A stretch of 46,933 nucleotides of DNA, taken from a virus. The number at the start of each line of letters is the position of its first letter. Positions within the stretch are counted from its first letter, which is position 1. Positions 1-46,933 of the stretch are shown one piece after another. The stretch is taken from the IMG/VR virus record IMGVR_UViG_3300032278_000018, positions 1 to 46,933 of that record; one strand, written 5' to 3'. The notes beneath the pieces are model-generated. The model saw nothing but the letters and a program-made list of their open reading frames with translations, ran no database searches and had not been told where the DNA came from. The position numbers and the translations under genes were made by a program.

Positions 1-92
1 GTTACAGCGTCAGCATCTATCTTGGCTGTGGTAATAGAACCATCGCCAACTTCTACTGCTACTTTAGCTGGTTCGTAACCATGATATGCCAT
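1..92 (-). CDS. fibre-type protein, N-terminus only (cut by window edge)
   Basis: Only the first 30 codons are present; the gene continues past base 1. The start codon at 90-92 overlaps the stop of the upstream gene as TAATG, so translation is probably coupled. The visible protein begins MAYHGYEPAK and then enters the pattern SITTAKIDADAV, which resembles the decapeptide repeats of the tail fibre at 37732-40059. By position (last of a row of small virion genes) and by this repeat style it is probably a fibre or head-decoration protein. Its full length and any receptor-binding part cannot be seen. If base 1 is contiguous with base 46933, the frame would close after 49 residues. Confidence 0.6.
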   Translation of the reverse strand, partial: MAYHGYEPAKVAVEVGDGSITTAKIDADAV

Positions 93-433
93 TAGGTAAT
101 CTCCATGATAGAGACTATTACGTCAATAGCACTCCCAGCACTAGCCTTAGCTTGAATCACATCTGTTGTCTGAAGTACAAGTTTATTACCACCCATTATC
201 TCAAGTGTACCACCTACAGGTAAGGGAAGTCCCTTTCCTAAGTATGAGTTAGCATTTGTCTCTGTATCAGACGTATCTGATACTACCAAGACATCTGCTG
301 TCCTTGATGATGTATCCTTGTTAGCTAATGATATACCAAGAACCACAGCAGTCGTACTACTAGGAACGGTGTAAACAGCGGCTAAACTAGTGGTTAAACT
401 TGCTTTTGTTTTTAGTTTAAATGTATTTGCCAT
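92..433 (-). CDS. small beta-rich virion-type protein of unknown function
   Basis: The predicted product has 113 residues and is rich in Ser, Thr, Val and Ala. It has no cysteine and no signal peptide or membrane segment. The composition and alternating polar/hydrophobic pattern suggest an all-beta virion accessory protein. The start has a GGATAGGAT purine stretch just upstream, lying over the stop of the preceding gene. The stop overlaps the next start as TAATG. It sits in the leftward virion operon between two fibre-type genes, which argues for a decoration or fibre-associated role, but no named family was recognised. Confidence 0.7.
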   Translation of the reverse strand: MANTFKLKTKASLTTSLAAVYTVPSSTTAVVLGISLANKDTSSRTADVLVVSDTSDTETNANSYLGKGLPLPVGGTLEIMGGNKLVLQTTDVIQAKASAGSAIDVIVSIMEIT

Positions 434-436
434 ATC

Positions 437-658
437 CTATCCTAATGCTATAGCTAGAGCTGTTGCATCCTCACTAGTTGCAGCCTGTGAAGCATCAACA
501 ACTGACTTAATTGAATTATCACTAGCCTTAAAATAAATCTTGCTAACATCAGCATGATAATTAATAGCTAGTTCACCGTAATCTAAATCACCTGCAACGG
601 GGTCTGGGCTTGAAGTAGAACTCTTCTTAATATGAAGAATCTTATTATTACGAGCCAT
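437..658 (-). CDS. short fibre-module protein
   Basis: The 73-residue product starts MARNNKI, nearly identical to the start of the 348-residue protein at 672-1718 (MARNNQI). It continues with GELAINYHADVSKIYFKAS, the segment typical of N-terminal modules of phage tail-fibre proteins (a 'GE-A-N...K-Y-K' pattern). It looks like a minimal paralogue of that N-terminal module without the shaft. The start is well supported by a perfect AGGAGGT Shine-Dalgarno site 5 bases upstream. Likely role: fibre attachment or adaptor protein in the virion; this is inference from the module and the neighbours. Confidence 0.72.
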   Translation of the reverse strand: MARNNKILHIKKSSTSSPDPVAGDLDYGELAINYHADVSKIYFKASDNSIKSVVDASQAATSEDATALAIALG

Positions 659-671
659 GTGTTACCTCCTA

Positions 672-1718
672 TTAATATGTACCACCATCAAGCGTTGCCG
701 CGTGAACCGCACCTAGTCTTAAGTCAGATAAAGTATACCCAGTTCCAGCGATATTAACTGTTGTAGTTGGAGCAGCCTGATTCCCTTCAAAAAGAATGAA
801 CTCAGTTTGATCTGCGTTCCAAGTCAACCCAAGATACAAGTCTGTGCCATTGGTTCTATATTTACCATAGAATCCAATATCTACTGCATTCCCTGTATTG
901 CCATTCGCATAAGAGACCAAAGGGTCTTCTATTGAAACAGTTGCTACATTTGTAGTTACTGTATCTCCGCTTACTGTCAAATCACCAGTAACTGTAAAGT
1001 TACCAGTCACAGAAGTAATCGCCTGAGCTGCGTCTACCGCAAGGACACCACTTGAAGCTGTTAGACCTGTACCTGCTAATTCTGTTGCAACATCATCATG
1101 CACCATACCAGTTTGAACTGCATTAGATGCAATCGTTACTGCACCATTAGCAGCAAGGGTCACATCACCTGAAACAGCTACCGAAGCCACATCAGTACCA
1201 TCACCTACAAGAATCTGTCCACTAGTTTTAGCGACTAAATCGGTAGGAGCATCTGAGCCCCCACCAACTTTTACACTTCCTCTAGTAATGTTTGCAAGTT
1301 TGGTATTTGACACAGCATCAGCGGCTATCGTGACTGCACCAGTATCAGTAATGGTTGCGTCACCTGACATTGCCCCATCACGCCACGTGGATGTACCAGT
1401 ATCGTATAAAAGTAATGAAGCATCAGCTGCTGATGTTATAGTAGTGTCTGCTAGCTCAGAAAGAGCATCAGCCGTATCTACTTGAGCATCTACATATGCT
1501 TTGATACTCTGTTGAGTCGCAAGAGAGGTTGCACTATTACTTGACAGTGTATCCTGGTCAAGAATAGTAGCACCGATCCATGACTTTGTAGTAGCATCAG
1601 TTGCTATATAGAACTTTGCGTTATCTGTACTAAATAGGGGTTCACCTGCGACCATACTAGATGTGGGAACTGAACCATCAGCTCCTCGCCTAATCTGTAT
1701 TTGGTTATTACGTGCCAT
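672..1718 (-). CDS. tail/head fibre protein
   Basis: The 348-residue protein has an N-terminal module (MARNNQI, then VAGEPLFSTDNAKFYIATD) shared with the gene at 437-658. It is followed by a long low-complexity shaft of repeated DAV/TIA/GDVTL units (about residues 100-260), and a C-terminal globular-looking section ending TLDGGTY. The shaft pattern, for example SGDVTLAANGAVTIASNAV, is typical of trimeric phage fibres. There is no membrane segment and no cysteine. An AAGGAAGT ribosome site precedes the ATG. The C-terminal DGG-T-Y is echoed by DGG-S-Y in the next gene upstream, at 1740-2045. Host receptor binding is the likely role, inferred from architecture and operon position. Confidence 0.78.
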   Translation of the reverse strand: MARNNQIQIRRGADGSVPTSSMVAGEPLFSTDNAKFYIATDATTKSWIGATILDQDTLSSNSATSLATQQSIKAYVDAQVDTADALSELADTTITSAADASLLLYDTGTSTWRDGAMSGDATITDTGAVTIAADAVSNTKLANITRGSVKVGGGSDAPTDLVAKTSGQILVGDGTDVASVAVSGDVTLAANGAVTIASNAVQTGMVHDDVATELAGTGLTASSGVLAVDAAQAITSVTGNFTVTGDLTVSGDTVTTNVATVSIEDPLVSYANGNTGNAVDIGFYGKYRTNGTDLYLGLTWNADQTEFILFEGNQAAPTTTVNIAGTGYTLSDLRLGAVHAATLDGGTY

Positions 1719-1739
1719 AGTTACTTCCTTATTTTATCG

Positions 1740-2045
1740 TTAATAGGAACCGCCATCGACAGTCCCCGATATGCTAGTTACGACCTCATTCCATGAGTCC
1801 TCATCCCTAGCATAAAATTTGTCATCATCTGTGTCGTACCACAGATCTCCTTCCGTAACTCCCGTAGAGGGAGCAGCCGCTTGGCTAAATTTTTCCAGTG
1901 CCAACTCTTCAAAAGCTGCCTGTGCTGTCGCTGCAATAAGATCACTCGTTGATGGATCTATTGTAAGTGCAGCCGCACTAGCCACACCTGAGACAGTAAC
2001 ATCTGTAGTCCCAACCTCTTCTACTGTAATATTAACATCTGCCAT
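1740..2045 (-). CDS. small fibre-associated protein ending DGGSY
   Basis: The product has 101 residues. Its C-terminal part (GDLWYDTDDDKFYARDEDSW) matches the 'G-LWYDT--D-FY' segment found in many phage fibre and baseplate-type proteins, and it ends TVDGGSY. The N-terminal half is Ala/Val-rich. Its start overlaps the stop of the upstream gene (TAATG), so it lacks a clear Shine-Dalgarno site and probably depends on translational coupling. It lies between a fibre and two neck-type genes, consistent with a fibre connector or chaperone. No precise family is assigned. Confidence 0.7.
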   Translation of the reverse strand: MADVNITVEEVGTTDVTVSGVASAAALTIDPSTSDLIAATAQAAFEELALEKFSQAAAPSTGVTEGDLWYDTDDDKFYARDEDSWNEVVTSISGTVDGGSY

Positions 2046-2392
2046 TAGAAACTCGAAGTATCCGTTACTGTATCTTTCACTGTTATCGTACCAGTTATAT
2101 ATCTTTTAATTGCACCAGCCCCATCCTGAGAAACAAGATCATACTGAAGCTTCCCAACTGGAAGAGTCCTTGTTACAGACCCTGCCATTGAAAGTTTTAC
2201 TTGTCCACCTGTTGCGTTTGTAATTGCCGATGTAAAAGTAGCAGCTACTCCAGTAGAAGCCTTTCTTCTCACCTGAGATTTGAAGGTATATCCTGTAATA
2301 TTAATAGCTTCATTATCAGAATCCTTAAGATTGAAGGTAGCTGCATAATCCACTCCTTTCTCTAGGGTTATATTATGAGTTCCAGCTGCCAT
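2045..2392 (-). CDS. Ig-like/BppU-type beta-sandwich virion protein
   Basis: The 115-residue protein opens ITLEKGVDYAATFNLKDSD, followed by INITGYTFKSQVRRK and a closing strand pair around YDLVSQDGAGAIKRYITG. This order resembles the small beta-sandwich domain at the N-terminus of baseplate upper-protein (BppU)-type and similar fibre proteins, in which an aromatic 'GYTF-SQVR' strand is common. Assignment to that fold is inference from pattern only. It has no cysteine or membrane segment. Both ends overlap neighbours by one base (TAATG), which indicates tight translational coupling within the virion operon. Confidence 0.68.
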   Translation of the reverse strand: MAAGTHNITLEKGVDYAATFNLKDSDNEAINITGYTFKSQVRRKASTGVAATFTSAITNATGGQVKLSMAGSVTRTLPVGKLQYDLVSQDGAGAIKRYITGTITVKDTVTDTSSF

Positions 2393-2796
2393 TAGAAACT
2401 ATGCTGGGCAATATAATAACTTGTCCCATCCTTATCTTTATTAGCATGCTGCTTACCACGTTTTAACGTATCTTGCCATTCTGCTCTCCAATACCTTGCT
2501 CCATTAAGATTACCTACCCTAGCCGACAACTTTTCTAAAACTCTAGAGACGATCCCTTCATGGAATTGCTCAGGTATATTTGGAGACGTTGAAAGTGTTG
2601 TATCAAATTTGGTTGCTTTTTTATAATAATGGATTCTGAATGAGTCTGCTGTCTCGATATCATCCTCTCCAAGTGATTTAACTTCTTTTTCTTTGTCATG
2701 TCTACCTACCAAATACTTACCAAGATGCAATTGTTCATCCTTCAACCACCATACGACCTGATAATCACCAGCCTTAGTCGTAGATCCTTTAGCCAT
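2392..2796 (-). CDS. unknown small virion-operon protein (neck region)
   Basis: The product has 134 residues, is charged, and is rich in aromatics in the first half (VVWWLKDEQLHLGKYLVG). There is a helical middle (PEQFHEGIVSRVLEKLSARV) and a basic segment (TLKRGKQHANKDKDG). It is soluble-looking, with no cysteine. It sits immediately downstream of the head-closure-like gene and overlaps it by one base. The position suggests a neck or tail-completion protein, but no family was recognised. Confidence 0.68.
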   Translation of the reverse strand: MAKGSTTKAGDYQVVWWLKDEQLHLGKYLVGRHDKEKEVKSLGEDDIETADSFRIHYYKKATKFDTTLSTSPNIPEQFHEGIVSRVLEKLSARVGNLNGARYWRAEWQDTLKRGKQHANKDKDGTSYYIAQHSF

Positions 2797-3101
2797 TATG
2801 TCATATCCTCATTAGCAATCATACCAGCAAACCTAGGCATAGGGGTATCTGTACTCTCCGAATCATCAACCCAATCAACTTTGTAAATTTCTAGAACATC
2901 ATCTGCATCAGTTATTCCAGAAAAATCAGTTAAGTCATATACTCTTTTATCTAAAGTAGCACTTACAGTACTACTCCCAGTAAGTATTCTAGTTTCAGCA
3001 GTGAACTCATCAAGAACATTATTAAGAAGAAGACGCAATTGAGTCTCCCCAACATCAGGGTGAGAAATTTGCACCATTTCTATCATCTGTTGCTGAGTCA
3101 T
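2796..3101 (-). CDS. small neck/head-completion-like protein
   Basis: The start used here is the ATG at 3099-3101, giving 101 residues beginning MTQQQMIEMV. It overlaps the upstream stop as TAATG; a longer in-frame reading to 3158 would add an Arg-rich stretch that only mirrors the neighbour's codons. The first 50 residues are helical (TQLRLLLNNVLDEFTAETRI), and the rest is mixed alpha/beta (KRVYDLTDF, VLEIYKVDWV). This layout resembles small head-tail connector proteins, where an N-terminal helix pair precedes a beta region, but identity is inferred from position and shape only. Confidence 0.65.
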   Translation of the reverse strand: MTQQQMIEMVQISHPDVGETQLRLLLNNVLDEFTAETRILTGSSTVSATLDKRVYDLTDFSGITDADDVLEIYKVDWVDDSESTDTPMPRFAGMIANEDMT

Positions 3102-3577
3102 TATGCTATAGCACCCATAACTTCTACGCCTACGGCTTCTCCATTCCCTGCAGCCCACAAAGTTGGTGTTACAGTATCTGAACCATATGGCAATACTATT
3201 GCTTCACCTGGCCCTAATACTGCTACGGTAGTTGCATCTGCTATAGTCGCTGCCATTGTAATCTTAACATCAACAGCTGAAGCGGTTGTACCATTAGCTA
3301 AAAACCCAGAATGTTTTATAAAAATAAAGTTAGCACTTGTAAATGTACCTAGTGTTACAGCTGTTTGCCCTACTGCATAATTACTACCTGCTGCTACTAG
3401 CGTGGGGCTTCCAGCCGAATACCCCACTGTAGAACCCCATGTATGAGCCACACTACCGCTACCGCCTAAACTCTTCCCAACATCCGCTGCTATAGAATCA
3501 ACATTAGCCTGACCCTCTCCTGTCGTGTGCGTATGTACTGGGGTAGCACTTACTGAAAAATCTACTCTACTTGCCAT
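3101..3577 (-). CDS. small beta-rich virion protein
   Basis: The 158-residue product is Ala/Gly/Thr/Val-rich, without cysteines, with a His/Gly-rich N-terminal segment (ATPVHTHTTGEG). The C-terminal half (VKITMAATIADATTVAVLG, then EAIVLPYGSDT) looks like a beta-sandwich. This kind of sequence is common among capsid decoration or tail-accessory proteins. Its start region overlaps the end of the upstream coiled-coil gene by 11 bases, and its stop overlaps the next start, so it is embedded in the leftward virion operon. Function is not known. Confidence 0.68.
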   Translation of the reverse strand: MASRVDFSVSATPVHTHTTGEGQANVDSIAADVGKSLGGSGSVAHTWGSTVGYSAGSPTLVAAGSNYAVGQTAVTLGTFTSANFIFIKHSGFLANGTTASAVDVKITMAATIADATTVAVLGPGEAIVLPYGSDTVTPTLWAAGNGEAVGVEVMGAIA

Positions 3578-5225
3578 CTTGTTTACCCCCTTCAGGTAAT
3601 TTATATTGTTGCACGAAAAATTCTAGTCCCTGTCTATATTGTCCCTGCAAGATCTGTAACTCCTGCATCATTGCACCATGCTTAGTGAACTCTGTGTCAA
3701 TTTTTTTGTTATATACACCGAAACCAGATTGAAACTCCTGGCTTCTATTGGATATATCTGAAGTATAACCTCCTAACTTCTGCGTAGCCTCCTCTCTCCA
3801 TAGTGTTACTTCTTTACTTAACTCATTTGTTGTATAAACAGTAACCTCTTTATTCACCTGAGCTTGATAATCATTCACATCAGCTGAATACTTAGAAATT
3901 TTAGATTGATACTCCTGAATCTGCTTTTGAAGATCTGATTGAGCATCTTGCTGAGCCTTTGACGATAGAGCAGAAAGGTCACCAGTCATTTTAGCCACCT
4001 TGGCCTGATATTCAGAATTTGCAGCATTAAACTCTGACAACTCGTTCTGCATGTCAGACTGGTACTGTCCCATATCATCATTTCTCTGCTGTTGCCACTT
4101 GGATAGGGAATGACTTAAATTATTATTTACCCACTCCTGAACTGCCTGATTAACCTCTGCCTGGTACTTCTGAATCTCATATGAATACTTCTGGAGTTTC
4201 TGACCATCATCGCTGGAAGCAAGTCTTGCATTCTCTATAGACTTCTGTAGCTGTGCCTGATATACAGTATTCTCTTTATTAAAGGTATTTACCGAGTCCT
4301 GCACCTCAGAGCTAAATTTCTGTAATTTTAGACTTACTTTATTCAACTCAGCATTAGCAAGCTCCACATCCTCATCTGTCTCGATAAATGACTTAGCTTT
4401 TGAAAACTCAGCTGGATTGACAGGAGAAGTATAAGTAGGAACAGTTTGAGTGAACGATATTGAATTGTCAGCTAAAGCTGGAGTTGCAGGAGCTACCATT
4501 CCAATACTAAGAGCTGTAATAGTAGGGGCGTCAGTAAGAGATAAAACTGGCTTAGTGTACGAAGGCGGAGAACTTGGCAATGAAGCTGCAGCAGTTGCTA
4601 CGGCTGGAGATGAGAATACAGGTTCTTCTGGTTTTGTAGGTGCACTAACTGATACAGACAAGTCCGATATAACAGGAACTGCTGGCAATGTTAAAGAAGG
4701 TAGGGTGTAAGTTGGAACTGAAATATCCTTTACACCATCTCTCAGTTCCTCCAACTGCGACATTCTGGCTCTTATGGCTGTCCCATACATAACAAGATGC
4801 TTAACTTCATCTGGGACGCCAGTGAAATCTGGGTCATCATAGTCTATAGTAGGATAACTTACATAATGTACTTTTGCGTCATTTCCGTTAGGAATCATAT
4901 AAATCTTTCCACCCTCTCTATAAAATACTGGAGACTTTGTAGATCTATAATGTATTGAACCTGTATCTGAAGCTCTCGAAGCATCGGATGCGTTTATTTC
5001 AATAGCTCTATAAGATGCATTTGCAGCATATAGAAACTTCCCAGTAGTAAGGGTAACCCCAGATCCAGTATCTGGAGTAGATGTAGATACTGTCCAGAGT
5101 ACATCGTTAGGTAATATTGAAAGAACTTCCTTAGCTGCATCTGATGCCCATTGGGTTACAGCTTCTGAGTTCTCTATCTCACCTACTAGATCTTCTACTC
5201 TTGATTCTACCGATTGTGAAGCCAA
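3567..5225 (-). CDS. coiled-coil adaptor-like virion protein
   Basis: The 552-residue protein has three visible parts. Residues 1-170 form a mixed alpha/beta domain (VESRVEDLVGEIENSEAV; later FYREGGKIYMIPNG and VPDEVKHLVMYGTAIRARM) that resembles head-tail adaptor proteins. Residues about 170-275 are Pro/Ser/Val-rich with repeated LP/AP motifs. Residues about 285-530 are a long Gln/Lys-rich coiled coil with recurring YQ-A/S-KI--Y units. It lies directly downstream of the major capsid gene, where podoviral adaptor and connector genes usually lie. Fusion of an adaptor-like head to a proline-rich linker and a coil is unusual; the adaptor role is inference. Confidence 0.65.
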   Translation of the reverse strand: MASQSVESRVEDLVGEIENSEAVTQWASDAAKEVLSILPNDVLWTVSTSTPDTGSGVTLTTGKFLYAANASYRAIEINASDASRASDTGSIHYRSTKSPVFYREGGKIYMIPNGNDAKVHYVSYPTIDYDDPDFTGVPDEVKHLVMYGTAIRARMSQLEELRDGVKDISVPTYTLPSLTLPAVPVISDLSVSVSAPTKPEEPVFSSPAVATAAASLPSSPPSYTKPVLSLTDAPTITALSIGMVAPATPALADNSISFTQTVPTYTSPVNPAEFSKAKSFIETDEDVELANAELNKVSLKLQKFSSEVQDSVNTFNKENTVYQAQLQKSIENARLASSDDGQKLQKYSYEIQKYQAEVNQAVQEWVNNNLSHSLSKWQQQRNDDMGQYQSDMQNELSEFNAANSEYQAKVAKMTGDLSALSSKAQQDAQSDLQKQIQEYQSKISKYSADVNDYQAQVNKEVTVYTTNELSKEVTLWREEATQKLGGYTSDISNRSQEFQSGFGVYNKKIDTEFTKHGAMMQELQILQGQYRQGLEFFVQQYKLPEGGKQDGK

Positions 5226-5247
5226 TTACTTCTCCTATTAAATTTTG

Positions 5248-5271
5248 CCTGACCCTTTTTACGGGGTCAGG
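5248..5271 (-). terminator. hairpin downstream of the major capsid gene
   Basis: An 8-bp G+C-rich hairpin (arms CCTGACCC at 5248-5255 and GGGTCAGG at 5264-5271, 8-base loop) lies in the 59-base gap after the capsid stop. In the minus direction it is followed by CAAAATTT rather than a run of T, so it may only attenuate transcription or mark an mRNA processing or 3' stabilising end. Its position right after the most highly expressed late gene is typical of such elements. Confidence 0.5.
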
Positions 5272-5284
5272 ACTTTACGGTTTG

Positions 5285-6661
5285 TTACGCCCACTTCATG
5301 ACAGCATGAGTTTCAGGCAATGAGATTTCAAGACCGCATTCTGTCAGGATCATATCCTGGCGGCCATCCGTATCATTATTCTGAACATTTGTCATGAGGA
5401 AGGTATCACGGTTCACACCATTTCCCACTAGGGGACGATATGCCACGTTCTTTAGATCAACTGCAACAGCGTAATCCTCATACATTCCACGGAGCAAAGG
5501 CTCCTGAACGAAATGAAGATCGCCAAAAATAGTTGTCACCTTAGTCACTGCATGCCCGAAAGAACCTTTGATGTTTTGAACATCAAGATTATACGAAGCT
5601 TTAGCGACTGAAGCATCCAAGAAGCCTGCACCGGAACCAAGTTTTTGGAACCAAGCTAGGACTTTCCTAGAAGCGAGAACTAGTTTTGAACCAGAGTTGC
5701 CAGATTCAGGATGAAAGAAATCTTCCATCGTGTCCACGAAGGCATCATAGCCGCTGGAAGCATAGGTAAAGTTATACACTCCACCACTCTTTCCATAGGC
5801 TCTGGTATAGGGTACAATACCCCACGTATGCCTTTGCGGGCCTGAACCAGACTCGTCCGCTTTGCCAACACCATACAAGAGAGCTTGCTCAAGATCCATC
5901 TTGTGCTCCATTAGCTTTTCCTGCCACACTCTGCGATACTCATTCGGGATTGCCCGATACTGAGTTGCCATAGATGTGCCAGAGAACAAACTAATTGCAG
6001 TCTTAAAGATCTGAGTATAGCCTTCTCTGTCATACAGCTCGTCACGCCAGGATTCAGGTTTCCCTGTTCCCTCAGCCCATGACGAACCAATAACCATACA
6101 GTTCGCATTATCTGCGATATCTACATCAGTGTAACCTGCCACTGTTCCACCAGAAGCCATTGTAACGCTTCCAGCTTTGGCAACAGAGTCAACTTCTAGC
6201 TGCATTGTAGTTTTGCCAGAAGCAATAGTAGGTGCTGAGTAGATATAACCTGTCACCTCAACCACAGCGTCACTATCTCCAGCATCGGTTGCTGAGAGAG
6301 TTACACGCTGATTTTGAAGCAAGAACTCAGGTGCTGTTTCGGTAGTAGTGCTTCTGCCGTCTTTTGTGACATTGCAGTATACTTCAATACTACCTACCGT
6401 AGCATCTGAGGCCAGGTTTATGGTACTGATTGCTGTTTTGACTTTGAAATGGCGTCTCTGCCATTGATGTCGTTGTTCTAAGAACTTAAACACAGGATCG
6501 TCAGTGGGTTTCTTTCCGACTTTCGACAGGTAAGCAAAGAAAGGTGACTGCTGGGGAGCAAGCTCCGCAATCCGTTCACCAAAATTGAATACTCTGCGAT
6601 TATCATCAATAGAAACGCCCTGAACCGTATTACCTGGGACTGGACTATAAATAGTAGCCAT
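5285..6661 (-). CDS. major capsid protein
   Basis: The 458-residue protein follows the portal and scaffold genes in the classic order. It opens with MATIYSPVPGNTVQ, then a segment typical of podoviral HK97-fold capsid proteins (AELAPQQSPFFAYLSKVGKK, then PVFKFLEQRHQWQRR), an E-loop-like stretch and a C-terminal P-domain/beta region ending ETHAVMKWA. The 'SPFF-L---GK-PTDDPVF-F-E-R--WQ' signature resembles capsid proteins of the SU10/N4-gp56-like groups; that assignment is from memory of family patterns. A hairpin follows the gene, suited to separate expression. The HK97 fold itself is established for all tailed-phage capsids. Confidence 0.85.
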   Translation of the reverse strand: MATIYSPVPGNTVQGVSIDDNRRVFNFGERIAELAPQQSPFFAYLSKVGKKPTDDPVFKFLEQRHQWQRRHFKVKTAISTINLASDATVGSIEVYCNVTKDGRSTTTETAPEFLLQNQRVTLSATDAGDSDAVVEVTGYIYSAPTIASGKTTMQLEVDSVAKAGSVTMASGGTVAGYTDVDIADNANCMVIGSSWAEGTGKPESWRDELYDREGYTQIFKTAISLFSGTSMATQYRAIPNEYRRVWQEKLMEHKMDLEQALLYGVGKADESGSGPQRHTWGIVPYTRAYGKSGGVYNFTYASSGYDAFVDTMEDFFHPESGNSGSKLVLASRKVLAWFQKLGSGAGFLDASVAKASYNLDVQNIKGSFGHAVTKVTTIFGDLHFVQEPLLRGMYEDYAVAVDLKNVAYRPLVGNGVNRDTFLMTNVQNNDTDGRQDMILTECGLEISLPETHAVMKWA

Positions 6662-6681
6662 TGGTAATTACTCCTTGTGGA

Positions 6682-7680
6682 TCAAGTCCACGGGTTTTGA
6701 CGTTCATAGTCAGTTACCATAGCGTCCATAAGCTTATCCTCAACATCAGGTTCTTGAGCAGATTCCGCTGGTTGAACAGCAACTGGCTCTGGCATCTTAG
6801 CCTTTTCCTTCTGACGTCTCATTTTCTCAGCTTTACGCTGATTTTTGAGAACCTCTTCTGGTGGGGCACTCTTGATCTTATCAAGAGTAACAAGATTATC
6901 CAAAGTAACACTAGTGGGATCTGAATACCGCTGAATAAAATCTTCAGCAGCATCTGGAGCATAGTCAAAGGTATTTACTAACTGTGACTTTACATTCTCC
7001 ACATATTGTTGGTTTTGCTGTTGTGCAGCTTGATTCTGCATATTATGTTGCATAACATCATTCTGGGCTTCATAAAAATCAATCATCCCATCTCGATAGT
7101 CATCAACTGATTCCCGATATTTATAGGAATTTGACTCAGGATCGCTATACGCATCTACAGGGTCATAGTTCGCTGGCTTGGCAGGTCTTTCAGGCCTTTG
7201 TAGTGATTGACTCTCCTGTCCACTTTGGGCTTCAGGAACAGTGCCACCACCTGACAAGTGATCTTCAACAGTCCTCAATACATTGGGATTGTTTTGAATG
7301 TATCTAGCAATAGGTGCTAATTGTTGCATTCCTTCAAGCTCTTGACGAGTTTGATTAAGTTCACTCTGCGACTTGTCATACTGACTTTGCCAGTATTGGA
7401 ATGAGTCTGGATTACCCTTGTCAACATCCTGTCCAGAAGACGTCTCTTCTGCAGGAGCTGATTCAGCTTCAACAGTCTCATTAACCTCGACTCCCCCTGT
7501 GGGAGCAGGTTCATCCACAAATGCCCAATCCATCTTATCCTGTTCAAATAACTCGGAAAATGGGTCTAGCTCCTGAGGTACCGAATTTGGATCGGCACTC
7601 ACATCGGCTACGACTGGTTCTTCCGCTATTACTCCGTCAGGTATAGCTTCTTGGGACAATACTTCTTTTTCTTCAGCCAT
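6682..7680 (-). CDS. capsid scaffolding protein
   Basis: The 332-residue product is strongly acidic over residues 1-100 (repeated EE, DP and AEE). It continues with a Gln/Glu-rich helical region (SQSELNQTRQELEGMQQLA, then Gln-rich QQQNQQYVENVK), and ends with a basic, Lys-rich helix (LKNQRKAEKMRRQKEKAKM) followed by a short tail. Acidic N-terminus, coiled-coil centre and basic C-terminal helix form the standard composition of phage scaffolds. Its place between portal and capsid genes agrees. It would act inside the procapsid and exit before or during DNA packaging. No protease motif was seen. Confidence 0.82.
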   Translation of the reverse strand: MAEEKEVLSQEAIPDGVIAEEPVVADVSADPNSVPQELDPFSELFEQDKMDWAFVDEPAPTGGVEVNETVEAESAPAEETSSGQDVDKGNPDSFQYWQSQYDKSQSELNQTRQELEGMQQLAPIARYIQNNPNVLRTVEDHLSGGGTVPEAQSGQESQSLQRPERPAKPANYDPVDAYSDPESNSYKYRESVDDYRDGMIDFYEAQNDVMQHNMQNQAAQQQNQQYVENVKSQLVNTFDYAPDAAEDFIQRYSDPTSVTLDNLVTLDKIKSAPPEEVLKNQRKAEKMRRQKEKAKMPEPVAVQPAESAQEPDVEDKLMDAMVTDYERQNPWT

Positions 7681-7700
7681 CGTTACTCCTTCGATCTCCC

Positions 7701-9989
7701 CTAGGCTTCTGCTTTTCCGCCCACAGGTTTAACCATTTGTTTTTGTAATGCAAGTTGATCGTTCAACCTGGCGTCATAAAGTTCTGAAGCTTTCTTGACA
7801 GTACCCTCTGCATCTTTCAGGCCTGTCTTAAATTTTTCTACCTCTAGTCTCTTCTTCGCATGAACCTCTTCACGCTCAACAGTCTGGAGATCCCCCTTAA
7901 GTTTTTTAATCTCTTCTTGAGCCCCCTGTAATTCTTGTTGTAACTGTTGCACAAGTGCCGTCCTTTGTAATACACCCTCAGTATCCACAACCTCAGTCTT
8001 CTTAAGAACTTCAATTTGATCAATAAGACCAGCTTGATACATTTGCATATAGACCTCAAGTTGTGCCCATCTATTAGACGGCATAGTCGATCCTGCAACT
8101 GGTACAATATCGTATTTCCCGACACTGACATCATGAACTTTTCCAATCTCTTGATTGGTAAACTCATCGTAGAGTGGGATATTAACTCCCGTTTCCCTTA
8201 CTGTCCCATCTGGTTGTACAAGCCTTATGATCTTTTCTTCCGTATGGATCTGCTGCATCATAGGTACTGCCACTTTAAACATTTGCTTGAGGAAATGTTC
8301 CACATCTGCCTGTCTAGACTTAGATCTTCTTTGCCCATATTCGTCAATAGCAACCGTCCCTCTAAATGTTTGAGGAGCATTCTCTGAAGCCCCCATCATA
8401 ATGTCATGAACACCAAAACCATACTCAAGATCGAATTTAGCATCCTTCTCATTCTTATATAGTTCATTAGGTAGAGGAACTGGCCCAGCAACAACTGGCT
8501 GACCAACCTCAGCATCAAACTCGATAACAGAAGTTCCCGCTCTCCCCCACTCCTCTTCCACCTGTTTTTTATTAACAGAGCCTCTTGGAATGAGAAGTTT
8601 CACATTCGTAGAAGTAGAAGCATGTGCGATAATAAGAGAGCGGATTTTATTAATATATATCTGAAGAGGTTTATATATCATAACATCGCTAAGAGGATAA
8701 GGATTTCTATTATGAACATTTGTTAATGGTACTATCGGATAATCTTCGCACGGAAGCTCTCTAACATACATCAACTTGGTACCGACAGAAGCAATCACCC
8801 TTATTCTAGCTTCTTTGATACTGTTGACAAGAATCTTATCACGATCCACTAACTCACCTTTGCTGGTAAGCTGAAATACTACAGTTGAACCTGGAATAGC
8901 ACTGTTATCACCTTCCTCACTTCCAGAAGCCATACTTGGAGGGGGTTGTATTGGTTGGCCAGTCTGAGGATCTGTAACAGCTTCGGGCTGAGTCATATGA
9001 ATGATTGATCCAAATTCCTCAATAATCTGCCCAATCTCATATATACCCTCTGGTTCGGTTACGTATGTTTCAGTACCATCAGCCTTCTGGATGACAATAG
9101 CCTGCTGCGCTCGATACTCTTCATATTCCTTTTTATCATACGTAACATCATATCCAGTATCAGGTTCAAAAATATGGTATCGTTTATTAATAACTCGTGT
9201 ATACCGCTCAATATATTCCCTCTTCTTGTGGTGCATATCTTGAAGATCTTCTAGAAACACCTCTCCCTGCGTAGCTTTTAAATCTGTAGATGGATAATGT
9301 GTCATATTTGATTCTTCAGCAGATCTGATGACATTTTCATAATCTTTATATGTTTTCATGGCCTGCTCATCAGTCATAAGCTTTACAATCAAAATATGAG
9401 CAGAATCACTAAAATACGTATCCCGAGAGTTTGGATCTACATATACATCAAGAGGATATACATTTTTTATATAAACCTCTCCTTTTCCCATATCGGCATG
9501 GGGGTCTTGATAAACTAACCCATATCCCATGCCACCGACATAATAATCATCAATAATAGTCTTAAGATGCTCATCGCCATTAGAAACCTCCCAAAGCCAT
9601 TGAGCAAGATCAGCAAATATCTTAGAAGTCCTTCTATCGGAATCTTCTCGTCCAGTTGATCTAAATTGTGGTTTATTAAATGTTAGGAGTGCTTTTGCTG
9701 TTTCTACAATAGGATGTATACGATTTACTACAATCGGAGCCTGCCCCCTCTTCCTGAGTTGGGCAACTTGCTCTGTAGTCCACTGAACACCTGATCTAAA
9801 TTGCTGGCTCTCTTTAAATTGTTGTGCCCACTCTTCTCTGTGACGCTTATACTCCTCAAAGACCTCTAAAGACTCCTGAACCTCTTTATGTATCTTCTTT
9901 TGTCCTGGGCCACCTTCTGTAATAGTTTTTAGCACATCCTTAGGATCGCTAGCCATCCTCTCCTCAAGACCCGATTTATATTGCGGCAC
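7701..9989 (-). CDS. portal protein, P22-like
   Basis: The 762-residue protein has the length and order of P22-type portals. It starts with a helical N-terminus with EEYKRHREEWAQQFKESQQF, then GVQWTTEQVAQLRKRGQAPI and VVNRIHPIVETAKALLTFNK, the signature region of this family. After that come GGMGYGLVYQDPHAD and VYPLDVYVDPNSRD, a clip/wing region, and a long C-terminal coiled-coil barrel-like helix (about residues 660-745, Glu/Lys/Gln-rich). It forms the dodecameric DNA channel at one capsid vertex and docks the terminase. It is encoded just downstream of the large terminase gene and upstream of the scaffold, as expected. Confidence 0.9.
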   Translation of the reverse strand: MPQYKSGLEERMASDPKDVLKTITEGGPGQKKIHKEVQESLEVFEEYKRHREEWAQQFKESQQFRSGVQWTTEQVAQLRKRGQAPIVVNRIHPIVETAKALLTFNKPQFRSTGREDSDRRTSKIFADLAQWLWEVSNGDEHLKTIIDDYYVGGMGYGLVYQDPHADMGKGEVYIKNVYPLDVYVDPNSRDTYFSDSAHILIVKLMTDEQAMKTYKDYENVIRSAEESNMTHYPSTDLKATQGEVFLEDLQDMHHKKREYIERYTRVINKRYHIFEPDTGYDVTYDKKEYEEYRAQQAIVIQKADGTETYVTEPEGIYEIGQIIEEFGSIIHMTQPEAVTDPQTGQPIQPPPSMASGSEEGDNSAIPGSTVVFQLTSKGELVDRDKILVNSIKEARIRVIASVGTKLMYVRELPCEDYPIVPLTNVHNRNPYPLSDVMIYKPLQIYINKIRSLIIAHASTSTNVKLLIPRGSVNKKQVEEEWGRAGTSVIEFDAEVGQPVVAGPVPLPNELYKNEKDAKFDLEYGFGVHDIMMGASENAPQTFRGTVAIDEYGQRRSKSRQADVEHFLKQMFKVAVPMMQQIHTEEKIIRLVQPDGTVRETGVNIPLYDEFTNQEIGKVHDVSVGKYDIVPVAGSTMPSNRWAQLEVYMQMYQAGLIDQIEVLKKTEVVDTEGVLQRTALVQQLQQELQGAQEEIKKLKGDLQTVEREEVHAKKRLEVEKFKTGLKDAEGTVKKASELYDARLNDQLALQKQMVKPVGGKAEA

Positions 9990-10011
9990 TTATTAAGTTC
10001 CCATCATTTTA

Positions 10012-11502
10012 CTAAAGAATTGCCCAATCGTACAATTTCTCATTTGTATGCCCAGACTTGGTGGCTGGAGACGTGTTTTGTGAGGTGATGTGAGGCTTAT
10101 AAGCCCCCTTCATCGCATAATATAGTCCATCCAGCAAGTCATCATGTTTACCACGAGGATACAGTAAAAGTTCCCCAACAAGACTATCCATGTCCTTTTT
10201 TATCCAAACCTTCTTCTGAACAAAGAATGGCTGCATACTTTCAAGCCTGACACTCTTCTGAGTCCTCGGATTGTTCTTTAACTCTATTCCTGGTATAAAT
10301 ATTCCTAATTCTTCACTCTTTGTACGTAAATAGTCCCTTAACATCTCTTGATACCCTACAGTCTCGATCCTAGTCTTCATAGGATTGTATCGTCTCCAAT
10401 AAGCGATAACATTATCAGCAAGTTCCATAGGTTTGACTCTGTGGCGGTAAAAAGGTAAAATATAGCGATTATTATTAGTATCAACAGCAACAGGCACAAT
10501 TGTCGAATAATCAGCATGCTGCTTGGTACTTGAAGCTGGATCTACCCCCATAAACACGAATACTGGGATATCTCCCTCATATGGGTAAGTCATTCTAAGC
10601 GTCATTAGCTCAGAATCCTCATTAGGCAACAAATGCCCATCATAATACTGAATATCGTCCTCTTTGAACATTTGCTCCTCATCTCCCACGATCTGGCACA
10701 TATATTCTCTGTAAAACATGGAAACACGCCCAATAGACTCTAAATCTCCCTTTTCAGACAATAATTTCTTTTTTGACCATACTTCTGGCCACAAAACATC
10801 CTCACCATCATCAGACATAGCCTGATAGTGCTTTGTTGTCCACCCACCCATCTGCGGTAGAGTCTCAACAATGCATCTTTGGTGCTGGGGAGTTCCAATA
10901 ACAAGTATCCTTCCCTTCATTGCATCAAGACCAGGAAGAACCTGAGTCATGAGCCATTTCAGGTTTTGCTCCATAGCTTCGTCTGTTTTCGTATTATTGA
11001 TGTCTTCGGGATCATCCACGATAAATAACGTAGGTCTTTGATCACCATGCTTCAAACCAATGACCTGTTGACCAGTACCACGTGTGGTGATAAGAGTACC
11101 ATCCTTTAACACAACCTCATATTTCGTCCATGCCCTTGCAGTATGAGACCCCCAATAACCAAAAATAGCTCTAAAGCGCTTAGAATACTCAAGAACATTC
11201 TTAATTGTATCAAGAAGTCGAACAGCATGCCCTAATGTCTTGGAGGAAAGAACAACTAATTTGGGCCCCTCATCAAAGCATATATGAAAGAGAGGAAACA
11301 CACACGCACCAATGGAGGACTTGGCGTGATGACGAGGAGCCACTATACAAATCTTTTTATTATCAGAATCTCCCATTAACTCATAAAGCTCATGATGGAA
11401 AGTAGCAGACGGTGCTGTAAACATACCAGGCATCGTAGCCTTCCCAAACAGACCCATGTCATTTTTTAGCTTATTACGTATCTGTGTTAAAGATTCTTTC
11501 AA
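10012..11502 (-). CDS. terL: terminase large subunit (DNA-packaging ATPase and nuclease)
   Basis: The 496-residue protein has an N-terminal ATPase: a Walker A-like motif APRHHAKSS (residues 55-63), Walker B LFIVDDPED (159-167) and a coupling motif VIGTP (201-205). The C-terminal RNase H-fold nuclease is marked by VDPASS with D321, by E380 in RIETVG, and by HDDLLD with D454/D455/D458. All key acidic residues are present, so both ATP-driven translocation and headful or site-specific cutting should work. It overlaps no neighbour and lies 10 bases after the small-subunit candidate. Confidence 0.95.
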   Translation of the reverse strand: MKESLTQIRNKLKNDMGLFGKATMPGMFTAPSATFHHELYELMGDSDNKKICIVAPRHHAKSSIGACVFPLFHICFDEGPKLVVLSSKTLGHAVRLLDTIKNVLEYSKRFRAIFGYWGSHTARAWTKYEVVLKDGTLITTRGTGQQVIGLKHGDQRPTLFIVDDPEDINNTKTDEAMEQNLKWLMTQVLPGLDAMKGRILVIGTPQHQRCIVETLPQMGGWTTKHYQAMSDDGEDVLWPEVWSKKKLLSEKGDLESIGRVSMFYREYMCQIVGDEEQMFKEDDIQYYDGHLLPNEDSELMTLRMTYPYEGDIPVFVFMGVDPASSTKQHADYSTIVPVAVDTNNNRYILPFYRHRVKPMELADNVIAYWRRYNPMKTRIETVGYQEMLRDYLRTKSEELGIFIPGIELKNNPRTQKSVRLESMQPFFVQKKVWIKKDMDSLVGELLLYPRGKHDDLLDGLYYAMKGAYKPHITSQNTSPATKSGHTNEKLYDWAIL

Positions 11503-11512
11503 TTGTTAAATC

Positions 11513-12364
11513 TTACGCAAAGATCCCTTTATCCACTTCCTCGTTGACTTGCTCGTCCTTGGTTTTTTCTGTTTTCGTGTTCTCGGCTTTTTTCTGCGGT
11601 ATTTTGCCATTTTTTAGCTCCTTACGATCTTCAGACCCAATAAGCTCTGATATGTCATCAATTTCAGTCCCATAAAGAGCATCTATCTCCATATTGTTTG
11701 GTTTTTGATATTTTGCCCCTATTCCCATGATTTCTTTCAAATTTTCAGCCACACGAGTGATATTTCCTGGATCTCCCTTCTTTTCAGCCAAATCAGCTGC
11801 CTTCATGAATAAATCATAGACTGTTTGATGGGTTATCCCATATTCAGCTAATTCTTTATCTAATTCCTGATCCACTATCTCTTTTATGTATTTCTTCTTA
11901 AGAAGTGTTCTGGCAGTGGCAACTGGGTTTTTTTCATTCTTGGAGTAAATTTGTCCAAGGAGTCCATAATCGACTGAACCTCCAAGAAACATCTTGACAT
12001 ATGCTTTTGCAAATCGCTTATATCTTCCTGTATTCTTTTTTTGCTCCCACCATGGTTTTGGGCTAACGCATGAGAAGTTTCCTGTTTCTTTGTGTTTAAG
12101 GTATTCAAGCTTTCCATGTTTGCTGGCGAATTGACTTCCAAACGGGAAAACGATGTAATCACTCCGTTTGGTAACTCCTCTTTTGAGGCAGACAGACACG
12201 TAACCGTCATCGGAGAGGCCAAAATCGCCTTTTGCACAGTTTTTCCATCCTTTGTACTCGATTCCGAGCTTATCAGCTTCTGCTTTGTCGTAGATGAAGT
12301 ACTCTTGGTGGTAGTAGCCCCACTTTTTGCCCTTTTTGACATGTTTTCTGATGATTTTGTCCAT
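11513..12364 (-). CDS. terS: probable terminase small subunit
   Basis: The 283-residue protein immediately precedes terL. Residues about 1-110 are Lys/Tyr/Trp-rich and unfamiliar. Residues 120-220 look like a terminase small subunit core: ATARTLLKKKYIKEIVDQEL, a 'GIT--TVYDLFMKAADLAEKKGD' helix pair and RVAENLKEIMGI. The C-terminus is a charged tail (KKAENTKTEKTKDEQVNE). The start is fixed by an in-frame stop directly before the ATG; only a distant GGGG is available as ribosome site. The extra N-terminal domain is unusual for this family. It would recognise phage DNA and load it on the large subunit. Confidence 0.7.
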   Translation of the reverse strand: MDKIIRKHVKKGKKWGYYHQEYFIYDKAEADKLGIEYKGWKNCAKGDFGLSDDGYVSVCLKRGVTKRSDYIVFPFGSQFASKHGKLEYLKHKETGNFSCVSPKPWWEQKKNTGRYKRFAKAYVKMFLGGSVDYGLLGQIYSKNEKNPVATARTLLKKKYIKEIVDQELDKELAEYGITHQTVYDLFMKAADLAEKKGDPGNITRVAENLKEIMGIGAKYQKPNNMEIDALYGTEIDDISELIGSEDRKELKNGKIPQKKAENTKTEKTKDEQVNEEVDKGIFA

Positions 12365-12386
12365 TTATCGCGGTTTTCCCCAGTTT

Positions 12387-12611
12387 TCATAACTCAATAA
12401 CCTCATAACCCTTAGGTAAGTTCCTAACCAGTACTATATCTAGATCCTTATAAAAGTCCTTATCATCATACTTATCCATACTTACCCTCTTTATGCACAT
12501 ATCCCCAAGGATATGTGCTGTACTAAGTCCCTTCTTAGTAAGAGTCTTAGTATTAGTACTAGATCTAGTCCTCATCCAAGACGATATCAAGTTCTTCATA
12601 GACATTTCCAC
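12387..12611 (-). CDS. small protein of unknown function
   Basis: The reading frame is open from a GTG at 12611 to the TGA at 12387, giving 74 residues. An internal ATG at 12575, overlapping the last codons of the zinc-ribbon gene upstream, would give 62 residues starting MRTRSSTN and may be the true start. No strong ribosome site decides between them. The N-terminal part is Ser/Thr/Lys-rich, and the C-terminal part (DFYKDLDIVLVRNLPKGYEV) looks folded. It lies at the start of the packaging operon, before terS. No family was recognised. Confidence 0.5.
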   Translation of the reverse strand: MEMSMKNLISSWMRTRSSTNTKTLTKKGLSTAHILGDMCIKRVSMDKYDDKDFYKDLDIVLVRNLPKGYEVIEL

Positions 12612-12771
12612 ATGTTGTACATTTCAATATTTGGCTGGATTCCTTACTATGGCCATTCTTTTCCTTTTTCCTCGGAGATACCCAGATTTCCCTGGTAAGA
12701 AATAGATTACATTCATGGCAGAGAGGTGTAGGCCTATCTAATGATTCTACTTCTTGTATGGATAGTTCCAT
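12565..12771 (-). CDS. zinc-ribbon small protein
   Basis: The 68-residue product contains two cysteine pairs, CHEC (residues 18-21) and CTTC (51-54), separated by about 30 residues with basic and aromatic positions. This is the layout of a zinc ribbon. Such small proteins are often transcription or late-expression factors, but no function can be assigned. It is the first gene of the leftward packaging/head block, next to the divergent intergenic region, so a regulatory job is plausible. Its ribosome site is weak (GCGGGAT). Acidic residues dominate the C-terminus (EELDIVLDED). Confidence 0.6.
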   Translation of the reverse strand: MELSIQEVESLDRPTPLCHECNLFLTREIWVSPRKKEKNGHSKESSQILKCTTCGNVYEELDIVLDED

Positions 12772-12980
12772 ATACTATAATATCCCGCAATATAGACTAA
12801 AGTTCCTAAAGAAATACTTTAAAGTCAAGTTATTTTTTAAAAATTATCCTGTTAATGTGAGTGTGAGGTATATCTATACCCTAACCCCCTCGGATAATGG
12901 GTGCTGGGCTTGAATTTAGTTGAGAAATCGGCTCAGTACCATCAATAATCAGACTCAACATACGTAAAGGAGACATATCA
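12772..12980. promoter_or_regulatory. divergent intergenic region between late-left and early genes
   Basis: About 209 bases separate the start of the leftward packaging block from the rightward early block, so both promoters must lie here or the blocks are reached by read-through. It is A+T-rich on the left. It contains a TTGACT on the minus strand near 12830 without a well-spaced consensus -10, and a dyad at 12867-12880. The plus-strand gene is preceded by AAAGGAG. No confident sigma-70 promoter could be drawn. Confidence 0.45.
12867..12880. promoter_or_regulatory. short dyad, possible operator
   Basis: The inverted repeat GGTATA-TC-TATACC lies midway between the divergent gene blocks. A 6-bp arm with a 2-base centre is too tight for a stable RNA hairpin but fits a dimeric DNA-binding protein site. 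No repressor gene is recognisable in the window, so the partner would be a phage protein of unknown type or a host regulator. Confidence 0.3.
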
Positions 12981-13319
12981 ATGTCTATATTCAATCAGAA
13001 TGATGCCGATTCCACAACTAACTCCAACCCAAGCCCTGAACCAACCACAACCATTAGTTATGATATGTATGGTGGTGAGGCTGGTTCATTGGAGCCTGTT
13101 GAAGATCTAAGTGAAGCCACCTTGGTAACAGTACCGAGGCGTAACAATGACCGTGATAAGGAATTGTCTGAGCAACAGGCTCTGGCGGTCAAGGAGTTCA
13201 TCGGTTTCAAGGGTAATGTATCAGCCTCAGACTCAGGCAAGTCTTGGAACATCTACAGGTCAAGTGACGGTAGTGGTTACAAGCACGAGTTGGTGATACC
13301 AGCTCCTACCTCAGCCTGA
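12981..13319 (+). CDS. first early gene, unknown acidic protein
   Basis: The 112-residue product starts MSIFNQNDADS and has a Ser/Thr/Pro/Asn-rich N-terminal third that looks disordered. A more ordered C-terminal part follows (ELSEQQALAVKEFIGFKG, then KSWNIYRSSDGSGYKHELVI). The ATG has a good AAAGGAG site. It is the promoter-proximal gene of the rightward block, the position where phages usually place host-takeover proteins. No family was recognised. It is followed by two RNA hairpins rather than by a coupled gene, which sets it apart from the dense cluster downstream. Confidence 0.7.
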   Translation: MSIFNQNDADSTTNSNPSPEPTTTISYDMYGGEAGSLEPVEDLSEATLVTVPRRNNDRDKELSEQQALAVKEFIGFKGNVSASDSGKSWNIYRSSDGSGYKHELVIPAPTSA

Positions 13320-13340
13320 TCTGAGACTGATACTACGTCA

Positions 13341-13375
13341 ATGGAAGGTTAGTGCACCCAGCATTAGCCTTTCAT
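13341..13375 (+). promoter_or_regulatory. mRNA hairpin after the first early gene
   Basis: A 15-bp stem (13341-13355 with 13361-13375, three or so G-U pairs) closes a 5-base loop ACCCA. No T run follows it on the plus strand, so it is not a standard intrinsic terminator. The preserved pairing through wobble pairs suggests that it acts as RNA, for example as a processing or stability element. Confidence 0.5.
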
Positions 13376-13399
13376 ATCCACTCACATAAAAAAGGGTTA

Positions 13400-13461
13400 T
13401 ACTGCACACAGGTTGGGAACTGGGAGAGAACAGTATTCAACTCCCAATCTGTTGTGTAGTA
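13400..13461 (+). promoter_or_regulatory. long 5'-leader hairpin before the 13485 gene
   Basis: Bases 13400-13418 pair with 13442-13461 over 19 bp with a single bulged T at 13452 and two G-U pairs. Within the 23-base interior, ACTG (13419-13422) can pair with CAGT (13431-13434). It ends about 24 bases before the next start codon and has no T run. Its length and internal-loop layout resemble RNase III processing hairpins known from phage T7 early mRNA; that function is inference. Confidence 0.6.
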
Positions 13462-13484
13462 CTTAATTAAAGGACACTATCACT

Positions 13485-13817
13485 ATGAAGTACACAAGAG
13501 ACGGATGGAAACAGTTACAGCAAGAGACACAGACAGATAGGACAGCTCTATTCTTAGAACAGGTACTTGTACCAGTAGGGCAACAGATGTTTAGAGAGAT
13601 ACTGGATAAAAACAAGAAGGATACAAAAAAGATAGAGTCCAGCGTCTTTAATCGTAGAAGTAGAAAAGTAAACATAAGCTCAGTATTTAAAGCATTAAGT
13701 AAGACACCAAATGAGCTTAAATCAGACACTGTACTTAGAGAGTCAGTTAGACTGTATTATCAAGGACTTAGACTGAGAAGGTTGCTGCAAACTTGCAGTT
13801 TGCTACAAAGGAGCTAA
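13485..13817 (+). CDS. unknown basic early protein
   Basis: The 110-residue protein is helical and basic (KKDTKKIESSVFNRRSRKV; C-terminal RLYYQGLRLRRLLQTC). It has no recognised motif. The leader carries a 19-bp hairpin and an AAAGGAC purine site some 10 bases before the ATG. Its stop codon lies inside the ribosome site-to-start region of the next gene (GGAGCTAATATG), so the two are probably co-translated. Possible nucleic-acid binding is suggested only by its charge. Confidence 0.65.
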   Translation: MKYTRDGWKQLQQETQTDRTALFLEQVLVPVGQQMFREILDKNKKDTKKIESSVFNRRSRKVNISSVFKALSKTPNELKSDTVLRESVRLYYQGLRLRRLLQTCSLLQRS

Positions 13818-13818
13818 T

Positions 13819-13953
13819 ATGCCTAATAAGAAGGCTAAGCATAGAAAACAAGAGCGAGTAGAGAAAGATCAGTACCTTAATAAACACGGTAGGACACCAG
13901 CCCAGATCAAACGTAAATTAGAACGTAACAAGCAAAAAAGGGGACAATTATGA
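13819..13953 (+). CDS. very basic 44-residue protein
   Basis: The frame runs from ATG 13819, preceded by AAAGGAG, to TGA 13953. It gives a 44-residue, Lys/Arg-rich product (MPNKKAKHRKQERVEKDQY, then GRTPAQIKRKLERNKQKRG). The TGA overlaps the next ATG (ATGA). With about a third basic residues and no hydrophobic core, it could bind RNA or DNA; nothing more can be said. Coupling on both sides and a strong ribosome site support that it is real. Confidence 0.6.
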   Translation: MPNKKAKHRKQERVEKDQYLNKHGRTPAQIKRKLERNKQKRGQL

Positions 13954-14348
13954 GTATTGCAGAGAAAATACGTAAGACTAAAATAGATAGAGATCACGAA
14001 CTAAATAATGGTAATTATGCTATAACTAAATGGTTAGATAAGTCAGATCTACCCTGGTTAAGAGCTGAAGAAGCAAGGCTAACTAAGAAGAACTGGGATG
14101 TTGTTATTGAAAAGAAAGAAGGATCTCATAGATTGTTTGTAAATAGCAAGAATAACAAAGTCAAAGACTACACACTAAAAGAAAAGAAGGTAACTCTTAC
14201 TATTTATGAAGGCTCAGATCTGTATGAGTTAAGAGCTTGGCCTGAAAGCTTTGATATAATAGGTGACTCAGGATGGAGTGAAGTTGTTATAGCTGGTAAA
14301 GACTTTGAAAAGCCAGTATACACAAGGAGAGTTCAGGATGTACAGTAA
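13950..14348 (+). CDS. unknown early protein
   Basis: The 132-residue product has a helical, charged N-terminal half (KWLDKSDLPWLRAEEARLTK) and a beta-rich C-terminal half (VTLTIYEGSDLYELRAWPES). The latter partly resembles the 'AWPES' segment seen again as QWPESQ in the gene at 14932-15477, so the two may share a small domain. It starts on an ATGA overlap with an AGGGGAC ribosome site. No named family was recognised. Confidence 0.65.
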   Translation: MSIAEKIRKTKIDRDHELNNGNYAITKWLDKSDLPWLRAEEARLTKKNWDVVIEKKEGSHRLFVNSKNNKVKDYTLKEKKVTLTIYEGSDLYELRAWPESFDIIGDSGWSEVVIAGKDFEKPVYTRRVQDVQ

Positions 14349-14727
14349 TGTAGCTTTGTATCTTACAATAGATGGACAAAGAAAGTTTGTAGGTAAGCAT
14401 ATTGGGAACACTATTTATCGTGACTTCCCATTTAGTAAGGCCAAGTTAAGAAAAGGTGATGCTTTAGGCTCTGATATAAGATTATTAGAGTATGCAAGGT
14501 ATCATAATGTAGCTGGATTTGTCTTTACAGATCCTAAAAAGAAAGTATCATTAGCAATTTCTATAGATAATCTAGAAAAGCACTACTTTGAGTCTGAAGA
14601 GAATCCTAAAGAGGGAAGACAATTCAGAGTTAATATGGAGCATTTAAAGAAAATCAAGCATATTAAGACAGATTATACTAACTTTGAAAGGGAGATACGA
14701 GATGGAGTCACGTACGAAAGAAGTTAA
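14338..14727 (+). CDS. unknown early protein
   Basis: The chosen start is ATG 14338 (129 residues, MYSNVALYLTIDGQRKFVGK) because AAGGAGA lies 7 bases upstream. An earlier in-frame ATG at 14305 lies deep inside the previous gene without a ribosome site. The protein is mixed alpha/beta and basic, with no cysteines and no membrane segment. It overlaps both neighbours slightly, as is usual in this cluster. No family was recognised. Confidence 0.65.
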   Translation: MYSNVALYLTIDGQRKFVGKHIGNTIYRDFPFSKAKLRKGDALGSDIRLLEYARYHNVAGFVFTDPKKKVSLAISIDNLEKHYFESEENPKEGRQFRVNMEHLKKIKHIKTDYTNFEREIRDGVTYERS

Positions 14728-14932
14728 ATGTGATAGATGCGATGATACTGGTAAGTATCTACAGGGTAGTGTTATAGGGTTTAATGATGAGACAGAACAA
14801 GAAGAGGAAGAGTTCTGGTGGGAACCTTGTGATTGTATGTATGAAACAGCCCCTACCTTAGCGGAGAATGGAATATATATAGACGATAAAGTCGTCCCAA
14901 AGATCAATAATATTGATAAAGGAAGTGAATAA
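14702..14932 (+). CDS. small DnaJ-type CxxC zinc protein
   Basis: Start ATG 14702 is preferred over 14684 because AAAGGGAGA precedes it. The 76-residue product holds CDRCDDTGKYLQG near the N-terminus and EPCDC after an acidic stretch (EQEEEEFWW). This resembles a single half of the DnaJ cysteine-rich zinc domain (CxxCxGxG), a pattern common in small phage proteins of unknown role. Similar CxxC-D-G-T-G chemistry recurs in the protein at 16427-16927 (CDICDGTGY). One stop base is shared with the next start (TAATG). Confidence 0.65.
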   Translation: MESRTKEVKCDRCDDTGKYLQGSVIGFNDETEQEEEEFWWEPCDCMYETAPTLAENGIYIDDKVVPKINNIDKGSE

Positions 14933-15477
14933 TGATATTAGAGGTAAAGCAGTGGCCTGAGAGCCAAGAAGTTATGGATGACCCTGAATGGTTCTTTATT
15001 GTAGATGGTGGAAAAGAACTAATTCTTGGTGATTCAGCATATGCAAGAATAATAGGTGAAGACTATACAGAAGTTGAAGAGTATGGTAAAGTAATAAGAG
15101 GTACAACAAACTATGTACATCCGTTTACGTGGAGTAGAAAAGGTATTAAAGCAGGTAAATCTAAACCTACTGATTCAACATTCCATAGACTTGCTAAATT
15201 AGAGATTGATGAAAAAGGAGAGATTATTAGTAGGACAGTAGAAGATAAAAAACCACCAATTGACAAGACACATAAAGGTAACAATAAAAGAATATTAAAG
15301 TATATTGATAGTCGAATGGATGAGGGTATCGAAAAGTTTAGACAAGAGATGCCATTAGAGTTCTATACTGTTAATGATATATTGGAAGAAGTAGTAGATG
15401 CTTGTATTTATGCCTCATCCTTATTAATTAAGATAGATGGAGCATATAAACATATATTAAAAGAGGAAAACAAATGA
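14932..15477 (+). CDS. unknown early protein, MazG-like helix possible
   Basis: The 181-residue product has an N-terminal beta region (QWPESQEVMDDPEWFFIVDGG), a basic middle (FTWSRKGIKAGKSKPTDSTF) and a helical C-terminus. The stretch NDILEEVVDACIYASSLLIK has the E-E-x-x-D spacing seen in MazG-type nucleotide pyrophosphohydrolases. The upstream ExxE half of that active site is not evident, so this is a weak hint. Phages often carry MazG-like enzymes that cleave (p)ppGpp or non-standard dNTPs. It is coupled to both neighbours. Confidence 0.6.
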   Translation: MILEVKQWPESQEVMDDPEWFFIVDGGKELILGDSAYARIIGEDYTEVEEYGKVIRGTTNYVHPFTWSRKGIKAGKSKPTDSTFHRLAKLEIDEKGEIISRTVEDKKPPIDKTHKGNNKRILKYIDSRMDEGIEKFRQEMPLEFYTVNDILEEVVDACIYASSLLIKIDGAYKHILKEENK

Positions 15478-15638
15478 ACACATTCATTATGATCGTAATA
15501 GGATTAACTTTGGGGTGGCTGTTTGTTATTATGCATAGATATTTATTATATAGACAAGAAGAACAACTGGAAAGTATTGTTCAAGAAGCAATAATTCAGA
15601 TTAAACGACATCAAAATAACCGTTTTGAAGGATATTAA
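15474..15638 (+). CDS. single-pass small membrane protein
   Basis: The frame from ATG 15474 (ATGA overlap with the preceding stop) to TAA 15638 encodes 54 residues. Residues 3-20 (TFIMIVIGLTLGWLFVIM) form a clear membrane helix, followed by a basic and amphipathic cytoplasmic-type tail (RYLLYRQEEQLESIVQEA). Such early membrane peptides may act in superinfection exclusion or host takeover, but nothing in the sequence proves it. No cysteine or lipobox is present. Confidence 0.6.
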   Translation: MNTFIMIVIGLTLGWLFVIMHRYLLYRQEEQLESIVQEAIIQIKRHQNNRFEGY

Positions 15639-15647
15639 GGAGAAAAT

Positions 15648-15806
15648 ATGCCAAAGAAAACTGGCCCAAAGAAATCTAAACCGACTAAGAAGTTTAAATG
15701 GCCTTATAAAGGATTGTCTGATCCAAAGTATATAAAAGATAAAAACAAGTTATTTGCAGACAATAGAGAGGAATGGTTAAAGTATTTTGGATTATCAGAA
15801 GAATAA
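15648..15806 (+). CDS. 52-residue basic protein
   Basis: ATG 15648 has a strong AAGGAGA site. The 52-residue product is Lys/Pro-rich at the N-terminus (MPKKTGPKKSKPTKKFKWPY) and ends with an acidic, aromatic helix (REEWLKYFGLSEE). It is the last gene before a 388-base non-coding stretch that holds the structured RNA. No family was recognised. A complete frame with its own ribosome site and stop argues against it being an exon interrupted by the RNA. Confidence 0.55.
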   Translation: MPKKTGPKKSKPTKKFKWPYKGLSDPKYIKDKNKLFADNREEWLKYFGLSEE

Positions 15807-15817
15807 ATAGACACTTT

Positions 15818-16093
15818 AGGGGTAGATGCTCCGTTAATAAATGGATGAAACGTCAACAGTTAGTGTTGTTTTCATGTCACCGCGAGCTGGAGATCTACCT
15901 CTAATAAATTATGGATGGTCACCGATGAGCCGAAAGGCAAAATTGCTGAACACCTCTAATAGGTAGTTGCCGTAATAAATCTAGAGTCCTATTAAGTGTT
16001 AGACTATAAACATACACGGTTAATACTCTGTTTTCTGAAGGACGCCAATGTGCGGTAAAGTTCAGAGCGGAGTAAGGGGCTAACCATCCATAA
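15818..16093 (+). ncRNA. large structured RNA, unassigned
   Basis: The 388-base gap has no reading frame but nests several long helices. Domain I: 15818-15832 pairs with 15889-15902 (14 bp, one bulged G), enclosing a hairpin 15845-15850/15070-type arm at 15870-15875 plus 15854-15858/15864-15868. Domain II is closed by 11 bp (15909-15919 with 16083-16093). Inside it are a GCC-GAAA-GGC hairpin (15929-15938), a 12-bp helix 15949-15963/15988-16000 with a small internal loop, and a nested arm 16024-16028/16070-16074 plus 16034-16039/16061-16066. GGCAA (15936-15940) can also pair with TTGCC (15967-15971), a possible pseudoknot. No match to tRNA, tmRNA, RNase P, SRP or a complete intron core was found. 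Confidence 0.65.
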
Positions 16094-16102
16094 ATATTTG
16101 AG

Positions 16103-16164
16103 GGGACTTGGTATTCCTTTTTAGTGTCAAGGAATAGCGGGATTGACCGCCCATGCCAAGTCCC
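16103..16164 (+). promoter_or_regulatory. three-way-junction RNA in the leader of the 16195 gene
   Basis: A 9-bp closing stem (GGGACTTGG 16103-16111 with CCAAGTCCC 16156-16164) holds two hairpins. One is 8 bp (16112-16119 with 16129-16136, 9-base loop) and one is 4 bp (GCGG 16137-16140 with CCGC 16147-16150). The strands join with almost no unpaired bases. It ends about 14 bases before the ribosome site of the next gene and is not followed by a T run. It could be the 3' domain of the RNA upstream or a separate leader regulator. Confidence 0.6.
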
Positions 16165-16194
16165 ATCTAATTATTTAAAGAGAGGAATAACAAT

Positions 16195-16437
16195 ATGAAA
16201 TATATCGGGAATGATCCCACAATTGAGTCATTAAAGGAAGTTCTTGCAAAGCTTACAAAATTAACATTAATAGGTGGAGAAGCTACAGATGTAGATTGTC
16301 CTGAATGTAATAAAAAGCTAGTAACTGCTGAATTTGGTGATGCTAATTCAGATATAAGTGTATTGGGACTACAATGCGATGATTGTGGTTATACAGAAGA
16401 AATAATACATAAGGAGAGAGAAGATTATGGGCTTTGA
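16195..16437 (+). CDS. small zinc-ribbon protein
   Basis: The 80-residue product has an N-terminal helix (TIESLKEVLAKLTKLT) and a zinc ribbon made of CPEC (about residues 40-43) and CDDC (62-65), with a beta-hairpin-like spacer, ending in an acidic tail. It starts after a structured leader with an AGAGAGG ribosome site. The end overlaps the next gene by 11 bases. The fold suggests nucleic-acid or protein binding; no specific function is known. Confidence 0.65.
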   Translation: MKYIGNDPTIESLKEVLAKLTKLTLIGGEATDVDCPECNKKLVTAEFGDANSDISVLGLQCDDCGYTEEIIHKEREDYGL

Positions 16438-16927
16438 TATATATGGAGTTAATCCAACAAATGAACATAATGGTGTGTATTTTAGAAATAATGTATGGTG
16501 GTGGCACCCATTATGGGAATATGTTTGTAAAGAATGCAAAGACTTTTTAACAGAAACTGATATGCAAAAAGGAGGAGATAATTCTGGAAAGAAAGTATCA
16601 AAGACTAAAGCTTTAAAAATAGGTAAACGACTTAAATCTTTAATAGCTGCTGATGAAACAGTAATGCATCAAATAAGTAGAGCTGATTATATAAAGAATC
16701 TACCGTTAGAAGATTGTGATATATGTGATGGTACAGGATATAGAAAAGAACCACCACTTACAGGAGCTGGACATAAAAACTGTAATGCTTGTAATAATGA
16801 ATTTAAACAAGATGATGTACCAGTTGGTAAAAGAAAGCATTGGGATACAAATTACCCATTCAATGTAGAAAATGTAGCAGAATTTGCAGAGTTTTGCCTA
16901 CATAGTGGTGGATTTAAAATATGGTAA
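16427..16927 (+). CDS. conserved phage protein with CxxC motifs
   Basis: The 166-residue protein begins MGFDIYGVNPTNEHNG followed by VYFRNNVWWWHPLWEYV, a signature of a widespread phage hypothetical family that starts 'MGFD-YG-NP...YFRNNVWWWRPLW'. It has cysteine pairs CKEC (about 36-39), CDIC with DGTGY (about 99-106) and CNAC (about 121-124), suggesting one or two zinc sites. The family is common near replication genes, but its job is not established. AAGGAGAGAAG precedes the ATG. Confidence 0.7.
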   Translation: MGFDIYGVNPTNEHNGVYFRNNVWWWHPLWEYVCKECKDFLTETDMQKGGDNSGKKVSKTKALKIGKRLKSLIAADETVMHQISRADYIKNLPLEDCDICDGTGYRKEPPLTGAGHKNCNACNNEFKQDDVPVGKRKHWDTNYPFNVENVAEFAEFCLHSGGFKIW

Positions 16928-16938
16928 AAGGAGAGAAT

Positions 16939-17136
16939 GTGAAAGAACGATTTATTGTATTTAAACTAATACTTGAAATAAAACGTAGAAACTCAGGTAG
17001 TTTCAGTTACTTACAGTTATTTAAATTAGCCTTGGCAACATTATCAAGAGAGTTGGATTGGATGAATCAAATAGATGAGACAGAACAAACAGATTTAAGA
17101 TTTCATACCTCATTTACAGAAGGAGCACAAGCATGA
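16939..17136 (+). CDS. small helical protein (GTG start)
   Basis: The start chosen is GTG 16939, which has AAAGGAGAG directly upstream; the in-frame ATG 16921 lies over the previous stop and lacks a ribosome site. The 65-residue product is alpha-helical (ERFIVFKLILEIKRRNSG, then QLFKLALATLSRELDWM) with an acidic C-terminus. It overlaps the AAA+ gene by 4 bases (ATGA), so the two are translationally coupled and may work together. No family was recognised. Confidence 0.58.
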   Translation: MKERFIVFKLILEIKRRNSGSFSYLQLFKLALATLSRELDWMNQIDETEQTDLRFHTSFTEGAQA

Positions 17137-18182
17137 GTGACACAAGTTTGCCAGGAATGGCCCATATAGAAGAACAATTAAAAAAGATGATTGAAGAAAA
17201 ACTAGCAGAAAGCCAGAGTGGACAAGGAGTAAGTCCTGAAACAGTTAATGTTGAACAAACCCCTGCTAATGAATATAGTGTAGAGACTAAAGAAGTAGTA
17301 AAAGAAGAAGAAGTCAGTCCTTATAGTGAAGGATACTTTGAAAAAGAAATAAAAATACACAGTATTCCAGAAGACAGCGTTGGGCCTATGTTTAGGTTTA
17401 ACGATGAGAATACATTCCATTTTATGTTGAGAAATATAGCAAGAAAGGAATGGATGCTTGTTATGGGGCCTACAGGATGCGGTAAATCATACTTAGCCGA
17501 GGTTTTAGCTAAAACTGTAGATCATAACCTCATTAAGATCAATTTTGGCGATACAAGCAATCCTAGTGCCAAATTAATGGGTTATACAGCATACACACCA
17601 GAGAAGGGTACTCATTTTGTTAAAAGTGAGTTTATTAGAGCTTTAGAATCAGAAGAACCAACAATGGTGCTTTTAGATGAGGTGACCAGAGATAGAACAC
17701 AAGAACTACAGAATATATTAGTACCATTATTAGATGGACAAAAACAGTTAGTTCTTGACGAGACAGATCCACCAGAAACAATAAAGATATCAGATAATGT
17801 CTACTTTTATGCAACAGCAAACATAGGTAGACAGTATATAGGTGCTACTTCTACAATAGATAGGGCCTGGAAGGATAGATTTACTGGTGGAATGTATAAA
17901 CTAGACTATCTTGATCATGATATGGAAGTAGGTTTATTATTAAGTAGATTTGATATATCAAAAGAGGATGCCTCTAAAATATGCAAGTTTGCAAATAAAC
18001 TAAGATCCCTCTATGAAGCAGACGAAATAGGTACCCCAGTTTCAACTAGAATGACTTTAGCAGCAGCAAGTATGGTGTATGATGGCGTTGAGTTGCCATT
18101 AGCATTAACACACGTAACAAGTCCATTCTTTGATAATGAGGACGATAAAGTGAAAATACATCAGGTAATACAATCATCATGA
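17133..18182 (+). CDS. MoxR-type AAA+ ATPase (CobS/NorQ-like)
   Basis: In the 349-residue protein, residues 1-75 are acidic and disordered-looking. The ATPase follows, with Walker A GPTGCGKS (112-119), Walker B VLLDE (179-183) and a sensor-1 stretch YATANIG. A substrate-loop region lies between (FVKSEFIRALESEE), with a C-terminal lid after TPVSTRMTLAAASM. This is the AAA_5/MoxR layout used by chaperone-like ATPases that remodel a target through a partner VWA protein. The partner is the next gene, overlapping by 4 bases. Phage homologues are often labelled CobS after cobaltochelatase, but no cobalamin gene occurs here. The biological target is unknown. Confidence 0.85.
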   Translation: MSDTSLPGMAHIEEQLKKMIEEKLAESQSGQGVSPETVNVEQTPANEYSVETKEVVKEEEVSPYSEGYFEKEIKIHSIPEDSVGPMFRFNDENTFHFMLRNIARKEWMLVMGPTGCGKSYLAEVLAKTVDHNLIKINFGDTSNPSAKLMGYTAYTPEKGTHFVKSEFIRALESEEPTMVLLDEVTRDRTQELQNILVPLLDGQKQLVLDETDPPETIKISDNVYFYATANIGRQYIGATSTIDRAWKDRFTGGMYKLDYLDHDMEVGLLLSRFDISKEDASKICKFANKLRSLYEADEIGTPVSTRMTLAAASMVYDGVELPLALTHVTSPFFDNEDDKVKIHQVIQSS

Positions 18183-20413
18183 CACAAACAGATCTATTTG
18201 ATAAAACAGAAGAACTAGTAGTAGGTGCATCATATAGCCCGTGGTGGAAAAAATGGTATGAAAAGAAGAGTACTGGTAGGAAAACTAAAAATAAGGGTTT
18301 ATCCAGTATGTGGGATCAATATACTCCACAGTATGGCAATAGAAAGAAAGCAGAGAAATATTTCAAGATATTTGTTAATACTAACAATGTTCTTAAAATA
18401 TTAGATCCGTTAATAAAACATAGATTAAAAGTGGATAGTGTTGGAAATTATTCGCATAGGTCTCATAATTCTGGTAGAGTAGCAGGATATGCTAACAGAA
18501 ATACTAAAGTTATTACATTAACGGAAGGGATTTTAAGATTGCCAAATGCAGATCCAGCTATAGGAGTAGCAATACATGAAAAATTACATTTAATGCATAC
18601 TCCTGAGGTATCAGAATGGTCTGATCAGATTATGGAAAAGATATCTCCGCCCAAACAAACAAGAGCTGAGAGAGCAAAAAGTAGAGATACTGGTGTAATT
18701 GAAGAATCAAAAGAGATGCTTATGAAATCTATTTGGTGGCAATTGCATAATTTACTTGAAGATGAACGTATTGAGAGTAGATTGCATGAGAATTGTCCTG
18801 GATATGTAGCTTTTGTTGTAGCTGCAAAGGATCATTTAATAGGTAAATCATTTGAAGAAATGAAAATAATGGATTATGGCGAAACACAAAGTGATAGACT
18901 TATCTATGCTGTTATGTTATATATCCGACATAAAAAATCACTTCAAATAATGATTGAAGCTTGGCCCTGGTTAAAAGATAAGCTTCTTAGAATGAAACAT
19001 AATCTAGATGAATGTTTATCTGCAGCTAGAGAAAATAACTTAACTGCATATAAATGGTTTTCTCAAGAAGTCTTTTCTGATCTTATTAAAGAACTTACTA
19101 ATTTACCTGAAAATGAAGGGGATTTTGCTAATCTTTCAAATAAAGTTGTGGCTGATCCTTCTAGAGGTAGAATTAAAGATATGATCAAAGACTTAATGAA
19201 AAGATTAAGTGGAGAAGATACAGATAGTCAATATAGAAGTGAAGAAGAAGATGAATTAGCTATTGTTAGATCAATAATTGATAGAAATCGTGTTCAAGAT
19301 AGTATTGGTAATATCATTGCACCTCCATCTGATCCACAAGTATCAACCAGGACAAATAATACACTTAAACAAATAGCAAATGAAGCTGGTTATGATATGA
19401 CTAATGGTGAATATCATTCAGTACAGACTCTTAAAAGAGATATGAATGATCCAAATGGTAAAAAGTATCCACCATTGCCTTCAAGAAAATCTCTACAATC
19501 ATCAATGGTTAAACTCAAAGATGAGGATATGAATTATGTAGATATCAAAAAGGCAATTCAAAAACAAACTCAAGGTGGAGTAGGTGGATGGTCTGATGAT
19601 CCATTAATGGATACTATTGTATTAAGTCCTACCTCTGAAATAACAGATGAAAATAAGACTAAATATGCTAATATAGTAACTCAGAACAGTGGCATTATCG
19701 GCAAATTAAAACAAGCTATACAATTCAATGAGAATATTGCTGATATGGATATCAAAAACCAAATCAAAGGTTATATTGATAGAAAGAAACTACATAAAAT
19801 TCCTATTGGAGATAATAAAATCTTTAAAAGGACTATTAAGAAAAATAAAAACAGTCTTTGTGTAGGGATTCTTGCTGATGCATCTGGTAGTATGTCTGGT
19901 AGCATGGAAATAGTATCATTAGTATCTATAATATTCTATGAAGCTTTGATACAATCAAATGATACTAAATTATGTGTAATGTCACATACTGCTGATTTAT
20001 TAAATCAAGCTGCTACTATAATAACAGAGTATTATGTTGAGGGAAATGATAATAGTACAGCAATGGCTAATATGAAATCAACAGGATGTAATAGAGACCA
20101 TGTAGCTATTAGTTATATGGCAGACAAGCTTAATGAAGTAGCTTTACCTGAATCTAAAAAGATAATCTTTATTATATGTGATGGTAGACCAGCTGCACGT
20201 GGTTATGTTGATGAAGATCATGGACTATTATGTGTAAGAGAGACAGTAAATCAGCTAAAACAGGAAGGTATTGCGATTATAGCTTTAGGTGTAGGTAATT
20301 ATATTAAGGAATATCAATTAGAATCTATGTATGATCACAGTATTATGGTAAAGGATATAAGAGAATTACCTAAAATGGTAACTACCATAGCTGAGAAAAT
20401 AGCTCTGACATAA
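18179..20413 (+). CDS. metallopeptidase-VWA partner of the AAA+ ATPase (CobT/DUF2201-like)
   Basis: The 744-residue protein has an N-terminal zincin-like domain with HEKLH (133-137) and a following helix containing LEDERIESRLHE, which may supply the third metal ligand. Residues about 330-480 are acidic and poorly ordered. The C-terminal VWA domain has an intact MIDAS: D567-A-S569-G-S571, and a later ICDGRP strand. Zincin plus VWA encoded after a MoxR ATPase is a known pairing in cellular genomes (DUF2201-type); the ATPase is thought to act on targets tethered by the VWA domain. The strong operon coupling here supports a two-protein machine; its phage function is not known. Confidence 0.82.
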   Translation: MTQTDLFDKTEELVVGASYSPWWKKWYEKKSTGRKTKNKGLSSMWDQYTPQYGNRKKAEKYFKIFVNTNNVLKILDPLIKHRLKVDSVGNYSHRSHNSGRVAGYANRNTKVITLTEGILRLPNADPAIGVAIHEKLHLMHTPEVSEWSDQIMEKISPPKQTRAERAKSRDTGVIEESKEMLMKSIWWQLHNLLEDERIESRLHENCPGYVAFVVAAKDHLIGKSFEEMKIMDYGETQSDRLIYAVMLYIRHKKSLQIMIEAWPWLKDKLLRMKHNLDECLSAARENNLTAYKWFSQEVFSDLIKELTNLPENEGDFANLSNKVVADPSRGRIKDMIKDLMKRLSGEDTDSQYRSEEEDELAIVRSIIDRNRVQDSIGNIIAPPSDPQVSTRTNNTLKQIANEAGYDMTNGEYHSVQTLKRDMNDPNGKKYPPLPSRKSLQSSMVKLKDEDMNYVDIKKAIQKQTQGGVGGWSDDPLMDTIVLSPTSEITDENKTKYANIVTQNSGIIGKLKQAIQFNENIADMDIKNQIKGYIDRKKLHKIPIGDNKIFKRTIKKNKNSLCVGILADASGSMSGSMEIVSLVSIIFYEALIQSNDTKLCVMSHTADLLNQAATIITEYYVEGNDNSTAMANMKSTGCNRDHVAISYMADKLNEVALPESKKIIFIICDGRPAARGYVDEDHGLLCVRETVNQLKQEGIAIIALGVGNYIKEYQLESMYDHSIMVKDIRELPKMVTTIAEKIALT

Positions 20414-20426
20414 ATGAAGATTACCG

Positions 20427-20444
20427 TGACACATACTGACACAT
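20427..20444. repeat. tandem TGACACAT repeats
   Basis: Two copies of TGACACAT start at 20427 and 20437 (10-base period). A related TGACAT lies at 20406 inside the end of the preceding gene. The repeat sits at the start of the 193-base gap before the recombination/replication genes. It could be a protein-binding site or part of an origin, but two perfect copies are weak evidence. Confidence 0.3.
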
Positions 20445-20498
20445 TTGAATCCGTCACTACTGTCGACAAATAGAAATTAGCGGAAGAAGTTCAAAATT

Positions 20499-20518
20499 AA
20501 TTTGCAATAGTGCAAATT
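20499..20518. promoter_or_regulatory. AATTTGCA dyad upstream of the Sak4-like gene
   Basis: Arms AATTTGCA (20499-20506) and TGCAAATT (20511-20518) flank a 4-base centre. It lies 16 bases before the 16-bp hairpin and about 90 bases before the gene start. It may be a small hairpin or an operator; no consensus promoter was found around it. Confidence 0.35.
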
Positions 20519-20533
20519 TCTTTGTATCTTATA

Positions 20534-20568
20534 TTAGTTATTAACTCTCTGTGAGAGTTAATAACTAA
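20534..20568 (+). promoter_or_regulatory. perfect 16-bp hairpin in the leader of the Sak4-like gene
   Basis: TTAGTTATTAACTCTC (20534-20549) is perfectly complementary to 20553-20568 with a TGT loop. No T run follows in either direction, so it does not look like an intrinsic terminator. It ends 38 bases before the GTG start at 20607. It may be an RNase III site, a 5' stabiliser, or a hairpin-type promoter for a virion RNA polymerase; only the structure itself is seen. Confidence 0.6.
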
Positions 20569-20606
20569 GTACTTAACACACACTTTGAATAACTTGGGAG
20601 ACTACC

Positions 20607-21473
20607 GTGATAGATATTTCAGTAAGAAAAGTTAGTACAGATTGGTCTGAGATGCCTTCAGGATTAACCTGGTATTTTATAGGCCAGCCTAAAACATGGA
20701 AAACAAGTGCAGTTAGCAAATGGAGTAAAGATGGAGCCGATGGAGTATTGTTAATAGATACTGATTTGGGTGCAGACTTTGCAGATTCAGCTAATGTAGT
20801 AACAGCAACTTGTTTAAATCCACCTGTTGAACCAGTTAAAGTAGATGGTAAAATGGTAGTGGATAAGAACGGCCAGCAAAAGATGAAAGTAATCCCACCT
20901 GAAAAGAGAGGATATTCTTATAGATCTGGTAAAAAGAAAGGTAAGCCTATGGCTGTCTATTCATTAGCAGAGATTTATACCTGGTTAAGTAAAAGCTGGG
21001 AAGACTTACCATACAATGTAATAGCAATTGATACTGTTGACGAAATTAATAAATGGATTGAGACTATTGTATGTAATGAATTGGGTATACAAGCAATGGG
21101 TGATGGAGAATGGGGAGCTGATTGGGGAAGAGCAAGGAAAAAGAATGTAGATCTTATAGTAAGACTACAAAAACTAGTTAAGAAACATGGTGGTGATCTT
21201 ATTTTAGTTTCTCATGCTAAACAAACCCAGATAACAGATGGTAAAACACAGTTAAGTCCTGAATTACCAAGAGGTCTTGCTTATAGTTTAACTGCAAAAG
21301 CTGATGTAATAGGCTATTCAACCATTGATAAAGAAGATGGAAAAGCATATGTTTCATTCAAAAGCTATGATGAACGAGCTGTAGGCTCAAGACTAAAACC
21401 ACTTTCGCAGGAAAAGGTACTATTTGAGTACGAATCAGTTAGAAAACAGATAATTACATACAAGGAGAAATAG
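20607..21473 (+). CDS. Sak4-like RecA-fold ATPase
   Basis: The 288-residue protein has a Walker A-type loop GQPKTWKTS (26-34), a DTD strand (51-53) and Walker B VIAIDTVDE (138-146), in the arrangement of phage Sak4/AAA_24 single-strand annealing ATPases. An aromatic-rich segment near residue 165 (GEWGADWGRARKK) and LILVSHAKQTQ (sensor-like) follow. The usual second Gly of Walker A is replaced by Trp. These proteins pair complementary single strands during phage recombination and are normally next to an SSB gene, as here. Start is GTG with GGGAG upstream. Confidence 0.82.
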   Translation: MIDISVRKVSTDWSEMPSGLTWYFIGQPKTWKTSAVSKWSKDGADGVLLIDTDLGADFADSANVVTATCLNPPVEPVKVDGKMVVDKNGQQKMKVIPPEKRGYSYRSGKKKGKPMAVYSLAEIYTWLSKSWEDLPYNVIAIDTVDEINKWIETIVCNELGIQAMGDGEWGADWGRARKKNVDLIVRLQKLVKKHGGDLILVSHAKQTQITDGKTQLSPELPRGLAYSLTAKADVIGYSTIDKEDGKAYVSFKSYDERAVGSRLKPLSQEKVLFEYESVRKQIITYKEK

Positions 21474-21476
21474 ACA

Positions 21477-22133
21477 ATGCCTTTAACATTAGGTAAAACT
21501 CAGTTTGGTCAAAATAGCAATGATAGTTTCGTTGGTGATGCTATATGGATCGAAGAAGCTGAGATTAAAAAAGTAGAAGATGAGTCTGGAAAAGATGTAG
21601 AGATGAAAGATGGTAACACGTTTAGAAATGATCTTCGTGTTAATGTTGAACTAATTCTTACTGGGCCAGGTTGGGAAGCTAACTTTAGCACTGGTGGGAA
21701 TTTAAAGAAAGGTACAGGTGGCAAATCTAATTGGGGTGGAGCATTTAAAGTGCGAGACTTTTTTCAGGCTTGCCTGGAAGATAGTGATTTTGAACCAGCC
21801 CTTCCAGAAATGGAAAAGGGAATTATTCCTAAAAGCTTATTAGCAAAAGCCGAAGGAAAGAAGGTCTTTGTTCTTAGATACAAAACTAAACAAGGTAAGA
21901 CCAAGACTTGGAATCAAGTAGCATCTACTGATACTGAAAAAACGGATTTTAAAGAGTATTTCCAAAATTCAGTATCTAAAGGTTGGACTAGGATTGATTA
22001 CGATCCTCATTATAGTTCAAATTCAGTATCTAAACCTAATAATAAGCAAATGAATGGGCCCTGGGACGAGAAACCAGAACAAAGCCAACTTAATGTTAGT
22101 GGATTAGATAGCGAAGACCTTACAACACTGTAA
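21477..22133 (+). CDS. probable single-stranded DNA-binding protein
   Basis: The 218-residue protein directly follows the Sak4-like gene (3-base gap). It has a beta-rich core (VGDAIWIEEAEIKKVED; LRVNVELILTGPGWEANFS; KKVFVLRYKTKQGKTKTW) that fits an OB-like fold, then a disordered Ser/Asn/Pro-rich linker. It ends in an acidic segment (SGLDSEDLTTL), somewhat like the acidic tip of bacterial SSB but without the terminal DIPF. No direct family match is claimed; neighbours and layout make ssDNA binding the best guess. Confidence 0.6.
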   Translation: MPLTLGKTQFGQNSNDSFVGDAIWIEEAEIKKVEDESGKDVEMKDGNTFRNDLRVNVELILTGPGWEANFSTGGNLKKGTGGKSNWGGAFKVRDFFQACLEDSDFEPALPEMEKGIIPKSLLAKAEGKKVFVLRYKTKQGKTKTWNQVASTDTEKTDFKEYFQNSVSKGWTRIDYDPHYSSNSVSKPNNKQMNGPWDEKPEQSQLNVSGLDSEDLTTL

Positions 22134-22149
22134 ATAGACAAAGAATAGA

Positions 22150-22209
22150 TCCTGGGCCAAGTGTAACCTACCTCGGCTCGACTACCACCCACGCTAACTT
22201 GGCTCAGGA
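22150..22209 (+). promoter_or_regulatory. 13-bp hairpin in the leader of the primase-helicase gene
   Basis: Bases 22150-22162 pair with 22197-22209 (13 bp, one G-U), with core arms CCTGGGCCAAGT and ACTTGGCTCAGG around a 34-base C-rich loop that contains CTACC twice. It lies 11 bases before the GGAG ribosome site of the 22230 gene. There is no T run, so it is a leader element rather than an intrinsic terminator. Confidence 0.58.
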
Positions 22210-22229
22210 CTATATTTAAAGGAGAGAAT

Positions 22230-24023
22230 TTGGAAAACAAATATGTAGAACTGGCTGTTGGAAGTCCAGGCAACAGAGGAATTATAGTTCCTGTTAAAGA
22301 TATAGGTACTGAACTAAGCAAATATAATTCAGTACCAGTGTTTAGAAGCTATTATATGGTTGATGATTCAATTTTAAAGCATATAAAAGGCGGAAGAAGA
22401 ACTTTAAGAGGATATAAAGGCGATTATTACCTAGATAGAATCTTATTTGATATTGATAAAGGATCTGACAGTAATGAAGAATGTTTAAATGCCGCCAGAA
22501 ACTTTTATCATATTTTAACCGAAACTCATAGTATTCCTGAAGATTGTATCCATCCCTGGTTTAGTGGGACTGGATATCATATAGTAATTCCTAATATATT
22601 TGGCTTTGAAGCATCTCATGAACTACCCAGAACAGTAAAATATACAGTAAAACATTATTTTCCTGAAGCAGATGCTATTTATGATGGTGCAAGACTTATT
22701 AGATTAGGATTTACACCAAATGAAAAAACACTTTCACCTAAACTGTATAAAGTACCTGTAAGCCCAAGAGAATTACTACATGAAGACCACACATATATCA
22801 TGAAAAAGGCGGAAAGTGTTAAAGATCTTGAAATGCCAACACGATTCCCTGAGTGCGATGTTCTTTTAGACCCAATTATACCTAAAAAGAAAGAAATTAA
22901 GCCTCATATTCCTATTCAAAATCCAAGTAAAATAGCTACTTGTATACAAACAATGATTGCTGAAGGCCCAATTAAAGGTAGTAGACATCATAAAGTATTA
23001 AGAGTAGCATCATATATGAAAAGCAAGGGCTTACCTGAGCAATTTGTATCAGAAAGTCAAATTGCCTGGGCTACAAACTTAGAAGCAGAAGAGGTAATAA
23101 GGCTTGTACATGATGTATATAGTGGCGGAGATACTAATAATGGTTATAAATATGGATGCAACGATTGGCTAATGGATAAATATTGTGATTCTAAATGCAT
23201 TTATTATCCAGCAAAACAAGAAGGTGGAGACATATTAATACCTATATTGTCCGTAAAAGAGCTTGAAAAGAGAGCTAGATTCAATATAAAGAAGGATTTA
23301 ACTGATGTAACTATCAATTTAAATGATTTTTGGGCTTTAGGTAGTGACTATTTCATTCTACCTGGCCAGTTAGTAATGATTGGTGGAGAAACAGGAATGG
23401 GAAAGACTGCATTTGCTCAAAACATATGTATGCAATCCAAAATAAAGACCTTATATCTAACACTTGAAGTAGAACCTGAATTGATTACACGAAGATTCCA
23501 GCAAATGGTACATAATATGAGTGCTAAAGATGTTCTCAAGCACTGGAAAGATGATATGAGTGATAAATTACATAAAGGTTTAGAACATTTAGATATAGGC
23601 TGGTTTCCACCTAAGCTGCATGAATTAAAAGAATTAGTAGCATACCATAATCCTGCAGTATTAGTACTCGATACCATAGATATGGTAAAAGTTAGTAAAT
23701 ACATTCATAATCAGATTGAAAAGATAGATACTATTATTGAAGAAATGAGATCTATTGCTACTAATCAAGGGATTATAGTAATGGGTATTTCTCATATTTC
23801 TAAATCGGAAGGAAGATCTGGAATATTAGATGTACACTCATTTAAAGGTAGTAGCACAATAGAACAAAAGTCAGATAAGGTTATTATGATAGATGGGGTT
23901 GCTAATAGCACAGCCAGGATGGTAAAAAGTCATAAGTCCAGAGATGAATCAGGATTTGTTGCAAATCTTATGTTTGATCCAAGGACGTTTAAATTCAAAG
24001 ATGAGGTAAGAAATGAAAGATAA
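22230..24023 (+). CDS. AEP-type primase fused to RecA-fold helicase
   Basis: In the 597-residue protein, the N-terminal half carries archaeo-eukaryotic primase motifs: FDIDKG with D74 and D76, the histidine motif SGTGYH (112-117) and the third motif around R155/R158 (ARLIRLGFTPNEK). A cysteine cluster (CNDWLMDKYCDSKC) forms a possible zinc site. The C-terminal half is a DnaB/RecA-like ATPase: Walker A GGETGMGKT (385-393) and Walker B VLVLDT (D481), then GISHISKSEGRSG. It would prime and unwind DNA at the phage fork. The start is TTG with GGAG 5 bases upstream. Primase-polymerase activity is possible, as in other AEP enzymes, but cannot be seen. Confidence 0.85.
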   Translation: MENKYVELAVGSPGNRGIIVPVKDIGTELSKYNSVPVFRSYYMVDDSILKHIKGGRRTLRGYKGDYYLDRILFDIDKGSDSNEECLNAARNFYHILTETHSIPEDCIHPWFSGTGYHIVIPNIFGFEASHELPRTVKYTVKHYFPEADAIYDGARLIRLGFTPNEKTLSPKLYKVPVSPRELLHEDHTYIMKKAESVKDLEMPTRFPECDVLLDPIIPKKKEIKPHIPIQNPSKIATCIQTMIAEGPIKGSRHHKVLRVASYMKSKGLPEQFVSESQIAWATNLEAEEVIRLVHDVYSGGDTNNGYKYGCNDWLMDKYCDSKCIYYPAKQEGGDILIPILSVKELEKRARFNIKKDLTDVTINLNDFWALGSDYFILPGQLVMIGGETGMGKTAFAQNICMQSKIKTLYLTLEVEPELITRRFQQMVHNMSAKDVLKHWKDDMSDKLHKGLEHLDIGWFPPKLHELKELVAYHNPAVLVLDTIDMVKVSKYIHNQIEKIDTIIEEMRSIATNQGIIVMGISHISKSEGRSGILDVHSFKGSSTIEQKSDKVIMIDGVANSTARMVKSHKSRDESGFVANLMFDPRTFKFKDEVRNER

Positions 24024-24561
24024 TAAAACAACATATGATCTTGTTGGTAATTACATAGATCTTATGACCGAACATGAACTAGGAACATTAAGTGATGAAG
24101 AAGTAAAATCATTTGATAAAGATATAGCTGCTATTGAATCAGAATTAATTCAAAAGAAAGATAATCTTCATTGGGTGATGACAAATTGTGATGAACAAAA
24201 GTCATCTATAGAAGGTATGATGGATATGCATGATGAAAAGATTCAAAAACTAAGGAAGAAAAGAAATGCTATTCAAAATACTACTAATAGAATCAAAGAA
24301 CTGACAATGTTAATAGTAGATACACTAGGCGATAACAACAAAAATGGTAATAAATGTATACTGATCAATGGAGAAAAGTATACCAATATTATGGTTAATG
24401 GTGGTCTTGAACTTAAAGTAGATGAAGAAGACTTGCCTGATGAATTTAAAGAGTACCATATAAAGGTTAATAAATCCAAAATAAGGAAACATGTTATTAA
24501 TAAAGGTGGTGAAACTGATTATGCCAAAGTTGATAAGAAAAGGTCATTAAGAATAACATGA
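24013..24561 (+). CDS. Gp157-family recombination-associated protein
   Basis: The 182-residue protein has an N-terminal helical region and a long coiled coil (about 30-100; EKIQKLRKKRNAIQNTTNRI). A C-terminal beta region ends with ELKVDEEDLPDEFKEYHIKV, KSKIRKHVINKGGE and KKRSLRIT. The order 'coil, then P-E-F/Y, then K-I-K, then S-LRI' matches the siphovirus Gp157 family named after Streptococcus phage Sfi21. That family is linked to phage replication or resistance but has no proven mechanism. It overlaps the primase-helicase by 11 bases. Confidence 0.75.
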   Translation: MKDNKTTYDLVGNYIDLMTEHELGTLSDEEVKSFDKDIAAIESELIQKKDNLHWVMTNCDEQKSSIEGMMDMHDEKIQKLRKKRNAIQNTTNRIKELTMLIVDTLGDNNKNGNKCILINGEKYTNIMVNGGLELKVDEEDLPDEFKEYHIKVNKSKIRKHVINKGGETDYAKVDKKRSLRIT

Positions 24562-24761
24562 TAGATCTAATTTTTAGAGTAACCAGGATCTCAGTAAACG
24601 GTACACACGGAATTAAAATTACCTTACTAAATTGTTTTGGAACAAATATATATTTTAATACAGATAGAGGAGAACATATATCCATAGGATTGTTCATAGG
24701 ATTTATGGAAATAGCAATTCAATTATCAATATGGAGGTTAGGATGGCTGAAAACTTCGTGA
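24558..24761 (+). CDS. small hydrophobic protein
   Basis: The 67-residue frame starts on an ATGA overlap with the Gp157-like gene. Its N-terminal half is beta-like (IDLIFRVTRISVNGTHGIKI), and its C-terminal half is hydrophobic (HISIGLFIGFMEIAIQLSIW), enough for one membrane helix. It runs past the start of the next gene by 19 bases. Overlap coupling supports it, but no ribosome site is separate from the upstream gene and no family is recognised. Confidence 0.5.
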   Translation: MIDLIFRVTRISVNGTHGIKITLLNCFGTNIYFNTDRGEHISIGLFIGFMEIAIQLSIWRLGWLKTS

Positions 24762-25018
24762 CAGATGATAAACAAAAGGATCTTATAGCTAAAATCCTAT
24801 TAATTGCAAGATTTGCCGCAGAGCAATTCAGATTTATGGGAATAGCTAAAGAACTGGATATTATCTTAAGAGGTGTCTCATTTCAAGAAGAAGGAATGGA
24901 ATCTGATGAAGAAATAAAGGAACTCTCTGAAGAAGAATATAATAACTGGATGCAAAATCAGATAAAACAAGCCCAGGGAGAAATGGTAGCAGGATGTAAA
25001 GGAGACGATTGTGATTAA
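24743..25018 (+). CDS. unknown acidic protein
   Basis: Start ATG 24743 has GGAGG 5 bases upstream; the ATG at 24731 lies before that site and is unlikely. The 91-residue product is helical (KQKDLIAKILLIARFAAEQF) with a highly acidic middle (ESDEEIKELSEEEYNNW) and a C-terminal CKGDDCD. The acidic character could suit a DNA mimic or partner-binding protein, but that is speculation. It overlaps the nuclease-like gene by 8 bases. Confidence 0.62.
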   Translation: MAENFVTDDKQKDLIAKILLIARFAAEQFRFMGIAKELDIILRGVSFQEEGMESDEEIKELSEEEYNNWMQNQIKQAQGEMVAGCKGDDCD

Positions 25019-25403
25019 CAGAAGTAAAATAGGGAAAAGAAATAGACAAAGAGGAGCGGAGCTCCAAAGAGCTATGGTCAACCTTGCAAAGAAATTCAAA
25101 TTAGAAGCCCATAACAGGGATAGAGGAGGGGCGCAACACCCAGACGGAGATATAGAAATAAATAAGCTATGGTTTGGGTGTAAACGCAAAAAGCGTTTAC
25201 CCAGATACCTTTTCCCTGAAAAATCAGAAAAAGGTGTCTTTATCAGATCTGATAGAGAGAAACCTATGGTAGTTATTAATGCAGAATTATTCATGATGCT
25301 GTACGCCTCTTGGGAAAAAGACCATGAAACAAAGCTAAACTATTTCATAAATAATGGACATCCACCAATAGAAACAGATGGAACAGCATATGAAGAAGAA
25401 TAA
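25011..25403 (+). CDS. putative PDDEXK-type nuclease/resolvase
   Basis: The 130-residue protein starts at GTG 25011 with GGAG upstream. It begins with a basic helix (RNRQRGAELQRAMVNLAKKF), then NRDRGGAQHPDGDIEI followed by WFGCKRKKRLPRY. A conserved Glu in the first helix, a D in PDGDIE, and CKRKK after a beta strand reproduce the E-(D)-ExK spacing of small phage Holliday-junction resolvase-like nucleases. The exact catalytic set is uncertain because the usual E/Q-x-K is replaced by C-K-R-K. It fits the replication/recombination context. Confidence 0.62.
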   Translation: MINRSKIGKRNRQRGAELQRAMVNLAKKFKLEAHNRDRGGAQHPDGDIEINKLWFGCKRKKRLPRYLFPEKSEKGVFIRSDREKPMVVINAELFMMLYASWEKDHETKLNYFINNGHPPIETDGTAYEEE

Positions 25404-25542
25404 GACAAAACAATTACAGAAAAGACTCAAAGAAGCAGAACATATAATAAAAGCCGTTTTAATACGTAAAGATTATGTTATCCCTACATACGTTGCTACT
25501 ATGTCTATAGAGTATGGGGATAAATACAAATTGGAGATATGA
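25390..25542 (+). CDS. 50-residue basic protein
   Basis: The frame from ATG 25390, inside the end of the previous gene, to TGA 25542 gives 50 residues. The N-terminal helix is Lys/Gln-rich (KKNKTKQLQKRLKEAEHIIK) and is followed by a short beta-like tail. The overlap arrangement (TATGAAGAAGAATAA) is typical of this operon. No motif was recognised and no ribosome site is obvious, so confidence is moderate. Confidence 0.48.
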   Translation: MKKNKTKQLQKRLKEAEHIIKAVLIRKDYVIPTYVATMSIEYGDKYKLEI

Positions 25543-25826
25543 TCATAATGAAAAGAATCAAAAGGTTAGATAGTTTGCCTCTAAATGCTCATTTTGAAAC
25601 AAACAATGGCGCTAAAGGTATACTACTTAGAACGGATGATATGCAAAGTATGGTGTGGTGGAGTTTTTACCCACCAACAGACGATCAAACAGTACGAGAA
25701 TACTATATAAGGAATAATCCTATGGGAATTGCTGGTGGAACTCAAGTAGTTAGAATAAGAAAGAGAAAAACTAATCTACCCAAAAAATGGTTAAAAAAAG
25801 ATGACAAGACTCGAAATACTGTTTAA
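25539..25826 (+). CDS. unknown small protein
   Basis: The 95-residue frame starts on an ATGA overlap; an internal ATG at 25548 with GGAGAT upstream is an alternative start. The sequence has a beta-rich core (NAHFETNNGAKGILLRTDDM; MVWWSFYPPTDDQTV) and a basic C-terminus (RIRKRKTNLPKKWLKKDDK). It may be a small nucleic-acid-binding protein. No family was recognised. Confidence 0.58.
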   Translation: MIIMKRIKRLDSLPLNAHFETNNGAKGILLRTDDMQSMVWWSFYPPTDDQTVREYYIRNNPMGIAGGTQVVRIRKRKTNLPKKWLKKDDKTRNTV

Positions 25827-25959
25827 ATTAGTATTAGACTTCTTTGAATCTAAACATGTTATGATAATGAAAGACTTTGACATACTAATGACCGAATCAC
25901 AGGATCTGTATGATAAAGATCATCCACTTGAGGAAATAGTTCAAGAAGAAATATTTTAA
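25801..25959 (+). CDS. last early gene, 52-residue protein
   Basis: ATG 25801 to TAA 25959 encodes 52 residues (MTRLEILFKLVLDFFESKHV, then an acidic helix ending EEIVQEEIF). It overlaps the previous gene by 26 bases, and the run of A plus AAGATG offers only a weak ribosome site. The stop codon lies on the first bases of the long RNA hairpin that follows, so the hairpin forms the 3' end of this message. Confidence 0.5.
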   Translation: MTRLEILFKLVLDFFESKHVMIMKDFDILMTESQDLYDKDHPLEEIVQEEIF

Positions 25960-26078
25960 GAGGTGGGGCTATTAGGGTTTTTAGCAAGTTGATTTTCTCT
26001 CACAAGATACCAATTATTTTGCTTCCTCCTTTATGGTTGGTAACTTGGAACTTGCTCGTCTACCTAATCCCACCTCTT
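25958..26078 (+). ncRNA. long multi-segment hairpin at the end of the early operon
   Basis: Four stacked helices fold 121 bases into one long arm: 25958-25967 with 26069-26078 (10 bp), 25971-25976 with 26063-26068 (6 bp), 25983-25990 with 26049-26056 (8 bp), and 26008-26017 with 26033-26042 (10 bp, two G-U). The 15-base tip contains CCTCCTTT, the same as the anti-Shine-Dalgarno tail of 16S rRNA. It may be a stable 3' UTR, an RNase III substrate or a small RNA. No reading frame occupies it. Confidence 0.62.
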
Positions 26079-26085
26079 GCATTTA

Positions 26086-26124
26086 AAAGGGCTCTATGAT
26101 ACTATTAATATTGTAGAGCCCTTT
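26086..26124. terminator. bidirectional terminator between convergent operons
   Basis: Arms AAAGGGCTCTA (26086-26096) and TAGAGCCCTTT (26114-26124) pair perfectly, with 5 more weaker pairs inside and a 7-base loop. The plus side continues ATTTTG and the minus side TTTTAAAT, so short T tracts exist in both directions. Its place between the rightward early block and the leftward late block is as expected. Confidence 0.7.
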
Positions 26125-26153
26125 ATTTTGGGAGAAATGGAGCATCTCTCAAC

Positions 26154-26212
26154 GTCTATAGCAGTAATAGGGAAACCCAACCTTTTAGGAGCATCTTTTA
26201 CTGACTATAGAC
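26154..26212. repeat. 14-bp inverted repeat with GGAGCATCT copies
   Basis: Bases 26154-26167 pair with 26198-26212 over 14 bp with one bulged A (26204). The interior can form GGG-AAA-CCC (26070-series positions 26170-26178). GGAGCATCT occurs just outside the left arm (26139-26147) and again just inside the right arm (26188-26196). The region lies beyond the main terminator and holds no supported gene. Confidence 0.5.
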
Positions 26213-26253
26213 AACTTTTCAAAAACTTACCGAAAAACAAATAGCTGATTCAA

Positions 26254-26287
26254 GAATTGGCTATTAAGCTAATTCAACCTTTTTTTT
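26254..26287 (+). terminator. second plus-strand terminator
   Basis: A 9-bp hairpin (GAATTGGCT 26254-26262 with AGCTAATTC 26267-26275, one G-U, ATTA loop) is followed after four bases by eight Ts (26280-26287). The form is that of an intrinsic terminator backing up the one at 26086. The remaining bases to 26393 contain only GGGCCAC direct repeats and a short AGAAT/ATTCT dyad near the end of the giant gene. Confidence 0.55.
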
Positions 26288-26393
26288 AAAAAACCGTTGA
26301 GAAAAAGCATGCGAGCTGATAAAATAGATGAAGTAGGTTATTAAGGGCCACCTTGGGCCACATATAAGGGGTAGAATGCCATTCTAAGCCCGT

Positions 26394-29300
26394 TTAATAT
26401 ATACTTGGATACTTAGTCTCAGTTGACATAGGATAAGGCGTGTCCGTGGCCGTTATCGGCTTTTCCCGCCTAAAATACTTAGTAGCACCGCGTTGGAACT
26501 GATGTAAAGGCACTCCAACTAATCTTTCAGTCGCCATAACAGGATTATAGATCAAACCATGCTCTGGTTTAAACATATCTCTTGCCATCCTACCAAATGG
26601 GAACCAAGTCCATACATGATAAGAAGCAAACCTATCCCAATCTTTGGATAGCATAGATTTAATAGGTGCTAAGGCATATCTAGCTACAGGCGGGGCAAAC
26701 ATCTGAGCTGGCCCCATACCAAAGAAAGCTCTTTCTTTTTCTTTATCAGAACCAAAGAACCATCCAGCTAAGTCTTCAAAGTATTGATAAGGCTGAGGAA
26801 GTGTTGCCTCGAACATAGAAGCTGGGAATATAGTAGCAAGGGAGTACATAAATAGATCAGCAGTAACCATATTCTGTAGCCTCTTATACTCTGGAGTCCC
26901 AGGATCATACCCCACTATCTTAGCTCGTCTTATTAATTCCTTGCGAAATCTAATAGAGTTCCACGACCAAAGCTGAAACCTTGCAAAGATACGACCAAGG
27001 TTTGTCCTTGCAAACGCTGGCCTATTGGCGTTATTGTATAAGAACTGAGTTCCATAGACACCTTGGTTAGCCATTTTAATTAACCAAGGATGTTCAAAAT
27101 CCATCACAAATCCATTGGCTTCTAATGCATCTCTGGAATTGATATAATGAGCAAGAAAAGCCTGCTTCCTTAATTTTCTTTCTGATACCCTCATAAACCA
27201 TGCAGCTTTATTGAAAACTTCCTTAGTCACGCCATTTCTTTGGAATATTTCAAACACTGTTAGATCATCAGACTCTGGTTCTTTTCTAATCTGTTGTAAC
27301 GATTCTCTAATAGACTTTCTAAGCTTAGGATCTTTCCATGCACCGGTAAGCCTAGCTTCTGAAACAATCCATGATTCAACAGCACCCACACTTTCAGTCC
27401 AATCAGACCAATCCTGACGTGTCTTAAACTTGGGGTTGACATAGTTAGCAAGATACTTAATAGAAAGAGAGTTCTTCCAAGGTTCAAACCCAGCATTGAT
27501 AATAGTATTAGTGCTACCACCATACATATTGTTAGCCAGTGATTTGCTATGTGCAAGTAAGGTTAGCATTTCCCATTTCGCTTCCAAGTTAGACAGATGT
27601 GCTAACTGTCTATGTAATAACCTAGACTTCTCTTTTGCTAAGCCCTTATCACCATCAAAATATTTCTTAGCAATCCTACCTACAACTTCTTTTTCAAAGG
27701 CTTCGTCACTAAACCAATAATAAGGAGTCATCTTAACAGGAAGCTTATCTGCATCTGTTAAGAACGCTCTTGGAAACGTACTGCCATACCCCAAATTATC
27801 TCTATTATAAAGCTTCATAAATCTTGCCCACTGCCTGGTGTGCTCACCCATAGCTTTGGTATTTTCAAATCTTTTTACTAACCTATATGAAATAGCAGAC
27901 GCTAAACTATTGTAACGTGCTGTAATAATCTGACTAGCATACCTCTCAAGAGCATCCCAGTTTCTTTGCCATCCTGGTAAAGGGCCATCTTCTCTAGAGC
28001 CACGTCTAAGAACATGTCCAGGCCTTGAGTGTAACCCAAGTAATGAAAAATCTCTTTCAGAGATTTCATCAGACATAATAGCTTCTGCATGTGCTTCACC
28101 CAAACCAAGATCATTTAGCTTTTCTTCTGCCATGATAATCTTATGCCTATATTCAGCCTCAGCTAATTTAGTTTCATCAGCACCCTCTTTAGCCAACCGC
28201 TCAAGTCTCTCTTTCAGAACACGATTTGCTACTTTCTTACCCCATCCTCCATGAGGAAAGAACTCACTGAAAGCAACTTTTCCTATACCTCTAAACCCAG
28301 GGTTCTGAGAAACGGAACCATCTTCAGCTGAAACTATAATGTCACCCTTGCCTGTGATCCTAGTTTCATCACCACCCTTCCACATCTCTTTAAACTTAAT
28401 TCTTAATTCGGTAGGCATCTCCCTAACATCAACTATATCTTTTCTCCAATTAAGCACTTTACCATCAGTAGATTTAATACCCTCTTTAGTTAGTCTTGAA
28501 GCAATATCTATAATCTCATTGTTTTTTATATTCAGCATGTCAACACGCATCTCATTTAATATAATATCAAATGAAAGCTCTAGCTGTTGTTCAAGTGGAA
28601 TAATATATGGTTTAGCACCTACATCCTGTTCTCTAGCTAACTTCCTTAAAGTTTTAGATACGTCTATTTCCTTACCATATTTAGTATTGTTCCAAACAAA
28701 TTCTTTCTCAGAAAATTCTCTATTACTTACATGTACTTTGTAAAAAGACTCAAACCAATCAGAAACCCTATCATTCATAACATCGCGAAGCTCTTCTGCC
28801 CTTATCTTCTGCTGCTCACCTTCGAGAGTAATAGTATACTCTTTCCCAGCAAACTCTTTATTCCATATCTTCTCAGCCTTTTCCCATTCCTTTTCGTACA
28901 GTCTATTTTGGTCATTCTCAAACTCATCCTTACCCCTGTTACGCTCTCTGTACGCTATAATATTATCCATAAATCTTGACTGATCAATATCTTTAATAGT
29001 ATCTAAGGGTTCTCTTACAGAAGCAAGGTCTTGTAATCCTTCCTCATATTTTCTAGGCTCACCCTCTGGACTAGTTCTATGCACAATTCTATTGATCTCT
29101 ACCTGTTTCCATTTATCAGCAGTAGTCCAGAACTGATGCATCCTACCAAAGTGACTCATTGGTACAGCAACCTGTTTAAATACAGGGCCAGAAGGAGTGA
29201 CGACAGGGCCTTCCATCCAGAATGGAGACATGTCATAACCTAAATTCCTACGCCCTATGCTCTCAGGCCACATCATAAAATGCCACCACTTAACAGGAGC

Positions 29301-32300
29301 ACCATCAGGCATTTTACCTGTCTTAATAAAAGAACGGAGAGCATTCTTAGGAGTGAAACCTTTAAATGAATTGATAAAGACTCTTAAATCTTGCTTGGTA
29401 GCTATTCTTGGCGATGTGCCAAAGACTCCAAAATTCATTAAAGTACCCTCAAACATCTCCTGAAAGTTTTCTCTCAATTGAGGATACATCTGGACTATAT
29501 CCTGGAGGTCACTATACAATTGTCTCTCTTCCTTGCTCATCTTGCTAGCATCTACATTCTCAGCATCTTTAATATGATTACGCCAGAAATGATCGGCATA
29601 CTCTGCTAATTTATTAGCTTGGTTAGTATCACTTGTTCTTGGAACAGCCCTATCCAATGCTGGGGACTCTACTGGATCTGATCTTAATATAATCCGTTGC
29701 ATTTCTGTATCAGATAGCTTTTTACCTGTTAGCTCATGTAGTCCTTTGTAAGTATCAAGCCACTTCTTAACTGAAGTCCGTGGGAGGACATCTGTACCAA
29801 AAGAAAATGCATCTAATCCAGAATTATGATAATCACCCTTAATACTAGATATTTTATCCTGTTCTCTATTCATATTATTAGTAATTGTATCATAGTCCTT
29901 CTGATAATCCTTAGTACCACCCTCTAATAGATCACGCTTGCTTATAAGAGCCTGAATATTCTTCTCATGCAAAGAAACCTTCTTATGCATATCAGCAACG
30001 GAGAATGGATGTCTTCTCAGGCTAGACAATAAGAAAGCATCATATAATTCTTGTTGAGCTTTTGGAAGACCCTCTCTATACGATCTCATGTTACCTCTTA
30101 ACTCGGAATTAGTAACATACGCAGGCATGTTTACTCTCTCGTGCAAGGCGACTGCTCTCTTAACATTTATATTATTATAATATGACATCTTATGAGCCTG
30201 AGCCTGATTAAGAATATCACCAGCAAGGGCATGGAAACTTTCTATATCTCCACCATGTTCAGAAAACGCTTTTCTATATGCACCAGACACTACCAATATA
30301 GATGCTCTATCCGCACTATCCTGTGAAACAAAATCTCTAAGCTTAGCTCTGCCCTCTGGAGTACTCATAAGAGTCTTAAATGTTTTATCATCCCAGAATT
30401 TTTCTTGAGTTATAATCTTCTCACGAAATAACATACTCAAAACATCTGGATTTTGATCAAGTATTTTATTGAACTGTCTTCCAAACTTTTGGTATTCTTT
30501 ATTATTAAAGAAATGCCTACCTCTTTGATACTCATCACTCACTTTTAATATATTAACAAGTTCTTCAGATACTACTTTACCCCATACACCAGGGATCTCT
30601 ACATCTCTATCGGTAAGATACCTTACTTCAGTAGAAAGCCTATCTGAAATATCATTCATACTCCATGCTCTTCCCTCATTCCAATTCCTACTTGCTATTA
30701 GATTATCCATCCTTGTAAGTCTACCATATATAGTATCATATACACCAGCCATGGCTTTATTGCTGAGTATATCACCATATACTTTGCCCTTACTATCGTA
30801 AACAATAGCACCTCTAAATGCCTTACTTATTAATAGATCTATTAACTGATGTCTGCTAAGCATACCAGCATAATCCCCTGCATCAGCTGCAAAGTTCAAA
30901 GCATCTCGTGCATAGTATCTAAATTCTTCGCCATTATCTTTGGAAGCTTGCCACTTAACATAGAGTTTATCAGCTTTAATAGGTTCTTTCTTTCCCTTTA
31001 TCCTTCTTGCGTTAATACTAGCCAATGTTTCAGGAGATAATTCTTCAACCCACTCACCACCTTTCTTTGAATTAACAAAAGAAAACAATGAATGGATACG
31101 CCTTCTGGCGTTTGCAGCAACACCCAATAATTTATTACCAGCACGCGACCCCATGGAAACTTCCCATAAAGTTAAAGGATCAAACATACCAGGAACACCC
31201 TTCTGCTCTTCTCTTAATTCTTTAATATTAAAGTCCTCTAGATTAGTTTTTACATCTCTAAGGATACCCTTCTTATCCACCCATTCGTTTCTATTGTTTC
31301 TAATAGCTTTCATGAACCCCCTGTCCAACCCATGGTAAAAGAATGCAGAGTCACTATCAAGATCAGCACCACCAGAAGCTATCATGTCTTTATTGTGAAT
31401 AATCATACCAGCCCCTTGCCTACCAGTAAAGCCCTTAAACTTTAAAGATCTCATACCAGAAATAGAATCTGATGGAACACGAATAATGCCAAAAGTAAGT
31501 TGTTCTTCCAGGTCTGCTAGCTTAGCAGGGTCTCTCTTCTCTAAATCTTTTCTTACTCCCTGATAATGCTTCCACGCTGACTCTAAACTCATGCTCTTGC
31601 CTTCATATGTGATCTTAAACTTTTTAAGAGCATCATTGAAATAAAATTCACCTGGCTTCAAGTCCAGTCTCCTCATTAACCATGGATCAAAAGGGTTTAG
31701 AAATGCCTTACCACTCGAAGGCATAATAGGTCTTATAGCTTTATTGACTAGGTAATTTCTTAAGACAGTATCAGTTAATTTTTTAGTAGGCTTAAACTCT
31801 ATCATGGACGGAGATCTACCACCTACTTGTAGTATTCTATCAGCAGAGCTATAAAATTCATCCAACATTTTCTGCTCAGCAACTCTCTGCGCTACATCAA
31901 ACTCTACTATAGTCTCACTATCTTGATCTAATAACCCTCTCTTGCCTAGCTTTAACATGTGATCCCATAATTTTCTATACAAAGGGCTATCAGAGACAGT
32001 AGTCTTACCCTCTTTACCACCAGTAACAATAGCCATAATAATATTATGATCTATCTTATCTACGTCTATACTCTCAGCAAGCTTCTCTAGTTTGGCTATC
32101 TCCTCAGAAGTAACATTCTTTCCAGCTGCTTCTAACTCAAGAAACTTTTGAGCACGTTGATTATTAACTGGTTCACCCCTTACGGATGCAAGTAAGGTAT
32201 CAGTATAGATTCTATCAATAATCTTAGGATCAATTTGTTCTGCGAATAAATTAGTAAGCATCTGTCTGACTGCCATAACCTCTTTCATGGCCCCACCAAA

Positions 32301-35300
32301 TGTAGGATTATCATATACCTGCAAATTGAGAGTAACATCCTCAAGAGGAATCTTATATGTCTCTGGTGTCTTGACATATTTACCTGTAGACTCATTATAA
32401 TATCTCATCTCATACTTGTCTTTACCCCTCCTATGCAACTTCCAGTCATACTTTTCCCTCAACCCTAACTGCTTTACAGCAGTATTATATAATATTCCGT
32501 GCACAGGATCAGACATGCCTGCCATATGTGCAGACTCTGCCTTTCCAGCCCTGAAATAAGCATACTTACCTAAGATCATTCCACGATCTATTTCAGATGA
32601 ATGCATAAATCCTTTTAACATATTACCCTTAACAGGAAGGCCACCGTCCTCTATCATTCTATCAAAAAAGTCAGCACGTACTGTGAATACACCATCTAAA
32701 TGATGCTCAGCTAAGAAATTCTCAACAGCCTTAGTAACCTTACCACTCTTACTCTTTCTGTATCTCTTCATCATTATATTCTTTTTACCAGCAACATAGT
32801 TTCCTACGGTAGAGGGTGCAGAGTTCTGTATAATAATATTCATTGCTGGCCTACCATCTACAGACACACTAAGATCTGGTATATGATCTTGATACATATT
32901 TATATCAAGACTAGGCTCACCTGAATTAAGTATCTGCATACGTTTACTTAAAGAAACAGGATCAGAAAGAAACTTATCAGGGTTCTTTGCTATAACACCA
33001 ATGTCCTTAATCTTTTCCATTGTAAGCCTAGCGTGGATATTGGATACTACCATATGAGCATAAAGAGCTTCAGCCTGTTCTGCTGGCATCCCAACCTTCT
33101 CCATAAAAGAACTAAATACATTTCTATGCTTCTTATAATCAGAATGTGCCTTTACTTTTGGATTAGCTTTATTAATCCTAGACATATACTGTTCAGCAAT
33201 GGTTACAAAATTATCTCCAGGCCTACCCTGTACTAATTCAGCGTAGATCTGCTTATCTTGATCTTTTACGCCAGAAAAGAAGTATCTCCCTTTTGAAGCA
33301 GCTGCAGCAAATACCTCTGCGATCTCTCCAGATGGCATATTCATATCAAATATATTTTGTACAACACTTCTATCTCTATCGGGATCAACAACCTCGGTCT
33401 TATTCTCAAATCTTTCTACAATCCACTTCCATTGTCTACCAAAAACCTTATCAAGAAATGAATCTGGAGTCATTTTTAATACATTCTTACCAGACCCGTC
33501 TAAATCTCCAGACCGTTCCAACGATAGAGGTTCATTACTTTGTACAAAATGGCCTTCATTGAGACGAGTATTCTCAGCCGTTCTTACCCAGTAGCTTCTT
33601 AATCCCTGATACATCCTAGTATTACGATCAATTGCAACACTAAACTCAGAGGATATGTCTGCAAGGAAGCTTCCCCATCCTTCTTTTCCACCTGTTGAAA
33701 GATTGCTTTTAGCAATCTCTGATACTCTTTCTTTAACAAGTCCTCTATTAGGTATATTGGGATCAGTGCCAGCAACAATCTGCTCCACTATCATATCTAA
33801 AGGCCGAGCCAAATGTAGAGTAGTATCATGCTCGTTAATTACATCTGATGTTTGAATAGTCTCACTCTTTTCTGAGGTAGGGGGTTCGAGTATGGGTTCT
33901 TTAGCTTTACTAGGCTCAACCTCTATCTTAAATTCTTTATCTACATAGTCAGGATGATTCATTTGCTTGAGAGCATACTCCGTAGCTTCCTGCTCTATCT
34001 TAAGGGCCTTATCAGCAAAGAGATCTAACCCCTTTTCTGTCTTGGGATACTTACTCGCATGCCCTAAAGCCTGATGTCCCTCCTCATGCAACATAATAAA
34101 ATTCTCATAAGCAGTCTCTCCTCCTCGTTCTTCAAAGAACTTTCTTAAATCTTTAAGTCTTATATCCATATTGTTAAGCATAATCTTCTTTTGTTCAGAA
34201 GATGGCCCAAGCTCTCCTCTTAGATATGGATGATTAGCTTCATAATCCGCACGTATCATGTCTCTATCTAAGGATATTTCTCCCTTCTCAGCATTAAATG
34301 ACGCCAATCTAAAATCTTGACCAACTATTCTCCTTCTAACGGCATTCATATCAACATCAAGACCAGCATCTCTCAAAGCCATGGCGGTAATAGCTCCAGC
34401 CCGTGATAGTTTATTCTTATTTACCCAGCTACCAGCAAGAAGATCGGCTTGGTGTTCTATTTCTTTTTGAACTTCTGGCCTCATCTTGCTAAAGCCATCC
34501 AAATCTTCTGGAGACATAAGTTTTGAGGTTTGTCCTGACTGCCTGTAAGGCATCATAAACCTTAGAGCTGCCTCTTCTTTAGCAGGCATAGTCTTTGCTC
34601 CAAAGAATGCTCCTAGTAAATACTGATAAACTTGAAGTTCAAGGGGTTCGTCTTGTACTGTAGATGGCAAGCCCGTGACAATAGAACCTGCTAAGGCCCT
34701 CACGGTTGAGTTAGCTCTTCTAATAGTATTGGGATCAGATGACTTTAAAGCATTTTGTAAATTTACAACATTTCCTATTCCACCAAAGATACCTCCCATG
34801 GCTGCTCCACCAATGAATGCATCCATCATATGCTCAGCACCTTCTTGCCAGGTAGATGCAGCGGACGCTACCCCTAGATGTCCTGCATGCCTTAGCATTT
34901 GAGCCCCCACAGCGCCTTCCTCAAGGAACTTTATGGTACGACCTGCCACTATACCCTTACTAACACGCCCAACGCCTTCTAAGGTGAGATCAGCAGCTAA
35001 CATAGGAACAGATCTAAAAGACGTAAGAGCACCTGCTACCTTACTCACGTCTGCAGTCTGCTTAACAAGACCAGCAGATTTACCAGCTTTTGCGAGCATA
35101 CCTACACTTTTAGCACCTATACTACCTATTGTCCAAGGCCCAGGAAGCCATCCTACAAACCCTGCAAGATGTCCTACGTTACGTGCTATTGCTTCTGCTG
35201 TATTTTCTGGTGGGTCACCAACACTAAGTGTACTAAATCCAGAAGTAAATCCAGATACAAGCTGACCTACAGTACTGACTAAGTTAAAATCAGACTGAGG

Positions 35301-35429
35301 CATAGACCTTCTAAAGGGAACCCCAAAGTTATCAGAGTTCTTTTCTAGCTGATCTACTTCTTCTTCTGAGAAAAGTCCTGGATTGCTCTGGTATAGATCA
35401 TAAGCTAATCTAAATTGCTGTGGATTCAT
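26394..35429 (-). CDS. giant 3011-residue virion/ejection protein with RNAP-like DxDxD and zincin motifs
   Basis: Residues 1-330 hold hydrophobic, Gly/Ala-rich stretches that could enter membranes. A zincin-like site lies at HEEGH (448-452), with E481 in QEATEYA as possible third ligand. Around 1317-1360, RVPSDS leads to SGGADLDSDSAFF with D1356, D1358 and D1360. This context resembles the 'R-P-T...S-DFD-DK' region of giant crAss-type virion proteins, related to the NADFDGD loop of RNA polymerase beta-prime. Long helical, charged regions follow. The C-terminus (about 2650-3011; FARTNLGRIFARFQLWSWNS) looks like other podoviral ejection proteins. It ends the leftward internal-protein operon and overlaps the upstream stop (ATGA). 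Injection with DNA is likely; polymerase and protease activities are inference. Confidence 0.75.
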   Translation of the reverse strand: MNPQQFRLAYDLYQSNPGLFSEEEVDQLEKNSDNFGVPFRRSMPQSDFNLVSTVGQLVSGFTSGFSTLSVGDPPENTAEAIARNVGHLAGFVGWLPGPWTIGSIGAKSVGMLAKAGKSAGLVKQTADVSKVAGALTSFRSVPMLAADLTLEGVGRVSKGIVAGRTIKFLEEGAVGAQMLRHAGHLGVASAASTWQEGAEHMMDAFIGGAAMGGIFGGIGNVVNLQNALKSSDPNTIRRANSTVRALAGSIVTGLPSTVQDEPLELQVYQYLLGAFFGAKTMPAKEEAALRFMMPYRQSGQTSKLMSPEDLDGFSKMRPEVQKEIEHQADLLAGSWVNKNKLSRAGAITAMALRDAGLDVDMNAVRRRIVGQDFRLASFNAEKGEISLDRDMIRADYEANHPYLRGELGPSSEQKKIMLNNMDIRLKDLRKFFEERGGETAYENFIMLHEEGHQALGHASKYPKTEKGLDLFADKALKIEQEATEYALKQMNHPDYVDKEFKIEVEPSKAKEPILEPPTSEKSETIQTSDVINEHDTTLHLARPLDMIVEQIVAGTDPNIPNRGLVKERVSEIAKSNLSTGGKEGWGSFLADISSEFSVAIDRNTRMYQGLRSYWVRTAENTRLNEGHFVQSNEPLSLERSGDLDGSGKNVLKMTPDSFLDKVFGRQWKWIVERFENKTEVVDPDRDRSVVQNIFDMNMPSGEIAEVFAAAASKGRYFFSGVKDQDKQIYAELVQGRPGDNFVTIAEQYMSRINKANPKVKAHSDYKKHRNVFSSFMEKVGMPAEQAEALYAHMVVSNIHARLTMEKIKDIGVIAKNPDKFLSDPVSLSKRMQILNSGEPSLDINMYQDHIPDLSVSVDGRPAMNIIIQNSAPSTVGNYVAGKKNIMMKRYRKSKSGKVTKAVENFLAEHHLDGVFTVRADFFDRMIEDGGLPVKGNMLKGFMHSSEIDRGMILGKYAYFRAGKAESAHMAGMSDPVHGILYNTAVKQLGLREKYDWKLHRRGKDKYEMRYYNESTGKYVKTPETYKIPLEDVTLNLQVYDNPTFGGAMKEVMAVRQMLTNLFAEQIDPKIIDRIYTDTLLASVRGEPVNNQRAQKFLELEAAGKNVTSEEIAKLEKLAESIDVDKIDHNIIMAIVTGGKEGKTTVSDSPLYRKLWDHMLKLGKRGLLDQDSETIVEFDVAQRVAEQKMLDEFYSSADRILQVGGRSPSMIEFKPTKKLTDTVLRNYLVNKAIRPIMPSSGKAFLNPFDPWLMRRLDLKPGEFYFNDALKKFKITYEGKSMSLESAWKHYQGVRKDLEKRDPAKLADLEEQLTFGIIRVPSDSISGMRSLKFKGFTGRQGAGMIIHNKDMIASGGADLDSDSAFFYHGLDRGFMKAIRNNRNEWVDKKGILRDVKTNLEDFNIKELREEQKGVPGMFDPLTLWEVSMGSRAGNKLLGVAANARRRIHSLFSFVNSKKGGEWVEELSPETLASINARRIKGKKEPIKADKLYVKWQASKDNGEEFRYYARDALNFAADAGDYAGMLSRHQLIDLLISKAFRGAIVYDSKGKVYGDILSNKAMAGVYDTIYGRLTRMDNLIASRNWNEGRAWSMNDISDRLSTEVRYLTDRDVEIPGVWGKVVSEELVNILKVSDEYQRGRHFFNNKEYQKFGRQFNKILDQNPDVLSMLFREKIITQEKFWDDKTFKTLMSTPEGRAKLRDFVSQDSADRASILVVSGAYRKAFSEHGGDIESFHALAGDILNQAQAHKMSYYNNINVKRAVALHERVNMPAYVTNSELRGNMRSYREGLPKAQQELYDAFLLSSLRRHPFSVADMHKKVSLHEKNIQALISKRDLLEGGTKDYQKDYDTITNNMNREQDKISSIKGDYHNSGLDAFSFGTDVLPRTSVKKWLDTYKGLHELTGKKLSDTEMQRIILRSDPVESPALDRAVPRTSDTNQANKLAEYADHFWRNHIKDAENVDASKMSKEERQLYSDLQDIVQMYPQLRENFQEMFEGTLMNFGVFGTSPRIATKQDLRVFINSFKGFTPKNALRSFIKTGKMPDGAPVKWWHFMMWPESIGRRNLGYDMSPFWMEGPVVTPSGPVFKQVAVPMSHFGRMHQFWTTADKWKQVEINRIVHRTSPEGEPRKYEEGLQDLASVREPLDTIKDIDQSRFMDNIIAYRERNRGKDEFENDQNRLYEKEWEKAEKIWNKEFAGKEYTITLEGEQQKIRAEELRDVMNDRVSDWFESFYKVHVSNREFSEKEFVWNNTKYGKEIDVSKTLRKLAREQDVGAKPYIIPLEQQLELSFDIILNEMRVDMLNIKNNEIIDIASRLTKEGIKSTDGKVLNWRKDIVDVREMPTELRIKFKEMWKGGDETRITGKGDIIVSAEDGSVSQNPGFRGIGKVAFSEFFPHGGWGKKVANRVLKERLERLAKEGADETKLAEAEYRHKIIMAEEKLNDLGLGEAHAEAIMSDEISERDFSLLGLHSRPGHVLRRGSREDGPLPGWQRNWDALERYASQIITARYNSLASAISYRLVKRFENTKAMGEHTRQWARFMKLYNRDNLGYGSTFPRAFLTDADKLPVKMTPYYWFSDEAFEKEVVGRIAKKYFDGDKGLAKEKSRLLHRQLAHLSNLEAKWEMLTLLAHSKSLANNMYGGSTNTIINAGFEPWKNSLSIKYLANYVNPKFKTRQDWSDWTESVGAVESWIVSEARLTGAWKDPKLRKSIRESLQQIRKEPESDDLTVFEIFQRNGVTKEVFNKAAWFMRVSERKLRKQAFLAHYINSRDALEANGFVMDFEHPWLIKMANQGVYGTQFLYNNANRPAFARTNLGRIFARFQLWSWNSIRFRKELIRRAKIVGYDPGTPEYKRLQNMVTADLFMYSLATIFPASMFEATLPQPYQYFEDLAGWFFGSDKEKERAFFGMGPAQMFAPPVARYALAPIKSMLSKDWDRFASYHVWTWFPFGRMARDMFKPEHGLIYNPVMATERLVGVPLHQFQRGATKYFRREKPITATDTPYPMSTETKYPSIY

Positions 35430-36817
35430 TTAGCTTCAGCTGGCATTATTGTCGATTTTGCCATAGGAGCAAGCCAATCTCTTAATTCTACTAACTGCTG
35501 TATCATGTTCTTTCTACTGTCAACTCCCGAACCATATCTGCCCTTATAAGTCTCCATTCTTTGAATCTGGGTTTCTATTTGACCGTACATTAAAGGTGCA
35601 TTAAACCCAATTGTATTTCCAAACTCCATAATAAAAGTACCTGTCTTCTCAATATACCTTTCCATCTCTGCATCATTTTTTAGCTTTGTAGTATGTCTTG
35701 CCTCAGACCAAGCTTCTGAACGCCATCTTGCTCCTGGCATACTCTTTGGCTCTGGTATTGACGTGGGTGGATTAAGAACACCATGACTCATGACAGCCTC
35801 CCTCATCTCTATCTGATTGTTCTTCATCATAATCTCAAACTGGAAGTTGCTTTTATCCATTATATTGTTCAACGCATATAGACTTTCCATGCTTTGAAAA
35901 TTAGGATTTTCTTTAAACTTTGTAAGCATAGACCTAACTTTTGGATTCTGTGTCATTAAAGTAGGATCAGCACCCATTACAGCCATTTGAATCATAGGCA
36001 TCATCGTCTTTAAAAGATTCTGATCTTGTTTATCAATTAGATCAACATAAGCCATTTCATTTGCAAGCTCCAACCCATCTAAACTCTGGTAAAACTTATC
36101 TAAGTCTAGATTAAATTGTTTATCAGTAATACCAACTCTCTTATTCTCTACTGTAAGCTTTGCATCAAATGTTCTCTGGTCTTCTTTCAGCTGATCTTTC
36201 CACCGAGTTATCTGCGCATCATTGAAATGACGCTGATTTCCTGCTTGAACAGCCCAATGAGCAACCTGAGAACTTTGGAACTGACCTTGTTGAGCTATAT
36301 GAGCCGCATATGTTACCTCATGTTTCCCTCTTGAGGCTGCAGTCGATGCAAGAGCGTCAGCTTTCATCCATTCGATTCCACGAGGGCCTCCTTCAGCCCC
36401 ATACAAAGCCTCCATCTGAGTCCGTCTAAGCCCACCAGTCCCAAAATCATATTCAACTTGAGCTCTATATGCAATAGCCCTAATCATATTTGCTTCTGCT
36501 GTCTTACCTTGAGCCTCTAATGCTGACGCCTGAGTCTCCGAGTTCTTAACCATAACATTAATCTTCTGCTGCTCTAAAGAATCAGGGCCAATAAACTTTG
36601 CCTTCGCTACTTGAGTAGAGGTCTCAGCTGACATCCTTTCAATGGCAACACGAGCTTCCTTCACATTCTCAAGTTCTTGGGCTTGCAAACTTAATGAAGC
36701 TACCCTATAGTCTGCTATAGCCTGAGCAGTATCTGCTTCTGTGTCAGCTCTTTGCTGTGATATATTTAACTGCTGTGCTGAGGCTAACGACCTAGCAATC
36801 TCTGGTTTAGTTGGCAT
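35426..36817 (-). CDS. coiled-coil internal virion protein
   Basis: The 463-residue product is almost entirely helical, Ala/Gln/Glu-rich and without cysteine (QQRADTEADTAQAIADYRVA; SAETSTQVAKAKF). The C-terminal half is rich in Met and Asn (LLKTMMPMIQMAVMG). It lies directly upstream of the giant ejection protein, coupled by ATGA, and downstream of a Gly-rich protein. The trio of glycine-rich, coiled-coil and giant proteins parallels the ejection set gp14-gp15-gp16 of T7-like phages. Sequence identity to those is not claimed. Confidence 0.65.
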   Translation of the reverse strand: MPTKPEIARSLASAQQLNISQQRADTEADTAQAIADYRVASLSLQAQELENVKEARVAIERMSAETSTQVAKAKFIGPDSLEQQKINVMVKNSETQASALEAQGKTAEANMIRAIAYRAQVEYDFGTGGLRRTQMEALYGAEGGPRGIEWMKADALASTAASRGKHEVTYAAHIAQQGQFQSSQVAHWAVQAGNQRHFNDAQITRWKDQLKEDQRTFDAKLTVENKRVGITDKQFNLDLDKFYQSLDGLELANEMAYVDLIDKQDQNLLKTMMPMIQMAVMGADPTLMTQNPKVRSMLTKFKENPNFQSMESLYALNNIMDKSNFQFEIMMKNNQIEMREAVMSHGVLNPPTSIPEPKSMPGARWRSEAWSEARHTTKLKNDAEMERYIEKTGTFIMEFGNTIGFNAPLMYGQIETQIQRMETYKGRYGSGVDSRKNMIQQLVELRDWLAPMAKSTIMPAEAK

Positions 36818-36831
36818 AACTATAACTCCTA

Positions 36832-37716
36832 TTAATTTCCTAATGTATACTGATTATTTAATCCAAACCCACTTTGCCATTGATCTTGAATATTGGGTTG
36901 AAAACCACCCCATCCTCCAGTAACACCTATCCCACCTCTTCCTTTACCCATCCAACTCTGTGCCATACCAGACCCTAGACCTAGCATACCTCCATCAGAA
37001 TAAGCACCTCCGCCTTGACCAAAGTTAGAAAATCCCCCTCCACTTTGTCCATAGCCAGCACCCCCTCCTGCAAAGTTACCTCCAAATCCTTGAGACATAA
37101 ACCCACGTTGCTGCTGTAATGGCTGATAAGATGGAGACATTGACCCACCTCCTCCTTGCAATGGATTTTGTCCACCCCCGCCTGCACCTAGGAAAGCAGA
37201 GCCACCCATAAAAGCTGCTCCCTCTACCAGGCCAGAGATCATTGCTTGCTGACGCTCCATATTGGCATTCCTCATTTTATTTACATCCGTTGCCCTAGCA
37301 CCAGCTACGTTTGCTACTTGACCTCTCATCCCTGAACCTAATTGGAAAGCCCCATAAGCATCTTTTCTACCCTGACCTACCATATTAATAAGGCCCTGCT
37401 GCACCTCTCCACCCATACGAGCTCGTATTGCCTCAGACCTTTTATCTCCCATCCTTTGGCTACCACCAAATCTGAAAGCTCTTTCTGTAGCTTCACGCCC
37501 AGCAGCTGCTCCTGTATCCATAGAAGTACCAACCATCATACTACGTGCAGCACTATATGGGCCAGCACCAAGGTCGCCTGATAACAGGCCTTCACCATAT
37601 TGCTCAAGCGTACCAGCTGTACCTAATTGTGGTGAGACAGCATCATATGCATCACCCCACTCATCTTTGGTTTCACCTAAATCAGCCTGACTAAATACTG
37701 TATCCCAAAAACTCAT
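36832..37716 (-). CDS. glycine-rich internal virion protein
   Basis: The 294-residue protein has a helical N-terminal half (SAARSMMVGTSMDTGAAAGR; KRSEAIRARMGGEVQQGL). A short hydrophobic Gly/Ala stretch follows (GLVEGAAFMGGSAFLGAGGG), then a 110-residue low-complexity tail of Gly, Gln, Ser, Phe and Tyr. The hydrophobic segment could insert into a membrane, as the smallest T7 ejection protein does. Position in the ejection-protein cluster supports this; the Gly/Tyr/Gln tail is unusual and prion-like in composition. Confidence 0.62.
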   Translation of the reverse strand: MSFWDTVFSQADLGETKDEWGDAYDAVSPQLGTAGTLEQYGEGLLSGDLGAGPYSAARSMMVGTSMDTGAAAGREATERAFRFGGSQRMGDKRSEAIRARMGGEVQQGLINMVGQGRKDAYGAFQLGSGMRGQVANVAGARATDVNKMRNANMERQQAMISGLVEGAAFMGGSAFLGAGGGGQNPLQGGGGSMSPSYQPLQQQRGFMSQGFGGNFAGGGAGYGQSGGGFSNFGQGGGAYSDGGMLGLGSGMAQSWMGKGRGGIGVTGGWGGFQPNIQDQWQSGFGLNNQYTLGN

Positions 37717-37731
37717 AATATTGCTCCTTCG

Positions 37732-40059
37732 CTAGTTAGACTTTAAAGCCTCAACTTCTTGTTTAAGTTCCTTAACTGCATTGACAAGCAATGCTGTCAT
37801 TCTTCCATAGTACATAGAGGCATTTCCCTTAGAGTCTTCACCTGTTGCTTCAGGTATAACTTCTTTCACATCCTCTGCGATAAATCCCATTGCCCTTTCA
37901 CTGCCCATATCTTCTTGTAATTCTTCTTTCCAATCATAATAGATACCATCTAATAGCATTACTTTATCTAGTGCACTAGGGATAGTAGACATATTTTCTT
38001 TGTATTCCCTAGAAGAGCTAACGCTTAATAGACCAGCTGCACTTGACTGAACATCTCCACTACCCAAACTTTTAACATAGAAAGCACCCGCAGCTCCATT
38101 AGACGCAGGAGTTTTTATTTCCATACCTAGTCCGACAGATGCGGAAGTACCACTATACACTTCTAAGTTTCCAACATTTCGTCTAAAACCTGTACCAGCA
38201 TCAAGACCTATACCTAACCAAAGATATGCCTGACTTTGCATCTGTATATTGCCATTACTTTTCCAGTACTGGTGAATAGAACCATCATACATAACTCCGA
38301 AATTAAGAGGTTGAGCATCTCCCCCTCTAAAGATTTGCCAAGCTGCTCCTGCATTTGTATTGTGAGCTGGAGTACCATCGGTAGGGGCGTAAAAAATAAG
38401 ACCAGTAGTACCAGAAGTTGCACCTACAACACTTATCTTACCATTAGTGTGAAACTTCATCCTACCGTCAGCGAAAGTAGCCTCGCCAGTTGACGCTAAT
38501 ATAGCCTTGCCACTACCTATATTTATATCACCTGCGGTAATTGATCCCATATCAGCTGAGACTGCTTCTAGATTTGCTACACTTATCTTAGCTGCGGTCA
38601 CAGCATCAGCTGCTATCTCACTTGCAGTAATAGCGTTAGCCGCTATCTGATTAGCGGTCAAAGTATTGGCTGCTACTTCATCAGCAGTTATAGTCCCTGC
38701 GGCAACAACCGCAGCAGTAATGCTATTAAGAGCAATCTTGTCAGCACCATCAATAGTATTGGTAGCAATTTTTTCATTGTTAATAACAAGATTGCCAATA
38801 TTTGCAGAACTAATAGTAAGATTTGCTATCATACCAGCTGTAATTGATAGAGAAGAAATCTTACCTGCTGTTACAGCCCCATCTTCAATCTTACCAGAGG
38901 TAACAGCCGAGGATTGTATTGCTCCTGATGCAATAGAGTTAGTACCCATATTACCAGCCGTAATAGTATTGGAAGCTATCTCACTAGCGGTAACAGCGTT
39001 CTCTCCTATCTCACTAGCAGTGATAGTATTTGATGCTATATTACCAGCTGTTATAGTATTACTGGCAATCTCATCTGCTGTTATAGCATTGGTTCCAATT
39101 TCATCGGCTGTTATAGTATTGCTGGCAATATTCCCTGCTGTTATGGTATTACTAGCTATCTCGTCAGCTGTAACAGCGTTACTAGCAATCTCCCCTGCAG
39201 TGATAGTATTACTTCCAATCTGATCTGCCGTAATAGTATTATTAGCTATCTGAGTGGCTGTAATTGTTGCACTTGCTATATTTGCCGCAGCTATTGTAGC
39301 ACTACCTATGTTTGCACCTGTGATAGTGGCACTAGCTATATCTGTGCCAGTTATTGTAGCATCCTGTATCTGGGTAGCAGTAATAGTACCCGTTACAATA
39401 TTACCACCTGTAATAGTCGCTTCATCAATCATAGCTCCAGTAATCGCATCTTCAGATACAGTAATGGCACCATTGGATGCTATAGTAGCATGGCCTTGTA
39501 CGGTCTTATTGTCCCACGTATCTGTACCATCATAAATAAGTATCTGTCCTGAAGCTGGATTTTGAATATTAGTATCAGAAGCTGAGTTGATTTGGACATT
39601 ACCCCCAGTAAGTCCATCTACATATGTTTTAGTAGTGAGAGTATAATTATCAGCTGGAGTCGTACTAACACTAGAAGCTTGTTTAGGTTGTGCTGAGAAC
39701 TCAACCTGAGTTCCACTATTCTCGGTAATAGTAGCACCACTGCTAATAGTAATAGAATCTTTTACGACTAATTTAGATACTTCTTCTTCAGCTGAAGTAT
39801 CAGTCTCACTCGCTTTAGTAAGAAATAGCTCTCTCTGAGCCCATCCATCAGAGAACTTGCCTTCTATAAGATATTTATTAGTAGCAGTATCCCTTACTAG
39901 TCTCACATCACCACTATTACCCAATTGAGAACCACGATCCTCTGTAGCTTCTTCATTATTAACTGCATCTATAATCTGATTAATATCATCATAAATCTGA
40001 TTCCAGGCTCTTGTGTCTGTCTCAGTTCTTGGGGCTTTCTTCTTAGTGATAGGCATCAA
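37732..40059 (-). CDS. tail fibre with decapeptide repeats and S74 chaperone domain
   Basis: The 775-residue protein has three parts. The N-terminal attachment region (1-200) includes GQILIYDGTDTWDNKTVQGH. The shaft of about 29 decapeptides of type (N)TITA-(D/G/S)-x-I-A-S (about 204-494) suggests a trimeric beta-helix. After a receptor-binding region, the protein ends in a Peptidase_S74 intramolecular chaperone (about 680-775) with SSREYKENMS, YYDWKEE, MGFIAEDVKEVIPEA and NAVKELKQEVE. In that family a Ser/Lys pair cuts the chaperone off after trimer folding; the Ser (about 681-683) and Lys (687) are present. It overlaps the 1054-residue gene by 4 bases. Confidence 0.88.
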   Translation of the reverse strand: MMPITKKKAPRTETDTRAWNQIYDDINQIIDAVNNEEATEDRGSQLGNSGDVRLVRDTATNKYLIEGKFSDGWAQRELFLTKASETDTSAEEEVSKLVVKDSITISSGATITENSGTQVEFSAQPKQASSVSTTPADNYTLTTKTYVDGLTGGNVQINSASDTNIQNPASGQILIYDGTDTWDNKTVQGHATIASNGAITVSEDAITGAMIDEATITGGNIVTGTITATQIQDATITGTDIASATITGANIGSATIAAANIASATITATQIANNTITADQIGSNTITAGEIASNAVTADEIASNTITAGNIASNTITADEIGTNAITADEIASNTITAGNIASNTITASEIGENAVTASEIASNTITAGNMGTNSIASGAIQSSAVTSGKIEDGAVTAGKISSLSITAGMIANLTISSANIGNLVINNEKIATNTIDGADKIALNSITAAVVAAGTITADEVAANTLTANQIAANAITASEIAADAVTAAKISVANLEAVSADMGSITAGDINIGSGKAILASTGEATFADGRMKFHTNGKISVVGATSGTTGLIFYAPTDGTPAHNTNAGAAWQIFRGGDAQPLNFGVMYDGSIHQYWKSNGNIQMQSQAYLWLGIGLDAGTGFRRNVGNLEVYSGTSASVGLGMEIKTPASNGAAGAFYVKSLGSGDVQSSAAGLLSVSSSREYKENMSTIPSALDKVMLLDGIYYDWKEELQEDMGSERAMGFIAEDVKEVIPEATGEDSKGNASMYYGRMTALLVNAVKELKQEVEALKSN
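38577..39450 (-). repeat. coding 30-bp repeats in the tail-fibre shaft
   Basis: About 29 imperfect 30-base units encode the decapeptide shaft. Units such as NTITAGNIAS recur exactly, while others drift (SAVTSGKIED, LVINNEKIAT). The central block (about residues 230-390) is the most uniform, which points to growth by slippage or recombination within the gene. Such arrays are known to change fibre length between related phages. Confidence 0.8.
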
Positions 40060-43000
40060 TCCACCAATGTTGTCTGGTTGACAGGTAATCTTCTAAATAC
40101 AATACTTAAAGCATTCATCTCATCATCATAGCCCTGGTTCGCTGTTTCTCCACTCATGACCTCTATCGTAACATCTCTCTTCTTACGATCAAGACCACTA
40201 CCAGTAAATGTTATAGGGGTACTAGTATCAGCAGCTGAATAGCTTCCATCCTCAAATTTATACCTAACACTAGCTCCTCCTATCCAATGAATACCATATA
40301 ACATTTTCTTCTGCGTACTCACTCCCATATTAATTTTCTTAGTTCTATAAAACCATTTTCTAAAACCAGTACCTTTCATGAGCCATCTCATCTCACCTTC
40401 GTCATCTCCTTTTAGAAGCATCAAAACATACCCATCCTTGCCAGGAAGAACAAAACTTGTATAGCTTTCATCGGCTTCATCAGTTTTGTTATTAGTCATA
40501 TATAAATCCCATCTCTTTCTTGGGATATTATATGACCATATACCACTGAATATATTCCCCTGAACCCAAGACTGATGACTATCAGATGGAGCTAACTGAA
40601 CTGGAGATTCAAAGAAAACAAGTATGGAGTTTCTGACAGAATCAAAAGTGACAATAGGAGCTATATTAGTAGTAATCTTATTCTGCCATCCCAAACGATT
40701 GGAATCATCTCTTAGAATAGGCTCACCGATAGGCTTGGGATTACGACCATCATGTAAATAAATATTATTCTTATCAGCAAATGCCATACCATATTCAGTG
40801 ACTACATGACAATTCTGGTTCATACATCCTACGCCATCAAATGTATCCTCTATGTAAAACCCTTCAGGGTTTATACGATATGTAGTATTATCATCCCAAG
40901 CATAGATCCTTCCCTGGAAACTAGCAAGGGCCGTAGGCTTAGAAGGAAGTTTAAGATAATCGTCTAACCAATTAAACCTATCAAAATCCCCAGGTTGAGA
41001 CTTAAATAGATAGAGCTCTGCATGGTCTACATCTGGATGATAACAAAGACCAACAATGTGCTGACCAAAGATTTTAGTAGATAGCCCATAATTGACAATA
41101 GAGTTTTCTAATATTTCTGATACTCCAGTTCTGGCTTCGTACCCAGCACCGACTGCCCCCGAATCAATAATGCCAAACTGCCTATTATCGCTCATGGCTT
41201 TATAGTAAGGGTCGCTACCACTATTAACAAGTTTCCATTTATCGTCAAGATCTATAGATTTAACAAGTCTATAAAATGATGTTGGAACTGATGAGCCAAG
41301 AGACCTAGCCCTATAAATATTTACTCCACTAACACGCTTACCTATCTCACTAATATCTATCCTAATACCTACATTGATAGCATATTTTTCATCTCCAAGT
41401 TCTTGATAACTTATTATTTCTGACAATGGTGATTCTTGATACCCATCATATACATAACTAACTTTATAAAAATGAAACGTAGTTATATCATCTTGTCCTA
41501 TTGTCCCAGAATCTTCAATAGAAGAGAGCTCTATCGCTACACTACCCACTTCTTTTCTCGTTACAGCAGCTACATTGCCTGTACTTCTACTATAAGTAGT
41601 AGCAAATGTCCCACCAAGAACTTGAGAATGAAAAGATAGCATACTAAATGTATTAGTAGAAAGACCAGTAACTGCTACTGTAGCACTATACGTACCTGAA
41701 GGAGCACTACCTGTTCCTGCATCCCCCTCATGCCTAGCTCTCATAAACTTATTATCTGATGCTGTTAAAGGCCACCAATCAGTCACAGTACCTGAAGTAA
41801 CAGCTGCAAAATTGTCAAGCTTAATAACAACAAAAACAGTATTCACTCCATTAGTCCCAGCTTGGAACGACCCAAACATTCTTTCATCATCATCAGTAGC
41901 ATGTACCCAAGTATAAAGACCAGTACAATTTCTATTTAAAAACGCAGCTCCATCATCATAATCGCTAAAATACACAGCCCTGTTTGTAGAGTTTAAATTT
42001 AGATATGAAACCGCCACAGCATCTTTATCTAAAATAACAGCCATAACATAAGGAGCATGGGTAGAATTGGGAGTCTTTATAAGAGTTCCATTATTATTAA
42101 ATAGAAACATCACACTTTCCGACTCATCGTTCTTCCACCTACTCAAGCTTCTCTTAAATAGAGTAATACTAGGATCACCTATATATTGTCCTGTATCTGC
42201 TGTATTAGGATTTGAATCTGGCTGGACATCAAATTGCTTACTTGTTGGTACAAAGGACGATCCCGAAGAAAGAGATCCAGCAGCAAAATAGAATAGAAAT
42301 TTATCAGTTTGAGGTAATTGAGATGTTACTCTAGCCGTCCTGTAAGCAGCGAACCACATATGATTCCCAGTACCAACATCTGTGACTATCATATCAGATA
42401 TAACAGCACTGCTCATTAACCCAGTCCCAGTAGAATGCCATCCACCTATTGGATAGGACTCACTTACTTCAAGAGACGATTTTGCAACCTTATGAAGAGT
42501 ACCATAGGTGCCTATACCAGCATCAAACACAAATAAGTAGTCAGAATCGGGATGCTCACACATGGCGGTAGCTGTCGTAAATATATTAGGCCCTCTCAAT
42601 GTTACACCATTTTCAAGGCTACCATTGGTATACTTCCATACCCTTGATCCTTTCCATTCAATGATATATGAGTAAGTAGCATCAATAATATGCGAGTGAG
42701 CTTGAGGAACTGAGCCAGGTCTCTTTAGCTCTGCGTCCTGCACCTGAAGACTATCTTGATCTGCTGTTAATCCAAACTGTGCATGATCCACATACCCAAC
42801 CCACTTAGGTGCATCCGTTGCAGTATTTCCCAAACCAACATGAACTGCTCTATTATTAGATTGCATAGTTGCACCTGCGGATGGAGTAGGTGATATTGTT
42901 GTTGCGGAGGGAGTAATGCTAGTACCACTATGGAAATTTTCCCAAACCTGAATTTTCTTTACCCCTGATGCTAATCCAAAAGTAACCAAATCTTTTGTTC

Positions 43001-43220
43001 CATCACCCTTATCAAGCCATGAAGCACAATTATGATCTGTTACACCACCATCATTGGTTTGTGCGTCAGAATCATTAGGTATACCTTTGACTACACCATC
43101 CTCTGTCACACTATCAAGATTAAGAGAATAAGATGCCGCCTCTGGCGGTATGTCCCTAACGTCAGGAGTGGTCATTGTCCCTGAGTCAAATCTATTTAGT
43201 TCGTATAGTTCTTTAGGCAT
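40056..43220 (-). CDS. large beta-propeller-like tail/stabilisation protein
   Basis: The 1054-residue protein begins MPKELYELNRFDSGTMTTPD and continues with 'RDIPPEAASYSLNLDS', as seen in podoviral tail proteins that start with an instruction-like 'GI---PD-R-IP--A-----N' pattern. Repeated beta-blade-like segments follow (DYLFVFDAGIGTYGTLHKVA; SWNEN-free mid region; LASFQGRIYAWDDNTTYRIN; GMAFADKNNIYLHDGRNPKP). The 'FQGR-YAW--NTTYRI-PEG' motif recalls P22 gp10/T7 gp12-like tail proteins that seal the portal. The function as tail tube or stabilisation protein is inferred from those patterns and its place beside the fibre. Confidence 0.68.
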   Translation of the reverse strand: MPKELYELNRFDSGTMTTPDVRDIPPEAASYSLNLDSVTEDGVVKGIPNDSDAQTNDGGVTDHNCASWLDKGDGTKDLVTFGLASGVKKIQVWENFHSGTSITPSATTISPTPSAGATMQSNNRAVHVGLGNTATDAPKWVGYVDHAQFGLTADQDSLQVQDAELKRPGSVPQAHSHIIDATYSYIIEWKGSRVWKYTNGSLENGVTLRGPNIFTTATAMCEHPDSDYLFVFDAGIGTYGTLHKVAKSSLEVSESYPIGGWHSTGTGLMSSAVISDMIVTDVGTGNHMWFAAYRTARVTSQLPQTDKFLFYFAAGSLSSGSSFVPTSKQFDVQPDSNPNTADTGQYIGDPSITLFKRSLSRWKNDESESVMFLFNNNGTLIKTPNSTHAPYVMAVILDKDAVAVSYLNLNSTNRAVYFSDYDDGAAFLNRNCTGLYTWVHATDDDERMFGSFQAGTNGVNTVFVVIKLDNFAAVTSGTVTDWWPLTASDNKFMRARHEGDAGTGSAPSGTYSATVAVTGLSTNTFSMLSFHSQVLGGTFATTYSRSTGNVAAVTRKEVGSVAIELSSIEDSGTIGQDDITTFHFYKVSYVYDGYQESPLSEIISYQELGDEKYAINVGIRIDISEIGKRVSGVNIYRARSLGSSVPTSFYRLVKSIDLDDKWKLVNSGSDPYYKAMSDNRQFGIIDSGAVGAGYEARTGVSEILENSIVNYGLSTKIFGQHIVGLCYHPDVDHAELYLFKSQPGDFDRFNWLDDYLKLPSKPTALASFQGRIYAWDDNTTYRINPEGFYIEDTFDGVGCMNQNCHVVTEYGMAFADKNNIYLHDGRNPKPIGEPILRDDSNRLGWQNKITTNIAPIVTFDSVRNSILVFFESPVQLAPSDSHQSWVQGNIFSGIWSYNIPRKRWDLYMTNNKTDEADESYTSFVLPGKDGYVLMLLKGDDEGEMRWLMKGTGFRKWFYRTKKINMGVSTQKKMLYGIHWIGGASVRYKFEDGSYSAADTSTPITFTGSGLDRKKRDVTIEVMSGETANQGYDDEMNALSIVFRRLPVNQTTLVD

Positions 43221-45157
43221 TACTTAACACGCTTTATCTGTGCAGGTTTTCTCTGCTTAAGTGGTCGTAACTCCATATCGAAAGGCTTATGTTCCATTAT
43301 TTCTTTTCTTATTTGCTCACTACGGGATACTACAGGCTTACTTGGTTCTTTAGTAGCCTTTACAGCTGGCATCTTTCTAGTTTCGTGTCTTTGTCTCATC
43401 CCTTCTACTGATAAAAATGGTGCCATCGTTGCATAAGGAATAGTTTCCCTAACTCTATTATTAACTCTTAGTTTAGCCCTCATAAATGGATTAGTTTTTT
43501 GAGTAGGAGCTCTCAAATCTTCTGGCCCCCAAACTAACCTAGCACCTTGGGGTATCTTAGCAGGATCAGCCACTGTCCCTATTGATCTAATACCAGTTTT
43601 CAATGACTGTTTAAAATATTCTCTCTGTGCCTCAGACATCGGCTTACCTTCCATCCTATCCGCAGCCCACTTCCTTTGTTTATCACTAAATTTAGGACGA
43701 AAATCTGGAGGTATGGGAGCATTATATCCTTCCACAGTCTTCCAACCTCCTTTCTTGCCTGGTACTTGAAACTTAGACTTCCCAGAAGCCTTGATGGCTT
43801 CTATTTGTTGATGCTCATTATATGCATTTCGCATCCACTGTGGTATCTTTTCAGGCTTCGCTATAGACTTGCTTCCATATTCTAATTTTGATGGTATTTT
43901 CCGATTTTTAATAGCACTATGCATTGCGTAAGGGCCCCTTTCATACATAGGGCCAGACTCTCTTAAAGGAATTCTTGCACTAACTGAGACATCCCTAAGG
44001 ATTCCTTCAGATGATCTAGCTGTGTGCTGTAATAGCATCTGCCTCATCTGACGAACAGAATCTATCCGTTGCACAGTATCATGTTTAGGTTTTAGAGGCC
44101 CCTTCTGCATACCTTTTGGTAAAGATCCACGCACCATATCTCTTAATGGAATAGAACCAGGAGATGATGCTGTAGGAGCTGTGACATTTTGTCCAACGTC
44201 CCACCAGTCAAATGCCTCAGCTACTAGTGGTTTCCCTGTAGCACCTCCATACTGAGGAACATTGGTTTGCCCACCATAACTTGGTAAGGCTGCTTTCTGT
44301 CCACTTGCCAGCCCCTCTGCATGACCCCTACTACCTGTTGTTGAATAACCCTCTCGGATTACTCTTCCACCATAAATACCCATAGGATAATTCTCTAAAG
44401 TTCCAACATCCTTAGCCGCCAAGTGAGGAACCTGAGCTCTACTTCTAAATCTATCATAGAATTGAGACTGCATATTCACGTCTTGCACTTCCATATTTAA
44501 TGGCATATTTGAAGGAGTCGGTTTCGTGCTATACAAATGAGAACCATATGCACCTTCTTTTGTAGGATCTAAGCCCCATTTAGCTCTCCACGGAGGGTAT
44601 GACTCATAAGTGCCCTGCCCCTGGCTAGTAGATCCCCAATGTTTATTAGATTTATCGGATAAATAAGCTGGCTTGTCTTGAACAAATGCCTTCCACTGGT
44701 CACGCCATGGTGTATTCCTTAACACCTCTAATGGGTTCTTATTAAAAGCATCTGGTGGATATACATTAGCTGCATACCTTCCAGCTACGTTTTTCCTAAC
44801 AGGCCTGCCAGCTGCTTTTATCATATTCCATATTGGCCCTCTAGCTAATGCTCCTCCAGTCAGTGCTATAGTAGTCTTTGGATACTTCATTGCTGCCGCT
44901 GTCATCCCAATCTCTGCTGCTGCTGGCAATAAAGCACTGCCCGTTGTTAGAAATTGAGCAGGTGATACAAGAGGGAATCCTTTCATGCCAGGGGATACAT
45001 GAGGATTGGGAATAGGTACCATTTCACCTTTATCAGTTCTATGGTAAGCAATCTCATGGCTAGAAGGATTCTTAGCCTGTTCTATCGGTATCTTAGTTCT
45101 ACCCTGGACTACCCAGAGCTGTTGAGGCTCTTGCTTCTTTTTCTTACCTTTTCCCAC
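43220..45157 (-). CDS. unknown 645-residue virion-type protein
   Basis: The GTG start at 45157 is preceded by AAGGATAAAG. The protein opens with a very basic stretch (MGKGKKKKQEPQ), and a hydrophobic Ala/Gly segment follows at about 85-125 (LTTGSALLPAAAEIGMTAAA). The long remainder is rich in Arg, Lys, Pro, Gly and Tyr without obvious domains (RAKWGLDPTKEGAYGSHLYS). A basic, extended protein with one possible membrane-active segment beside tail and ejection proteins is likely packaged in the virion and may bind DNA. No family was recognised. Confidence 0.6.
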   Translation of the reverse strand: MGKGKKKKQEPQQLWVVQGRTKIPIEQAKNPSSHEIAYHRTDKGEMVPIPNPHVSPGMKGFPLVSPAQFLTTGSALLPAAAEIGMTAAAMKYPKTTIALTGGALARGPIWNMIKAAGRPVRKNVAGRYAANVYPPDAFNKNPLEVLRNTPWRDQWKAFVQDKPAYLSDKSNKHWGSTSQGQGTYESYPPWRAKWGLDPTKEGAYGSHLYSTKPTPSNMPLNMEVQDVNMQSQFYDRFRSRAQVPHLAAKDVGTLENYPMGIYGGRVIREGYSTTGSRGHAEGLASGQKAALPSYGGQTNVPQYGGATGKPLVAEAFDWWDVGQNVTAPTASSPGSIPLRDMVRGSLPKGMQKGPLKPKHDTVQRIDSVRQMRQMLLQHTARSSEGILRDVSVSARIPLRESGPMYERGPYAMHSAIKNRKIPSKLEYGSKSIAKPEKIPQWMRNAYNEHQQIEAIKASGKSKFQVPGKKGGWKTVEGYNAPIPPDFRPKFSDKQRKWAADRMEGKPMSEAQREYFKQSLKTGIRSIGTVADPAKIPQGARLVWGPEDLRAPTQKTNPFMRAKLRVNNRVRETIPYATMAPFLSVEGMRQRHETRKMPAVKATKEPSKPVVSRSEQIRKEIMEHKPFDMELRPLKQRKPAQIKRVK

Positions 45158-45233
45158 CTTTATCCTTTTCGCGACTTGGAAACCTTTTTCTTTTCCGTTT
45201 TTGTTTCTTTTGTTTTCTTCGATATGATGCCAT
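45144..45233 (-). CDS. nested 29-residue Arg/Lys peptide (uncertain)
   Basis: An ATG at 45231-45233 has AGGAGAGAG directly upstream, the best ribosome site in this interval. It opens a frame for MASYRRKQKKQKRKRKR followed by FPSREKDKGGKR. The frame lies inside the 47-residue gene at 45160-45303 and runs past it into the start of the 645-residue gene. Either this peptide, the other frame, or both may be made. Very basic content could be an artefact of A-rich sequence, so confidence is low. Confidence 0.35.
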   Translation of the reverse strand: MASYRRKQKKQKRKRKRFPSREKDKGGKR

Positions 45234-45303
45234 GCTCTCTCCTATTCTCCAAAGGAATGCCTTGGAATGGTTTACCTGTAGTATTTGAATAGACTGTACT
45301 CAT
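45160..45303 (-). CDS. 47-residue basic peptide
   Basis: The frame starts on an ATGA overlap with the microprotein upstream and ends at TAA 45160-45162, just before the GTG of the 645-residue gene. The product begins MSTVYSNTTGKPFQGIPLEN and ends in a Lys/Thr-rich tail (KKTKETKTEKKKVSKSRKG). The folded-looking first half favours this frame over the nested one. No function can be assigned. Confidence 0.5.
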   Translation of the reverse strand: MSTVYSNTTGKPFQGIPLENRREHGIISKKTKETKTEKKKVSKSRKG

Positions 45304-45386
45304 CTATTATACCAACGAGGTCTACTACCTAACCATAGGGCAGCTAAAACAAATCCTAATAAAACACCAAATAGCATACTACACAT
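45300..45386 (-). CDS. 28-residue single-span membrane microprotein
   Basis: ATG at 45384-45386, one base after the phosphoesterase stop, with GGGAA upstream, to TGA 45300-45302. The product MCSMLFGVLLGFVLAALWLG followed by SRPRWYNR is a membrane helix of about 17 residues with a positive C-terminal anchor. It is coupled to the next gene by ATGA. A role in lysis timing or membrane targeting is possible given its location between endolysin and virion genes, but unproven. Confidence 0.5.
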   Translation of the reverse strand: MCSMLFGVLLGFVLAALWLGSRPRWYNR

Positions 45387-45388
45387 AT
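45303..45388. other. note on microprotein spacing
   Basis: The interval between the phosphoesterase and the 645-residue gene is fully packed with small frames joined by TAA-T-ATG and ATGA junctions. No promoter or terminator was seen in it, so these microproteins should be expressed with the surrounding late operon. Confidence 0.4.
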
Positions 45389-46173
45389 TAATTCCCGTCT
45401 ATTAATTCACCCCAAAGCGACATTCTACCATTGAGAATATTTATCACTGAGACTGTAAACATGCCCTTATCGTAATAATCTACTATAGAAAAGGCATGGC
45501 CCCAGTTGACCTGTCTATTCCCTAACCATTTATTTGCTTCCGCATTCATATCTTTTAAGCATCCTATTGCCCATGCACTCTTCGGGCCGTCTAAATGAGT
45601 CACGCTTGTCTGCTGAATATCATGATGATGTCCATACATAATATTTGCTCCCATCCTTAATAGATGAGTACGTGTATGCTGTATGCCACTATACTGATGT
45701 CCATGATAAAAATTCAACTTCCCTATCTTAAGTATCTTTCCAAATGGATAATATGTATATCCACGTTCAGCAAACTTCAAAGCTTTCTTGAACTCAAGCT
45801 CCTTAAGAAATGGGTTCTCCTCTACGAATCGATCAAGCCATTCATCATGATTACCCTGGCAATAGTATTTAATCTTGCAATTAACCTTATCAAGAACTTC
45901 ATCTATCATGTCAAGGCCAGCGTTACCTTCATCAATATCAGCCTCCACGAAAGGTAACTGATACTCTAAAGGTGGACGTCTTTTCTTACGCCATTGCCAG
46001 TGACTACATCCTTCTGCCTCTATAATATCTCCAATATCTATATAGCCATGAGGCTTAATAATCTCAATAGCCTTTATAAGACAGTTAATCGCTGGCTGAT
46101 CATGTAAAGGGAAATGTTTATCAGGAGATACTACGTATCTCTTAACTACATTTTTATCTACACTTCTTGGCAT
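45388..46173 (-). CDS. calcineurin-like metallophosphoesterase
   Basis: The 261-residue protein has the complete two-metal site order of this superfamily: D18-x-H20 (SPDKHF), GD with D49 (IDIGDI), GNHD (107-110), H157 (FYHGHQ) and GHHH (181-184). It fills the usual length for the single domain. Phage members may hydrolyse phosphodiesters in nucleotides or nucleic acids (for example DNA 2',3'-cyclic ends or cAMP), but the substrate cannot be read from sequence. Its location between endolysin and virion genes is unusual for a nucleotide enzyme. The start overlaps the endolysin by 16 bases. Confidence 0.85.
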   Translation of the reverse strand: MPRSVDKNVVKRYVVSPDKHFPLHDQPAINCLIKAIEIIKPHGYIDIGDIIEAEGCSHWQWRKKRRPPLEYQLPFVEADIDEGNAGLDMIDEVLDKVNCKIKYYCQGNHDEWLDRFVEENPFLKELEFKKALKFAERGYTYYPFGKILKIGKLNFYHGHQYSGIQHTRTHLLRMGANIMYGHHHDIQQTSVTHLDGPKSAWAIGCLKDMNAEANKWLGNRQVNWGHAFSIVDYYDKGMFTVSVINILNGRMSLWGELIDGN

Positions 46174-46676
46174 CTTCTATACCATCCAAACCAGAATTTC
46201 ATTAAAGCAGGTTTCATTAAAACCAATTTAGCATAGTGTAGCATTCTAAATGCTCTAAGCCTGTCAATCTCTAATTTCTTCGTAGCTTTTATAGTATTAG
46301 GCCCTATCTTCCCATCAACCTTTATCTTATGTTTGGGATTCTTAGCGTTGCTTGCCTTTTGCAATACCCTAACAGAAGCATATTGACCCATATTAACAAC
46401 CATGTCAAAGAACGTCTCTCTTAAACTCATGGGTAACTTATTTACCCTTGAAGGCTTCCAATATCTCTCGTAGTAAATATTAGAAGCCTCCTCCTTAGTA
46501 AGATTTTTTATATCAATATCACGATTCGACCTTTTGCTGATACCATATTTAGTTTCTCCACCAGGATCTTTAGGATCATTGACATAACCACCTTCCCTAT
46601 TAAGCACCCCTACTATTATGTCATCGAACTTAGTAATCCTTGAGTACCTTTTTAATTTTCTCAAGCATTTCATCAT
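46158..46676 (-). CDS. endolysin, GH108 family muramidase
   Basis: With the start at 46676, the protein has 172 residues and the catalytic Glu is E28 in NREGGYVNDPKDPGGETKYG, the hallmark of GH108 N-acetylmuramidases. The second half (DGKIGPNTIKATKKL, then RAFRMLHYAKLV) matches the PG_binding_3 peptidoglycan-binding domain. A start at 46703 is possible but adds only a basic leader; a TTG further in is also possible. It cleaves the MurNAc-GlcNAc bond at lysis. No signal peptide is seen, so it needs the holin-type peptide encoded just upstream. Confidence 0.85.
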   Translation of the reverse strand: MMKCLRKLKRYSRITKFDDIIVGVLNREGGYVNDPKDPGGETKYGISKRSNRDIDIKNLTKEEASNIYYERYWKPSRVNKLPMSLRETFFDMVVNMGQYASVRVLQKASNAKNPKHKIKVDGKIGPNTIKATKKLEIDRLRAFRMLHYAKLVLMKPALMKFWFGWYRRCQEV

Positions 46677-46785
46677 CTTTCTTTGATTTCGTTGCTTTAA
46701 CAATCATGCTCACAACTTTAAGAATAATAGATTTTGCACCTTTTTTTCTAACTTGACTAGAAATATAAACAGATAACATACTCAT
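46630..46785 (-). CDS. 51-residue lysis-cassette peptide
   Basis: The start is ATG 46783-46785, overlapping the upstream stop as ATGA; a longer frame to 46836 would only cover the neighbour. The product begins MSMLSVYISSQVRKKGAKSI and continues with a hydrophobic-basic helix (ILKVVSMIVKATKSKKDD) and an amphipathic tail (LEKIKKVLKDY). It overlaps the start region of the endolysin in another frame. It may be an antiholin, a membrane-active helper or an endolysin partner; none is shown. Confidence 0.55.
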   Translation of the reverse strand: MSMLSVYISSQVRKKGAKSIILKVVSMIVKATKSKKDDEMLEKIKKVLKDY

Positions 46786-46928
46786 GACTTCTTCATAGCC
46801 TTTACCTTCATAAGAACCTCTTTTACTGAAGTCCAAATGAGGTCATCCATTTTACTGGGTGAAAGTGCAACTACCTTATCTACAACTAGAATACCTATTA
46901 ATACGTATTCCCAGTTTTGCATTATCAT
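46782..46928 (-). CDS. holin-like 48-residue membrane peptide
   Basis: The frame from ATG 46928 (or the next in-frame ATG 46922) to TGA 46782 encodes MIMQNWEYVLIGILVVDKVV followed by ALSPSKMDDLIWTSVKEVLM and a short basic tail. A single hydrophobic helix, then 'DK-VALSP-K-DD', is typical of small phage holin-like proteins encoded beside endolysins. It would form the membrane lesion that frees the endolysin. It lies 5 bases from the window edge, so its ribosome site cannot be fully judged. Confidence 0.62.
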   Translation of the reverse strand: MIMQNWEYVLIGILVVDKVVALSPSKMDDLIWTSVKEVLMKVKAMKKS

Positions 46929-46933
46929 ATCCA

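Follow-up and report, generated by a model that had tools for sequence, protein, structure and literature searches.

A predicted two-barrel RNA polymerase in the middle of a giant protein of an uncultured phage lineage

The question raised by this locus is whether the 3011-residue protein encoded at the end of a phage late block contains an RNA polymerase and, if so, which genes it serves. The sequence analysed, hereafter the window, is the whole of IMG/VR record IMGVR_UViG_3300032278_000018 (46,933 bases), which derives from an uncultured bacterial virus; terminal repeats are absent from it and the record may be incomplete. Its leftward late block comprises terminase (10012-11502), portal (7701-9989), major head protein (5285-6661), a tail-fibre-like protein with a Peptidase_S74 domain (37732-40059), a GH108 lysozyme (46158-46703) and, as the last gene, that of the giant protein (26394-35429, minus strand, ATG start). 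The giant gene is convergent with a rightward block at 12.98-25.8 kb that consists of early and replication genes (MoxR-like AAA, VWA, AAA_24 and DnaB-like). The MoxR-like AAA ATPase and VWA-domain genes lie adjacent to each other (17133-20413, plus strand), and this pair is rarely common to other lineage members fetched. The record yielded no second RNA polymerase candidate, in agreement with an earlier note on this DNA: large ORFs are without an RNA polymerase match, and the pattern DxDxD recurs among other listed genes only in one 101-aa ORF.

The earlier note had also pointed to a putative catalytic motif in the giant protein, and its components were located in the 3011-aa ORF exactly as described. 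The signature R1317-V-P-S-D-S1322 (31464-31481, minus strand; R1317 codon at 31479-31481) lies upstream of a predicted metal-binding loop, D1356-x-D1358-x-D1360 (31350-31364, minus strand; codons at 31362-31364, 31356-31358 and 31350-31352, respectively). The loop reads DLDSD in the window protein, within GGADLDSD at residues 1353-1360, and both elements are conserved among homologues. The pattern DxDxD alone is not evidence, because 0.72 occurrences are expected by chance from the length and composition of the giant protein, and two are present (residues 682 and 1356).

The first homologue, L004, shares 26% identity with the giant protein in a blastp segment over the middle region and 57% around the motif, which there has the form RVPLDSTSG..LKFKGFTGRQG...GGADSDGDK. 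Separate scans detected 20 viral loci with the motif region and 61 with the C-terminal 400 residues. The alignment comprises 41 non-redundant members, with pairwise identities of 18-90% (median 32%). The three aspartates are invariant in all 41, together with R1317, P1319, G1333, F1334, G1354 and K939, so that homologues devoid of the triad, named in advance as contrary evidence, were not encountered. Nowhere among the 50-residue stretches that start between residues 301 and 2300 is conservation higher than in residues 1317-1366, and the family consensus is RVPMDSxSGAxxLKFxGFTG..G.G.LLHxRxMxALGGADLDGDKAF. As many as 29 of the 41 homologues came through the C-terminal scan, a search made independently of the motif; since the triad is kept in every one of these 29, its conservation is not produced by the search.

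Sequence searches in Pfam, PHROGs and PDB, with either the window protein or the 40-member alignment as query, gave no RNA polymerase at a reliable E-value. A match to PF05183 (RdRP) in one of 40 members, with E=0.006, is not significant after 40 scans, and the member that gave it was not found among 16 members checked. Profile comparison was done with crAss RNA polymerases, represented by phi14:2 gp66 and nine related crAss-group sequences (10 in all). In hhalign, the family profile matched this profile with a score of 49.3 (E=3.7e-4, 323 columns), in an alignment that ends with GGADLDGD placed on GSDFDID and has RVP on RIP, in register. As controls, the reversed profile scored 19.7 and 120 shuffled profiles had a mean of 15.3 and a maximum of 21.4, so the comparison proposed in the earlier note puts the motif in register at a score far above the shuffled level. 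In a second shuffled set (100), the decoys scored 21.9 or less with one exception at 133.5; this single decoy among 220 was treated as an edge artefact of the program, as its score came from 9 terminal columns of the profile. In single-sequence hhalign, the catalytic loop was the sole match in the 2180-aa phi14:2 protein. The comparison with single-sequence P23-45 gp96 was not in register, and part of P23-45 gp64 aligned in register on TGADYDGD with P=0.04 only. A deep-branching relative (L081:1-6945) carries the loop GGADKDIDS, between the form of the giant-protein family and the crAss form GSDFDIDK.

The region comprising residues 690-1790 (30060-33362, minus strand) was modelled by AlphaFold with a 40-sequence alignment, resulting in a pLDDT of 77.9 and a pTM of 0.76. 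Foldseek against PDB returned only two matches at E≤0.001, both of them two-barrel RNA polymerases: the phi14:2 virion RNA polymerase (6vr4, 1.6e-7) and QDE-1 (5fsw, 1.1e-5). Weaker matches among the 50 listed are also RNA polymerases, mainly cellular (bacterial and eukaryotic), and include the non-virion RNA polymerase of jumbo phage AR9 and gp62 of Thermus phage P74-26. In a viral library, the fold search disclosed crAss RNA polymerases and unnamed proteins (best E=4.7e-35). Superposed over the full length, the model agrees only loosely with its fold matches (TMq 0.32, rmsd 21 Å), which is not surprising for multi-domain proteins that share about 10% identity. The structure prediction called for earlier thus matches two-barrel RNA polymerases, and a non-barrel fold was not seen.

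Within this region, the predicted catalytic (beta-prime-like) double-psi barrel occupies residues 1235-1370 (31320-31727, minus strand), as indicated by profile match, model and conservation. A predicted partner (beta-like) double-psi barrel region precedes it at residues 905-1060 (32250-32717, minus strand), recognized by conservation and predicted strands; its order and lysines suggest that it is DPBB-B. The family pattern of this segment is DG.i..R.dV....n...GlP..G..nKSFIVS.....GALLGKYM, in which K939 is invariant and K955 at least 97% conserved, both in predicted strands; D912-G913 and K1055-Q1056 are also nearly invariant. In two-barrel RNA polymerases, the second barrel contributes two conserved lysines (PMC7824862). 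K939 and K955 are likely to be these basic residues of the partner barrel. After the catalytic barrel, the model has a long helix (residues 1418-1455, model helix 729-765; 31065-31178, minus strand), a candidate bridge helix.

Aspartate conservation in 41 of 41 homologues, fold matches, the crAss profile register and the two conserved lysines of the predicted partner region together strongly support the two-barrel RNA polymerase that the earlier note had suspected. We consider it highly probable that about residues 690-1790, the middle third of the giant protein, form a single-chain two-barrel DNA-dependent RNA polymerase, in which D1356, D1358 and D1360 would hold the catalytic magnesium ions. 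On the grounds of sequence and model, the predicted domain would belong to one superfamily with cellular RNA polymerase, QDE-1 and the polymerase of crAss-like phages.

Two other explanations of the loop itself have to be weighed against this. A DxDxD that arose by chance, or that binds calcium in some unrelated virion protein, would agree with the 0.72 expected occurrences and with sequence searches that name no RNA polymerase, but this view is hardly credible in view of a triad invariant across 41 homologues, a crAss profile match in register, and two-barrel RNA polymerases as the only PDB fold matches at E≤0.001. Alternatively, the window phage could carry a two-barrel descendant that is catalytically dead and now structural. 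Where most relatives have DLDGDK, the window protein indeed reads DLDSDS and so deviates from the consensus at G and K. However, the three aspartates and K939 are kept, the same positions vary in other family members (DLDADS, DKDADS, DLDIDS) and in the active crAss enzyme, whose loop is DFDID, and L001, with DNA about 91-95% identical to that of the window, has the loop motif unchanged. Loss of activity is accordingly improbable, and with such variation seen in relatives and in the active crAss enzyme, the window protein is expected, judging by its sequence, to be active.

We have also addressed the segments on both sides of the predicted polymerase. The N-terminal region (residues 1-300; 34530-35429, minus strand) is conserved in the family, and the C-terminal all-helical region (residues 2380-3005; 26415-28292, minus strand) strongly so. 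The model of the latter is of low confidence (pLDDT 63, pTM 0.49) and has no fold match in PDB; PHROG 11358, a giant protein of unknown function, matches this region in 32 of 40 members. The C-terminal helical region is probably the virion or ejection part. At about residue 448 (about 34070-34090, minus strand), the stretch HEEGHQALGH followed by EQEATEYA resembles an HExxH metallopeptidase; relatives are mostly gapped here, which points to an insertion specific to the lineage.

Upstream of the giant gene, two genes on the minus strand code for a 294-aa Gly/Ala-rich protein (36832-37716) and a 463-aa protein (35426-36817), the candidate first and second proteins of an ejection cassette that continues with the giant protein. 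Neither has a family match. In the relatives examined, one or more small proteins precede the giant gene, also without a convincing family match, and genes for a DnaB-like helicase and AAA_24 come after it, convergently. This gene order resembles ejection cassettes of short-tailed phages, such as 14-15-16 of T7 and that of N4. Further upstream, a 1054-aa protein (40056-43220, minus strand) has no family match; its relatives are present in 37 of the loci fetched, where they often precede the giant gene, and one of them weakly matches PHROG 511, ‘internal virion protein’ (E=9e-4).

Because of the resemblance to ejection cassettes, we propose that the giant protein would be made late, packed into the virion with the upstream partner proteins, and ejected along with phage DNA. 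Once inside the cell, the polymerase would transcribe the early genes of the rightward block (12.98-25.8 kb) ahead of all phage protein synthesis. Ejection and early transcription, which we infer from gene context, are probable. The proposal also presumes promoter choice by the polymerase; in the search for early promoters no repeated motif was seen, and sigma-70-like sites are no more numerous than in shuffles.

A genuine two-barrel RNA polymerase could instead be made late and used in the same cell, for late or middle genes or for replication priming, and not be ejected. Such use would be compatible with the evidence in so far as packaging and timing of the giant protein are deduced from gene context, and phage P23-45 has both virion and non-virion two-barrel polymerases (PMC10770324). 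Against it are the position of the gene, which closes the structural block and follows small proteins in the manner of an ejection cassette, and the fusion of the core to large conserved regions at both ends. Moreover, a polymerase made only late would be unable to start the early block, for which no other candidate was seen, although the host enzyme could do so. We regard use in the same cell as unlikely, while giving it real weight, and ejection of the polymerase as the preferred explanation.

The early block also contains a noncoding segment (15806-16165, plus strand) that folds far better than its shuffles (MFE -118.7, z=-5.7) and has no family match in Rfam. The loop of its core hairpin, TTGCCGTAATAAATCTAGAG, is found exactly in 20 IMG/VR contigs, some of them of the giant-protein lineage, and the flanking stem varies with pairing kept (AGAGG/CCTCT, AGGGG/CCCCT, ATAGG/CCTAT). 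This segment is a conserved phage RNA or DNA element, possibly a regulatory RNA.

A scan with the motif alignment revealed relatives of the giant protein on at least 245 IMG/VR contigs, a count that serves as a measure of abundance only, because it was selected on the motif. A Flavobacteriaceae metagenome bin includes one relative, on a contig of 5.3 kb; this may be contamination and is a weak hint of the host. The 50,697 records of INPHARED are without a match to the searched regions of the window protein or of a more typical relative, L045, and a tblastn search from the family to INPHARED, crAss phages included, gave no match either. A description of the family was not found in the open-access papers searched, an earlier listing of some members (e.g. 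in supplementary lists) being possible.

Membership in Crassvirales was rejected on the basis of terminase, portal and major head protein. In BLASTP, these have no detectable similarity to their phi14:2 counterparts, and they fall into other PHROGs (phrog_38, 156 and 1328 in the window vs 6681, 6547 and 11589 in phi14:2). The window terminase and portal resemble those of a variety of other phages, among which Vibrio and related marine phages predominate for the portal. Of the podovirus not obviously crAss-like suggested in the earlier note, the non-crAss part is confirmed by these three genes, and podovirus morphology is likely.

On balance, we favour a broader picture in which a large uncultured lineage, probably short-tailed and outside Crassvirales, ejects a two-barrel RNA polymerase in the middle of its largest ejection protein and transcribes during DNA entry. 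If so, this would be a further marriage of a two-barrel polymerase with an injected virion protein, beside the crAss-like and P23-45 cases, and it could explain how infection starts without host RNA polymerase. It would add a common environmental lineage, present on those IMG/VR contigs and unmatched in the phage records searched, for which the giant protein can serve as a marker gene in the absence of a cultured member in that collection. The family also offers highly divergent sequences with which to trace how the two-barrel fold arose.

There is experimental evidence for two-barrel polymerases within the virions of a crAss-like phage, a Thermus siphovirus and jumbo phages. The closest in fold is gp66 of phi14:2, a Cellulophaga phage of Crassvirales (PDB 6vr4; the 2180-aa protein annotated Phi14:2_gp077 in KC821624). 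As predicted for the window protein, it is a single-chain giant virion RNA polymerase; it is the best PDB fold match, and its R.P...GSDFDIDK loop is in register with RVP...GGADLDGDK of the family. The two differ in that identity is about 9% over the fold alignment, the window protein has 3011 residues with its own C-terminal helical region, and the phi14:2 genome has about 100 kb, compared to 47 kb of the window record and up to about 56 kb in relatives. QDE-1 and other eukaryotic RNA interference polymerases, as well as YonO-like phage polymerases, have two double-psi barrels in one chain, as predicted here, and QDE-1 is the second-best fold match; in contrast, they are not fused to a virion protein and the sequence signal is weak. 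The N4-type virion RNA polymerase of Schitoviridae, a roughly 3500-aa podovirus protein ejected to start early transcription, would work in the same way as proposed here, but has an unrelated, T7-like right-hand fold. An N4-type identity was rejected, since the model matches two-barrel enzymes and no T7-like match is among the fold matches listed.

In P23-45, a long-tailed Thermus siphovirus, gp96 holds an RNA polymerase within a tape-measure-fused giant virion protein that enters the cell; the polymerase, with a DFDGD loop, is at the N-terminus of this 5002-aa tape measure, and part of the protein suffices for activity (PMC10770324). As in the presumed virion protein of the window, the polymerase is embedded in a giant chain, although N-terminally there and mid-chain here, and gp96 also has a metallopeptidase domain, comparable to the HExxH-like stretch. 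No significant sequence match was found between gp96 and the window family, and the fold match of the P74-26 non-virion enzyme to the window model is weak. By analogy, gp96 demonstrates that such an arrangement, with an RNA polymerase carried within a giant protein that is injected, would be workable. The earlier expectation of something new or little described holds for the lineage and not for the kind of enzyme, preceded by phi14:2 gp66 and P23-45 gp96: the polymerase is of a known kind in a new lineage, comparable to phi14:2 gp66 and to the tape-measure fusion of P23-45.
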